Under the pieces are notes generated by a model. That model did not search any database and was not told where the DNA came from. It saw only the letters and a program-made list of their open reading frames with translations. The position numbers and the translations under genes are program-made. Below, one piece after another: positions 1-64,000 of a stretch of DNA of 64,000 nucleotides; the stretch's first letter is position 1; every line of letters starts with the position of its first letter. The stretch is from Melastoma dodecandrum (taxonomy: Eukaryota; Streptophyta; Magnoliopsida; Myrtales; Melastomataceae): contig JARUPY010000211.1 in assembly GCA_029817715.1 (NCBI GenBank), positions 360,185 through 424,184 of the forward strand. Direction: 5' to 3'.

Positions 1-135
1 TTGTCGGATTTGCGCTGTGGCACTTTGCCTGATCATCTTTATGACAGATTAGGCAATGCCCTCGAGGATCTGAACACTTTGTCACTCTGGACAGATGAGC
101 TGAGCTTGGGAGCATACCGTTGGATAAAATACTGA
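1..135 (+). CDS. 3' terminal exon of an unidentified protein-coding gene (partial)
   Basis: An open frame runs from the first base of the window to a TGA at 133-135 and encodes 44 residues. It has a mixed, non-repetitive composition (LSLWTDELSLGAYRWIKY at the end) unlike random translation. No start is visible, so this would be the last exon of a gene that begins left of the window. I do not recognise the family. Its position before an RBOHF gene would fit the gene that precedes RBOHF in other eudicots, but that rests on context alone. It could also be a chance open frame. Confidence 0.4.
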   Translation: MSDLRCGTLPDHLYDRLGNALEDLNTLSLWTDELSLGAYRWIKY

Positions 136-2542
136 ATACACGCAGTGTTGTAGATGTTATGGCATGTGAGGAAGAGTCGGCCGACGGCGGAGAGTTCGTG
201 AAGCATATCTGGCCCCCGGCTCTACCACATGGGGATAAAGAAAGGAGAAACGTTCCCAACCAAGCAACCTGGGAGTAAATATGCCGTAGATCTTCTAGAA
301 GTCCAGTTTCACAAAGAAAAATAGAAGAGAAAAGCACAATCTCTTCCCTTTATGTCCACATCTACCCCGAAAACAAACAAGTTCAATCAAGAAGCCCGAG
401 TGAGAAAAAGAAAAAAGGATTCCCCGGAGGCATATTCTATTTCTCTTTTGATCCGGGCCTCACGAAATCAGACCTAATAACACTCCTGCTGATATCTTCC
501 GAGTACGACAAGTTGTTTCAGGACTCACAGTCATTGCTGCATTGAGTTTGATGTCTAGACCCCCCCCTGGAGGTACATCCACTTTAGCCTGTCTCCTACT
601 ATTCCCAGACGTGATTTTAGCTTAAGTGATCCTAAATCCTTCCATACAATGTCTCGGGACGATTTCCTTGAAAGCAATCACATTCCCAGATGAGCTCGCT
701 AAATTTCTTGGGGAGATAAAGTCCGACTGGTGCGAACGCCACAGTTTCCGGCCTTGAATTTGATGAAATGATGCGCCCTCCAATGCCAACACGGAACGGG
801 TCTATCCTGAGAGTCTGTTTGAAATGCATTCCCTAAACCTTCAGGTTTCTTATTTCATCCGAGATATTAAAACCCCCTAGAGTTTAGTTGTACGAGGGGA
901 TATTCATTTCCAAAGCGCATGAATTGATATGGTAATAGAACATTGCAGCTTCAGCCGGGAACGGATTGCAATTGGTGACTTGTAATGGAAACTTTCATGT
1001 GCGGTGTGTAACCCGAAATCGTGAATAAAGAGTGAGAGAACTGAATTTAGAAAACATTATATATTTTTATATTAACGAATCGGAATGTTGCGCAGCCAAG
1101 TCATGAGGCAGACATAGCCGTACTACATTAGACTGCGCTACTCGCCCGTCCGTAATCCTGCTCCATGTCCTAATCTGTGGAGTAGGCACTGCTTTGGCAT
1201 TCTTCAGTTTACATGAGGGTGCTAATGGTGGATTTAGGATGGCGACGGTGCTTTGTTAGGTGGGACATGAATAATTCTGGGGAAAAATCCAAATGTTGAA
1301 AATGGAGAATGCTGCCAAACTAATGAATGGTCATCAAGTTTGATAATATGAATCGAAAAGCTGGTTGCTTCAATGTCAAGTTATTAGACGTGTTACTCTA
1401 TTTTCCTGGAATGGATATGACCAATTTCGCTTTCCCACTTAATTCCTTTAGCATTACTAATTAAATTCAAGTGAACAGTCGCACAATCTAATGAGGAGTA
1501 AGGTACAACCTCCGTAACTAGGCTCAAGTACTTCTTCCCTTTACAATCACACCATGTAATAACAATGTTTGTATTACCAAATCTACGTGTATTTTACATG
1601 ACAAATTTTAATTAGAAGAAGTACTTAGAATTAGGTATTACCGGTTGTGCGGTATTTAATTAATTACTAATTGAGATCGCATAAATATAGTATGCACGAA
1701 TTCGAATCTCAATAGTTACCATTGTAACGTACAATCCAGTTGAACCTAGCAAGAGCATGATGATGGGCAAAGAAGAACTAACAGTGAGCGAGATTGACCG
1801 TCGCCCTTTCAGGGAAAGATGCAATTTTCCTGGGTCAAGATCACCTCTGCGAAAACCAATGACTCGGGGTCCGATTTTGCCAACCCTACAAGGACGGACA
1901 AGTTTCCACCGGACAGTCGTCGCACGTCTTCGCAAGAGTTTTAGCTGAGGGCACGCCCTTTAGCAGGACATTTTTGGGAGCGCGTCAGGCGACGGGAGCT
2001 TCCGAATGTAAAGACAATGAGATATTGTTTTTGAAATGGAGGTAAAAGAGTCGTTGCATGCATGCTTCTCGACGTAATTAAATAATTTCTCTCTATGAAG
2101 GAGGTGAATAACGATAAAATGGTCCAGACGACGACTGACATAAGGGGGGGAATTGACGAGAACAAATGAGATGTACAATCTCACCTACTTCCCCCCGGCG
2201 CTCTCCTCTTTTACTTTTTTACCAAGTTGTCCGTCCATAAACAACCCCCTTTAAAAAAACAAAAAGAAGAAGCTCTTGACCGGCCAGCTAAGTGTGGAAG
2301 GAGGGAATTATCGTCGCCTGTCGCTCCTTGGGCTATCCAGAAGGGCATTCATTCTTTGAAACCCTGGGGGGGACGCTGTTTTCGGATCTCGTGGTTTTGC
2401 ATAATACTCTTCATCTACATGACACTGAGACGATTCAATCGCAACGGAAGAAGACGTATCCAAAGATTTGGTATGAGTACATTCTATGTATCCTTAATCC
2501 ATTTTTATGACTTGAATTATTCTATTTTTCAATCCTTGCAAT
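136..2542. other. Spacer with no supported gene
   Basis: This stretch is moderately AT-rich. Open frames on either strand are short and mostly lack ATG starts or codon structure. It probably holds the 3' UTR of the exon at the left edge followed by intergenic DNA. I see no RNA gene or transposon border here. Confidence 0.5.
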
Positions 2543-3361
2543 TAGGGGTGAGCATAGGTTCCGGGTAAAACCGGGAACCTGTCGGAACCGGTACCATAGG
2601 GTCGGCGTCAGTACAGGTTCTCGAATAGATCGGGTAGGTTCTATGTTCTAAATTTTACAAAACCGGCGGTACCAAGTACGGTTCCAGGTTCTCCCCCCGG
2701 AACCAACCCGAAGAACCTGGAACCTAACCTAAATTTTACCCAACCCAACCCCATAACCTACCCTAAATCTTACCCAACCCAATAACCTAACTTAAACTTT
2801 ACCCTACCACAAACAATTGTCCCCCTCTTCACAACAACGTCTTCATCAAACGGTTCCAGGGGTTACGGTTTCTTACGGTAAGTCAGCTGCTAATCTACTT
2901 TTTCCCTTCTTCCCCGCCTTGCCTTGTCAATTTTTATTTACGATTCTTTCTGGGTTAGGTTAGGTTGAGCCGTGGGTGATGGGAATATTTTCTTAAAAGT
3001 TCTTTTTGTCTGAACATAGCCGGTCAGGGGGTGATTCTGTGGGGTTTGGATTTTGATTTTAATGTAATTTGAGGCGTTGGTGCTCTGGATCATCTGTTTG
3101 GGTGTCTTAATCAGAATCGAAACACGAACCGCTCATAGGGCGACGTCGTTGACCGAACCAGAATTGAAACTCAGAGGGCGACGCCGGTAACGGAACCGAA
3201 ACAGAACCGGAACCTGTACCAGAACCGGTAGGGTAGGTTCTTGGGTGGGTCTTTGATTAATCGGGTAGGTTCTAGGTTCTAAAAATTAAGAACCGGACAT
3301 TATAGGGTAGGGTCCAGGTTCCACGTCCCGAACCTGGAAACCTGGAACCTGCTCACCCCTA
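2543..3361. mobile_element. hAT-type non-autonomous DNA transposon (MITE), copy 1
   Basis: The element starts TAGGGGTGAGCA and ends with the inverse TGCTCACCCCTA. It is flanked by a perfect 8-bp direct repeat CTTGCAAT at 2535-2542 and 3362-3369. An 8-bp duplication and TAGGGGTG-like ends are typical of hAT transposons. The subterminal zones are built from many degenerate GGTTC/GGTAGGTTCT units in both orientations. No transposase frame is present. A second, closely similar copy lies at 8179-8940 inside an RBOHF intron. This copy has roughly 50 bp near 2975-3030 that the other lacks. Confidence 0.85.
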
Positions 3362-3369
3362 CTTGCAAT

Positions 3370-4049
3370 TTATTAATTGAACTTAAACCATAAACCTTAA
3401 ATTAGAAAGTTTCCTTAATAAAAACGTTTAACCCGATAAAAATTCCAAGAAAGATGCTGTAAAATTTAGTACCCCGCCTGCCCCACCTCGTCGTTCTACT
3501 TCCTCGGGGAGAATGTCGTGACATTTATTCGTGCATATCACGCTTCTGCTTTCCTTAAACAATATCCCCAAGCTTTTCGAAGCATGTTCAACGTACGTAA
3601 AACATGCCACATGAAATGTAAAACACGAGATTGTGGGTGTTTTCTGTTTTCCTTGTTTTTTTACACCCCAAGACAATATCATGCGATTCGTCATTCCAAT
3701 TTTTATAAGGTCGCAAAATGATCAAATTAATCAAACTACACACCAACGCCCGTGTAATATTATCTGTCAATAACCTTAATAAACATTTACGTGTCTTGGT
3801 GTGCACAGTGAAACATCCCCCAACTTACACGCTCGACCCTTTGATTGTCTTAATTCTTCATCTTCTCCTCCCCACCGTCCACCCCTTTCTTCTCTCCCCA
3901 CATCACATACGACCCAAAAAAATAAAAATAAAAATCATTCGAACGATTCCACCACTTCCCAAGATCCCCCAATTTTGTCCCTTCCATTTTTATTAACGCG
4001 TCATTCATTTACTTCCACTCCTTTTGTATCTATCAATCAAGCTTCTCCC
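3370..4049. other. Upstream region of the RBOHF gene
   Basis: No gene is supported here. The last 250 bp are pyrimidine-rich, with runs of CCACC, CTTC and TTCTCTCCCC that are common near plant promoters. They lead into the TATA box at 4050. Open frames crossing the region have no recognisable content. Confidence 0.5.
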
Positions 4050-4057
4050 TATATAAA
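4050..4057 (+). promoter_or_regulatory. TATA box of the RBOHF gene
   Basis: TATATAAA lies 178 bp before the RBOHF ATG at 4228. Transcription would start near 4080. The leader between has no upstream ATG that I can see, so 4228 is the first start codon. Its context is GCTATGG, with the +4 G favoured in plants. Confidence 0.6.
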
Positions 4058-4227
4058 CACCCACCCACCCGTCCATCCATCAAATAATAATATATCAGAA
4101 ATCATTTCCCACTTTCCAAATCAACCTTACCATTAGCTTAGTTTCATTTTTTTTTTTTCTTAGTTTATAGCAACGTTTGACCCTGTAAGAGACGTCCTTG
4201 GGGGTTGAGATACTCAAAGGTGGCGCT

Positions 4228-7200
4228 ATGGAGGCCACCCCGGATCACGACTGGCGGTGGGGCTCCAACGGTGGGCTCATTCTCGGCGGAGGGACTTCCC
4301 CTGGGGGTACGACCGACTCCGAGGAGTTCGTCGAGGTCACCATCGACCTCCAGGACGACGACACCATCATCCTCCGAAGTGTCGAGCCCGCCAACGCCAT
4401 TGATATCCACGATGGTATTGGGGGTGGAGCCGGAGCTCTGGCGGAGACGAGCAGTTCGGGCACCTCGGGGAGCCTTTTGCGATCGCCGACGATCCGGCGG
4501 AGCTCGTCGAGCAAGCTCCGGCAGTTCTCGCAGGAGCTGAAGGCGGAGGCCGTCGCCAAGGCCCGGCACTTCTCCCAGGAGCTGAAGGCCGAGCTGAGAC
4601 GGTTCTCGTGGGGCCACGGGCATGCATCGCAGGTCCTGTCCGCATCGACCTCGCCCTCGGGAGGCGGCGCGATAGACTCTGCCCTTGCGGCGAGGGCGCT
4701 CAGGCGGCAGAAGGCCCAACTTGACCGGACAAAGTCTGGTGCACAGAAGGCCTTGAGGGGGCTTAGATTCATAAGCAACAACAATAAGAACCGGAATGGG
4801 GTGGATGCGTGGGAGGAAGTGGCGGGGAACTTCGAGAAGCTGGCGAAGGACGGGTACCTCAGCCGGGCGGATTTTGCACAATGCATAGGCAAGTGTTTGT
4901 TTGTTCCCATCGATCCAAAGGCACATCTGTTATTTTGAGACTGTTATACTAATTTCAAGTGGGGTTGGATGGGATTGGGGTAAAGGGATGAAGGATTCGA
5001 AGGAGTTCGCAGGGGAGTTGTTGGAGGTGTTCGGGAGGAGGAGAAGGTTGAAGGTTGATAAAATAAGCAAGGAGGAACTGTTGGAGTTCTGGTCTCAAAT
5101 CACTGACCAAAGCTTCGATTCCCGACTCCAGATCTTCTTCGACATGTAACCCCCCCACCCTTTTTTCTTTACCCATTAACCTCTCATTCGTTCACATCTT
5201 AATGATTTGATTATCAACATTTACTAAACACAAAAAAAAAAATGAAGCCGACCCACAATTTATTATTATCAAGACAAATCGGTGGTGATAATTTTAGTTT
5301 GTGGCAGGGTAGACAAGAACGAAGATGGTCGGATTACAGAGGCGGAGGTAAAAGAGGTAAAAGCTAGACGAGACATTATTCATTTTATTCTTTAATACAG
5401 AGGAGTAGTTCTTCTTCTAACATGACTTGCATGCAGCCGCTTCCCTTTTAGGTGGCCGTGAAAATTGTCTTTTGTCTTAATTAAAGTAATGCTACTCAGT
5501 CAGTATACAGTGGATGATGGCTGCCTTTCAAACAAACTGTTGCTGGTCCTTGGTTAATTTTAATCAATGCCGGGGATTAAAAAGGCAAAGACATTCAACG
5601 ATTAGGCGGTGATTAGGTCGACTTCTCAATGGTTGATCTGCTCTCATTAAATATGAATTTTTTTTAGTAGATTAATTAGAATTACTATCCACCTTGGACT
5701 AAAACAAATAAAAAAAATTAACTTAATTATGTCTGTCTCCCTTCTCTTTTGCTTGGTAGTACGTATTATTTGTTCTCGGGTGGGCGTTGACATTTGGCAT
5801 TCCACATGCCGCCGGGCACCTTGGCGAGGAATCCGGAATTATCAAAACCTTGGTGCTCATTTTCGCAATGATTCTATAAACAAAAGAAATAAACTTTACG
5901 TACATTTCAATTCACAGTTTTCCTCTTCTTTAATCTTCATGCTTCGTTTTGGTGGTGGGGACAGATAATAATGTTGAGCGCGTCGGCTAACAAGCTGTCG
6001 AGACTGAAAGAGCAGGCGGAAGAATACGCAGCCTTGATCATGGAGGAGTTGGACCCTGAAAGGCTCGGCTACATCGAGGTTAGCAGCCTAACCTCATTCC
6101 CATTTATTTTTTATTTAGATCCCCTCTCCTTCATCAATTATTTACAACTTTAAGAAAATTGAGGAGGCGTTGTCTAGATAAATGAAGTGTTGCCCGGTTT
6201 AAGATATAGGAATACCTAGTAAAATGGCATACATGGTCTGCATGAGTTCATGATTTGAAAATAATAATAATGAAACTAGTAGTTGGTTTTGTCTTGGTTG
6301 AATCTTCTTCTCCCATGCTTTATGAGAAGGGATTGTCCATTAGTAAGTTTAAAAAGATATATTGTCCGGTTCCGGAATTGTCCAAGTTGTAAGGCAAATT
6401 AAAAAACAAAATTAAATATTTGATGTTCAACCATGTAAGAACGACCGCGAAGTTCTAGAACCTCCATCGCATGGCCGAATTGAAATAAAACCAAATTAAA
6501 ATAAGCCCAATAATTCATTCTTTCGACCTTTTTCTTTCAAGTGGGCACGAAGATTGGTTGGATTTTTCCTCTATCGAAGCAAAAAAGAAGAGAAGAGATT
6601 AGTTGAACAACTCCAAAAGAACTGTCACGTACATCATTTCATTTATTTGGGTAATTCTAGAACGTCTTTCAATTCTTCCCTCCCCCTTCGCTAGCCAAAC
6701 CTTTTTCCACAACTTTTGTTCTTGACACGGCAACTTCCCCTAAATTCCTTCATTTGAATGCTTTGTTTTATTCGTTTCCACTTTTGTGGGGTATTTGGTC
6801 CATCCTTGTGTCGTGTTTCTTTTGGGTTTCTTTCTGGACAGACAAAATTTAGTTGTACCCACATGGCCAGATGTCTTTGCATGCACGCCTGCCTAAATCA
6901 TATATTTGTATGGAAAAACATAAATTATTTACTGATATATATACACTGATACTCCGGTTTAGGAATATATGACTATATTAGCAACAGAGGTATTATGGGT
7001 AGCCTAACTGACCACGTAACTAGAATCGTTGGTCGCCCTTATAGACAAAATGTTGCTTACACACGCGACATTAAAGCATAGCAAAAAAATAGATGAATTT
7101 TGCTACTGCTGTGCAATGCAGTGATCCATTTGTATTATCTGTACGACACGTAGAGTTGACGAGATTTTACTGAGTTGCTCTCTGTTTATCAAGACACAAA

Positions 7201-10200
7201 CTAAAGATGCGTTACTTTGGGGAAAGAGAGAGTTTTTGATAAGTAAAGTTTTGTTGATTGGGACAAAGACGAAAAGGGGATGGCGGGGGGGTTGCCCCAC
7301 AACAACAACAACAACACATGCAAAATTATTACACGTATCCTTCCCTAGAAAAACCCTTCACGTTCTGTCTGTATGTCACGCGTGCCTACCATCCATTCAT
7401 TCATTCCATAAACTCCTCTTTTGTTGTTTCTTCCCTTTACTCATCATTCCATCTGACTCGTAACATTCTTTATTTCATTTTTGTTATGATCTCATTTTCT
7501 CCGTCGTGGTTGGTGAGTGATAGTGAGATCCTCTTTTGAGATTTGGCACGTAGTAGTAGGTGAATGGGGGGTCTCCGGGGTGTCATCTTAGATCCACGTC
7601 GAAAAATACGTATTTGACCCCCTTTGACTTTCTATATTCTTTCTTTCGTGGAGAGGATTTGATTGCATTGAATTGAACGAACACAGTCATCACGGGCGTC
7701 ACATTTCGTAGGATTGGTTGTATTTGGACATGCTGCTCTAACACGCCATACCAAATATGAAGTCCATTTAGTCCAACCGACGCTATCATTTGATAGGGCG
7801 GACATTTTTTATTTAGCCTGTTCATCTAACATTTATAAAAAATAAAAAAGCACAACATTTAGTTAAACATATAATTCATGACAAACTATAGTTTAGGGTA
7901 TAGGATAGTCTAAACTGTTTGTTTAAGTTAATTGTTATTATTAATGGGTTAAACACGATTATGACTGTCTTTTTAGATTTACTCGATACTTCCCTTAAAT
8001 TTCGAAAACCTTGAAGTAGGCTTTTGCTGACACGTGGTGATGGTGCTGCTGATAATTTAAAAGTTTAATTTAATTACAAAAATAATGTTGAAATTTTTTA
8101 AAGCAACTTTCGAGAATTTCAAAATTTTAAGAATTATTTAATTTTGATATGAAATTTTATTAATATTGTTTCAATACGAGGGGTGAGCATAGGTTCCGGG
8201 TAAAATCGGGAACCGGTCGAAATAGGTATCATAGGGTCGGTGTCAGTACATGTTCTCGAATAAATCGGGTAAGTTCTATGTTCTAAATTTATGAAAACCG
8301 ACAGTACTAAGTACGGTTCCAGACTTTCCCCTCGAAACCAACCTGGAGAACCTGGAACCTAACCTAAATTTTATCCAACCCAACTCAATAATCTACCTTA
8401 AATCTTACCCAACCCAATAACCTAACTTAAACTTTACCCTACCACAAACAATTATCCCCCTCTTCACAACAACGTCTTCATCAAACGGTTCCAGGGGTTA
8501 CAGTTTCTTACGGTAAGTCAGCTCCTAATCTACTTTTTCCCTTCTTCCCCGCATTGCCTTATCAATTTTTATTTCCGATTCTTTCTGGGTTAGGTTAGGT
8601 TGAGCCGGTCAGGGGGTGATTCTGTGGGGTTTGGATTTTGATGTAATTTGAGGCGTTGGTGCTCTGGATCATCTGTTTGGGTGTCTTAATCAGAATCGAA
8701 ACACGAACCGCTCATAGGGCGACGCCGTTGACCGAACCAGAATTAAAACTCAGAGGGCGACGCCGCTAACGGAACCGAAACAGAATCGGAACCTGTACCA
8801 GAACCGGTAGGGTAGGTTCTTGGGTGGGTCTTTGATTAGTCGGGTAGGTTCTAGGTTCTAAAAATTAAGAACCGGATATTATAGAGTAGGGTCCAGGTTC
8901 CACGTCCCGAACCTGAAAACCTGGAACCTGCTCACCCCTAATACAATCTAGTAGGAATGGGAAAAAAAGAAAAAAAAAATAAATTATTGCTATGCTATAG
9001 AATAAATAGCATCTTTGAACAAAAGTTTAGGACAGTGTTTATAATATTCTTAATGCTAGAATATATTTTTGTTGCTGCTATAAAATCTCCCATCTTAGTT
9101 TCCAACCTATGAATATTTTGAACATATCCATAAAGTATCGAATGTCGTTTAATCTTGCATTGAGAAAGGGTACTGAACATATAACTACCACACAAATCAT
9201 CATTTGATTTTGTTCTATAAGCTAGATCATAATGAGTAATAATTATTTGAAACGACCTTTTGAAGTTATGGCAATTGGAGACACTGCTCCTCCAGAAGGA
9301 CACCTACGTGAACTACAGTCAGGCATTGAGTTACACGAGCCAGGCCCTTAGCCAGAACCTCCAGGGCCTGCGGCGGCGGGGTGGGATACGGCGCGTGAGC
9401 ACAAGGATCCTCTACTATCTCCAGGAGAACTGGAGGAGGGTTTGGGTGCTCGCCCTCTGGGTGTCAATCATGATCGGCCTTTTCATGTGGAAGTTCTTCC
9501 AGTACAAGCAGAAGAGCGCATTCCAGATAATGGGATACTGTCTTCTCACTGCAAAGGGCGCCGCAGAGACTCTCAAGTTCAACATGGCACTTATCTTGCT
9601 GCCTGTATGCAGGAACACCATCACCTGGCTCAGGTCCACTCGGGTCAGCCTCCTTGTCCCTTTCGATGACAACATCAATTTCCACAAGGTAAATCGCTTG
9701 CTCGATTCCAATCACATATCCAACATGCTGCCGCAGATTGTATCATTACTTAGTTTTTGGTTGCAGACAATTGCGGTGGCAATAGTGATCGGGATCATTC
9801 TCCACGTAGGAGACCACCTTGTCTGTGATTTCCCGAGGCTCATACATGCATCTGACCTAATTTACGACCGATACATGGTCGATGATTTCGGGGCACAGAG
9901 ACCGACCTACCTTGACCTGGTTAAGGGTCCTGAGGGTGTCACAGGGATCCTAATGCTGATCCTCATGGCCGTTGCCTTTACCTTGGCAACACGGTGGTTC
10001 AGGCGTAGCCTTGTGAAGCTCCCGAAGCCATTCGATCGGATAACAGGTTTCAATGCCTTCTGGTATTCTCACCACCTGTTCGTGATCGTGTATGTTCTGC
10101 TCATCATCCATGGCGTGTTCCTCTATCTTGTTCACAAATGGTACCTCAAGACGGTATATCCGATGAACTTGTTACTTTGTGCCATTTATTATTGTCTTAT

Positions 10201-12085
10201 CACGGTCGACCTACTGATTCTATACCTTTGTTACAGACGTGGATGTATCTTGCTGTTCCTGTGCTTCTATACGGGGGCGAAAGGACGCTTAGATTCTTCC
10301 GCTCGGGAATGTACACAGTTCGACTTAACATGGTGCGGACCAATACTGTGTCCTGCGATGAGGACGAAGCCATAAATTAGTATTACGTTTTGTTAATTCC
10401 TGTGGCCATTTTGGCAGGTTGCGATCTACCCCGGGAACGTCTTAACCTTAAGGATGGAGAAGCCTCATCAATTCAAATACAAAAGTGGGCAGTACATGTT
10501 CGTCCAATGCCCTGCCATCTCACCATTCGAGTGGTACATTTGAAGCACCTGCCATTAGTTCCTTCGAATCTGTTTTTACTTTTCGGTGGTTTTCTGATGA
10601 CGAGCCCACTCTTCGGTTTTAGGCATCCATTCTCGATAACTTCGGCTCCTGATGACGACTACCTCAGTGTTCACATACGTCAATTAGGTGACTGGACACA
10701 GGAGCTGAAACGGGTCTTCGCTGCCGCATGTGAACCACCCGTCGCAGGGAAAAGTGGCCTCCTGAGGGCCGATGAGACAAACAAGAAGTGGTTCGTTACA
10801 CGAAATCCTGTCACATAATTTTTCATTCAATGATGAAAGCAATCGATCACGTGATGCGGACAATACAGTTTGCCGAAGCTACGGATAGACGGACCATACG
10901 GTGCCCCTGCACAGGACTACCTTAGGTATGACGTGCTACTCCTCGTGGGCCTAGGAATCGGGGCGACACCATTCATTAGCATCCTGAAGGACTTGATCAA
11001 CAACATTGTCAGGGAAGAGGAACAGGCAGTGAGTAAACGGGGAATTGAACTTCTGCTTTGCATCCTCAAGGCCACACTAGTAACTTGTTCCTTAATGTTC
11101 TACCAGGATTCGGTGTCGGGCACGGGTAGGATGTCGGACGTGAGCACGACGAGCGTCGAGTCGCCAACATCAGTCAACAAAGTGTCGCTGAGGAGGAAGA
11201 AGCCACTGAAGACCTCGAACGCATACTTCTATTGGGTCACGAGAGAACAGGGCTCCTTTGATTGGTTCAAGGGTGTCATGAATGAAGTTGCTGACCAAGA
11301 CAAAAGGGTAAAAGCTAAAACAGTAACACTAAATTTATTGAGAATGTTAATTAGGACATGTTTTTATTACCTTTCCGCATGGTTGAATTTTAGTAATTCA
11401 CAATTTTTTTTTTGTATTATTTATTAATTTCACATGGTTCATTATACTTTTTGAAATGCCAGGGTGTGATTGAGATGCACAATTACCTGACCAGTGTGTA
11501 TGAGGAAGGAGATGCAAGGTCTGCATTGATAACCATGGTTCAAGCCCTTAATCATGCGAAGAGCGGGGTCGACATCGTTTCCGGAACAAGGGTAAACGAA
11601 TCTTGCCTAAAACTGACTGGATCCGGCGGTCTTTTGGCTTGGTGATTAGATCCAAATTGTGATTGCCTGTGATATTTGCACTGTCATTTAGGTTCGGACA
11701 CATTTTGCAAGGCCAAATTGGAAGAAGGTGCTGTCAAGGCTGTCATCCGAGCACCAAAATGCCAGAATAGGTAATTCGAAAAGCGCACATTCCTGCAGTT
11801 TCTATCTCGTCAAAACTACAAAAGTAAAGCATAAACAGCATTCTGATGAACAGCCCTCGTTTATCTACTTCTGTCTTCCATTAAACGTCCAATTCTTCTC
11901 ATACCAACTCATTGTTTGAATCTTTCGGGTTGATTATGATCTGGCATCTTGTTTTCATGCTTCATAAAACATCAGGTGTGTTCTACTGCGGAGCCCCTGT
12001 CCTGGCCAAAGAGCTAAGCAAGCTTTGCTACGAGTTCAACCAGAAAGGATCGACAAAGTTCGAGTTCCACAAGGAGCACTTCTGA
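4228..12085 (+). CDS. RBOHF: Respiratory burst oxidase homolog F-type NADPH oxidase, 14 exons
   Basis: This plasma-membrane NADPH oxidase passes electrons from cytosolic NADPH through FAD and two haems to O2, making apoplastic superoxide for ABA, defence and development signalling. Exons: 4228-4888, 4986-5145, 5308-5356, 5965-6078, 9266-9688, 9767-10153, 10237-10332, 10418-10533, 10623-10787, 10869-11028, 11107-11307, 11463-11591, 11692-11770, 11976-12085. Phases agree throughout and give 949 aa, close to the 944 aa of Arabidopsis RBOHF. The N-terminal motif [15 protein letters not shown] is F-type. EF-hand loop 1 is at about 276-287, and a second, degenerate EF-hand is near 320. Membrane-core histidine pairs lie near 482/486 and 571/572. 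The FAD motif HPFSITS is at 670-676, the NADPH sites DGPYG at 731-735 and GLGIG at 751-755, and the C-terminus ends KEHF. Intron 1 uses a GC donor. No stop or frameshift interrupts the frame. Confidence 0.95.
4889..4985 (+). other. GC-AG intron (RBOHF intron 1)
   Basis: The exon ends ATAG and the intron begins GCAAGT, then ends TAAAG before GGATGAAGG. Only this 97-bp GC-AG intron joins residues CIG to MKDSKEF in the order conserved in RBOHF proteins. GC donors are known to need otherwise strong pairing with U1; AG|GCAAGT is such a donor. The nearest GT, at 4893, would add a lysine codon and has no matching acceptor in phase. Confidence 0.8.
5357..5964 (+). other. RBOHF intron 3
   Basis: This 608-bp intron has donor GAG|GTAAAA and acceptor GGGGACAG. 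Another GAG|GTAAAA lies 9 bp upstream inside exon 3 and could act as an alternative donor, removing three codons next to EF-hand 1. I see no other feature in it. Confidence 0.7.
6079..9265 (+). other. RBOHF intron 4, enlarged by a MITE
   Basis: This is the longest intron of the gene at 3187 bp. Its donor is GAG|GTTAGC and its acceptor TTTTGAAG before the exon reading LWQLETLL. It holds a hAT-type MITE at 8179-8940. The rest is AT-rich and contains a short CAA repeat near 7301. No embedded gene is evident. Confidence 0.8.
8179..8940. mobile_element. hAT-type MITE, copy 2, within RBOHF intron 4
   Basis: It starts AGGGGTGAGCATAGG and ends CTGCTCACCCCTA, with the same internal sequence as 2543-3361 apart from point changes and two small deletions. 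No clean 8-bp duplication remains: the flanks are TCAATACG and ATACAATC. It has no coding capacity. It lies in the same orientation as copy 1. Confidence 0.8.
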
Positions 12086-12335
12086 TGAAAGTATTGATAC
12101 GCATATACTATAAGTATACACCTACCTACCTCAACTATAGTCTATATATTTTTTTTGGTAATGTAACTAGAAAAAAATACGCCCTTCCTTCACCTCCCCC
12201 AACACGTTTATTGTTCTTCATGACAATCATTCTTGCAAATGTAATCAGAAGAAGGAAAAGATGATGAAGCACCTAGAATTTTTGTACAGTTTTTTAAATT
12301 TTAAAGTATAGGAAGAGCACAAGTATTGAGAGATG
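12086..12335 (+). other. RBOHF 3' untranslated and flanking region
   Basis: These 250 bp lie between the RBOHF stop and the 5' LTR of the Tat retrotransposon. The sequence is AT-rich. I see no clear AATAAA signal, so it is possible that the transcript ends inside the LTR. Confidence 0.5.
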
Positions 12336-13319
12336 TGTTGACATGGCAATTAATTTTGGGCCTGGATTTAGAATAGAAACCCAGTAATCCCTCAAGTCAT
12401 ACTCCGAGTCGGCCCAAGGCGTAGTCGTCTAGGCCAACTTACGACGAAGTCGACTAGGTCGATTTATGACGAAGTCGACTAGGTCGACTTATAAACGGGG
12501 TCGATTAGGTCGACTCACAATGAAGGAATATAGTGAACAAAGCCAATCAAGATGACTCAACAGTAGCTAGGTCTGCTAGTGGGGTCAAGTCGACGGAATC
12601 CTGGATAAGTCGACCAAGTCAATCATAGTCCGTACAGATCAGTCAAGTCGATGAGGTTGAAATAAATTTATTCATTTTCAATCACGTTTGTTAAAGATCG
12701 TAACTGATCTCAAATATCCAGGAACGTGATCCCACATATCAAGGGGGTTGTTGAGACACTCCCACGACATTAGGGATCACGACTGATAACACGATCTGCA
12801 AAACGATCTATCTGTTACGCGTTAATCGCGTACAAATCCTCTATAAATAGCAGAAGGATTTTTCAAGACAGGACACGACCACACACAGCCAAAACACTGA
12901 AGTTTGTTCGTCAACCTTAGGAAATTAGACACCTCGACCCGGTTCATCGGTCAACTCCCTTTCCACCAGCAGAGTGAGCTCGTAGGGCCTTTGCCGTCAA
13001 CCCCCGCCAGCGACACCACCGACGGAGTGAGCTCGTAGGGCCTTCGTCACAACTCTCCGCCAGCGACCACCACCGACGGAGCGAGCTTCCAAGGCCTTCG
13101 TCACGTGTTCTCCGCCGCTACAAGATCCTACATCGTCACCATCGTGTCCCTTTTTCCCTTCTAATGGCTGTAAGCCCTTTTCTTTTAATGTTCTGAAGAT
13201 TGTAAGACTTGCATTATTTTTTGTATAAAGTTAGTGCATCTTCTTACTGGCGACCACAATACTACTACTGTGAGTCCTTTGCCAAATATTTCCGACGTGT
13301 TCCATTATGTGCGCGAACA
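12336..13319 (+). repeat. 5' LTR of the Tat element
   Basis: It begins TGTTGACATGG and ends GCGCGAACA. A block of degenerate repeats containing GTCGACTAGGTCGACTTA lies at about 12420-12540. A TATAAATAG box at about 12843 would drive genomic RNA. The copy at 24257-25241 matches along the whole length. Confidence 0.92.
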
Positions 13320-13325
13320 CGTTTT

Positions 13326-13343
13326 TGGCGACCACAGTGGGAG
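13326..13343 (+). other. Primer-binding site of the Tat element
   Basis: TGGCGACCACAGTGGGAG starts 7 bp after the 5' LTR. TGG complements the CCA end of a tRNA. I cannot name the tRNA with confidence. Confidence 0.55.
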
Positions 13344-13346
13344 GAC

Positions 13347-15602
13347 ATGCCGAGAAATACTCGAAGTACTACTCAGAATCCCTTAGATGGGGAAAACCAG
13401 GAACTTCCTCCGGGAATGAACTTGGAAACGCCAGCCTTAGGAGACCAGGCAGCTACGAACCAGTCCGCTTTTGATTCACATGCCCAAGTGCCAGCCCTAG
13501 GAGGCCAAGCAGCTACAAACCAGTCCGCTTTTGATTCACATGCCCCGTCCGAATTTATTTCGAGACTGGAGTTCCACAAGGAATTGGGGAGTGTGCGTCA
13601 GGATTTGACCGATATGAAGGGCATCCTAATGGATGTCCAAACTCTAATAGGGCGTCTTTCTGGCCCGAGAGACGAGGAAAGAGTAAGGTCTCGTATGAGA
13701 GAGGCCCCATTTAGGGAGTCTACGTTCATGGCAGACGCTCGTCGGACTACTCAAGGGCCACGTAACGTGACTTTTGAGCGATCCGACATAAGGACAAATA
13801 CTCTATTCGAACCTGGGAATTTGGTTCCCCCTAGTCGACCCTCTTCTTCACGTAATCAACCAACGAATACGTATTGGAATGAGGCAGAGGACTTTCAAGA
13901 GGAAACGGATCTAGGGGAGGATTTTATTCCGTCTCATCGCCCTGGAAAAGAACCTGTAATCGACGCGACTGGAGACCCCTATGGGCTTGGATCCCGAGGT
14001 GGAAACTTTCGGGAAGAGCCTTCTTTCTACACGAGGAATCCAGCGAGTCAGACAGTGGGGGAAAGATCTCCGTACAGCCCGATAAGGTCGACTCGACCTA
14101 CAGCGCAGGCCCCAGTAGGCGGTGTACCCCCAGATTTGAGGGAGGCAATAACTCAGGTTATAGAGCAAGTCGTCCCCGGAATAGCTCGGCGAGACGACGC
14201 CTGTTTGTACAGGTCTCCCTATCCTACGTATGTCGACAGGGATTTCCCTTTACCTAGAGGTTATAAGGTGCCCGACTTTACTCGTTTTTCGGGTGAAGAT
14301 GAAATGACCCCACTCGAGCATGTCGCTCGCTTCACTCACCAACTTGGTGAGGCGGCTGGGAACGACTTTTGGAAACTGAAGCTCTTCCCTAACTCGTTAA
14401 CAGGGGATGCCTTTACGTGGTATGCGAGTTTGCCGCCAGGGTCAATAGCCTCGTGGACTCAGATGCAATCTATGTTCGTTAAGACCTTTGCTCGACTGGA
14501 CACCCCCATGTCGATGTTTGAGGTAATGCGCCTTAAGCAGGCTAACGGAGAACACCCAGGGCAGTTTCTAATGAAACTCAGGAAGGCCCTACTACGGTGT
14601 AGCCCCCCCATACCGGAGAAGGATCAATTACTTCTCGCATTAAATGCGTTGACTATTCCGTTCCGGAAAAAGCTGCAGGGCGAGCGCTTTGCTGACCTGT
14701 ATGACTTAGCAAGGAGGGCCGCAGAGTATTATCAGCTCCTTACAGAGGAAGCCCAGCTGACTCGAGCCTACCAAGTCGACACTTATGAAGTCGACATGGC
14801 AGAATTTGTCAAGGGGGAGTCGACTATATGCGACCCCCTGGCTAAGAAGAATTCCAAAGCTAAGGCATCCCAAAAGAATGCCGAAGAAAGAAAGTATTCT
14901 TTCGACACAGATAAAGTCGACGCTATATTCGACTGGCTTCATCAAAGGAAAAGGATTAGGCTTAAGCCCGGCCATCGAGTTCCCCAGACAGAGAGGGAAA
15001 AGAATAGGAATTACTGCAAGTGGCATGGGTCTTTCACCCATGCTACCAAGGACTGTTTGTCCTTTAGAAATATCATACAGGATTTAATAGAGTCTAAAGA
15101 GCTCCGTTTTCCCGAAGTTGACGAAGTCGCCGTGGTGGACAATAATCCATTCGGGGATGAAGTCGCTATTCATACGTTTGACATATTTGACGCTGAAGTT
15201 AATCTCTTAGAAGTTATTAACGACTCTGTTGTACCCTCGCAGGACGTACAAGCAACCGGCGAGACTTTGGTGGCTAATGCCCTCATGAAGCGACTAGCTG
15301 AGCGTGGGGTCTTCATTCTGCCCAAAGGAAGGGAGAAGTGGCTATGCCACTGGCACTTGAACGACACTCACACTACGGATCGGTGCCACACGTTCAAGAA
15401 GTATCTACTGGACAGCAAAACGGAGGAGTGGTACGACTTGACCCCGTTCGAAGAAGCAGCAATGTCGCTCAATACTCCCCAAGGATCTTCTCACGCCTTC
15501 AGAAGCCCTCCTAGCGCAGATCGCCGATTAGCCTCGCGAGGTGGAAGAGGAGGCCCCCAGGGTCACAAGGGCAATGGAGAGGCAGTCGCCCGGGGAACAT
15601 AA
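13347..15602 (+). CDS. Gag polyprotein of the Tat element
   Basis: Gag forms the particle and binds genomic RNA. The first ATG after the PBS (MPRNTRSTTQN) gives 751 aa. A retrotransposon gag domain is centred at about residues 335-430 (GDAFTWYASLPPGSIASW and following). Two zinc-binding-like motifs of the form C-x2-H-x4-H-x4-C lie near residues 556 (CKWHGSFTHATKDC) and 666 (CHWHLNDTHTTDRC). Two imperfect copies of an Ala/Gln-rich unit sit near residues 30-70. The TAA at 15600-15602 is not a natural end: the same frame stays open for about 900 bp more. It could be a nonsense mutation or a readthrough point. Confidence 0.85.
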   Translation: MPRNTRSTTQNPLDGENQELPPGMNLETPALGDQAATNQSAFDSHAQVPALGGQAATNQSAFDSHAPSEFISRLEFHKELGSVRQDLTDMKGILMDVQTLIGRLSGPRDEERVRSRMREAPFRESTFMADARRTTQGPRNVTFERSDIRTNTLFEPGNLVPPSRPSSSRNQPTNTYWNEAEDFQEETDLGEDFIPSHRPGKEPVIDATGDPYGLGSRGGNFREEPSFYTRNPASQTVGERSPYSPIRSTRPTAQAPVGGVPPDLREAITQVIEQVVPGIARRDDACLYRSPYPTYVDRDFPLPRGYKVPDFTRFSGEDEMTPLEHVARFTHQLGEAAGNDFWKLKLFPNSLTGDAFTWYASLPPGSIASWTQMQSMFVKTFARLDTPMSMFEVMRLKQANGEHPGQFLMKLRKALLRCSPPIPEKDQLLLALNALTIPFRKKLQGERFADLYDLARRAAEYYQLLTEEAQLTRAYQVDTYEVDMAEFVKGESTICDPLAKKNSKAKASQKNAEERKYSFDTDKVDAIFDWLHQRKRIRLKPGHRVPQTEREKNRNYCKWHGSFTHATKDCLSFRNIIQDLIESKELRFPEVDEVAVVDNNPFGDEVAIHTFDIFDAEVNLLEVINDSVVPSQDVQATGETLVANALMKRLAERGVFILPKGREKWLCHWHLNDTHTTDRCHTFKKYLLDSKTEEWYDLTPFEEAAMSLNTPQGSSHAFRSPPSADRRLASRGGRGGPQGHKGNGEAVARGT

Positions 15603-16520
15603 CGCCCGGCACGGCGACTGGAGTTCATAGACTCGTCTGGCCAAAGGGTCATCAAACAGGGGTACACTAGAACTACCCCTGTCAAGGAGATCAAGCCGGT
15701 AGCGGAACATAAGGGAGAGGACCAACCTCAGCAGGCCATGAATCGCAGACCCCGTTATGCGTCGCAGACAGTCGATCCTCAGGAACTACGGAGGGGGCCA
15801 CCCATCCCCCAATTCCTGGACGAAAAGCTGCTGTGCCAAAAGTGCAAGCTGATCGCTCACAACCGCGTACTCATTACCCGGCTCTGCACAGCATGCTGCG
15901 TTAGCTACTTCTTGCGGCTCGTCGACTTATCCGCAAAAGGGGAGATGCTCGTGAAGGCAGCCCGTCCTGAGGGCTCAGGTAACTCGAACCTTAACAAGCC
16001 CTCGAATAGGCCAGCAGATAACCCTGTGCAGGTAGGATATGACCCAGCCGACGGAAGGTTTGTGGAGGTGAGTCGACTTCCCTTTGGTTCTAAGAAACCG
16101 AGATTTGTCAAAGCGCTTAACCCTTCGTCTCAATGGCAGAAGGCGGAAAGAAAGATTACGCTTCTCGTGAGGGCTCAAAAGAGAAAAGAAAGGCGTCTAA
16201 GTCACGCCCAGAAAAAGCCAAGAATGACCCCTGTGATGCCATCCTTTGGCGGGAACCACGCCACAGGGAAACAAGTCGCAGAGCCCGAGCGGGTCGAGTC
16301 TACTGATTACTCGGAAGACCCAGGCTCGAGTTTCGACTACACTCCTCTACGAGGAGATAAGCCCTGCGACTTCGATGCAGAGCAACGACCCCTCGTGGGC
16401 TGTAACGTTCTTACCCTCCCTGCGGAGATGCCTGCAAGAACAAGTCGGAGGCACCAGAAGGTAAAACTCTCGACTCTAAAGTCACTACATTTCCTTCTGG
16501 CTTCCCTCTGCACTGGTTGA
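15603..16520 (+). CDS. Continuation of gag-pol after an in-frame stop, up to the protease
   Basis: This frame is the same as gag and is open from the codon after TAA 15600 to a stop at 16518-16520. It holds a cysteine-rich stretch around 15830-15910 (CQKCKLIAHN, then CTACC) and a basic linker. The last part is out of register: from about 16440 the frame that matches gypsy proteins (leading to FPLHWLRKPS) is another one. A small indel has therefore split the polyprotein. The segment's function is not known to me; it links gag to protease. Confidence 0.55.
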   Translation, partial: RPARRLEFIDSSGQRVIKQGYTRTTPVKEIKPVAEHKGEDQPQQAMNRRPRYASQTVDPQELRRGPPIPQFLDEKLLCQKCKLIAHNRVLITRLCTACCVSYFLRLVDLSAKGEMLVKAARPEGSGNSNLNKPSNRPADNPVQVGYDPADGRFVEVSRLPFGSKKPRFVKALNPSSQWQKAERKITLLVRAQKRKERRLSHAQKKPRMTPVMPSFGGNHATGKQVAEPERVESTDYSEDPGSSFDYTPLRGDKPCDFDAEQRPLVGCNVLTLPAEMPARTSRRHQKVKLSTLKSLHFLLASLCTG

Positions 16521-17311
16521 GGAAACCATCAGATCGTATGAAACAGCATATGCATTCGATGTATATCTCAGCCACCTTTGATGGTGTCTTAGTGGGTCGA
16601 GTCTTAATAGACAATGGCGCCACTGTCAATGTTCTTCCCCTCGCCAAGTTTAGATTACTTGGGTACAAGCCTAGCGAGTTGGTGCGAACCGACGTAGCTG
16701 TAAGTGGCTTCAATGGGAGAAAATCCGAGTGCCTGGGTATTTGCTCCGTGCGCCTAGGCGTCGGGAGACACGAGCAGGAAACTGCTTTCTTTGTAATCGA
16801 TATAGCCCCTTCATTTAATGCGCTTTTAGGACGCGATTGGCTTCATAAGGCCGCCGCGATTCCATCTACTTTGCATAGGGAATTAATCCTATGGCTTGAC
16901 TCCGAAATAGAAATCGTTAAGGCTGATGAATACTCCTGTTGTGACAAGGGTATTTTGCATGCAGAGACGTGTAAGACAGTCAAGGACCTTACTCTGGACC
17001 AGCGCTACAAGCTGGGAGACCCCACAGTCGGACCCTTAGGTGAACCTTCAGGGAAGTTCGACTTCATCGTGAGCTATGGCACCTCTCACCCCAAGCCTGA
17101 CGAAGGACCGATTGTGCCAACAGGATGGGGGCCCGACTTCACAGACAAAGACATAGACGAGGTCCTGCAGGAGGTAGTCACGACTAAAGATGGAGGCGAA
17201 ACGAACAACAGCCCAAGCGACAATCAGGGAGAAGCGCCTAAGAGCCAAGAGAGCACTGCGACGGAGTTGGAGCCCGATAGACTCCTACATGAAGGGATGT
17301 ATGGACAGTGA
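16451..17311 (+). CDS. Aspartic protease region of Tat pol
   Basis: This frame encodes a retropepsin-like domain. The active-site motif is DNGATVNVLP near 16610, the flap region follows, and the late motif is ALLGRDWLH near 16826. It would cut Gag-Pol into mature proteins. It enters by a frameshift near 16440 from the upstream frame and leaves by another somewhere between 17190 and 17311, where the RT frame takes over. In an intact element all of this would be one polyprotein. The frame ends at a TGA at 17309-17311. Confidence 0.7.
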   Translation, partial: APEGKTLDSKVTTFPSGFPLHWLRKPSDRMKQHMHSMYISATFDGVLVGRVLIDNGATVNVLPLAKFRLLGYKPSELVRTDVAVSGFNGRKSECLGICSVRLGVGRHEQETAFFVIDIAPSFNALLGRDWLHKAAAIPSTLHRELILWLDSEIEIVKADEYSCCDKGILHAETCKTVKDLTLDQRYKLGDPTVGPLGEPSGKFDFIVSYGTSHPKPDEGPIVPTGWGPDFTDKDIDEVLQEVVTTKDGGETNNSPSDNQGEAPKSQESTATELEPDRLLHEGMYGQ

Positions 17312-19424
17312 GGAGAAAGGTCATGCAGTCGCTGATATCCTACAGCGACTTCAGAAGCATGTTAGGATGACTAGGAAAGTAGGATGCCAGATAGGCAACA
17401 TCGATTTCGAAATTAGGCCATGTAATAACGTGGACACCGATTTAGGTGGTGTCCAGAGTCGTGAGTCACTGATGATGCCATGTGACTCACTCGTAGGCGT
17501 CAATTTAGGCGAGGCATCGAGCCCTCGAATTGTTTTTATCAGTTCCTCGATGAATAAAGAACTTTTCCATTCTATCAAAGCTACTCTAGAAGAGTTTAAA
17601 GATTGTTTCGCTTGGGATTACACTGAGATGCCTGGCCTAGATCGCCGACTTGTGGAACACAAGTTACCAATCAAAACAGGATTTAAACCAGTCCAACAGG
17701 CGCCGAGGAGAATGACTCATGAAGTCACTCAAGCAGTATTCGAGGAAGTCAAAAAGCTCTTTAAAGCCGGATATATAAGGACATCGAGGTACACCGAATG
17801 GATATCCAGTATAGTTCCTGTCATTAAAAAGAATGGTAAGATTAGGGTTTGCATCGACTTTAGAGACTTGAATCGTGCCACTCCAAAAGATGAGTACCCT
17901 ATGCCCATCGCAGACGATTTAGTCGACAAGACTGCAGGGCACCAAATTATGTCCTTCATGGATGGTTTCTCAGGATATAACCAAATCTTCCTAGCCGAGG
18001 AGGATATCCATAAAACTGCGTTCAGATGTCCCTTAGGCATTTTCGAATGGGTAGTCATGCCATTCGGACTCAAAAACGCTGGGGCAACCTACCAACGGGC
18101 CATGAACGCTATATTTGATGCCTTAATTAGCAAAACGGTCGAAGTATACATAGACGATATAGTAGTCAAGTCACGAGATGAGAAGTCACATGTTAATGAC
18201 CTTAGAAATGCTTTCATTCAAATGAGAAAGCATCAGCTCAAACTAAACCCTCTCAAATGTGCCTTCGGAGTCAGAGCAGGACATTTCCTAGGGTTCCTAG
18301 TGCATCGACGTGGTATAGAAGTCGACCAGAACAAAGTGAACGCCATTCAAAGATTGAACCCTCCGAGTAATAAGAAGCAGTTACAGGCTTTCTTAAGAAG
18401 GGTCAATTATCTAAGGCGATTTATTGGTAACGTCGCTGGACGGACAGAAGTTTTCTCGACCTTGCTAAAGGAAAAGGGAAATTTTGTGTGGAGCGACAAA
18501 CACCAAAAAGCATTTGAAGGCTTAAAGGAGTACTTAATGAAACCGCCTGTGCTTGCCTCTCCTCGGATAGGAAAACCTTATCTGCTTTACGTGGCAGCGA
18601 CTGAAACAGTCATCGGTGCCATGTTAGCCCAAGAGACAGAGGACAAAACTGAGAGAGCAGTCTACTATTTGTCAAGACAACTAACTGCTACAGAAAAGCG
18701 CTATACAATTAAGGAGAAGTTATGCCTGTCAATCTTTTATGCTGTTAAGAAGCTGAGACATTATATCGGATCCCAAGAGGTTCATGTTATTGCCAAGTCC
18801 CCAGTCATAAAATACTTTTTCGAAAGTCCCCTATTGACCGGAAGAATTAGTAAATGGAGCTTGGTCCTATCCGCATACGATCTGCGTTTCAAACCTCAAC
18901 AGTCGGTGAAAGGGCAGGCCTTAGCCGATTTCTTAGTGAACCACGACCCATCTACATCAATCGATCAAGAGGAATTCCTTGAGGATGTCTGGCAAGCTTG
19001 GTTTGATGGATCTTCGGCGAAATCCGGCGTAGGCATAGGCCTCCACGTACTTTCGCCACTAGGAAAGGACGTTCGCCTAGCATATCGTCTGTCGGCAACT
19101 CATACAAACAATGCGACTGAGTACGAAGCGTTGATCACGCTCTTGAAGGAGTTATTAGCCTTGGGAGCCAGGAAAGCTAGAGTAATGGGAGACTCTCAAC
19201 TGGTTATTAACCAGATGAACGGCGACTCTCTATGTCAAGAGAAACTCGCACCCTATCATCAAGTCGCTCGAAGGCTAGTCGAGCGGTTCGAAGTAATTAC
19301 TTTCCTTTTTGTAGGCCGGGAGGAAAACACAATCGCTAACGACCTAGCCCAAAAGGCTTCAGGATACAAGGCCAAAAGGGGAAGCGATTGTATCCCAGAA
19401 ATAGCTTCCCACTTAGCTCCCTAA
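17190..19424 (+). CDS. Reverse transcriptase, RNase H and second (archaeal-like) RNase H of Tat pol
   Basis: This part copies the element's RNA into DNA and degrades the RNA strand. The RT core spans about 17750-18330, with FMDGFSGYNQI and the catalytic YIDDIVVKS at about 18144. The connecting RNase H segment follows at about 18500-18780 (AVYYLSRQLTATEKRY). A second RNase H runs from about 19005 (WFDGSSAKSG) through TEYEAL and GDSQLVINQ to NTIANDLAQKA near 19350, keeping its acidic residues. Dual RNase H is diagnostic of Tat elements. A TAA at 19422 cuts this part off from the integrase in the same frame. The true start is upstream by fusion to protease. Confidence 0.85.
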   Translation: MEAKRTTAQATIREKRLRAKRALRRSWSPIDSYMKGCMDSEEKGHAVADILQRLQKHVRMTRKVGCQIGNIDFEIRPCNNVDTDLGGVQSRESLMMPCDSLVGVNLGEASSPRIVFISSSMNKELFHSIKATLEEFKDCFAWDYTEMPGLDRRLVEHKLPIKTGFKPVQQAPRRMTHEVTQAVFEEVKKLFKAGYIRTSRYTEWISSIVPVIKKNGKIRVCIDFRDLNRATPKDEYPMPIADDLVDKTAGHQIMSFMDGFSGYNQIFLAEEDIHKTAFRCPLGIFEWVVMPFGLKNAGATYQRAMNAIFDALISKTVEVYIDDIVVKSRDEKSHVNDLRNAFIQMRKHQLKLNPLKCAFGVRAGHFLGFLVHRRGIEVDQNKVNAIQRLNPPSNKKQLQAFLRRVNYLRRFIGNVAGRTEVFSTLLKEKGNFVWSDKHQKAFEGLKEYLMKPPVLASPRIGKPYLLYVAATETVIGAMLAQETEDKTERAVYYLSRQLTATEKRYTIKEKLCLSIFYAVKKLRHYIGSQEVHVIAKSPVIKYFFESPLLTGRISKWSLVLSAYDLRFKPQQSVKGQALADFLVNHDPSTSIDQEEFLEDVWQAWFDGSSAKSGVGIGLHVLSPLGKDVRLAYRLSATHTNNATEYEALITLLKELLALGARKARVMGDSQLVINQMNGDSLCQEKLAPYHQVARRLVERFEVITFLFVGREENTIANDLAQKASGYKAKRGSDCIPEIASHLAP

Positions 19425-20759
19425 GGCGACGCGTTCACTCTGAATATAATGACAAGCGATAAAGATTGGAGGAGACCAATCACCGACTTCCTCTCCGACC
19501 CAACACAAAAGGCGAGCCAAAGAATCAAGACTCAGGCTTTGTCGTACACTCTTATAGATGGGGTACTTTACAGAAAGACCAAAGAAGGAGTCCTACTAAG
19601 ATGCGTCGACTTAGACGAAGCGACCCCAATTATGTTGGAGACTCACCAGGGTTTATGCGGGTCTCACCAATCTGGCACCAAAATGTCTTGGACTATCCAA
19701 AGACATGGTTTTTACTGGCCATCAATGCTAAAGAATTGCATAGAAATGGCTAGGGGGTGCCAAGAGTGTCAAAAACATGGTCCGGTGACAAGGGCCCCAG
19801 CGTCCGATTTAGTCTCAGTCATCAAGCCTTGGCCGTTTAGGTCTTGGGCTTTAGATATAATCGGGGAGATTCACCCACACTCGAGTAAAGGCGATGCCTA
19901 CATTCTAGTCGCTACTGACTACTTTACCAAGTGGGTCGAGGCTCAAGTATACCAGAAAATTGATCACAAGGAGGTGATCGATTTTCTCAGATCCTCCATC
20001 ATTTATAGATTTGGGATTCCCCAGAATATCGTAGTAGATAATGGCACCGTTTTCAATAATGAGAAGATGCGTGAATTCGCTGCTGAATTTAGCTTTTCAA
20101 TCACTAATTCGACACCCTATTACCCCCAGTCGAATGGACAAGCTGAAGCTACTAATAAGCTCATAAAGAATAACATTCAGAAAATGGTTGGTGCAAATCC
20201 AAGAAAATGGCACGAACTATTACAGGACACCTTGTGGGCTCTAAGAGTCACCAAGAGAGACAGCACAGGAGAAACCCCTTTTTCGCTGGTATATGGGCAA
20301 GATGTTGTCCTACCTATTGAGATTCGATACAAGTCGTTCAGGGTAGCTCATTCTGACTTGCAAGACGAGGCAATGTACCTCGCCTTAGAAGAATTGGAGA
20401 AGAAGCGACTCGACGTAATAGACCGACTCGAGGTACATAAGCAAAGAATTGCTAGATACTATAATAAAAAGGTTGTCCATAAGCGCTTCAAAGTGGGCGA
20501 CTTGGTATGGAAGATGATCCTACCCCTTAAATCAAAAGACCAAGTCTTGGGTAAGTGGTCTCCTAATTGGGAGGGTCCATATGAAGTGTGCGAGACATAC
20601 TCATCTAATACGTATCGACTTACGACCAGAGAAGGAGGTAGGCATCCATTGAAGGTCAATGGTAAATATCTTAAAACCTACCGCGCGACTATCTGGGAAG
20701 CTCATCATAAAATCCTAAGACAAAGGACTCCATTAATTTGGGAAGCGCTTAATTCCTAA
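19425..20759 (+). CDS. Integrase of Tat pol
   Basis: Integrase inserts the cDNA into chromosomal DNA. The frame is that of the RT part and is open directly after TAA 19422; the first ATG is at 19449. A His/Cys zinc-binding region occupies about 19640-19790. The catalytic core has Asp in ALDIIGE (about 19850), Asp in VVDNGT (about 20034) and Glu in GQAEATN (about 20138). A GPY-type motif, NWEGPYEV, is near 20568. No chromodomain follows. It ends 133 bp before the stop of the antisense gene, so the two genes converge. Confidence 0.85.
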   Translation, partial: GDAFTLNIMTSDKDWRRPITDFLSDPTQKASQRIKTQALSYTLIDGVLYRKTKEGVLLRCVDLDEATPIMLETHQGLCGSHQSGTKMSWTIQRHGFYWPSMLKNCIEMARGCQECQKHGPVTRAPASDLVSVIKPWPFRSWALDIIGEIHPHSSKGDAYILVATDYFTKWVEAQVYQKIDHKEVIDFLRSSIIYRFGIPQNIVVDNGTVFNNEKMREFAAEFSFSITNSTPYYPQSNGQAEATNKLIKNNIQKMVGANPRKWHELLQDTLWALRVTKRDSTGETPFSLVYGQDVVLPIEIRYKSFRVAHSDLQDEAMYLALEELEKKRLDVIDRLEVHKQRIARYYNKKVVHKRFKVGDLVWKMILPLKSKDQVLGKWSPNWEGPYEVCETYSSNTYRLTTREGGRHPLKVNGKYLKTYRATIWEAHHKILRQRTPLIWEALNS

Positions 20760-20892
20760 GAAGATCGCGCTAGGCTTCAGTAACGCTGTTTGGAAGAATG
20801 AATTTAGCGTAGTAGGCAGAAATTCATTCGAGACATAAGATACTTGATTTGTTCAGTAAAGCAAAAATAATGGAATTGCAATGTTCTTTGGA

Positions 20893-23800
20893 CTACAAGT
20901 CTAGCCTCCATAACCCGCCAACTTCTCTGAAATCGAGGACAAGGGATTTACGAGCTCGTCGCTTCGCGTTCACCTTGTTTCGCTGGGCATAAAGGTCGAC
21001 GACCTTTTCTCTATCCTTCTCAGCGTTGGCCTCCAGCTCCTCGATTTCTTGAGTATTGATCGACGCAAGCTGCCGAGTCAGGTCATTCTTGAGGTTCGTG
21101 TAGAACTCTATCTGTCTCTCTGCCTCGGTCAGTTTCTCTTGCACATCGATCAAACGTTGGCGAGCGTCCTGTGCAGCTTTAGAGGCCTGCCCTCGAGCAT
21201 CATTGATCGACCGAATCTTCGAGTCGGTCAAGTCGTAGGCGAGCAGGTCGGCGTAGTAATCCTTCCAGCGAGTCCAATACGTCGACCTGAAGCTCTTGCA
21301 GGCCCCCAGTATTTCGTCCGTAACCCGAGGGGATGCCTCGATCTCCTTCAACAGCTTCTGCATCTTCTCAAACTCGTCGACGCTTAAGGGGTCAATGAGC
21401 AGAAGTCGGCAGAATTCGTCAATGTCCTGATGAAGCTTCACCCATGGGTCGACAGTCGAGGTCGCTGCAGCAGGAGCCTGCAGAATAAGAAATGAAATGT
21501 TGCTAAGACACAATGTCCCAAACAGTCAACACCTCCATGCAATCAAATACTTACCTCTGAAGGTAGTAAATCCTCAGAACTTTCGCCCGAAGAAGTGGAG
21601 GGAGTAGGAGCCTTCTTGCGACCAGCAGTCGTCTTCACTCTCTTCGGGCGAGCCTGTGAAGTGTCACGGTTAGAATCGTGATAACAACGCCATACTTTGT
21701 GTGAAAGAAGAACACATACCATTGGTGGTGCAGGAGTGGGGGCTGAAGAAGAAGGGACGCCTTGTTCTTCCTCCTCTCGCATCGGCTGAGGTAGTGCCCC
21801 CTCCCGCGTCGACCGAGTTGAAGGATCGACTGAAACCATAGCGGTCCCTTCTTGTAGCAAGGCTTCAGGAGCCTGCTCTTCCTAGAGTGGAGTGTAATAA
21901 AACTAAAGTTCATATATGAACTAGGGTAATATATCCTAGCAGGGAGTCGAGCTCACCTCGGCGGTCGAAGCCGTTGCACCCGTCTCGAACGCAACCGGAG
22001 TAGGCTGGTCACCACCTCCGGTTGACGCTTCGCCCTAGGCAATATAGTGCGGGTTAGATACAGAAGCTCAGGATGAATTATAACCAGTAGAGTCATACCT
22101 CTGTAGCCGCTCCTCGAGCGACATCGACCGTCGCTAAGGTCGTAGGTACAATAGCAGATGATGAGCTCACTGGGGCCACCGCTGTTGGCGACCTCGAAGA
22201 AGAAGTCGCCGCTACGGTAGTCGGCGACTTGGGAAGAGGAGCCGCCACTGAAGCTGGTACCTTCACCAATCTCCTCCTCTGGGATAGAGACATCTCCTCA
22301 AGATCTCCTTTCTCGGCCGCCTTGCGCTTTGGAGCAGCCTTAGGTCGAGCCTTAGCAGGGTCACCTGCGGCTGTTTCCCTGGAGCTCGCCACCTTAGCTT
22401 TCCCCTTGCCAGTCGACTTGAGTCTAGAAGGAGCGGGGGCAAGGGGAGCCTTAGGCTTTCCAGAGCCCTGAGGCATCATTGATCCTGAAAAGGAGAAAGC
22501 TCACGATTAATACTAAGAACCTAATACTCTTAAAGTAAAGCTAAGTCTTTACCTCTCGCTTTGATATGTGCGTCGCCCATGTAAAAATCAGGTTCCTTGG
22601 AGACCTCCAAGAAATGCATCAAAGCCCGCAGCTCTTCATAAGTAGTCGACCACAGCACAGTGAAGAATTGCGTGGCGAAACAGGCAGAAGTACCAGATGG
22701 GAATTCTATCTGGGAGAGCTGCGCCTTGCTGTTGAGCAAGTCGAGGGTCTTCGGGGAGATCGGCTTGCACGAAATTCTCTTCATCCTATCCCCGCACAAG
22801 CCACCGGTAGGGTCAGCAAGTGGAACCGCTACGCCCTGGATGAACCCAAACTGCCTTGCACACAGCTGAGGGTTATAGGCTTCAAAGGTCAGGTAGCCGT
22901 CGAAGATGACTGGTAGGTCCCTGCGGGTCAATACCCCATTCCAGAAGCCGCGAGCAGCTTGGAGCTTAATTTCCTGAGCAAATGTCTTGCCGCCTGGAAA
23001 GGGTGCCCAGTTGCGTCGATCTGCCCTGCCGAAGTCGACGATGTGCTTCATGTGGCCAGTGACCGATGTCATAAGCCATTGATCCTTCCGCTGGCAGCAC
23101 TGCTCCAAGATGGTCTCCCCATAATAGGCCGACTCGAGGGGCGAAGCAGGGCCCTTGAACCCAGTCAATCCTGGCATCCACATAGCTGACCAAAGGTGAA
23201 CTAACCAGAGCAATCCTCCTGCTGGATGTTTTGGAAACGGCTTGATCTGAGTCGTCGCTCTGTCCAGATCATGGTAAAGAAGACCCAAAATGAAGGGGGC
23301 CCAAGAGATTTCTTCATTGGTCTCCCTCAGAAAGTTGGCCACTGGATAAGAAGTGTGGCTGACCTTCTTCCCTGGGAAGCAATAGACAAACTTGCTTAAC
23401 CAAGTGCTGAGGAACTCGACCTCTTCCCGGGCGCCAAAGCACTCGGTCGACAACTTCTCATCTGGCTCTTTGCCTGCTGAGGCCATTTTTAATTTCCTGC
23501 TTACCACCTCCATGTACTGAAGGGCGCCCTTGGGATTAATATCGCCTGCCAGGGAGTATTGGCGAACAGGGAGGCTATTGACTTTGCACCTGGCCAAAAT
23601 CTTCACATCTGCCAAGGTAATAGACATGGGACCCTCCGGGAAATAGAAGCAATTGACTGAGGAATTTCAGAAAGGCAGCATAGCCGAGCAGACTCTAGGA
23701 TCACAGTTCTTGTCTGCCACGGACATCCTAAAGAACCTCAGAATCTTCTGACTCCTAAACTTCTCTGTGAAGTGCTCCTCCCACATCTCGAGCCATTCCA

Positions 23801-24059
23801 CCATCTCAGATTTAGACGAAGAAGGAAAACACAGGAAGGATCCCTGACCTTCCCAGTTGAGGGGATCGACGAAGTTGGGATGGCAGATCGGGATGGGCTT
23901 CTCGGTGACGAGATAGATGAGCGGCACTGTCCCCGGGAAGAGATGCTCCGGCAGGATAGGTCCGAGGGTGACGCCCGATCCCTGATCCTCTGTGACCGGA
24001 ATGGGTCCGGTTGGCCCCGCACGCTGATTATGGACCTCGAAAGCCTGGAAAGTCGACAT
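20893..24059 (-). CDS. Antisense six-exon passenger gene: plant-mobile-domain-like protein with C-terminal coiled coil
   Basis: Exons on the minus strand: 24059-22553, 22484-22099, 22034-21957, 21881-21720, 21653-21555, 21477-20893. Every intron is GT-AG with good consensus (AGAG|GTAAAG, CAGAG|GTATGA, GAG|GTGAGC, TCAGAG|GTAAGT; acceptors TTTTCAG, CCTAG, TCTAG, CACAG, CTGCAG). The phases match, giving 939 codons. Residues of about 60-330 resemble the plant mobile domain (WLSKFVYCFPGKK, then GLLYHDLDR, then GGLLWLVHLW). Residues 503-630 are basic and Ala/Pro/Ser-rich with an NLS-like patch (PKRKAAEK). Residues 836-904 look like a coiled coil. One in-frame TGA (23669-23667, codon 131) interrupts exon 1; the same frame continues on both sides. 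Its role is unknown. Extra ORFs, some with a domain shared with DNA transposons, are known in Tat elements. Confidence 0.8.
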
Positions 24060-24194
24060 CTTTTTAAGGATCGGAAGAGTGTTAAAGAGGAAGACGAAGA
24101 GTTTTCCGGGAAGCGAGGGTTTTCTAGTTTCTTGGAGAAGATGAAGAAGTGTTGAGCAAGGAAGAAAAGTGCGGGAAAAGGACGATGACTCTCC

Positions 24195-24202
24195 TTTATA
24201 TA
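24195..24202 (-). promoter_or_regulatory. TATA box of the antisense passenger gene
   Basis: Read on the minus strand this is TATATAAA, followed by GGAGAG. It lies about 136 bp before the ATG at 24059 and outside the LTR, so the passenger gene seems to have its own promoter in the space between its ATG and the 3' LTR. Confidence 0.6.
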
Positions 24203-24243
24203 GGGTATGATTTTTGCTGAGTCGGCATAGCCAACTCAGCATA

Positions 24244-24253
24244 AAAGGGGGGC
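24244..24253 (+). other. Polypurine tract of the Tat element
   Basis: AAAAGGGGGGC lies just before the 3' LTR, separated from TGTTGA by a few bases. It would prime plus-strand synthesis. Confidence 0.6.
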
Positions 24254-24256
24254 TTA

Positions 24257-25241
24257 TGTTGACATGGCAATTAATTTTGGGCCTGGGTTTAGAACAGAAA
24301 CCCAGTAATCCCTCAAGTCATACTCCGAGTCGGCCCAAGGCGTAGTCGTCTAGGCCGACTCACGACGAAGTCGATTAGGTCGATTTATGACGAAGTCCAC
24401 TAGGTCGACTTATGAACAGTGTCGACTAGGTCGACTCACAACGAAGGAATATAGTGATCAAAGCCAGTCAAGATGACTCAACAGTAGCTAGGTCTGCTAG
24501 TAGGGTCAAGTCGACGGAATCCTGGATAAGTCGACCAAGTCAATCAAAGTCCGTACGGATCAGTCAAGTCGATGAGGTTGAAATAAATTTATTCATTTTC
24601 AATCACGTTTGTTAAAGATCGTAACTGATCTCAAATATCCAGGAACGTGATCCCACATATCAAGGGGGTTGTTGAGACACTCCCACGACATTAGGGATCA
24701 CGACCGATAACACGATCTGCAAAACGATCTATCTGTTACGCGTTAATCGCGTACAAATCCTCTATAAATAGCAGAAGGATTTTTCAAGACAGGACACGAC
24801 CACACACAGCCAAAACACTGAAGTTTGTTCGTCAACCTTAGGAAATTAGACACCTCGACCCGGTTCATCGGTCAACTCCCTTTCCACCAGCAGAGTGAGC
24901 TCGTAGGGCCTTTGCCGTCAACCCCCGCCAGCGACACCACCGACGGAGTGAGCTCGTAGGGCCTTCGTCACAACTCTCCGCCAGCGACCACCACCGACGG
25001 AGCGAGCTTCCAAGGCCTTCGTCACGCGTTCTCCGCCGCTACAAGATCCTACGTCGTCACCATCGTGTCCTTTTTTTCCCTTTTAATGGCTGTAAGCCCT
25101 TTTCTTTTAATGTTCTGAAGATTGTAAGACTTGCATTATTTTTTGTATAAAGTTAGTGCATCTTCTTACTGGCGACCACAATACTACTACTGTGAGTCCT
25201 TTGCCAAATATTTCCGACGTGTTCCATTCTGTGCGCGAACA
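24257..25241 (+). repeat. 3' LTR of the Tat element
   Basis: This copy matches 12336-13319 with about two dozen substitutions and one extra T in a T-run near 25070. It begins TGTTGACATGG and ends GCGCGAACA. The following bases ACTTG do not repeat the AGATG that precedes the 5' LTR. Confidence 0.92.
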
Positions 25242-25432
25242 ACTTGTCATGGCATTAATAACACCAAGGTATATGCGGGTGTTATGCGGATTTTCTTGTT
25301 TCCCCTCTCTCTAATGGGTTCGGCTATAAACCGAAGACGCAGCCACTTAGTTCCGTTTAAGAAAGTTTGTACCTAAAGCTTGTTCCATTCAAGAAAGTTC
25401 GCTTATTCGCTTCTTTTCGAGAAAAGTTAGTG
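25242..25432. other. Short spacer after the Tat element
   Basis: No gene is seen. The first bases (TTGTCATGGCATTAAT) loosely resemble the LTR start TTGACATGGCAATTAAT, which may be chance. Confidence 0.3.
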
Positions 25433-25925
25433 AAATTTTTGGAGTTTTGTTCCTTAATGACGTCATTTGACAAAATATTTCGCCAAATGACGTCTTAAGT
25501 TTCAATATTCCTCTAATGACCCACCAAAGTCGACCTTTGTAAGGCCGACTTCCGTCCTCAAGGTGTAAGGCCGACTTCTCTATACTTAGTAAAAAAAAAA
25601 AAATTCAATGGTCATTCACACGAGGGAAGTCGGCCTTTGTAAGGCCGACTTCCTTCACTTAGGCATTTTTTTTTAATTCGAAGGTAAAAAAATATATATA
25701 ATAAGGCCGACTTCCCTCACTTAGGTATTTTTTTTAATTCGAAGGCAAAAAAAAATTCACACGAGGAAGTCGGCCTTATACAAAGGCGACTTCCTTGTGA
25801 ACCGAAGTCAGCCTTTGTAAGGCCGATTTAGATGGGTTAGTTCGCGAATTATTTTCCATAATGTGTTATTTGACGAAATATTTCGCCAAATGATGTCATT
25901 CAGGAACAAAATTCGAAATTTTTTA
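25433..25925. mobile_element. Foldback/MITE-like element with about 60-bp terminal inverted repeats
   Basis: The outer segments 25433-25497 and about 25864-25925 are inverted copies (GTTTTGTTCCTTAATGACGT against the inverse of ACATCATTCAGGAACAAAAT). Each contains its own near-perfect palindrome around AAATATTT. The interior holds several hairpins built from AAGTCGGCCTT/AAGGCCGACTT, for example 25625-25653 with a 13-bp perfect stem and TGT loop. There is no coding capacity. The exact ends and target duplication are unclear. Confidence 0.6.
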
Positions 25926-26944
25926 TATGATTTTTCTTATTAAATAAACTCGTAGTTAATCCCATGATCGTGTTCGCGGCTCTAAATCGCACGTCCGATT
26001 TCGTTTAGTTCAAGAAAATTCGTGTTATTAAAAGAAACTGAAATCTAAAAAATTGAAAGAAAAAAATTAAGGCACGGTATCTTTCGTGTACGACAAAACC
26101 TCACTCTAATGAATAAACAATTACAAATATTTTGTCTTCGTTATTTGGATTTTAGCATCACACGCAGTAATATGATTGGAATAGCATTGGTCATAATTAA
26201 ATAATTTTTATAATAAAATTTTAATTTAATTTGATTTTATTCAAACAAATATTCCCCTCCTCCCGGCCCGGACACTACCCCAGTTGTCCTAAAATTCGTG
26301 TAGTGAAATAAATATATTCAGTCAATTGGATGAGCTGGCGATATCCGTCGTGTCTTTTTGTTTAACCAAATTTTCCCGATGGGACGTTCCCCAACTTTAA
26401 CGTGGACGTAAAGCCATCGGACAGCCCCACGAAATCCATGACGGGTGGGGGCGAAAGAATAACAAATTAAAAAAAAAAAAAGGCGACATTCATGGGATAA
26501 GATTACGATTATGAGGCGTTGCCTGCTGGGCATATGTTTGTTATTCATATCCCCAGCCATGTGTTGCTGCAACATTAAATAAGAAAAGTTGTGATATTAC
26601 TATTTTCGCAGCTCTTTTGTAACAACGTTGCGGTTATATTCCATCTAATATTGTTGTTACACCGTTATGAAACAAAATATAGAATCTTCAAAATGTTTTC
26701 GACACGCTCTTTCCCAATAACATTTCATGTCACGTCGGTGTACATTGAGACCTGTAAATTTGACCGACTACTTGATTATGTAGACAGAGTCACCCCGATC
26801 GAAAGAGGCAGCAGCACTTGGTGGACTGAATAAAAGTCTTCCTCGACGCCCCACAATCGCCATCCCTTTCTTACACCGTGATCTCCTCAAAGAAATACTT
26901 ATTCGTTGCGATTTGGCGATCTTAGTCTCGGTGGGAATGGATGG
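25926..26944. other. AT-rich spacer
   Basis: I see no supported gene. GATGG at 26940-26944 is the left target-site duplication of the next retroelement. Confidence 0.5.
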
Positions 26945-27771
26945 TGTGGCGGGCACTCGACGGACACTATGCCCAATTCAACCTCACAGTGTACCCACCC
27001 GACGTCCCTCCCACCCTGAGTAACCTTTTCTTTCTTTTTTAGTTACACAATTACCACGACCCAGAACTAAGTCAATCCAATAAGTTGATGACAATCATCA
27101 GTATTATTACTCATAATAATACAAGAAACAACGGATATACTCATGTATACAGTTGGCTCTCATGCTCCTCCTTTTTCCTGTCCAAATTCCCACTTCACTT
27201 AGGGGTTAAAGGGAGTTACATCATATTACAACTAATCAGATAATTGGATACTATGCAACATGAGGGACCAAAAGAGTCTCTGCAGCCTGGAACACCAAGG
27301 ATCGTCTGTGACCAGGAACTCCAAAAGTTGTTTGCGGCCATGTCTAGTGGGCTTGTCTTCGTGGCAATCATCCGAAGGATCATCTGCAGTCACATCAGGA
27401 CTCTTCAATCAACATTTACCACAAATAATGTTCAAAGAATCTCCATTGTTTCCAACAGCATGCCACCTCTATAACCTCTTCTGCATGCAAATAACTTCAC
27501 TCACAAGGAACACCCAACAACTGATTCCTCCATGATCCGCACGTCTCATCTCATCCCCGCACCTAGGAAACGTGGTTATATTGCTCGTGCCTCCCTTACG
27601 AGTATTGATCCAGCACTCGCACCAGTGCTTTTCCGTTTTGGTCACGTTACGCCCCGAGCACAAATTCGTCAAGTATTGATGACACCACTCGACGCTCACG
27701 GTCATGCCTTCTTCACGGATTGCTGCCTAAACAACCTTGCTCAAGCCTCACAAATAGATGGGTAAGAGTCA
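26945..27771 (-). repeat. 3' LTR of the old gypsy element
   Basis: In plus orientation it begins TGTGGCGGGCACTCG and ends AGAGTCA. Segments align with 29247-29777 (for example AAGAAACAACGGATATACTC against AAGGAACAACGAATACACTC) and with about 38045-38260 (GCTCGTGCCTCCCT and following). Confidence 0.7.
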
Positions 27772-29232
27772 CCTTTTCGACCCTAAGGCAAACTTCCCCA
27801 GTTAGATGGAGTTGGCGCCCTCTTCGACGCCTTCCCAAGGCGCATCCGCTCTATGTCCCTGGCGATCAGTGAACACCCTTCACCGGAATTCACAGTAACC
27901 GTGCTATTTGTTTCACTCGCCAACGCCCCATTCGGAGTCGTGGAAAATGGTACTTGGGCACCCATGTGGAACGAACGTTCATATGTGACAGCTTCTCCAC
28001 ATGTAGGCCCAACTATTGCACCATGCAATCGGCCGCAAAAGAATTTTTCGTTCTAGTGTCCACCATCGCCAACACCTGCTGACGTGACACCATCAGTGGA
28101 ACGAACATTAATCAATAAGAACTCATATCCTTCCTCAATCGCAGCATCCCCAAGAACTGCAACGAGGCAAGCCGAGACTCGAAAAGATCCTCATTGGCAT
28201 CAACAGTAGTGTTAAGCCTCTCCTTCTTTGGATAATCTCATGCTCGAAGAGTCTTATTGCAAATGAAATAGCCTGAGTGATATTTTGGATTTATCCACGG
28301 CTCGTCCTCGTTCTGTCTTTTACTCCATTGGCTGAGGCATAACATTAGCCATACTTTGGTTTCGGCTTACCATCATGCATTTCATTGCTTTGGTTTCGGC
28401 TTACCATCATTTCATTTTATTGCTCGTTGCCCTCCCGTACGGAGGTCAATTAGAGCATCTATAGACGCTACCGCCAAAACCAGGTCTTACACCCCTTGTT
28501 GACTCCACATAACTATGCCTATGGTTGGAGACCATCGAGGAAGTTGAAAAATTTGTCTACCTCAGACGTGCCGGGTATATCTAGCATCAGTTATGTAAAC
28601 TACTACGCATACTCTTTCATAGTATTGGTGTGTTTGATGATCTTCAAGGCCTCCCTCACAACCCGACTCACGTTGTAAGGCAATAAGTGGTCCATTGGCA
28701 CCTTTCTTAGGGACTTCCGGGCATCGATTGCAGGATGGCCATCATTCATGTCATCCTTCACCCGCGTCCCTCAACCATAGCTTAGCATCTCCTGTAAGAT
28801 ATAGGGACGTAATCAAAACATGCTCCATCTCAAGAATCCTTATGGCCACAAAGTGCTAAATCCCATTATACAGGAAGTTTAGGAGCAGTTTCACATCACG
28901 ACGACCGTCGAATTTATGAGGTTCAGGGACTTTCACTTCCAACATTCATCTCCTCTAAAGGATTGTGCAGCAACCTCTCTTTTTAGGATTACGACCTCAT
29001 TCTGAAGATCTTCCTGATGTCTACGTTTTGGCTCAAGCTATTTAGCAACCTCTTGAGTCTTTCCTCGGCAGCTCCACTTGCACTGGTGATGGACGATTCC
29101 AGCTTATCATGCCCATTCAGAGTTCAACCAGGCTCTTTAAGATCATGATTTGCACATTGGAAGGAGCCTCTCCCATAAGTCATTCCAACTGTTCCAAATT
29201 CCCGCTAGTGGTTTTGGTCATCATTGTAAGTT
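27772..29232 (-). pseudogene. Decayed gag of the old gypsy element
   Basis: Read on the minus strand, an ATG at 29221 follows the PBS-like site. Fragments of a gypsy gag follow in order: VPEPHKFDGRRD near 28940, then SLYLTGDAKLWLRD near 28780, then a weak cysteine knuckle (CFICNKTLR) near 28250. Many stops and frameshifts interrupt it. Past about 28080 toward the left LTR I recognise nothing; an open stretch at 27783-28028 has no known content. No protease, RT or integrase sequence is present, so the interior was cut down before or after insertion. Confidence 0.6.
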
Positions 29233-29246
29233 GCTTTGATGCCAAT

Positions 29247-29777
29247 TAGGACGGGCTCTCGAGGGGACTATGTCAATTCAGCCTTGTAGTGTACTCGTTT
29301 GACGTTGCACCCACCTAAGTATGTCAAGTCTTTTCTGTCTTTCCCTAGGAGCAAAATGATTGCAACAAAAAAATGCACCCAACCCAGCAAGATAGTGACA
29401 AACACGAGTATTATTGTTCCCAATAATATAAGGAACAACGAATACACTCGTGTATACAACTAGCCCTCACACTCCTTCCCCTTCCTCACCCAAGTCTTTC
29501 AATATTTAAAGGGGCTAAGGGGAGTCACATAAAATTACAACGACTTCGACAATTAGACACCAATCGGGCACGAGGGATCAAAAGTGTTTATGGTCAAGAA
29601 CTCCAAGGGTTGCCTACGGCCATGTCACGGGGCATACCTGATCCTGCGACAGCCATCGAAAGGGGTCGGATGAAACTGCGTCAGAACTCTTCCATCGGCA
29701 CTTGTCACAAGAAAGCTTAAAGGAATCTATGCTGCTTCTTGTGGCATGCCATCATCGTAGCCTCTTCAGCTTGTAAG
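29247..29777 (-). repeat. 5' LTR of the old gypsy element, first part
   Basis: This segment aligns with 26945-27480. It is broken off at 29777, where an Athila element inserted, and resumes at 37753. Confidence 0.7.
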
Positions 29778-30964
29778 TGATAACTCTATGAAAGTAGAGT
29801 TATTTATGTCAATTTCATACCTATGATTTGTTAGATTTGTAAAATACTACGCTTATTGCATATTATTTCTTGTTATTTTACATTATTCTCGAGAATTTGG
29901 ATACTGCCGAATTTTGGATTTATTTTAGATAAAAAATATAAACAAGAAGATTTCGCCATATCTAGCAAGATTTTGGCAAAGGAAAAGAGTTGAAGGACAC
30001 GTGGGAGGAGGACTAATTGAAGAAAAAAATATTTTATCTAGATTTTCAGAGATTCTTTAGGTTTTATTTTTAGGACAATAAAAGGACTTTGTTCCCTAAG
30101 GCTAGAGAAGAGGATTCAACTAGGAGAGGATTCGACTAAGAGAGGATTCAACTAGAAGGGGATTCGACGAAGAGAGGACTTCGACGAGGGAGAAGAAGGG
30201 AGTTAGCTTATTGTTTAGGATGATTTTCTTTTATTGGAATTGTGTCTCGAAAACAATGTCCGGCTAAACTTTCTTTGCTAGGATTATGTTGAACCGAATT
30301 GCGTAGTTGAATTTCCTGAAATCGTTTTAGAACAAATTATACTTTGGATGTCTATTTATTTCGTTTGATCTTAATGCATGCAATTTGTTTGATCACCGAA
30401 TTATATTGATTTGTTATCCTAATTTAAACTCGGGAGAGGAATTTTAGGAGAGAACGGGAACGAAGTAGCCTTGGTTAATATCGCGGGAGCGAATTGACTA
30501 GTAAGTAGTATCGGGAGATATACTTCTAGGTAACCGATAAATGATTGAATCTTAATGTGTTTTGGCCTTCATAATTCACTATAGGGATATAGGTTTATGG
30601 TGGTTTAGAATAATCCTTTGTAAACTCAGGAGAGGCACTTAGGGACCTAAGAATCCGGTTAGTAAATAGAATTAGTATGAATTTGGGATAAACGAGTGAA
30701 GGGGTTTAACGAAACAAGGAGGGGATACTTGATCCTAGGCTTTTCCGTCTATTGAATTCTGATTCTTTGTTTCGATATTTATTTCTTACTAGCTTAATTT
30801 TCAGATTTAAAAACTCAATTTTTCGTATTTGCTTGGCTACATAAAAATTGCAATTGTGTATGCTAAAGGATTTTAATTGCTATCCTCGTGGGAACGATAA
30901 CTCTACTCATTTCTATATTACTTGTTGCGATCCGTATACTTGCGGTGTGCGAATTCAGCGATAA
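29778..30964 (+). repeat. 5' LTR of the Athila element
   Basis: It starts TGATAACTCTATG and ends GCGATAA; the expected CA end has become AA. A block of GAGGATTCGAC(T/A)A repeats lies at about 30112-30190. Confidence 0.88.
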
Positions 30965-30970
30965 AGTTTT

Positions 30971-30988
30971 TGGCGCCGTTGCCAGGGA
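30971..30988 (+). other. Primer-binding site of the Athila element
   Basis: TGGCGCCGTTGCCAGGGA is the tRNA-Asp-type site typical of Athila elements. It lies 6 bp after the LTR. Confidence 0.8.
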
Positions 30989-31077
30989 TAGATTTTAGAA
31001 TATTTTACTTGCAACGAAAGCAATTTGTGTTGACCAAGTAGTTTAATTTTTTTTTTCTTTCTCTCGTTTTCAGGTGT

Positions 31078-32699
31078 ATGCGCCGCTCGTACAGTGAAGA
31101 TTTATTTACATTCGATCCTAAGATTGAGAGGACATTTCGAGCACTCAGAAGGAGTCAAGGGAGCACGATGGCAGACAGAAATCAGAACAATGGAAATAAC
31201 AATGAGATTCAAGAAGTTAATCCACCAGTTCCGAGAAGGACGATGCGAGACTTCGCTCAACCTACACCACATGAGCCCACTAGATTTCTTCGTCCAGCAA
31301 TTCAGGCTCAGAATTTTGAGATCAAGCCGTCCATACTCCATATGATTGAGAACTCAAGTTTTGGAGGCTTGACAAATGAAGACCCTCACTGGCACCTCAC
31401 TCGCTTCGAGGATTTATGCGACACATTTAGATGCAATGGAGTGTCAGCCGAGGCAGTCCGAATGAGATTGTTTCTGTTTTCGTTACGGGACAAGGCTCGA
31501 TCATGGCTTTATTCCTTGCCGGAAGAGGCAGTCCGATCATGGGAGGATCTTTCGAAGCTATTCTTTGCCAAATACTTCCCACCGAGCCGAACCGTAAGGA
31601 TCAGGAACGAGATCACAACCTTCCGTCAACATTCAACTGAATCCATGTATGAAGCTTGGGAGCGTTTCAAAGAATTATTACGTCTATGCCCACACTATGA
31701 GATCCCGAAGTGGATGCTCATGCAAAGCTTCTACGATGGTTTGGCAGATCAGCTTCAATCCACAGTAGATTCTGCAGCAGGAGGAACTTTGATGAACAAG
31801 ACACCTGAGGAATCTTTGGAGTTGTTCGAACAAATCGCCAACAACGGTCAGCAGAAAACATCAACAAGAGGAGTCGCCGGGCTGCATCAAATGGATACAG
31901 TGACATCTATAAACGCTCAGCTTGAGAAGCTCACCAAGGAAGTTGCTGCTCTCCGAACTCCAAAACCGATAGCATGTATTATGATGTGCAGGCAGACGAG
32001 GACCAGGTAGAAGCGCCAGAAGTAAATTATATAGGCTCCAATCCACGGAACAACCCGTTTTCCAATACCTACAATCCTGGATGGAGAAATCACCCAAACT
32101 TCTCATGGAGAAACAATGCAGGGCCACAAGAACCAAGTCAACCGAGGATGAATCAGCTTCCTGGTTTTATGACCACAAAGCAGCCACATGCAGGTGAGAA
32201 TAGGCCTAATGTTGATGAATTACTAACCCGGTTGCTTGCCAGTCAGGAGGAAACCCGGAAACAACAAGAGGATGTTCAAAAGCGTCAAGAGATGATCCTG
32301 AAGGACCATGCTATGTCCATTAAACAATTGGAAGTGCAAATAGGGCAAATTGCCAGTTCTATCACCAGCAGACCATATGGAACTCTACCAAGTAACACCG
32401 AGGTAAATCCTAAAAGAGAGCATTGCAACGCAGTCACCCTTCGCAATGGTCGTGATTTTGAAGAAGCCTTCGAGAAGATGGAGGTGGAGAAGGAACAAGC
32501 TAGAGAGAAACGCCACAAACAGAAAACAAGTGAAGGAGGAGGCGAGACAAATGATAAGGAGTCGACAGATGTCACAACTACAAAGGTACACACCTCAAAA
32601 CCACCATTTGTACCAAAAATTCCTTTTCCGCAAAGGCTTAAAAAATCTACTGACGAGCATCGATTCAAAAAGTTTCTAGATGTCTTTAAGCAATTGTAG
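31078..32699 (+). pseudogene. Gag of the Athila element, frameshifted
   Basis: The first ATG after the PBS opens 310 codons to 32010. The gag domain is at about residues 130-240 (LRDKARSWLYSLPEEAVRSW and on to LMQSFYDGL). Near 31965-31990 the coding frame shifts and continues in another frame to a TAG at 32697-32699, through the Asn-rich segment NPRNNPFSNTYNPGWRNHP and a Glu/Lys-rich coiled-coil-like stretch. The frame after the TAG continues into the protease region, so that stop is probably a point mutation. Confidence 0.8.
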
Positions 32700-33475
32700 A
32701 TTAATATTCCATTTGCGGAAGCTTTAGAGCAAATGCCCAAATATGCCAAATTCATGAAGGAGGTGTTGTCAAGGAAGAGAAGAATCGGTGAGCATGAAAT
32801 AATTGCACTTACTGAGGGGTGCAGTGCCATTTTGAAAAAGAAGCTACCACCGAAATTAAAGGACCCAGGTAAGTTCACAATCCCCTGTAGCATTGGAACT
32901 AAATTTTCATGTTTTGCCCTCTGTGATTAGGTGCAAGCATCAATTTGATGCCATTTTCCATCTTTGAGAAGTTGAACATCGGGGAGGTAAAACCGACATC
33001 TTTAACTTTGCAATTAGCTGATCGGTCTTACACTTATCCAAAGGACGTAATTGAAAACGTGCCGGTAAAGGTCGATAAATTTATTTTCCCAGCCGACTTT
33101 GTCATTTTAGATTATGAAGAAGATCGAGAAATTCCAATCACATTGGGAAGACCTTTCTTAGCCACAGGACGAACTTTGATTGACGTACAAAAGGGCGAAC
33201 TTACCATGCGTGTCCATGATCAAGATGTAACTTTTAACATATGTAATGCCATGAGTAATCCTAACGAGATTGATGAATACAGCTTCGTGGACGTGAATGA
33301 TGAAATCTTGTATAGAGAATTGTTTGAAAAATACGTGGGTGCATTAATCGAAGAGTGGCCACAAGAGGATGAACCAGAAGGTGTTATAACGAAGAGTGAA
33401 GAAGCTGAGACAGAGCAGGCTGCGTATATGCGTCATGTGCCACGGGCTGAACCGTTGGAACGCCAATCTCTGTAG
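32700..33475 (+). pseudogene. Protease region of Athila pol, frameshifted at the active site
   Basis: The frame from 32700 encodes the usual Athila pre-protease segment (FAEALEQMPKYAKFMKEV, then LKKKLPPKLKDPGKFTIPC). It stops at 32928-32930 exactly where the aspartic protease active site begins: CD is followed by a one-base loss, and GASINLMPFSIFEKL continues in another frame to 33475. A later motif, ITLGRPFLATGRTLIDV, is intact. The protease would be inactive. Confidence 0.75.
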
Positions 33476-33799
33476 CAAAACCATCAACAAAAGAGCCGCC
33501 AGAGTTAGAACTTGAACCGCTACCGGAGCACCTGAGGTATTCATTTTTAGGTTCAGGTTGTACTCTTCCAGTTATTATTTCGGCTGCATTATCTAACGAA
33601 CAGGAAGAGGAACTATTGCAAGTGCTTCGAGAACACAAAATAGCTCTTGGATGGAGCATTGTAGACATTAAGGGAATTAGTCCACGCTATGCATGCACAA
33701 GATCAGGCTTGAAGACAACAAGAAAGCTTCGATCGAGCAACAGAGAAGGCTCAATCCGAATATGAAAGAGGTGGTAAGAAAAGAAATAATAAAGTGGGA
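33476..33799 (+). pseudogene. Pre-RT segment of Athila pol, ending at a large deletion
   Basis: The translation resembles the Athila region before RT (PVIISAALSNEQEEELL, HKIALGWSIVDIKGISP, RRLNPNMKEVVRKEI), with a frameshift near 33690. At about 33797 the sequence passes straight into the start of integrase (WDEPLLFKKCADQIIRRC). All of RT and RNase H, normally over 1.5 kb, is absent. Confidence 0.7.
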
Positions 33800-34973
33800 T
33801 GAACCACTTTTATTCAAAAAGTGTGCAGATCAAATCATTCGACGATGTATACAGGAGGAGGAAATGCAGAAGATATTGGAACAGTGCCACGCATCGCCCT
33901 ATGGTGGGCACCACAGTGGCCACAAAACCACGGCAAAGGTTCTTCAATAAGGTTTTTTCTGGCCTTCACTATTTAAGGATGCACACCAATTTGTTGCTCA
34001 TTGTGATCGCTGTCAACGTGTTGGTAATATATCTCACCGCGATGAAATGCCTTTGAAAAATATTTTAGAGGTTGAAATTTTTGACGTATGGGGGATTAAT
34101 TTCATGGGACCATTCGTTGAATCATTTCGAAATCGATATATTCTAGTAGCTGTGGATTACGTGTCTAAATGGGTAGAAGCTATTGGTTTGCCTACTAACG
34201 ATGCTAGTGGAGTTTTGAAGTTTCTAAAGCATATATTCACACGATTTGGAACACCGCATGCAATAATAAGTGATGGAGGTTCACACTTCTGCAATGCCAA
34301 ATTCAATACCCTCATGAAGAAATATGGCATAAAGCACAAGGTAGAATTGGCTTATCATCCTCAGACGAGTGGCCAAGTTGAGGTATCCAACAGAGAAATC
34401 AAAAGAATCTTGGAAAAGACGGTTAGCCCAAATCGGAAGGATTGGTCGTGCAAATTGGATGATGCTTTACGGGCTTAAAGGACAGCTTACAAGACACCAA
34501 TTGGGACCTCACCATACAAATTGGTTTACGGGAAAGCTTGTCACTTACCGGTTGAGCTAGAGCACAAAACGTTTTGGGCAATACAGAAGCTTAATCTTGA
34601 TCTTGAAATTGCAGGTAAACAACGATTACTTCAACTCGATGAACTTGAAGAATTTCGGCTGGATGCATATGAGAATTCCAGGATCTATAAAGATAAAACA
34701 AAGAAATAGCATGACCAACGCATCAAAGATCGACAGTTCAAACCAGGCCAGCTCGTTTTACTTTTTAACTCACGTTTAAAATTGTTTCCTGGCAAATTGA
34801 AATCTCGTTGGTCAGGGCCGTTCAAGATTACCCAAGTGTTTCCGTATGGAGCTCTTGAATTGGAGAGGTTGAATGACCAAGGTAGGTTCAAAGTAAATGC
34901 AAGTAGAGTGAAGCACTATTTGGGAGGAAGTGTCGAACAAGGACAATCAACATTGTTGATGAGTGAAGCATGA
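33800..34973 (+). pseudogene. Integrase of Athila pol, interrupted
   Basis: The zinc-binding region is at about 33870-34020 (SPYGGHHSGHKTTAKVL, then HCDRCQRVG). The core has Asp in [10 protein letters not shown], Asp in IISDGGSHF and Glu in SGQVEVSN (near 34380). A frameshift lies near 33950, and in-frame stops are at 34476-34478 and 34707-34709. The C-terminal part (KSRWSGPFKITQVFPYGALEL) runs to a stop at 34971-34973. Confidence 0.8.
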
Positions 34974-36561
34974 TTACATGGGAAGGACGTAAAATCAAGC
35001 GCTTCTTGGGAGGCAACCCAAGTTCTTTCTTATTTTTTTCGTTTTTCGTAGGTCTAATTACTTTCATTTTGATTGTTATTTCAATTTAATGTCTTCTATT
35101 ATCATATTTAGTGGTGAAAAGCAGAAAAGTCGGCCAGCTGCATCGCAGACGGATGGGAAGCCACATAAACTTTGTGCTGCTGCACGGAAATTTCGTGCAG
35201 TTGCACCGTCAAGAGCACAGAACCACAGAAACTCTGTGCAGTGTCATCAAAATTTCGCGCAGCTGCACCGCCGAGAGCACAAAGCCACAGAAACTTCGTG
35301 TAGCTGCACCATGACGACCTCAAAAGCACAGAAACTTCGTGCAGCTGCATCGGAAATCTCGTGCAACTGCACCCAAAAAAAAATCCTCAGAAATTATTCA
35401 TTCTTACCCTAATCCATTTATTTCTCTTTTCTAGGGAAGTGCTCACGCATCCAAAATCACGAAGCAAACTAACTCCACCCTCGATGTTGATGAGGACGAT
35501 GAGGATAGCGACTCGGATGCTATAGCAGAGTGAGTACACATACCCTCTATCTTTTTGAGTATATCTCACTTATTAACTTTCGCACCGAGGACGTTGCTTT
35601 GTTTAGGCTTGGGGGTGTAGTGTGACATTGAGTGGTGTTAATTTTGAAAGTGATATTTACTAGGGGTGAGTCATGTTTAGGTACTCCTCAAGGAAGCCTT
35701 AGAAACTTGAACAGGGAATGTCTTTATTCAATGATGCGCTTAAGGTTTGCAGTCGTAAGTGCGAAAAGATGAAATTCTTTGCTTAGTGTGCCAAATTTTT
35801 AGAACTTGAAAAAAAAAAAAGAGATCTCCCTGTAGGAAGCGTGCTTAGCAGTGGTAGGTTACATCTCCTTAAAATGTATGGTGGCTAGTGACGAGTGGAG
35901 TTGCCTGAATTATCTCTTGAAACGAAGTCTTTGGTCATTGTGATTAAAAAAAAAGACAATAAGGTTGCCAAGGCTCTGAGTACCAATGTTCAGGTAAATT
36001 TAAAAAAGAAAAAAGAAAAAAAAAGAATAGAGAAAATGGCGTTGCCTGAATGTGTGCTTGTGGTGTGAGTCTTCCGTGCTAGCTTGAGTGATTGATCCGA
36101 GGGGTGTCTTATCACCTAATGCCTTGGTTCAACTGAACTGGGAATCATTAATTGAGAGCTCGCTACATGAGCTTTTGCCGGAATTAGATGATACATTTAG
36201 AGTCGTGCAACCATAAAAAGAAAAAGAAAGAGTAATGATTGTAAAGAAAAAAAAAAGAAAACCTTTGATAAGTGGAGAGGGATGTTTGTGGTGATCTTTG
36301 CAAGTTCCTGGTTGACATGAGCTATTGGGAGTGTATGCTTGTTAATGTTGAGTGTGCAACCTGCTAGGATGAAGATATTGTATTTTAAAGCTTTTAGTTG
36401 AGCATGCCAGGTACTGAATGGAATCGAGATGCATGAGAAGAACGCGACCATGTCTGAGAATGTTATGAGAGGTGTTTCTACGTTTGAGTGACTTGGGTTT
36501 GCTGAAGAGACGTTTAGTTTTTACCTTTGCTCGGGACTAGCAAAATTTAGGTTTGGGGGTG
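34974..36561 (+). other. 3' region of the Athila element, with degenerate tandem repeats and polypurine tract
   Basis: Intact Athila elements often carry an env-like ORF here; none is recognisable in this 1.6 kb. From about 35110 to 35375 there are degenerate repeats of a unit close to CAGAAACTTCGTGCAGCTGCACC. An acidic coding-like stretch (DVDEDDEDSDSDA) lies at about 35484-35525. The polypurine tract GGTTTGGGGGTG directly precedes the 3' LTR. Confidence 0.6.
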
Positions 36562-37752
36562 TGATAACTCTATGAAAGTAGAGTTATTTATGTCAATTTC
36601 ATACCTATGATTTGTTAGATTTGTAAAATATTACGCTTATTGAAAATTATTTCTTGTTATTTTACATTATTCTCGAGAATTGGGATACTGCCAAATTTTG
36701 GGTTTATTTCAGATAAAAAATGGAAACAAGAAGATTTCGGCATATCTAGAAAGATTTTGGCAAAGGAAAAGAGTTGAAGTACACGTGGGAGGAGGACTAA
36801 TTAAAGAAAAAAAATATTTTATCCAGATTTTCAGATACTGTCTAGGTTTTATTTTTAGGACAATAAAAGGACTTTGTTCCTTAAGGCTAGAGAAGAGGAT
36901 TCAACTAGGAGAGGATTCGACTAAGAGAGGATTCGACAAGAAGGGGATTCGACGAAGAGAGGACTTCGACGAGGGAGAAGAAGGGAGTTAGCTTATTGTT
37001 TAGGATGATTTTCTTTTATTGGAATTGTGTCTCGAAAACAATGTCCGGCTAAACTTTCTTTGCTAGGATTATGTTGAACCGAATTACGTAGTTGAATTTC
37101 CTGAACTCGTTTTAGCACAAATTCGTACTTTGGATGTTTATTTATTTCGTTTGATCTTAATGCATGCAATTTGTCTGATCACCGAATTGTATTGATTTGT
37201 TATCCTAATTTAAACTCGGGAGATGAATTTTAGGAGAGAACGTGAACGAAGTAGCCTTGGTTAATATCGCGGGAGCGAATTGACTAGTAAGTAGTATCGG
37301 GAGATATACTTCTAGGTAACCGATAAAGGATTGAATCTTAATGTGTTTTGGCGTTCGTAATTCACTATAGAGATATAGGTTTATAGTGGTTTAGAATAAT
37401 CCTTTATAAACTCGGGAGATGCACTTAGGGACATGAGAATCCGGTTAGTAAACAGAATTAGTATGAATTTGGGATAAACGAATGAAGGGGTTTAACGAAA
37501 CAAGGAGGGGATACTTGATCCTAGGCTTTTCTGTCTATTGAATTCTGATTCTTTGCTTTGGTATTTATTTCTTATTAGTTTAATTTTCAGATTTAAAAAA
37601 CTCAATTTTTCGTATTTACTTGGCTACATAAAAATTGCAATTGTGTATGCTAAAGGATTTTAATTGTTATCCCTCGTGGGAACGATAACTCTACTCATTT
37701 CTATATTACTTATTGTGATTCGTATACTTGCGGTGTGCGAATTCAGCGATCA
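36562..37752 (+). repeat. 3' LTR of the Athila element
   Basis: It begins TGATAACTCTATG and ends GCGATCA. It matches 29778-30964 with scattered substitutions and small indels. Confidence 0.88.
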
Positions 37753-38260
37753 GCAAGCAACTTCACCCATAAGGTACGCCTAACGGTTAGATTCCTCCCA
37801 AACCGACACATCTCGCGGCATTCGCATAACAATGTCTATATGTCTTTCAATTGTCTAAGTACGTGCCTCTATGCGCCCTTTGTTAATATTACACTCTTTG
37901 TGGGTTCACCCACATTTATTACTTGGGCGCCCTCGTCCTCGTTCGGTTGCCTCCAAGGCACATTTCTCTTCATAACACCCACCAACCGCTTGTCCTCTGA
38001 GGAGTGTTGCCTTAGCTCCACGCCTATGAAGTTACCTCACTAAGGAAATCGGGTCACGTGGCTCGTGCCTCCCTCGCTAACTCACTAACATTGCTCCAAT
38101 ACCCACACTAGAGCTTTCCCATTTTGATCATGTTATACTCCGAGTCAATATTCGTCCAGTATTAATGACTACCACTCGACGTTCAAGTGTGTGCAGCCTA
38201 AGCACCCTTGCTAAGTCTCCAAACCGATGGATACTGATCGCTGTCTCCCAACCTGTGTCA
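37753..38260 (-). repeat. 5' LTR of the old gypsy element, second part
   Basis: This continues the LTR broken at 29777. It aligns with about 27480-27771, with an extra block at about 37810-38040 absent from the other LTR. It ends TGTGTCA before GATGG. Confidence 0.65.
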
Positions 38261-38857
38261 GATGGCAACTTCCTAACCGTATGGGAACTTTTATTTCCCT
38301 TTGACGTTGGAAAACTCATTGGGTTATCATCTATGGAGGGATTTGTATTTAGAGCTTCAGTTGTTAAAGATTTAAGTTTCTAGTAATAAAATAAAATAAA
38401 ATTTAAGATCGGAAAATATAAGTGGCAATCCTACCAAAGGCAGGTAATTTGTCTGATATTCCAGTAGAGTACTCCAAAATTTCCACAGAAATAAAAAAAA
38501 AAAAAATCAAATTATTTGAATCAATCCGTCGATGATAAAGACTATAATTCTTTCTTTTTATGTATAGTCATATCATAAATTGGTGTTGCTTTATCATCTA
38601 GTCGAATGGGTAAGAACTCAATATCTTGTAATAACCATAGGGTTTTATTAATGAATGCTCTTAGAGCATTGGTTAAGACATATATAATTTTAAAATATTA
38701 GAAAATAGAAAGAGACACAAATATATTAAATACAAAATATATAACTTACGAAATACAATAAATTTAAAAGCATATTAATTAAGTCTTAACGAGAACCTTA
38801 AAGACACCCGTTAACAAAATTCATAAGGGTAATAACACGTGAAAGATAACTCGGGGC
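38261..38857. other. AT-rich spacer
   Basis: Nothing coding is supported. GATGG at 38261-38265 is the right target-site duplication of the old gypsy element. Confidence 0.5.
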
Positions 38858-38992
38858 CGAGCCAAAGGTGAAGAGCGTGGAAGCTGAACGGTAAGGCGGT
38901 GATGATGCGGATCATCTAGAAGAAGAAAGCCATCGGCATGAACTGCACTATCGTTCGCAAGCAAGAGCGTTAAGTCCGTGACGTGCAAATGA
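38858..38992 (+). pseudogene. LEA_2 3'-end relic
   Basis: The translation resembles the last 45 residues of the LEA_2 gene at 40186: a KKKAIGMNCT stretch corresponds to the KKK...MNC(S/T)MT motif there, and the end resembles its VKSV tail. An in-frame TAG and at least one frameshift interrupt it, and the upstream part of the gene is missing. It is probably the tip of a tandem duplicate. Confidence 0.55.
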
Positions 38993-40066
38993 TTTCATTC
39001 GCTGTAATCAATAGGGGCTGTATTAATACCATATATTTTTTGTAGTGTACCTACGTTTGTTGCATTAAAAATTATAATGTGGGGGATCATTAAGCGGGAA
39101 ATTACTTTTCAAAATCGTTGGGGCCCCGAAAATATTGAAGAGAGAAAAGATGGGGTTTTGGGGATTTTGTGAATTGGGTCAATTTAGGCGGCTGGTTGTG
39201 AATGTTTCTTTTATATATAAATATTGAATGGAAGAAGATATTTTTTTGTATCGCAAATCGTAAAACAAAAAAAACAAACAGGACAAGTCTTTTCGGACGG
39301 AGAAGATAAGACTAATTACTCTTAAGCAAAATATTAAAAATAAAAATATATAAATATTACGTTTTAATTTATAAATTTGAACTCTTAAAAAAGTTAGCGT
39401 TAACTATATTATATAATAATAATATCAAATTCAGTCAAAGCCAGATATCGAGAGTCATATCAGTTTGGCCGAGCAGGAGTGTGTTTGTTTTTTTAGTGCC
39501 AGAAATTAATGTAATAACATAAACTTTATCCCTCCTCCAACTCCATGCACATTTTTGTAAGAGAATCCAAACTCGTTGTTAATTGGGCGATCGGAGACAG
39601 TGACATACAACTACAACGTTTGTGATCTAATTCAGAGGTTACAGGAGACAAGGGAAGTTTACAGGGGCAATGAGTCGTATTTCATTCATGGTGCTTACGC
39701 TGTGTGCCCAACTAATAGAAGTTTCCTCTCATGACCACAACAACTGGGTCGTATTATACAAAGATAATAATATCTGATCTGCTTTGAAAATTCTTTTGCA
39801 TTATTAAAAGTCATCAGTCACATGCGTCTAGAAAGTCAAACCACCTTAATTCCCTCCCCCAAATAACGCGTTACCGTGTCACACTCAATTTGACCCTGTT
39901 GTCCCATGACGAATTTTTTTAGCCGAAATTATCTTTATGACAACATATACGCAAGTGTATGGTATTTTCTTGCTTATTTTCAGTCATCGCAGTTATAACA
40001 AGTCATTGTCATTTTTCACACTTGGAGGCATCCATTCCTGACCAATTCAAAGGAAACCGTTTCACT
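38993..40066. other. Spacer and upstream region of the LEA_2 gene
   Basis: AT-rich sequence without a supported gene. It leads to a TATA box at 40067. Confidence 0.45.
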
Positions 40067-40074
40067 TATAAATA
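40067..40074 (+). promoter_or_regulatory. TATA box of LEA_2 copy 1
   Basis: TATAAATA lies 119 bp before the ATG. An ACC/ACA microsatellite (about 40088-40126) follows, probably in the leader. Confidence 0.6.
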
Positions 40075-40185
40075 GACTTCCAAAACTCCACCACCTCCAC
40101 CACCACCACCACCAACAACAACAACATTATTTCTTGAGTACCGTAGATTCCTTTCGATCTTTCGTTAATCGGACGTCAGGCAACT

Positions 40186-40824
40186 ATGGCGGAGAAGATG
40201 CAGCAGCAGTACCATCCGGCGGAGTCCAATGGATACCACCGTAGCGACCAGGAGGCGCTCCGTACATTGGATGAGGAAGAGAAGCGCAAGAAGCGCATCA
40301 AGTGGGCGATCTACATTGCTGCCTTCACCGTGTTCCAGGTCATGGTGCTGCTTGTTTTCGGCCTCGTCATCATGAAGGTTAAGGGTCCCAAGTTTAGGAT
40401 CGGGACGTTCGATCTAACAAGCCTAAACACGGATCAATCTGCTCCCTCTTTCAACATGTCGTTCATCGCCCCGATCAGGATCAAGAACACCAACTTCGGG
40501 CCTTACAAGTATGATGCAACCACCGTTGAGTTCACTTATGGGGAGTAGTTGTCGGGATGGTGACCGTTCCCAAGAGCAAGGCCAGCTTCAAGTCGACCAA
40601 GAAGGTCAACCTGGAGGTGAACTTGAACTCGAACGGTTTGTTGGGAGCCAACTCCAACCTCGGCAGCGAGCTGAGCAAAGGAGTGATCACGTTGGGGAGC
40701 CAGGGGACCATGAATGGGAAGGTGACTCTGATGCTTATGTTCAAGAAGAAGAAAATCCACCAAGATGAACTGCAGTATGACCGTCGATGTGAACGCCAGG
40801 AGCGTTAAGTCTGTCCAATGTTAA
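40186..40824 (+). CDS. LEA_2 / NDR1-HIN1-like protein, copy 1, with two compensating indels
   Basis: LEA_2 (LEA14-type) proteins of this group are small single-pass membrane proteins linked to stress and defence. The ATG at 40186 opens MAEKMQQQYHPAESNGYH, a basic stretch, a membrane segment (WAIYIAAFTVFQVMVLLVFGL) and the domain start (FRIGTFDLTSL, then IRIKNTNFGPYKYD). At about 40543 a base is missing in a G-run, creating a TAG at 40546. Coding continues in the next frame (VTVPKSKASFKSTKKV) until an extra A near 40752 restores the first frame, ending MTVDVNARS... at a TAA at 40822-40824. Both lesions are one-base homopolymer changes, so the gene may be intact with assembly errors. The length, about 212 codons, is normal for the family. 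Confidence 0.75.
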
Positions 40825-41715
40825 GGGGAATCAGTCGGGCTTGATATCGCATTATAAGTAATAATTTCTTTTTCTCGGAAACGTTCGTCTGTTCTTCTTT
40901 TGGTTTTTGGTTATATACTTTTTAAGAGTTTACCCGATTATACTGAAATTCTTGAAAATATACATCGTCCATGTGTGGCTCGCGGTGTACGTTCGGTCGG
41001 AAATGGCAACAATCGTCTGGCTGGACTCAAGAAACGACCAGAAAGTAAGGAGGCAAACTCCGATGGCCAACACGAAGTCGAGACCAACCATTCGGGAGAC
41101 CACAAACAACAAACACTACTGTCAAAGAGAGCATAAGATCTCATTTAACACTACGTCAATGTCCCAGAACATACTTTTCGAGGCACGATTGCCATGCTCT
41201 CGGCTTATTGCTGGTCATATCAAGAGTGGTTGCTCGAGCCAATGGATCGGTTTGTGACTACCGGGGGCGAAAATAAGTCCTTATAGTTTAATGACTTAAC
41301 CATGTATAACTAATAAATATCATTTTACCCTAATCTCGGTACTAATCATGTTCGAGATTTAAAAACACCATTCATATTGATGAAAAAATTCTAAAGACCG
41401 TTTGAGTTGCGGTAATTACTGTAAATCTGGGAACTTTTTCCACGCAACCTTTTCCATGTCCTGGCTATTCAACACTAGAAAGTTCTTTTGATGTAAACAT
41501 ATATCACCTACCCCAAGGTTCTTGGCAAATAAAGTCACAAGACAATCTAGAAGTCAAAAAGCTTAGCCTCCACCACACCTCAACCGCGTTATGCCGTGTA
41601 ATAAATAACACTTGACCATCAAATTCGGGCATTGCCAAACACTATTATCCACCACTTCACACGAAGAGAAAGACAACCATTCTTGACCAACCCATTTCAA
41701 CTTTAAGTTGCTACT
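40825..41715. other. Spacer between LEA_2 copies 1 and 2
   Basis: It contains the likely 3' UTR of copy 1. An open stretch at 40907-41257 has no recognisable content. The last 100 bp resemble the promoter of copy 1 and include TATAAAT at 41716. Confidence 0.4.
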
Positions 41716-42122
41716 TATAAATGGAGAGTTCTTAGCATCGAGAATGTCACCACACAAACGCCGTCAAAACCTCTGATCTCGCCTTCGACCACAGAGAGAG
41801 TTTTGTTCGTTCATAGACATGGCCGAGAAGATGCAGCAGCAGTAATCACCCGCCGTAGTCCAACGGATACCACTGCAGCAATCAGGAGGCGCTGCGGTCC
41901 TCCAATGAGGAAAAGAAGCGTAGGAAGAGGATCAAGTGGGCCGTCTATATAGCGGCATTCACTGTGTTGCAGGTTGTGATCATCCTCGTCTTCGCCCTTG
42001 TGGTTATGAAGGTCAAGGCACCGAAATTCAGGGTCGGGACATTTGAATCCCTTGCCCTGGACACGAACCAGGCCGCTCCTTCGTTCAATACGACGTTCAT
42101 TCCCCCGATCAGGGTCAAGAAC

Positions 42123-42362
42123 TGTCAAACTTGATTTGAGGAAAAAAATTGTAGAAAATTGTTGGTTGGCAAAAAACTTATCAAACTTACGTTTACAAGA
42201 GCTTCTTAAATAGCAAAAAAGAAAAACAAAAAACCAAAAGAGAATCTAAACCGAAAATAATAAATCTTCTAAAATCTTTTATAAGATTTACTAAATCAAA
42301 TCTTATTCAAACCTAGCACATTAGAAAACAAAATCAAATCCTAAAAACCTTAACCGCAGACA
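42123..42362 (-). repeat. 3' LTR of the Copia element
   Basis: It starts TGTCAAACTTG and ends CCGCAGACA. It is clearly homologous to 46642-46899, with indels in A-runs. Confidence 0.85.
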
Positions 42363-42436
42363 CTCCCTCTTAAGGTTGTTTAGGAAACACTTCAAGTTTT
42401 TGTCTGAGATGCTGAAACTGATCTTTCGGTAAAGAC

Positions 42437-43912
42437 TTAGTCAAAATATATGCGACTTAGATCTCGAGATGGACAATATTCGAGCTTGACTTTATCATTC
42501 TTCACCGCTTCTCGAATTGCATGATACTTGACCGAAATATGTTTTGTCCTACCATGTTGAACCGGATTTTGAGCTATTGCAATAGCAGACTTATTGTCAA
42601 CATATATCACCGTAGGAACCACTTGTTTCCGGCCCATGTCTTCAAGAACTTTTCTCAACCAAATCGCCTGATTGCTGGCCGCTGCAGCTGAAACATGCTC
42701 TGCCTGGGCGGAGGATTGCACTACAACTTCTTGCTTTTTTGAATTTCAAGCAAATACTCCACTTCCAAATGAAAACGTAAAACCTGACGTGCTTTTCGAG
42801 TCCTCAATACTTCCAGCCCAATCACTATCGCAGAAACCTTGGAGGTTTGAACTCTTATTCTTCACAAACCGAATACCAAAATCAACCGTGCCTTTGACAT
42901 ACCTCAACACTCTTTTCGCTGCACAAAGATGGATTTGGCTCGGAGATTACATAAATCTGGACAAATAACTGGCTGCAAACATTAGATCCGGGCGGGATGT
43001 TGATAAATATAACAAACTTCCGATAATACTTCTAAACAACGTCGCATCGGCCGCATCACTTCCATCATCCTTCACCAACTTTAAATTAGCAACGAGAGGA
43101 GTCGGTACCGACTTAGCTTCATTCATTCTGAATTTTTTCAGCAAGTCCGTGGCATACTTTGTTTGATTAAAAAAGACACCGTCATCTTCTTGATGTATCT
43201 CGAACCCCAAAAATTAATGCATCAGCCCTAAATCTGACATTTCGAACTTTTCGGCTATGTTGAGCTTGAACTGATTTACCTCCGTTTCATCTCCCCCTGC
43301 GATAAGCAAATCATCCACATATAACGACACGATAAGTAACACTTTACCCCTTGACTTTTTTATGTAAAGTGTTGCTTCCGTCTCACTTCTAGAAAAATCC
43401 TTTTCTAAGAGATAGGAATCAATCCTGCTGTACCACGAACGAGGGGCTTGTTTCAAACCCTAAAGTGCCTTACGAAGCAAACAAACTTTCTCTTCACATC
43501 CATCCACGGAAAATCCATCGGGCTGCTCTACAAAAATTTCTTCATCGAGATAACCATTTAAGAATGCCGACTTAACATCGAGATGAAAGATTTTCCAACC
43601 CATCTTCGCTGCAAGTGCGATTAACATCCTTATTGTGTCATGCCGAGCCACCGGTGCGAAGGTTTCACATAAATCAACTCCGGCTTCCTGAGAATATCCC
43701 TTCACAACCAGCCGTGCTTTGAGTTTATTTACAGAACCATCGGCATTTAACTTCGTTCTATAAACCCACTTTACTCCGATTACCTTTCTATCGGATGGTC
43801 TATCGACAAGATCCCAAGTATGATTTTTATTAATCAAATCAATTTCTTCTTGCATGGCTACCATCCAGTTGACATCCTTAGAAGCAACTTCATAAGAATC
43901 GGGATCTTGCAT
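42437..43912 (-). pseudogene. Copia reverse transcriptase and RNase H
   Basis: Read on the minus strand, the RT begins WMVAMQEEIDLINKNHTWDLV and keeps the catalytic SLYVDDLLIAG (about 43320). RNase H follows (FAWNSKKQEVVVQSSAQAEH, then IYVDNKSAIAIAQNPVQHGR) to about 42437. Nonsense codons split it at 43460-43458 (TAG), 43213-43211 (TAA) and about 42946-42944 (TAA), each at a position where the family has a one-base-different sense codon. The long stretches between are open and well conserved, so decay is moderate. Confidence 0.85.
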
Positions 43913-43949
43913 GGTCAGGTTTACATTACACTAATAAACATCTTGCACA

Positions 43950-45330
43950 AGTTCTTAGATCCCCTCAACTGGTTCATCGTCAAATTCGGCGACATCAAGA
44001 GAAGATTGTCCAAGTTCACTCAAGACTCGTGGCTGGTTTTTTCTACACATCCATTCCACCGTCGCCGTCCTCATTAAACGGGGATAAAACTTCTACTCCA
44101 CCTGATAATTTCTTTAGGTCATTGAGGGAATATAGATCCCCCTGTAGCTCTTGGTAGTTCAACCCATAATCCGATAAAAAATAGGATTTTTCAGCTCGAC
44201 GGTCAAGCTTGTTCTCTCATATTTGATTCGGAAATATGAGCAAAAACAAAATACTTCTGAAAACTCTTAAATAACTCCACCGAACATTTTTTTTCCCAAA
44301 CCAAGCTTCATACCGGAGTAAAATTTTTCAACCGTCTATTAGTATAGGTAGCAAATTTAGCAGATAAACCGAAGTGTTTGCCGCTTCGGCCCAAAACTCC
44401 TTCGGCAATCCCCATTTCAAAACACCAAACATCCTTGACAATACCATTATAGATCTGTTTCTTTTTCCGTTCACTGAGCCCTATTTTGTCAGCATGAGAA
44501 TACGGCACCGTAAACTGTATGAATGATCCCGGCTTGCGCACTGAAATTTTTTGTATTCCCCAGAAGTATAATCATTTCCGTTGTCCGATCCTCAATGCTT
44601 TAATTTTACAATCACACTGATTTTCGGCTACCTGGCTTAAAATTTTGACAAACTCGCCGAAAACTTTACTTTTTGTCGTTGAGAAAAACATATCCAACAA
44701 AAACGAGTAAAATCGATAGATGAAGATAAAAAAAATACTCTACTTCCATTTAAAAGAAGGGCACACTCATTGGACCCAACAAACATCTGAATGAACCAAT
44801 TGAAGTTTCTCCGTTCAATTCTCCACTTCGCTTCTTTCAAAAGGAGGTCCGGATTGCTTTTGCCCGTATTCACAAAACGACACAAACATCTGAGCACGAT
44901 AGCATAAATAACCGGAAGGTCAATAATCACCACTCATCTGAATGCCATACTTCTTCAAAGTAGTGAGGCTTATATGGCCTCCATTTCTACTATGCCCATA
45001 CACTCGAGAATCAATACTACATTGGTCCGACAAGGACAAAGAAATCTGATTTAAATTTTAACTTGGAAAACAATCCGATCGCTGCATTTTTCACTTTCCA
45101 TAAACTTCCTTTCCATCATGGTCAACCACTGAAACAATTGCAAATCCTCGAAGTGCAAAATATATTTATTTGCTTCCAAACAAATGTCCCAAACACAAAA
45201 GATTTTCGGCACAATTCTGGTACAAAAATGAACAATCTGAAAAATTACGCGTTAGTACCCGAAGCAATTTTATAATAATAGTCGAACCCCGTTACCAAGA
45301 GCTCCTTTAGAAGCTGTCCACTGTCCCGAT
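43950..45330 (-). pseudogene. Copia integrase, decayed
   Basis: On the minus strand a core fragment at about 44308-44541 reads QFTVPYSHADKIGLSERKKK, matching the Copia integrase region before the catalytic Glu, then GLSAKFATYTNRRLKNFTPV. The rest is broken by stops and frameshifts. Confidence 0.65.
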
Positions 45331-46630
45331 TTTAATGCTGGTTGAGAAAGACTTATATCCAAGTCTGATAAATAATTACCTCATCGTGGAGGACATATGA
45401 TTGCGTTCATCCGCTGTTGATGAGCCATGCATCCATCTCCATAACTTGGCTGCAGAAAAGGTGATGCCGCAAAAGAGTTTGATCTTCCTGCATTCGACTT
45501 TATTCTTCGCGACCTTGTGCTTGCTCTTCAGATAACAACCTATCATCTTCCTACATAATTTTTTCACCATGACCAGGAACATAACAATGCATGCACTTGT
45601 AACCTGGTCCTAAAAACCAACAGAAAATCTTTCCGTATGAGAAGGTATTACTACAGATGGAGAGCATGGAGGAAAACTCTTTTCGATGTTTTTCCCAGCC
45701 CAAACTTTTTTGTTCCTTGAATTTTTCTTTAGGACGGCACTGTTTTCCCTTCTCGTCTCGTTTTCTCATGGGCATATTTCTCGCTTTTCCGTTTGCATTC
45801 ATTAAAAGAAGTGCGCCTTCAGTTTGCTTCCTCATGTCTTATAGCCTCTCCTTTGTTCTTGGTGCTTGAAGAGAACTAACCAATTCCACGACTGTTCAAC
45901 TTAGTGAACAGTCGGTGATACTTCCAATGCAGAAGAGTCTGTCGACACAAAATCTCTTTTGAATAATTCACAAGAATCTTTTCAATCAAATTATGCATGT
46001 CTGGCAACTCAACCTACAGACAGTCCTGATCTGATTGACAAACCCTCATCAGCTTGTTGACCATATTCTTTTGATACTCTCACGAGTCCCTTCATTCTGA
46101 GCGAAATCAAACTCTCTCCATAAATATAAAACTCTTTATTCTCTGATTTCGGCCACTACCTTCGACACAATCTCGCCTTTATTTTTTTTTTTTTTTTAGT
46201 CTATTCCCACTGCTTCCTTTCCCGTCATCACAAGTAAGAATTCCTTTGCAAGTACTCTCTTCAGAGAAGAAAACAGGAGGCCTGGAAGTTATCATCAAGG
46301 GATATGAACCAGCTTGCTGAGACTCCTCATTGTGTAGCCCTCAACTGTGATTTAATGATTTTTATTAGGATATGAAGGAAGGGCTCAAGCTCCTCAACGT
46401 CCTGCACAATAGGCTAATTTCAGGAGATCCAGAGATTTCAACCAAAATCTTCATCTTGGTCCGCTCCAAATTTGATAGTTTTCACCAGCAAAACGGCCGT
46501 CGGTGGTCGTACAGAAAACCCACATGGAGGAAGACATGATGACAAAATTCAAACGGATGATTTGTGTATGGAAAGGAAAGGAATATTTTTTAAGCGTGTA
46601 CTCACTTCACAGTCCCTCAATATTGCGAGC
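45331..46630 (-). pseudogene. Copia gag and protease, decayed
   Basis: A zinc-knuckle-like CMHCYVPGHGEKIM lies at about 45594-45553, with its last Cys out of frame. A protease-like stretch (WLINSG, then a stop) is near 45430. The gag N-terminal part is too degraded to place. Confidence 0.5.
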
Positions 46631-46641
46631 TCTGATTACCA

Positions 46642-46899
46642 TGTCAAACTTGCAATTCGAGGAAAAAAAAAATTGTAGAAAATTTTTGGTATGGCAAAAA
46701 ACTTATTAAAGCTCACGTTAACAAGAGGGTTTTTAAAATAGCAAAAAAAATCAAAAACTAAAAAAGAATCTAAAACTGCAATAATAAGATCTCCTAAAAT
46801 TCGTTTTATAAAATTACTTAAGCCTAAATCAAATCTTATTCAAACTTGTAACATTAGGTAGAAAACAAATCAAAAATCCTAAAACCTTAACAACTGACA
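46642..46899 (-). repeat. 5' LTR of the Copia element
   Basis: It starts TGTCAAACTTG and ends CAACTGACA in plus orientation. The minus-strand PBS-like TGGTAATCAGAGC directly adjoins it at about 46641-46629. Confidence 0.85.
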
Positions 46900-47270
46900 A
46901 GAACACCAACTTTGGCCCATACAAGTAACGGTGATGCTACCCATGGTGGAGGTAGAGTAGTCGTTGGAGAAACTGTGAACATTCACCCAAAGATCAAGGC
47001 CAGCTTCAATTCCAACCAAGGAAGAGTCAAACCTGGAGGGTGAACTTGACACTCGAAACGTTTTATTTGATGGGAGCCAACTCCAACCGTCTGCCAACGT
47101 ATCTGTAACAACAGTGATGTAGAGTCACGTTTGGGGAGACCAGGGGGGAAGATGAGATGGGAAGGTGACCCCTGATGCTTATGTTCAAGAGCAAGAAATC
47201 GACCGCTATGAAACTGTACCACGACAATCGATGTCGCATCGAAGGTCTTTCGGATCCGATGGGAGTGTAA

Positions 47271-47662
47271 ATCGTGGTGGCATCTTTGGGATTATTCGTT
47301 CCCATCAATTCATTTTACACATGTCGTTTTAATTGTTTCTAATAAGAGTATTTTGGTTTATGTAATGTATTACAAGTGTTTTCCGTTTAGGAAACCAAAA
47401 TGATATTTACAATTATCAAGGACATGCATGTTTCATTTCCACAGAAGCTAAAAAATTCCCATCACCCAACCATCTAACTACATCATCACGTTTGTTCACG
47501 AAACCGACGTATCCTCTAATTTTTTTTTGTACTTCCTTTTTATTATAACTTCATTTGTTTTCTTTTATTTTGGACACTACTTACAATCACGTGAAATGAA
47601 GGTGGAAATACGAAAAATGTATTTGATTACATTCCACGGAAAGCTAATGATGCATGTCTGAA

Positions 47663-47703
<41 letters not shown>

Positions 47704-48339
47704 TGAATGTCTAACGGGGAGGAGCAATCGACCGCCCCGAGAAACGAGGTTTAGATTGTGACGTAAATCAGGGTCAATCGAGCCTCGGCTCCCATCTCAC
47801 AGAGAATTATTCTCCATTACTCGAATGATTACGAGTGTTACAAAGGTTGGTGGGGGTCACTTGGTCTCAATATATAAGGCAGATCAACTTATATTATTGT
47901 CCCTTTTAATTCACACAACTACTCTGGTACAAATAAGATTTCAAGATTAATTCCAATCATTTTATATTCAGTCAAATTTATTATGGGAATAGCATCCAAA
48001 AGTTTGTCCTACAAACCCAACACTACGGCGTATTTAGAAGATGCTTCGGATCCAATCATTTTTCTTCTTTTGCTTTTGTTGACCAAGGACTCTATCCTTC
48101 AGACTGAAAGGGTATGTTGTCTAGAAACTCCCAAAATTTCCCTCAAACTCAGCACACCACACGGCGATCCTTACGCCATTCTTAATAAGCGCACATATAT
48201 ATACACAAGCTCACACACGTTCAATCTCACACCACCACCATATCTTCAACACCCAAAACCAAGAGCAACTAAGTTCGCTACGTGGCTCCCCCCTCCGATT
48301 TCGCTCACGATAAATGGGCGTAGAACGTCATCTCCCAAG
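47271..48339. other. Spacer with an AT dinucleotide repeat
   Basis: An (AT)n run occupies about 47661-47701. An open stretch from 47983 has no recognisable content. The final 150 bp look like a promoter/leader of LEA_2 copy 3. Confidence 0.45.
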
Positions 48340-48960
48340 TCCGACCGGTAAACCCCAGCGCCACTCTCGACCGCAGCAGAGGAGAAGAGAAGCGCAAGGA
48401 AGAGTATGAAAGTGTGCCGTCTACATCGCTGCAAATTCACCGTGTTCCAGGTCATGGTCATCCTCCGTCTGTCGCCCTACTTGTCCGTTGAAGGTCAAGT
48501 CCCCCAAGTTCACAGAGGTTATGGGGAGCTCCAGATCCAGAGCCTCGACACTGGACCATGCCCGCGCCATCGTTCAAACATGTCGATTGTTCGCTCCCAA
48601 CAGGATCAAGAATCCCAACTTCGGCCCTTATAAGTACGACGCAACCATGGTAGGACTTCACCTACGGAGGGGTAGTCGTCGGGCAACGTTGAGATCCCCA
48701 AGAGCAAAGCAAAGCTATTAAGTCCACGAAGAAGATTAACGACGGGAGTGTGACATTGGACTCAAACGTTTTTGTCAGGTGCTGCCACTTCCGGACTCGG
48801 GACGGAGCTGAGCAAGGGTGTGATCACTTTGCGGGAGGCCATGGGGAAGATGAATAGGGAAGGTGACGCAGATGCTCATGTTCAAGAAGAAGAAGTCGAC
48901 CCGAAATGGACTGCAACCATGACAGTCGATGTCGCGTCCAAGGCCGTTAAGTCGGTTTGA
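48340..48960 (+). pseudogene. LEA_2 copy 3, frameshifted
   Basis: Homology to copy 1 runs from the basic stretch (EEKRSARKS in one frame) through the membrane segment (FTVFQVMVIL), the domain (KNPNFGPYKYDATM) and the 3' end (GTELSKGVITL, then DVASKAVKSV and TGA at 48958). Numerous one- and two-base indels change frame, and the N-terminus is not intact. No single start codon can be assigned. Confidence 0.7.
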
Positions 48961-49419
48961 GTGTAACTAAGGGAAAGCGCAGATTGCCGAATATGTAGAG
49001 AGGCTTTGTAAAATTCTGATTTGATTGCAGGAATTGATTTATTCATTAGTTTTGTGATTGAAAGGTGTTGCTTCTAAGAATTTTTCTTCTGGCATATTTC
49101 TGAGATTGGTCCTATCTTTAGTATTTTATTTCAAATTAATGAAGGTTAAGAACCTTGGCCACGGCGACTAAAATAACTAAAACTCATACGTGGACTAATC
49201 TAATGAAATTTTAAATCAAATATTGAGCATTCTGATTCCTATCGAATCCGGGATCCGCCCGACTATGGGACCCTGAGTACGGACCCGCCATCACCAACCA
49301 TACATTCTATCAATTGCCGTAAAAATACACCATTGAATTTCCTTCATAATCCGTATCCAAACAAATCGTAGAATGGATAGGAATGGATTAGAGGGGTCGT
49401 AGTACTAACCCTCAGGCAT
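48961..49419. other. Spacer between LEA_2 copies 3 and 4
   Basis: Likely 3' flank of copy 3. No gene seen. Confidence 0.4.
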
Positions 49420-49866
49420 TGGGGGGTGGAACAGGGTAAGGGATGTCCACTAGTATGGATCACAAAGAGTCGCCCGCCCCTTTTCCTCGTGGAGGAGGAT
49501 AAGCCAAGGAAGAGGATCGAGTGGGCTGGCGCGTATATCACTGCTTTTCAGGCACGATTTTCCTTCCAGGTCATGGCCCATCCTCGTTGTCATGTAGTCA
49601 AGGTGTTGGTCAGGGAAGCTTCCAGATCCAGACGCTCGATGCGGACCAGGGCGGCTCCATCAATTCAACATGGAGGAGTTCGTCGCGCTGGATCCGATTC
49701 AAGAACGGCAACATTAGGCCCAACGAAGTTTGAGGCGAGCATCGACCAACTTCACGTATTGGTGGACGTGGTGGTCAGTCAGACAGGACGTCCCCTGGAA
49801 GCAAGGAGAACATTCAAGACCCGCCAAGAAGATCGACGTGGAGGTATCACTGAGCTCCCACGATAA
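49420..49866 (+). pseudogene. LEA_2 copy 4, truncated and frameshifted
   Basis: Recognisable pieces are KPRKRIEWAGAYITAFQ, FQVMAHPRCHVVKVLV and the out-of-frame equivalents of FQIQTLDADQ and RIRFKNGNIRPNE, in the order of copy 1. The last part ends near the KKIDVEV segment, and the C-terminal third is missing. Confidence 0.6.
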
Positions 49867-50033
49867 TTAAATTCCTACGAGCAAAAACAATGTATGGTTC
49901 TCCCACAAAGATTCTACGTGCTATTAGTCAATCCAACGAGAATGGAATTGTGGGCCAAAGTCTTCTCATTATCCGATTAAATAATGGGATTATGAAAATG
50001 GATTTGGTCAATTCCATTCTCTTTTTTTTTTTT

Positions 50034-51121
50034 GGCAAAATATACGTTTATAGATTTTGATTTATTATATTAATATTATATATGTAAATTATGATCTGTG
50101 ATAATATTATATATAAATTATATAACGGCCCCTACAACTTTTTGTCAAACCTATCTAATATAGTCAACATCATTTTTTCGAAAATCCAAAATGTCACAAA
50201 CTATCTAAGCAAACTTTTTCTATGACAAAAGTTAGACGGACACGGGGACTGGTGCCGACGAGGTAACTTAAACTATTGTCCCAACGTCGCAAAACCGCGT
50301 TTGTAATCAACGGGAGTTCGGGGAAGTCCACGTCTGGGGACCACGGTCACGGGTATCTGTAGCCGGGTAGCAAACCCTTGAAGTTGTCCTCTTACCGGGC
50401 AATCCCCCACCCATGTAGGGGTCGCACTTGCTCCATGCTTCCCAAGGATAGTTTCACTCCCGTCGTTTGAGCGCCGGGAAGCGTCGGCTCTGACTTTCCT
50501 TCAGGGATTTTCGTTGTTCCTTCCACGAATTTGGTAATATTCCCTGATAACGGCCGCACCGTCAGAGTTTGCCCCTTCGATGGCCCTCGAGGGCGTTTCC
50601 CGGCATGACTTCGTATTTTTTTATCTGCCTCTTCTCCTTTGCGTTCAACAAACATTCAGGTAGCAGCAAGTGGTCCCTGACTGCCGGTGGCCTAGGGTTT
50701 AAGGATGCCTCTGGAATCAGGAACTTGCCTGTGAAAACCCTCCGGAGAGTACCTTCGTGAGTTCATTTCGCCATGGGTCATCACCCGGTCGTCGTTCAAC
50801 TACTGTCCACACTTCCTTTGCCAGCCCCAGATCCACCAGCTAGATGCCCCTCCGAACTTACGAGCCCTCAATTGTGTTTGGAACAAATGAACGATCACTA
50901 ACATCACCATCTCCTTGGCTTCCCGAGCTGGTGTGGACTATTTTGCCGACGTGGACAATCGTTAAGTCCACGTCGCACCGACCCCGAAATGCCGTCTAAA
51001 CATTTAACACAGAACATGGTTGCTTAGATAATTGTGGACATTTTGATATACCGTAAAAAGATGTTGACAAAATAGAATAATTTGTGACAAAAGTTAAAGG
51101 GCCACAAAAGTATATTTTGCC
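50034..51121. mobile_element. Mutator-like TIR element with GC-rich internal sequence
   Basis: The left end GGCAAAATATAC is inverted at the right end (GTATATTTTGCC). After an AT-rich insert on the left arm, similarity extends through GGCCC, AACTTTTGTCA, TAGTCAACATC, CAAAATGTC and CTATCTAAGCAA, giving inverted arms of roughly 150-200 bp. Target duplications cannot be read because both flanks are T-rich. The interior (about 50280-50960) is much richer in G and C than its surroundings and has a minus-strand open stretch at 50392-50655. No transposase is seen. Captured host sequence (Pack-MULE) is possible. Confidence 0.6.
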
Positions 51122-52261
51122 GTTTTTATTTTTATCGTTTTCGTGCACTTCCTTGGGAAAAAGGCTTTTTGTCGTGTTGTGTTCTCCATATCAGGCTGAG
51201 CAATCCCACGTCACAGAGACTTGATAATTCGTCAGAAAAACGACCAAAACTTAAACCACCCGATCGCTTCCCCAAGGCGGAAATAAGATCCCGACAACTA
51301 ACGCGAGGATGTTTCTGGCGCCAGGGTTTGGGTCCCACGTTCGTCCTTACCTCCACCAAACACTCTCACCGAGCTCTATCCTCCCCCAGCCCCAGCCGTC
51401 TGAATTCCGTGTTCATCCCCCAGAAATCAACAGAGAATAGGAGGTTTGGATAAGGTACAACGATTTTCTCATCCGCCCTTCCAACGAAGCAAGGGCCAAA
51501 TGGCTTCTCAATTTTTTTAGTTTTTGTTTTCAGTTAGGAGATCTTTTCCGTTTGCCCGGAGTGGGGTGCGATGATAGTTTCGTCGGTGGCCAAGTGAAAA
51601 GTTCAAGGCGAACAGTGTTTTGGTTTTGGTTATGCCCTTGAGAGAGATAAGCTTTGATGAATGACTGATAATGATGGAGTATGTTTTTTGTTGTTTAGAG
51701 TACCAAAAATGATTTGAGATACTAGCGAGGTTATGGTAGTAGTAAACCCCCCCTCGATCTTTCCTGCTTTTAGGAAGGGAGAATTCTTGGTTGGGGTCTT
51801 CGTTTGATATCTTGGTTTCAGCGGCTCAGCGGACTAATTCTTAACTTCGAGGGAAGAAGTGTGGCTGCGTGTACCGGTGCATTGTAATAATGCTCAGGCC
51901 AGGCTAAAGCTAGATGATGGAGCGATATGTTGAATGTACATTAATCATAACCTTGCATAGGCAAAACGTGTCTGCGTTTTCTGGTTATCCCACTAGTCGT
52001 ATAAAGACTGTATTGGAAGGTAGGATGAAAAAAATCGTGAGTCCCAGTTTATACTACTCCTCTCCGTTTTTGTCGATCAAAGATCGGAGTGTTTTCCTCC
52101 CCATCACCAAAAATTGTATATGATTTATTAGTTTATACTCGTCTGCATATATATTCTGCTTTTTCATCTTTAACATCTACCTCTAGCAGGCACCTTCAGT
52201 TTTAAAGTCGAATGACTCTGTCCTATTCAACTCAGTTACTACAACCCTGACCCCCCTTATT
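51122..52261. other. Region without a supported gene
   Basis: The first 350 bp are GC-richer and contain open frames on both strands, none recognised. It could be the 5' end of the coding-like sequence that follows. Confidence 0.35.
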
Positions 52262-54137
52262 TTTAATCAGCCCACGACGGTTCGTTGTGGTCCCATGCAT
52301 GGGTGTTGTTATGATAGCTTTGGGGGGGCGCGGGGGATGGAAAGAAGGGGGGGGTGGGGGGAGTCGAGTGGGAGTTGGAGTGCGGGTTGCAGTGGTGGTT
52401 CTGGATGAAGCCGGCAGATGAAGACGGGGAGCATACGGGGGGGGGGGAGGTGAGGGGCGGGGGGGGGTGGGCGGAGGAGAGTGCGGTTTGGCGGTTAGCT
52501 TGCTGCACAACCTAAATGCTGCAAAAAGTATTCCTCTTGAGCTGATTACAGAAGGGACAAAAAATCGTGCGATAGATGCGTCTCTGTACGCCCTTCACAA
52601 GTTATATTTGCAAGCTACTACTACTGGGGAGAATTTATTTATTTTTGATAAAGCCTTCAGGATAGCATTTAGAGGCAAGTTTTATAGATTCGAAGTGGTC
52701 ACTTCCTATATTGTTGTTGCTTCATCTATTTGCAACAGAGATGGGTTTGATATAGTTGCATGACATACGCTTAGCAGACACGTTAGTATGTTTAGCAAAG
52801 ACGACATATCATATATGTAACTATGTTATTATGGGTCGTTGACATGAATTTTACACTGGGCGGAGAGCCTTCTGCATGCTCTGGGAAGTCGCTAAAGCTG
52901 CAGCAACTCTTCATATGTTGTGCCCCTCGTACTCAATTCATCCTTTCTTCAGGGTCAAACTTTTGCTCCTACTCGTATTATAGTAATCCAAACTGGTGTG
53001 GCAGCACTAACTCAACGACCAGAAAGGAAGGAGTTGACAATTTGTAACTATTTCCATCTGTAACTGTGGGCAACCTCCTGTTGTTTTTCTTTCTATAATA
53101 CCAACTTGTCGTTGATTAGCGTATCGGTACTCCTCAGGGAAAGCAATTAGATGGACCCGGAGGATTCTGACCAATATGGGTGAAGTATCCTGTCCAATAA
53201 AATATGTAGAAAACTGTGGAGTGTCCGACGATGATAGTCTGAATCGACCGTCATTTAAGTACTCTGTCACAACGAGGTGAAGGAAGAGGCTATGCATGCC
53301 ATTGTTTTCCACTATAAAGATTATGTTTGTGTAATGAAATTGGTGTCATCGATTGCATTTCTGTCTACTTTATCCCATTCTAGGATCCGGTTACGGGGTG
53401 CCACTAGTAGTAGTGAGGTTGACCAGCACGATGTCATACCCCGTTGTGGAGGGCTCTCTCACCAAGAATCTGGGAGGACCTGTCGATTTGTTTTCTCCAT
53501 CTGTATGACACATCCCGAACAACTACGATACGTTTGAATGAGGAACTAAACTACTCCCATGCAATTTCTTTTGCCCGTAAAATGGAAGGCGTGTCATGTT
53601 CGTTGACTCCTACAGTGAAAAATGTTTCGCCACTTTATCCATAGCATTCCCGTGCATTATTTTGCTTTTGGAGTCTACGCGAAACAGATACACTGACGGA
53701 CAGGTTGGTATTCGATCAATAACTAGTGAAGGAAGGGATACAGGGAAAATGATTTGGGGTGGAGCAATACGAGATGAGAAACACTTCTTGAGGGACAGTG
53801 ATGTTCCCTGGGATAACAGGATTGATGGTAACGTTTGATGATTCTCTCTCTTCTTAATTCATGCTCAGAAACTCGGGGATGGAGTCAAGGAGGTGTACAT
53901 CTCGGGAGACAGTGGGACTGCCTAGATCCTGCTTATGTCCCTGGTGTGTCTCACATCGAGCCAGGTGTGCTCTCGTTCCGTGGGCCGTTTATGAATATCC
54001 TCCAAAATCTTAAGGGGAATGTGGTTGACGGTGGATGTGGTTGGGGTCAACACTCAACGGTGATGGCTGACGGATTGACAGCATATGGTTGCAGCCAAGT
54101 TGATGAGAGAGTTAACGGCCAAGGGATTTCGAGATAA
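52262..54137 (+). pseudogene. Unidentified protein-coding sequence, fragmented
   Basis: Several blocks look like real protein rather than noise. One is at 52467-52763 (SLLHNLNAAKSIPLELITEG, then TTTGENLFIFDKAFRIAFRG). Others are near 53397-53500 (MSYPVVEGSLTKNLGGPVDLF in one frame) and 53596-53838 (FVDSYSEKCFATLSIAFPC). A last block at 53835-54137 ends DERVNGQGISR. They follow one another on the plus strand but in different frames and with stops between. I do not recognise the family. Either a multi-exon gene with introns I cannot place or a pseudogene is possible. Confidence 0.4.
52320..52485 (+). repeat. Cluster of long G-runs
   Basis: Runs of 5 to 12 G recur at 52322-52362 and 52440-52475, separated by short spacers. 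Such sequence could form G-quadruplexes on the plus strand. It is also a place where read errors are likely. Confidence 0.6.
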
Positions 54138-55485
54138 TGACTCTCTGAGCATCACCATAGAATGTACCCTTGGTCAATGAGTCAGCTGCCGGTGAATTGT
54201 TACTTGAGTATACACTTGTTTCAAGGAAATGCAAACCGTCAATAGTCGGTTTGGGACAGCCTCACTCAGGGCATGGGCATTGATTGACCATTTTGGCAAC
54301 GAAGCCGGCCAAGACTTCTTTGTGTTTTGGATTTTCTTCGTAGTTGATCTTGGGCCATGCCGTGATTGCTTACATTTCTTTTTTATTATTCGAAGAGCAC
54401 TTTTACACATGTATACCAACGATACCCAGTCGCTTGGATGCGCTGATTAGGTTACGGGGGCTTCGCTGGGCCCCTACCTTGACGGCCAGAATTCGAGGGT
54501 GTCTGACAGGTCTGTTTCGGGACTCCATCGCCCGGCTCAGGTTAAGGCGAGGTGGGGAAGAAGTCCGATCATGGGCCAGGCTGACACGAGCACGACAAGG
54601 CCCAATCTAGATCCCAAAACATGGAACAACTGACTTTGGGAAGGGAGTCTTGAGAGTTTCGATTGTCCGCGTCGCTTTCTTGATGGCCAAAGGGCCAGCC
54701 ATCGATGTGGGGTTTGGGACATTAGGCTTATTACATTAGGGTGGATCATTTCATCTTTAAGATTGGCCAATAACAAGGAGACAAAACTTTCTTGCGTTCC
54801 GACTTTTTGGTTTCCCACTTTTAAGTTCGTTCAAATCAATGCCTCCAATGGGGCTCTTTTCTTGTGTGCATATGCATCGGCAGATCTTGAACTAAATGCA
54901 TTGTTTGTGCTGTTTATATTGTATTTCATCAGACAGTGACAGATTATCTCTCTCGTTTTGAGCTTGTAAAAAAATAAACAAAAACAACCAAATTCTTAAG
55001 AGGTGGATGGCAACTTCGACGCGTCTCCAATCGTATCTCACCCGCAAAAATGTTTCAGGCCGTCGTTTCATGGCAGGCTTCCCCTTACATATGGACAAAA
55101 CATACCAAGTGACGAAAAAACATGGTAGCAAACTGCTAAGCCAGAGTTTTAAATCAGTCCATATCCTTGGAATGCACAATTATTTTATTAGCATATTTCA
55201 AATTTGTATTTGTATATTTAGTTATAACTAAAGGGCGGGAGGAGGATGTAGTCTTGTGATCCCCAGTACATTTTCAATCCTGTTATAATTACAGAAAGAA
55301 CCAAAAAGTTGGATATTTAAACGCCCCTCTTTAGCACTTCATTAATTTCCCGGTAAACGCGTAAACCTCCCCCTCTCATCAAAAAACCGTCTTACTTCTC
55401 TCAATGGAGGTCGTATTTTACTATTATTCAACCAACCGCACGACGCTCAAGCTTCATCATCGTACAGACATACTCCTACTACCCC
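54138..55485. other. Spacer
   Basis: Open stretches at 54229-54450 and 54344-54610 have no recognisable content. The rest is AT-rich. Confidence 0.4.
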
Positions 55486-56110
55486 ATGCACGTGACAACT
55501 AGCCAAGCAGGCAGCGGCTGTCGTGGCAGCGGAATCGGCGATCAGCATCTGCGGACAAGCTCAAGGTTGTGTACCTCTTTGCTTTCTTCGTCTCCCTGTG
55601 CGCCGTCCTCCTTGTGTTCTACCTCAGCGTCCTACGTCCCAATTGGCCAGAACCATACGGATAGCGGATGTCTCGGCGAAGGATCTCGCGTACGACTTGG
55701 GGAACTCGACCTTACTGAAACGCGACGGTGATCGCGGGGGTGACGTTGAAGAACACGAAACTTCGGAAGGTTCGTGTTCAAGGGGAACGGGAGCGTAGTA
55801 GGGATCGCGTTTGACCGGGGACGTGCTAGGGGAGAGGGAGATCGGGGGAGGGTGGGAGGGAGCGTGGCTGCAAGGCGGGATGAGGTGGATCGAGGTAGAG
55901 GTAGAGGTGGCGTTATCGGGTTGTCGAGTCCTCATGCAGCGGGGAACCTGAGCAGGGGGTTAGTACAGTGGGGCTGCTCCGGAGCTGAGGGGATACGGGA
56001 GGATCGGAGGGAAGGTTCATCTGTTGAAGTACCGTGAAGAGGAGCCTGAGCTCCGCGTTGAATTGCACCTTGAAGCTCAACTTACAAACGCGAACGAAAA
56101 TTTCCAGGAT
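55486..56110 (+). pseudogene. Divergent LEA_2 gene, frameshifted
   Basis: Read across frames, it shows a membrane segment (VVYLFAFFVSLCAVLLVFYL, about 55565-55625) and a domain start (RIADVSAKDLAYDLGNST). A central part corresponds to KNT.FG, and the end reads ALNCTLKLNLQ near 56056. This is the LEA_2 layout, but it is a different subgroup from copies 1-4. At least three indels shift the frame. No single intact product exists. Confidence 0.55.
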
Positions 56111-58791
56111 TTGCGTTGTGAATGTTTTTTTATATAATTTGTGGTTCTGTTAATCATTTTTGCCTGTTCATTACCAAACGCATGAACAATCGAAATGCGA
56201 GCTGTGTCGCCGCTTGGTGTGGGTGTCGCCAGTAATCCGCAGGCGACGTAACCGTGTGCATCCAATTCATTACACGTTTACGTCCGTCTTCGGGTGTTAT
56301 TAGGAGAATGAAAGATGGATGAGATATGGATTGAGTTTTGCCTCCCAAGGTTGAGAACTTACATCAGAGTCGGATAATATTACTATTATTACATGTTTCT
56401 TGTTAACTATTTAGTAAAAAATTATTCTTCATATAAATGGAGATGCGGAATAAAGATGCAATTAATTGGGTGGGTAACAAAACATAATCATAACGTGTTT
56501 AATTGTATCATCAGGATTTGTCGTTGGGGAAGCGGCCGAAAATTTTGTTCACAATCAAATTAAATAATGTAACTCCAAATGGCACAGAACTATCCTCCGC
56601 TCTGAGTTAATAACAAATTTTTCGGGGGGGCACCCAAACAACCTATCACACAAACCGTCATTAAAATATTTGTATCGGGTAGATAAAAGGTTGTATTTAG
56701 TCACTAAATTATTGAATTTTTACAATTAGGAATATATCTCCAAAAGTGTTGTTTTTAATGGATAAAAATTCGTGGCGCATGTGATTATTATACCTAAATT
56801 GGTTGATATATATATTGTAGAAACGTATTCCCGTATTCCTAAATTTATCATTGTTATATTAAATTAAATAAGGTTGTTCTTAAAAATTAATTACATATTG
56901 CATAGTTTATTATTTAAATACAACTAATAATTGACAAAACAATTTTGGGTCAGTCAATTTTTTTTTTCCTTTCCACTTATTCAATTTTTCTTTTCCATTT
57001 TAATTAATGGATTCCTTAATAAAAGGAAAAAAACATACATAACGTTCGTTTATTGGTCCTCCCTTCGTATTTCCCTCATTTCCTTGTTACAAGTTATTCA
57101 TTTCCTCTTTCTTATTTCGACACTTCTTTCTTCTTTTGCTTTTCGTTAGAAGAAAATAACGGTGTTTCAATATTTTTTAAATAAATTAATTATATTTAAA
57201 CTTGGAATTGAATGCTAAGAGTGAAAAACAACCATGACGGAAAGTTGTGAAACAAATCAACTATTTATTGCTTTTATCTTAATAAATTTTTTATAATGTT
57301 AATTTTCATTACAAAGGACGGATATTTTAATTGTCTGATGATTCTTATGGTTATTAATTTAATTGTATAACAATTTGTTTTTGTCACGTGGATTTCGGAT
57401 AGCAGGAATTGAACTAATTTATCGTCAATAGAAGTCTGCATTAGAGTTTAGATAATAAATTGGCCTGTCCATTTATCATAATTTTTATTGAAAATATCAT
57501 TTTTATATTGTACTTATGAAAATGTAAGGCATTTATTTTAAGAGTACCATTTAAGAAATTAGAATAATAAATTTTATTATAATTGTTACTGATAAAAAAT
57601 TAGTAATCCAAACAAATAAAATAATATATTTATTATCGCTAATTTTTATGAATTCAAAAAATGAAAAAGACATTTTAATAAAAAATCATTGTATCGCAAT
57701 ATTTTTCAAAATATATCATAATACGAAATAAATTATAATTTTAAAATTATATATAAAAAATTGTGATAATATTTTTTTAACCAAAAAGATTTGATTTTAG
57801 TGAGAGAGTTATGAGTTTGGTCCCCACCTAAGATTCTCTCACTATTACTATTTGCAAATAAATTTGTAACTATTTTGTTGACTTTTTTGATTTAATTAAA
57901 AATAAAAAAAACTTTTTTTTTTTTTTAATTTTTTAGGTTTTTTTTTTTTCTTGTGCTGAATGATTTGTTAAAATGAAAAGTTGCGTGTATTATATAGTTT
58001 AAAATTCATTTGAATAGTCTCTGCTGTTTATCTTTAATAGGAGCTTTTATTTATCATAGAAATCTAAAAAAGACTATTGCATAATATTCATATGCACATA
58101 TTTACGAGGACCCTTAAATAATATTGTGAAGAGAGAACTTACAAGTATTATAGTCAATTCCCCTCTTGTCATGATGTGGACCACTATTCCAAAAACGGGT
58201 TTTCCATACGGCTAATAACCATAATGAACGCTTCTACGTACAATTGGTTATGAATGCCACTCCTGGGAGTGACGAAACGAAAGTGTCGTTACATTTGCTT
58301 TAAAGTTTTCAATTGTCTTATCGTTATTTCCTATGTATACATATTATCCAGAAATAATAGAGTGAGCGTTCGGAATACGACTCAATTCGAAAATTAATAA
58401 AGAAAACTTTCTTCACATTTTTATTTTTTTTTTTCCTATTCGTTGTTGTTACTCGTTTTGTCTCTATCTTCCGCATTTTCTTCGTTTCTTAACAAAACAA
58501 ATGGATCTATTTTTTTCCTTAAATTTTTCGTTTTTCCGCTTCGAGGAAAATAGAAAATGAAGCGGCCTATCCACCGAATACAGGACGGCTCCAGATCACA
58601 AGGGGGACTGAAATGGGCCACAGATGTCCATATTTCGGGGGGAACAGCCCAATTATATTAAAACGCTAAATCCAAGGGCCTCGTACCTCAATTTAAGTCT
58701 AAACGTAGGAAATTATTTTAATAATCCCATTTGGGAAAATCTCGATTTTTAATAGTGATTTTGTTTACAATGTAAACTAATTATACTCCCA
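56111..58791. other. AT-rich spacer
   Basis: This stretch is strongly AT-rich with long A/T runs. I see no gene, RNA gene or transposon border. Confidence 0.5.
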
Positions 58792-60043
58792 TGGGTTTGG
58801 ACCTATGAAGTTTGGAACTTTGGCCAATTGATTAAGCAATGGGAATGTTCTATGACTTCGGCTCAGTCGATGGATATTCATTAAAGTCGCTGAGATGAGT
58901 TCGGTCGATGGTCTCAGTCTAAGTAGAAGATATTCAGTCGATGATAATGGGCATGGTCGATGGAGGATTCCTATTGAATTTAGTGGTAGTTGCAGGATCC
59001 CGCGAGATCGGATTTATGCAACGTGTCATGGAAGCTAGCGGTTGATCTTGAAATTTAAGCACCGTGAAGTAGCTGCGGACAATAGTTTTGAGTAGTTTAT
59101 GTGTAAATAGGATATTGTGTATGTATAAATAGTTATGTTGCCGACGGGATTCGACCCATGGAGTCTTTCGTTCGCCTTATAGGGGTTTTACAGTTATATT
59201 GGTTAATGAGGATGTTGTCTGAAATGTATACATCACATGTATTTCGCTTTACATAGAGGCTCATATGTTTCAATGGAATCCCGTTAAAGTGGGTGTTGGT
59301 AGACATCGGAACCACCATGAATGTCATGCCCCATAAAACATGTTTTTTTAGCACTCGGGGTACAACCGAACGAATATGACCATGTTGTGCAATAAACGGC
59401 TTTAAACGGGCGTACTTCCACATGTTGGGGAGTCTTCCAGTTCGATTGAATGATGGACGATTGACCGAGATAGATACCAGATTTTTCGTTATTGAAATTG
59501 ATGCAATTTGTTAGGTTTGGTCTGGCTACAATAAGAACAGTGACGATAATTTTTGACTCTTTATAGGGAATTAACTGTTTTGTAAAAAGCTGACTCAACT
59601 AACAATGTAATGAATTTCAATTCCATCGAAATTCAAGCGGGAGAGGTGATCGGTGTTTAAGCAATAAACTGATTCTTGTTGTTACCTGGGTTTGGGACAT
59701 ATAAAAGTCTTGGACATAGGCCAGTTGATTTGGACCATGGGAAGCCAAAGTCATGGGCACAGTCGACAATATCAGACGAGTCAAATGAGGATGGAGTTCG
59801 ATTGATGCTCCCAGTCTATTCGACGATTGTTCCCGATCGATAATAATGGTACAATCGATGGAGGGTTCAGTTGAAAATAGAGGCAGTTGTAGGTTTTCAT
59901 GATCAGATTTATGCAAGTGTCGTGGAAACGACGAATTAATCTTGAAAATATATAAAAGCAACCCGTTTGATGAAGATAGTTGCGGATATATAATTATTTA
60001 CATATGAATAAAATATGGCCGTATGTGTAAAAAATTAGGACGT
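58792..60043. mobile_element. TRIM-like pair of direct repeats
   Basis: Segments of about 350 bp at 58792-59143 and 59687-60043 are diverged direct repeats (TGGGTTTGG starts, GATAATGG, TCGATGGAGG, GATTTATGCAA, then TAGTTGCGGA/TAGCTGCGGA). About 540 bp of non-coding sequence separate them. Such a layout suits a terminal-repeat retrotransposon in miniature or a gutted element. I found no clear PBS, polypurine tract or target duplication. Confidence 0.45.
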
Positions 60044-60621
60044 TAGAATGTACTTGTAAGAGGGGACGGTCTATCATTTTGCATTTGCACCACCAAACAA
60101 AGGGAATATGAAATGTAATTGGTGGTTTCTTTTTTTCATGTGGGATGATGATGATGGCAAATGATGATCGGATGGATCTTTTTTTTATAAAAGGAAATAA
60201 GAGACAATCTGGGGATGGAAAAGACAGCAATTTTTTTTTTACTTTGTTGGCAAATATTAGCTTATTAAGAAACATTGTACTCCCTCTCTCTCTCTCTCTC
60301 TCTCTCTATTCTATGTATAAACATTAAAAAGATGCAATAAAGGGAAATAAAACAGCAATAATTAGGAAAGATTGGAAGTAAGTAAAAAAACATGTAGAGA
60401 GAGGAATTCTTTTATTCTTTTTTACGGCAAAATGAACGGTGGGGATCATTTCTCACGGACAAAACCCCCCCATTTTCCGCAAATACACACACTCCCCCCT
60501 TTTCTCCTCCTATACTTCTTTACACGCACGCACGTTTCGGCGGGGGTGGGGGGGGGGGGGGGGAAATAGAAAACACCTCACTCTCCTTTTCCCACTCCCG
60601 AGTTCAGTTCGAGGTGTCCAA
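60044..60621. other. Upstream region of the reticulon gene
   Basis: It contains a CT dinucleotide run at about 60282-60308 and a G-run at 60542-60563 just before the gene. A TATA-like sequence is not obvious. Confidence 0.45.
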
Positions 60622-62570
60622 ATGGCCACCGAAACCACAACTGACATCATCTCCCAAGTTCGAACGAGCCCTCCGTTGTGGAGAAGGTTACCGATTTTAT
60701 CCACGACCACGTCAAGGTCCATGCAACACGATTCCCTCTTCCTCACTCCTCCTCCTCCTCCTCCCGACAAACGACGACGACTCCGACGGTCCCAAGGTCT
60801 ACCGCCTCTTCGGGAGGGGGCGCCCATTACACCACGTTCCTAGGCGCCGGGATGCGTACGTCTGCTTCCTCATTCCGATCTGCGATTCGCCGTGTTACGG
60901 GGGACTGTCGTCCTCGCTTCCGGTTGATTTTATTCTTGAGTCGCCTTGGTTGACGCTGGTTGGCAAAACGGGGGATCTGAGTTTGTGGCTTCTGACTATG
61001 GTGTGATTCGGCATTCCCCATGTCTGATGTTGTGTGATGGGTTTGGGTTCGTTTGTTGCGGTTGCGATTTTCGTGTTTTATATTATTTAGAGATTAGTAT
61101 GCTTTGTGATGGATTCGCTGAAAGCGAAATGCCTCTGCCACTATTCCAGCATTGGTGTCCTTCTTACCCTGTACTGGCCGTGATATTTTTGTGGCCCTCT
61201 TGTCCATGGTTTCTCGTATTTCTGGGTGTGAGAGAGCCTTAAATTCCTGAGGAGATTTGCGACAACCTTTGTTTTGGAATCTGAAACGGATCTACATGAA
61301 ACACAGTTGCTTGTTTTGCTCCACATGAATGAGAAACAGGTTTACTGATTTTGTTTTTGGCTGCTTTGTCGATGCAGCTGCTGACGTGCTGTTGTGGAGG
61401 AACAAGAAATTATCGGCAGGTGCCTTGGGGGTTGCTACGGCAATATGGGTCCTCTTTGAATTGATGGAATATCACCTTCTCACTTTGGTTTGTCATGGAC
61501 TGATTGCCACCCTGGCAATCTCGTGGTTGTGGTCAAATGCTACTACTTTCATCAACAAGTAAGATTATTTTATGTTGTGGATACTTTTCTATGGAAATTG
61601 ATATCCTATGATGAGAACTAATCATATTCTTTGGGCTGCTTTTTTTTTAATATTTCTGCTGTAGGAAGCCACCCCATATTCCAGAGGTTTTCAATCCCTG
61701 AGCAGCCTATCTTGGAGTTGATATCAGCGGTTAGGTTTGAGATAAATCGTTCTATCGCTTTTCTGAGGGAGGTTGCATCAGGAAGAGATCTTAAGAAGTT
61801 TTTGTTGGTATGCTTGTTTTGTTTCCTTGGATTAAACTACAGTTTTGTCATGTCAACATTAGCATTTCACCGTCATTGATCTACTTCAGTGTGTGTTTGC
61901 TTTTGTATGAGACTAATTTGCTGACATGCATTGGGAATCTTGTTTTCTGATCAGGTGATTGTTGGCTTGTGGATTACATCTAAAGTCGGTAGCTGGTGCA
62001 ACTTCTTGACCCTGTTTTACTTTGGTAATTGTTCCCGCTAAATCTATTGTATAAATCCCATTGTGCTCATGTTATCATCCTGTAAACCGTTTCTGTGTAG
62101 CAACTGTTTATTAAGCTTCCTGTTCCAAGTGTGATTTGTCTGTAATGTATGTCTGTGCCTAATGGGCATATCAGTTGAAGTACAATTTTCATGCTTTCAT
62201 CAGCTAGAAATTCCCGGAGTGTTTTAACTGATTGACAGCTTGTTCTATTATTTTTCTCTGCTTATCTATTTTTAAATTTTGCTGTACGTTAAGCTGTGTC
62301 TCACTGCTAGAAAATTTTCTCTATAACCTCAAATATACAAAACCCGAGCAGCTGATGATGTGTATATACATCAATCTTGACTGGATTCCTTCTTTTCCAG
62401 TGATTGTCATCCTCCCCACACCATCCCTGTACTCTATGAGAAGCACGAAGATAAGGTGGACCCCTTGGCCGAAAAGGCAATGATCGAGATAAAGAAGCAC
62501 TATGCAGTTGTCGGGTGCCAAGATACTGAGCAAGATCCCGATGGGTCCGTTAAAGGAAAAGAAGTCTTAG
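60622..62570 (+). CDS. Reticulon-like protein B (RTNLB), five exons, frame interrupted by small indels
   Basis: Reticulons are ER membrane proteins that bend tubules with two hydrophobic hairpins. Exons: 60622-60855, 61378-61558, 61665-61807, 61955-62024, 62401-62570. Splice sites are consensus (GC|GTACGT, AA|GTAAGA, TTG|GTATGC, G|GTAATT). The reticulon domain is clear: [33 protein letters not shown], then [47 protein letters not shown], and [12 protein letters not shown] near the end. Frame changes occur three times in exon 1, once in exon 3 (a T-run near 61689) and twice in exon 5 (C-run near 62413, G-run near 62515). Domain codons are otherwise kept. Either a young pseudogene or a real gene with assembly errors. 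The order relative to RBOHF matches Arabidopsis RTNLB3. Confidence 0.75.
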
Positions 62571-63106
62571 ATTCATGTGCTTGGGAGTATCTCCATAGCA
62601 GCCTTCTGGTTAGTTGAGGTGGTTTGGTTTTTAGTGACTTGGGAGTTTCTCTGCTTTTACTTATCATTAGCTTTTAGCCTGCAAATGGGTTTGGTCCAAG
62701 AATGCTTGCTTGTGCCTTTGTATCCTGGTGTATCTTTTTGTGACTTCCCCTTGAACCTAATTATTGCCCTTTGTTTTCTGGAATCGGGTTTGAGAATTTG
62801 TTGGAAACGAAAGGAAGTGGGGTTGGTGGATGTCGGTTTGCCTGTTTCATTTATCATGGTTTCTGGGATTGTATGATACATTTCAATGCCCTGGAGTAGT
62901 AAAGGACATACGTGCCTTATTACATGATTTAGGAAAGGATTCTATTTATGTTCAAAGAGGAAAGGACGCAGATGTTTTATTATCAAAACCCAGGTGTTTT
63001 TTGGGACAGACCAAAGAGCTACAAAAACTCACCACCCTAAACAAGACAAATGACTTCCTCCTGGATACATTACATATTTACATTCAAGACAATAGAGACC
63101 CTTAAA
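62571..63106. other. 3' flank of the reticulon gene
   Basis: The first part probably is 3' UTR. Open stretches here are not recognisable. Confidence 0.4.
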
Positions 63107-63614
63107 TTATCTAAGGGTTTTCACTGAAGGGCGAGGGTCCACAGCTCCTACTACATAGAGAACTTGGTGATGGCTGCGGGAATGACCCCCATGACTCACA
63201 CAGCTTGGAGGAATGGGCATGATCGGCATCATTGCGATGGAGGATCCCTGAACAAAGGTTGCCATACACCCTCTGGAAGGAGACCACCTTGAAGGGAGTG
63301 GTGCCCCATTTTCCACTTTCCGCCACCATGTGCCTTACAAAAATCAGGGCTTTCCTGTGCGCTCTTACTGCAGGTTATTAACTGACACCTCTTGCCACTG
63401 CCGTGACGGACACATTGATTGGTCCTTCCTCGAGCAATTGTCGTGCATCAAGGAGCAGCGCACCGTTTGCTGCCCCCATGGGCGACACAAGAAGTTGTGT
63501 GCCGTGCACACTCTTGGTACATGCCACCTCCTTCAAATTAGCAACGTCTTCCTCCATCGTAACCATTGCAGAAGGGTAAGCTGCTCTCAGCACCTTTATG
63601 CACCTGATCGTCAA
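63107..63614 (-). other. Unidentified coding-like sequence on the minus strand
   Basis: An open stretch at 63614-63378 has protein-like composition (LLVSPMGAANGALLLDARQL in the middle), and a second open part lies at 63329-63111. They are in different frames with no clear start. I do not recognise the family. It could be part of a retroelement, a gene fragment or chance. Confidence 0.25.
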
Positions 63615-63859
63615 GGATTGGATAGTTATATATAATTTATTTTATTTCAAAGATTAGGACTGTAAGCTTATTTATATGGTTAATTATAATGAATTGAGAG
63701 AAGTGGAAAAAATTAATGTTTATTCTACCCTAGAGAATTAAGTATCACGTTCCCTTGAGCGTGAGAGATAGTAAGGCTCTCCCTTACGAGCCCTCGCATG
63801 TTCTCTTCACGTGTTCCTTTCCAACAAAGAACCGTTCGTGTTATCCTAAACGTATCAAT

Positions 63860-63871
63860 TGGTATTAGAGC
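63860..63871 (+). other. Primer-binding site-like sequence of a retroelement
   Basis: TGGTATTAGAGC resembles the initiator-Met primer-binding site TGGTATCAGAGC. An ATG follows at 63877. The sequence before it (about 63720-63855) may be the end of an LTR, but its other copy is outside the window. Confidence 0.45.
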
Positions 63872-63876
63872 GGGTC

Positions 63877-63999
63877 ATGGGTGATTTCATGGCTTTCCGG
63901 GAGAAATTCAATAAGTTACTACAACAATACGTGGAAGATTGGCGAAAGTTGTCATATTCCCTTAAACGGTTTGGAGTCGACGCTCGGGAAATGCTTTGA
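63877..63999 (+). other. Possible gag start of a retroelement at the window edge
   Basis: From the ATG six bases after the PBS-like site a frame is open for 40 codons (MGDFMAFREKFNKLLQQYVE at its start) to a TGA at 63997-63999. No conserved gag motif is reached before the window ends. The position behind a PBS is the main support. Confidence 0.35.
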
Positions 64000-64000
64000 A

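Follow-up and report, generated by a model that had tools for sequence, protein, structure and literature searches.

Introduction

Antisense genes placed between pol and the 3′ LTR have been described in Grande of maize (gene23), RIRE2 of rice and Retand of Silene, and for the Grande gene an own promoter and a nuclear protein have been reported (PMC7264820, PMC11963269). Antisense genes with a plant mobile domain (PMD) in Tat elements are likewise already published. PF10536 was present in 57% of Ogre elements (Neumann 2019, PMC6317226), and a further survey, covering LTR elements of plants, met the PMD more often than any other atypical domain (Alvarado-Marchena 2022, PMC9289625). In the available text of the sources, the function of the antisense genes (PMC11963269, PMC7264820) and that of the PMD itself (PMC5418596, PMC7156037) are given as unknown. 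Ikeda et al. (2017, PMC5418596) found the clades PMD-A1/A2 to be Gypsy-only, placed the Gypsy PMD in the angiosperm ancestor, concluded that MULEs had taken their PMDs from hosts, and favoured domestication by hosts from Gypsy elements while calling the order open. In plant hosts, the PMD proteins MAIN and MAIL1 act in transposon silencing (PMC7156037, PMC5418596).

Here, we analyzed a stretch of 64,000 nucleotides of Melastoma dodecandrum DNA (the window), in which a Tat element carries an antisense gene at the same position as in Grande, RIRE2 and Retand. The gene differs from these in having both a PMD and five introns: the word intron is absent from PMC7264820 and PMC11963269, the latter also makes no mention of the PMD, and the excerpts of the literature on such genes contained no description of a multi-intron structure. 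Additionally, Retand antisense genes mostly carry TRP28 (PF04195), which was absent among the Pfam matches of the window protein up to an E value of 1. The presence of PF10536 is shared with the PMD-bearing Ogre/Gypsy elements; however, Neumann et al. considered individual ORFs of 250 codons or more, a criterion that would catch exon 1 and not the joined six-exon gene. Host MAIN/MAIL1 and MULEs have the PMD in common with the window protein, but in the MULE-like loci examined its neighbours are transposase-type domains encoded on the same strand, whereas the window PMD belongs to a separate antisense gene.

Element and antisense gene

The 5′ LTR (12336 to 13319) and the 3′ LTR (24257 to 25241), both on the plus strand, align over 985 columns at 97.7% identity, with 22 mismatches and a single gap, and the latter lies upstream of the antisense gene. 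Between them, the plus-strand gag-pol region (13206 to 20759) comprises gag, protease, RT, RNase H, a second RNase H and integrase. Its frame is interrupted in the window copy, leaving five successive stop-to-stop ORFs that matched Retrotrans_gag, Asp_protease_2, RVT_1, RT_RNaseH, RVT_3 and rve, with ORF 15603-16520 having no domain match. RVT_1, RT_RNaseH and RVT_3 follow one another in this order and rve is in the next ORF; since the Tat lineage (Ogre/Retand; PMC6317226) is defined by an additional RNase H placed between RH and integrase, the element is a Ty3/gypsy Tat element. By survey frequency in the same source, the presence of a PMD favours Ogre over Retand.

The antisense gene occupies the space between the end of the integrase ORF (20759) and the 3′ LTR (24257). 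As proposed in the original prediction, it is opposite in strand to gag-pol and converges on integrase; the coding parts do not overlap and their ends are 133 bp apart, so that the 3′ UTR would have to exceed 133 nt for the antisense transcript to pair with pol RNA. Six minus-strand exons join in phase over five GT-AG introns to 939 codons, including the final stop. Exon 1 (22553 to 24059) contains the ATG and the PMD and is followed by intron 1 (22485 to 22552; 68 nt, phase 1), exon 2 with a basic Ala/Pro/Ser-rich linker (22099 to 22484), intron 2 (22035 to 22098; 64 nt), the 78-nt exon 3 (21957 to 22034), intron 3 (21882 to 21956; 75 nt), exon 4 (21720 to 21881), intron 4 (21654 to 21719; 66 nt), exon 5 (21555 to 21653), which opens with the basic ARPKRVK, intron 5 (21478 to 21554; 77 nt) and exon 6 (20893 to 21477), which holds the stop and a C-terminus whose homologue in protein P0010 is predicted to be helical. 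This structure and codon count stood as originally predicted, but the frame was not open: an in-frame TGA at codon 131 (23667 to 23669, minus strand) had been missed. The window copy of the gene is therefore a pseudogene, and, with gag-pol also broken, the copy is dead.

The predicted TATA box, TATATAAA at 24202-24195 on the minus strand (24195 to 24202), is conserved in other copies. The octamer alone is weak evidence because it was seen 9 times in the window against 2.9 expected; the weight lies in its conservation in 40/40 copies of clades A/B, and TATATAAG occurs in 8/8 copies of clade C (clade D is without coverage there). The T content was 37.6 to 43.2% in introns and 22.3 to 23.3% in exons across four sequences. 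The introns probably survive by virtue of being antisense to the genomic RNA, as suggested from the start, because GT-AG reads CT-AC on the genomic strand.

Conservation among copies

The aligned copies numbered 40 in A/B, 8 in C and 3 in D. The 40 A/B copies, window included, are those scored out of 433 first-look candidates, and the sample is therefore biased to the best preserved. A second locus search scored 81 of 2560 and returned 12 loci of clade C, from which the 8 were aligned; in these, the locus ends within exon 6, of which 396 to 399 nt are included. One A/B copy with a rearranged 3′ part (L021) was counted among the 40 and left out of the dN/dS analysis within A/B and of the plus-strand test.

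Codon 131 was a non-stop codon in 38 of the 40 copies, with a stop in the window and one other copy only. The gene was fully open (no internal stop, length divisible by three, ATG) in 26/40 copies, all ten splice dinucleotides were kept in 37/40, and both held together in 25/40; L045 had an open frame but had lost the AG of intron 1. Of the three clade D copies, one was open and two had stops. The three clades have all five introns in common, with lengths in A/C/D of 68/78/70, 64/64/66-67, 75/75/79, 66/66/77 and 77/77/75 nt; across them, exon lengths in open copies differ by multiples of three and introns vary freely. The exon 5 peptide was identical at 33/33 residues in L053. Sister copies have thus kept the reading frames, as the original prediction required.

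Predicted protein

The part described beforehand as plant-mobile-domain-like was confirmed by a PF10536 match at residues 120-413 (22821 to 23702, minus strand), with an E value of 3.9e-21 and 76.1 bits against a curated cut-off of 34.9; the homologues P0006 and P0010 scored 82.8 and 92.2 bits. Only the PMD passed the cut-off in the Pfam search, which returned no recognised DNA-binding domain and no VANC-type domain. A protein search gave 9 homologues, all of them Melastoma candidum hypothetical proteins. These searches detect only relatives sharing exact 5-residue words, so this restriction to M. candidum is no proof of absence in other plants. P0010 (918 aa), from a further search, joins a PMD to the same C-terminus as the window gene and matches the peptides of exons 1, 2, 4, 5 and 6 in the same succession, whereas that of exon 3 has no clear counterpart in it. 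The C-terminus alone as query retrieved only P0010 itself among 2849 candidates. In the structure model of P0010 (mean pLDDT 35, seven sequences in the alignment), the C-terminus is predicted as long helices and the rest is poorly modelled, which is in line with the coiled coil proposed earlier; the basic Ala/Pro/Ser-rich linker, also proposed, is that of exon 2. Basic clusters such as ARPKRVK occur in the predicted protein, and the linker is NLS-like.

GTCGAC motif and proposed role

The palindrome GTCGAC occurs 33 times in the element against 2.8 expected, ranking first of 4096 hexamers. It has a 25-bp phase in the LTR and is scattered through gag and the antisense gene. In the 3′ LTR, upstream of the gene, tandem repeats of 25 bp whose dyad cores resemble GTCGACCTAGTCGAC form an array (24344 to 24446), the same array is present in the 5′ LTR (12423 to 12515), and the LTR array was found in 8/8 A/B loci (window included) and 12/12 clade C loci. 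The sites are clustered about 280 to 560 bp upstream of the antisense gene's ATG. The window antisense coding sequence itself contains 10 sites, compared with a mean of 3.3 in synonymous codon shuffles and 4.3 when the next-base context was kept; 0/2000 shuffles reached 10 in either case, and mere codon or dipeptide use was rejected as the source of the excess. With the stricter shuffle, the observed number was reached in 3/2000 and 4/2000 shuffles for L011 and L010, and the excess was moderate in clade C (L049, 20/2000) and clade D (L062, 36/2000). The gag ORF showed a moderate excess as well (7 against 1.7 expected; 31/2000 in the stricter shuffle), while codon shuffles gave no significant excess in the other pol ORFs, 15603-16520, 17178-19424 and 19425-20759, with counts of 2 against 0.9-1.8, 2 against 0.7-0.9 and 1 against 0.5. 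The pol pieces of A, C and D had only 2, 1 and 1 sites, and pieces of all clades also showed an excess of the motif.

The locus is best explained as an accessory gene belonging to the element itself, antisense, intron-containing and with an internal TATA box of its own, in an angiosperm Tat element; for this explanation together with its proposed role, as for a product that is a nuclear regulator of the element, we consider the chances about even. A spliced mRNA from the antisense gene would give the PMD protein with its basic, NLS-like linker and coiled coil, which would enter the nucleus, dimerise through the coiled coil and use GTCGAC sites to act on the LTR promoter or the chromatin of its element, and the element would thereby be regulated or kept from silencing. 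The distribution of the motif suggests, without proving, that the predicted protein or a partner binds GTCGAC. Direct binding by the accessory protein is a doubtful, if tenable, proposal. It is rather improbable, and offered tentatively, that the protein reads GTCGAC and so regulates its own element sequence-specifically or protects it from silencing, as an LTR-retrotransposon counterpart of VANDAL/VANC based on a domain that it would share with the transposon-silencing host proteins MAIN/MAIL1. The likeness lies in an accessory gene within an element where copies of a short motif have built up, some of them in tandem arrays, as is the case here, and in conserved domains combined with variable regions, which VANC shares with the window protein (PMC5735166). 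However, VANDALs are DNA transposons and the window element is an LTR element; additionally, VANC binding is described in non-coding parts, whereas GTCGAC is found here also in coding parts. Since only the PMD passes the Pfam cut-off, the window protein is a possible analogue of VANC and not a member.

A competing explanation, possible though we put it below an even chance, is that a host transcription factor binds the GTCGAC/LTR array, or that the motif acts at the RNA level (dimerisation, packaging), and that the PMD protein works elsewhere, e.g., in bringing the pre-integration complex into the nucleus. Tandem repeats in LTRs frequently serve as enhancers, and the sites in the gag ORF also fit this explanation. 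The excess of GTCGAC within the antisense gene and in pieces from every clade, and the position of the arrays next to the antisense promoter, count against it, but indecisively. If instead the protein reads GTCGAC, a transposon-borne PMD would be linked to control of its own element, in a role perhaps opposite in sense to the transposon silencing carried out by PMD proteins of the host. GTCGAC is a candidate recognition motif that is directly testable in vitro, and, with many near-identical copies carrying the selected gene, the five introns would make stranded splice reads unambiguous evidence of expression.

Selection on the antisense gene

Purifying selection, which the original prediction proposed to look for by dN/dS, acts on the PMD exon. 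Between clades, with one copy pair each, dN/dS was 0.10 (A-C), 0.15 (A-D) and 0.09 (C-D), with bootstrap upper limits of 0.14 to 0.20, compared with 0.08 to 0.10 for the pol piece. Single near-copy pairs gave 0.23 for A-B (limits 0.09-0.55), 0.35 within C and 0.49 within D. The dS of the PMD exon ranged from 0.5 to 1.5 across comparisons, with the values of 1.3 to 1.5 for pairs involving clade C being near saturation. The linker was weakly constrained (dN/dS about 0.5). Among A/B copies, the analysis covered every open copy except L018, which has a 36-nt deletion (25 of 26). We hold the anatomy of the gene and selection on the family with high confidence: an exon-intron gene beyond chance is indicated by the homologues, by a reading frame and splice sites that three clades have retained, and by the low dN/dS.

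The between-clade values, together with exon indels that keep the frame and splice sites that have been retained, show selection on the protein, and they make it unlikely that the antisense transcript is what matters, pairing with genomic RNA and feeding siRNA silencing or attenuating the element. That possibility was raised for such genes by Vicient and Casacuberta (2020, PMC7264820) and agrees with the antisense orientation and the conserved TATA box; roles of transcript and protein are mutually compatible. Far less probable is a host gene captured recently and riding along without function in the element. The introns and the existence of PMD genes in plant hosts (PMC5418596) are in its favour, but comparison among Tat copies largely refuted it, as three diverged clades have a common gene structure, the dS values above and purifying selection. 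The published phylogeny also has Gypsy PMDs in old clades of their own (PMC5418596), and, with Tat antisense PMD genes already published and Gypsy PMDs reported to be ancient, the originally suggested capture, whether the source was the host or a DNA transposon, is unsupported as a recent event. Finally, chance ORFs, a gene-model artefact or plus-strand coding with an accidentally open minus strand can be dismissed with near certainty: four stop-to-stop plus-strand ORFs of 123-164 aa do overlap the gene and are open in 37, 36, 35 and 17 of 39 A/B copies, with 20914-21387 open in 3/3 D copies (without coverage in C) and 22091-22471 in 8/8 C copies, but the latter is closed in 3/3 D copies, 22545-22916 and 23661-24155 are closed in 8/8 C and 3/3 D copies, and the PMD match, the low dN/dS and the conserved frame and splice sites belong to the minus strand.

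Structure of the antisense gene and its host element

The antisense gene, located on the minus strand at 24059-20893 between the integrase and the 3' LTR of a Tat (Ty3/gypsy) element, is real and under selection: an accessory gene of a kind already known, whose introns are conserved. The copy in the window is dead. The original prediction of six in-phase exons, five GT-AG introns and 939 codons was borne out in structure (introns of 64 to 77 nt; 939 codons including the final stop), but the frame is not open, as an in-frame TGA at codon 131 of the window copy had been overlooked. With an X in place of this stop in the query, the suspected plant mobile domain (PMD; PF10536) was matched at residues 120-413, encoded in exon 1 (E value of 3.9e-21; 76.1 bits versus a cut-off of 34.9), and the only other domain matches in the protein were five weak ones, all under their own cut-offs. 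Exons 2-5 encode a basic, Ala/Pro/Ser-rich linker. The proposed TATA box, TATATAAA at 24202-24195, lies within the element and not in the LTR; this octamer is by itself no rarity in the window (9 observed versus 2.9 expected).

The 5' LTR (12336-13319, plus strand) pairs with the 3' LTR (24257-25241, plus strand) at 97.7% identity over 985 columns, and gag, protease, reverse transcriptase (RT), RNase H, second RNase H (RVT_3) and integrase domains lie between them. The gag-pol region (13206-20759, plus strand) is split over five stop-to-stop ORFs, one of which (15603-16520) had no domain match; thus, the frame is interrupted in the window copy. In having RT, RNase H, second RNase H and integrase in this order, the element matches the description of Ogre and Retand, the angiosperm Tat lineages, in Neumann et al. 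2019 (PMC6317226). No clean target-site duplication was found, the five bases flanking each LTR (12331-12335 versus 25242-25246) being in disagreement; this points to either decay or recombination between elements. A 53-bp tandem repeat (2.2 copies) occurs within both LTRs (24893-25008 and 12972-13087), and a 60-bp repeat (1.9 copies) follows directly past the 5' LTR (13430-13545).

Conservation in sister copies and diverged clades

Two protein searches returned nine homologues each, all of them Melastoma candidum hypothetical proteins that are annotations rather than transcripts; P0010 (918 amino acids) was new in the second search. It aligned in order to the window peptides of exons 1, 2, 4, 5 and 6, and exon 3, which is 78 nt long and removable without a frame change, had no clear counterpart in it. 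The C terminus of P0010 is predicted to be helical by a structure model with pLDDT mostly at 50 to 77 there and below 50 nearly everywhere else.

When 1 kb of exon 1 was searched against the genome that holds the window (373 Mb), the best 40 of 433 candidates, all at 99 to 100%, were scored, and their accessory-gene regions, the window's included, were aligned. Over this region they formed two subfamilies, A (98 to 99% to the window) and B (approximately 95%). Because the best-scoring copies were taken, the following fractions for open frames, splice sites and TATA boxes are upper-end figures: 26 of the 40 had an ATG, a length divisible by three and no internal stop, 37 retained all ten splice dinucleotides, 25 combined an open frame with all ten, and the TATA box was present in every copy. 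Codon 131 was not a stop in 38 of them. Conservation of the frames in sister copies, asked for in the original prediction, is supported.

A search with another homologue, P0006 (81 of 2560 candidates scored), gave copies mostly in groups at 96 to 99% and 77 to 79%. An alignment of 17 sequences (six A/B and, from two diverged clades, eight C and three D) placed all five introns at identical positions, with lengths in A/C/D varying freely (68/78/70, 64/64/66-67, 75/75/79, 66/66/77 and 77/77/75 nt) and exon length differences among open copies being multiples of three. Damage was seen as a missing donor in one C copy and as stops in one C and two D copies; exon 6 of the C copies was cut off at the locus end. 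In four sequences, the T content was 37.6 to 43.2% in introns versus 22.3 to 23.3% in exons. The TATA position in clade C read TATATAAG in 8/8 copies, and the D alignment does not reach there.

Selection and mosaic history

The proposed test for purifying selection was positive for the PMD exon, with dN/dS values, from one pair of copies per comparison, of 0.10 (A-C), 0.15 (A-D) and 0.09 (C-D) and bootstrap upper limits of 0.14 to 0.20; exons 2-5 gave approximately 0.53 and exon 6 gave 0.21 to 0.31, the ratios of pairs with C being rough because a dS of 1.3 to 1.5 is near saturation. A single A-B pair gave 0.23 (0.09 to 0.55) for the PMD exon, 0.45 for exons 2-5 and 0.47 (0.22 to 1.24) for exon 6. 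Among 25 of the open A/B copies, the PMD exon ratio was 0.08 over all 150 A-B pairs, 0.11 within A and 0.31 within B, and one pair each gave 0.35 within C and 0.49 within D; the higher ratios among closely related copies are consistent with selection relaxing after insertion. A pol piece (658 to 709 codons, one copy per clade) had a dN/dS of 0.08 to 0.10, and its RT part had 0.01 to 0.07. Thus, constraint on the PMD exon is similar to that on the whole pol piece and weaker than that on RT.

Divergence was uneven along the gene. The A-C dS was 1.49 in exon 1, 0.29 in exons 2-5, 0.53 in exon 6 and 0.13 in introns, with the pol piece at 0.27 overall (0.19 to 0.48 in the RT and RT-RNase H parts). 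In a sliding window, the difference between A/B and C fell from approximately 25% to 10% with a sharp step near 22290-22190, and A versus B had the reversed pattern, differing by 0.5 to 4% in the PMD half and by 14% just past position 22500. These comparisons point to separate histories for the promoter-PMD and linker-coil halves of 24300-20893 relative to clades B, C and D, and we infer that recombination within the gene exchanged parts between element lineages.

Accumulation of GTCGAC in the element

Over the whole element, GTCGAC ranked first among 4096 hexamers (33 observed versus 2.8 expected under a first-order Markov model), as it did in the gag-pol region (12 versus 1.42), the gene (10 versus 0.61) and the 3' LTR (5 versus 0.46). 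GTCGAC was not enriched in 37751-64000 (rank 524), nor in either of the other two LTR-type elements of the window (ranks 1457 and 1487). The hexamer also ranked first in 9/9 pieces of sister copies, drawn from A, B, C and D, at sites partly shared and partly clade specific. Both LTRs carry 25-bp tandem arrays (24344-24446 and 12423-12515) with dyad cores like GTCGACCTAGTCGAC, and this 15-mer, allowing up to three mismatches, occurred four to seven times upstream of the gene in 8/8 A/B loci, the window included, and 12/12 C loci (shuffled means of at most 0.05). The excess in the antisense coding sequence persisted under synonymous codon shuffling (10 versus 3.3) and was weaker in other clades under a stricter shuffle; the three other pol ORFs tested had no significant excess by codon shuffling, and the pol pieces held two (A), one (C) and one (D) sites. 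Thus, GTCGAC is not spread evenly along the element but is concentrated in the LTRs, gag and the antisense gene. This accumulation and the intron structure are the parts that deserve follow-up.

Possible action and known systems

The protein would enter the nucleus via its basic clusters, dimerize through the coiled coil and use GTCGAC sites to act on the element. Among described systems, the nearest parallel is VANC, a VANDAL transposon protein that binds a 9-base motif accumulated as tandem repeats and causes loss of DNA methylation (Hosaka et al. 2017, PMC5735166). Side by side with such element-directed action stand two alternatives: a host factor, instead of the PMD protein, may act at GTCGAC, or the role may lie in the antisense RNA. 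Ikeda et al. (PMC5418596) raise, as a speculation, an anti-silencing role for PMDs that MULEs have captured, and they place Gypsy PMDs in Gypsy-only clades. Sections of other reports state that Grande gene23 is transcribed from its own promoter and has a nuclear product (PMC7264820) and that 57% of Ogre elements have a PMD (PMC6317226). The word "intron" is absent from PMC7264820 and PMC11963269, the intron passage seen in PMC6317226 is about the gag-pol intron of Ogre, and titles and abstract openings of the papers listed in literature searches contained no description of a multi-intron antisense gene; the introns are provisionally considered novel.

Other loci and neighboring sequences

Six loci of the genome that holds the window (L066-L071), chosen from 139 rows of the PMD search, carried palindromes or dyads of 25 to 33 bp, several of them approximately 41 bp apart: type GGGGCGGGTTTTCAAAACCCGCCCC in L066, L068 and L071, type AAGTCGGCCTTTGTAAGGCCGACTT in L067 and L069, and imperfect dyads only in L070. 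All three loci scanned (L066-L068) had MULE transposase and/or SWIM domains. The palindromes, all from loci picked by the PMD search, are candidate binding sites for a transposase or the PMD, and the loci may represent just two or three families; nine 7-kb window tiles had zero to two such palindromes each. Just beyond the 3' LTR, 25527-25830 contained several whole or partial AAGTCGGCCTTTGTAAGGCCGACTT palindromes with similar AT-rich stretches on either side and looks like a non-autonomous relic of an L067-type element. Two more LTR-type repeat pairs were found at 29777-37750 (with gag and integrase domains inside) and 2544-8926, and a ferric reductase transmembrane domain is encoded in a stop-to-stop ORF (9251-10375) that is probably a host gene exon.
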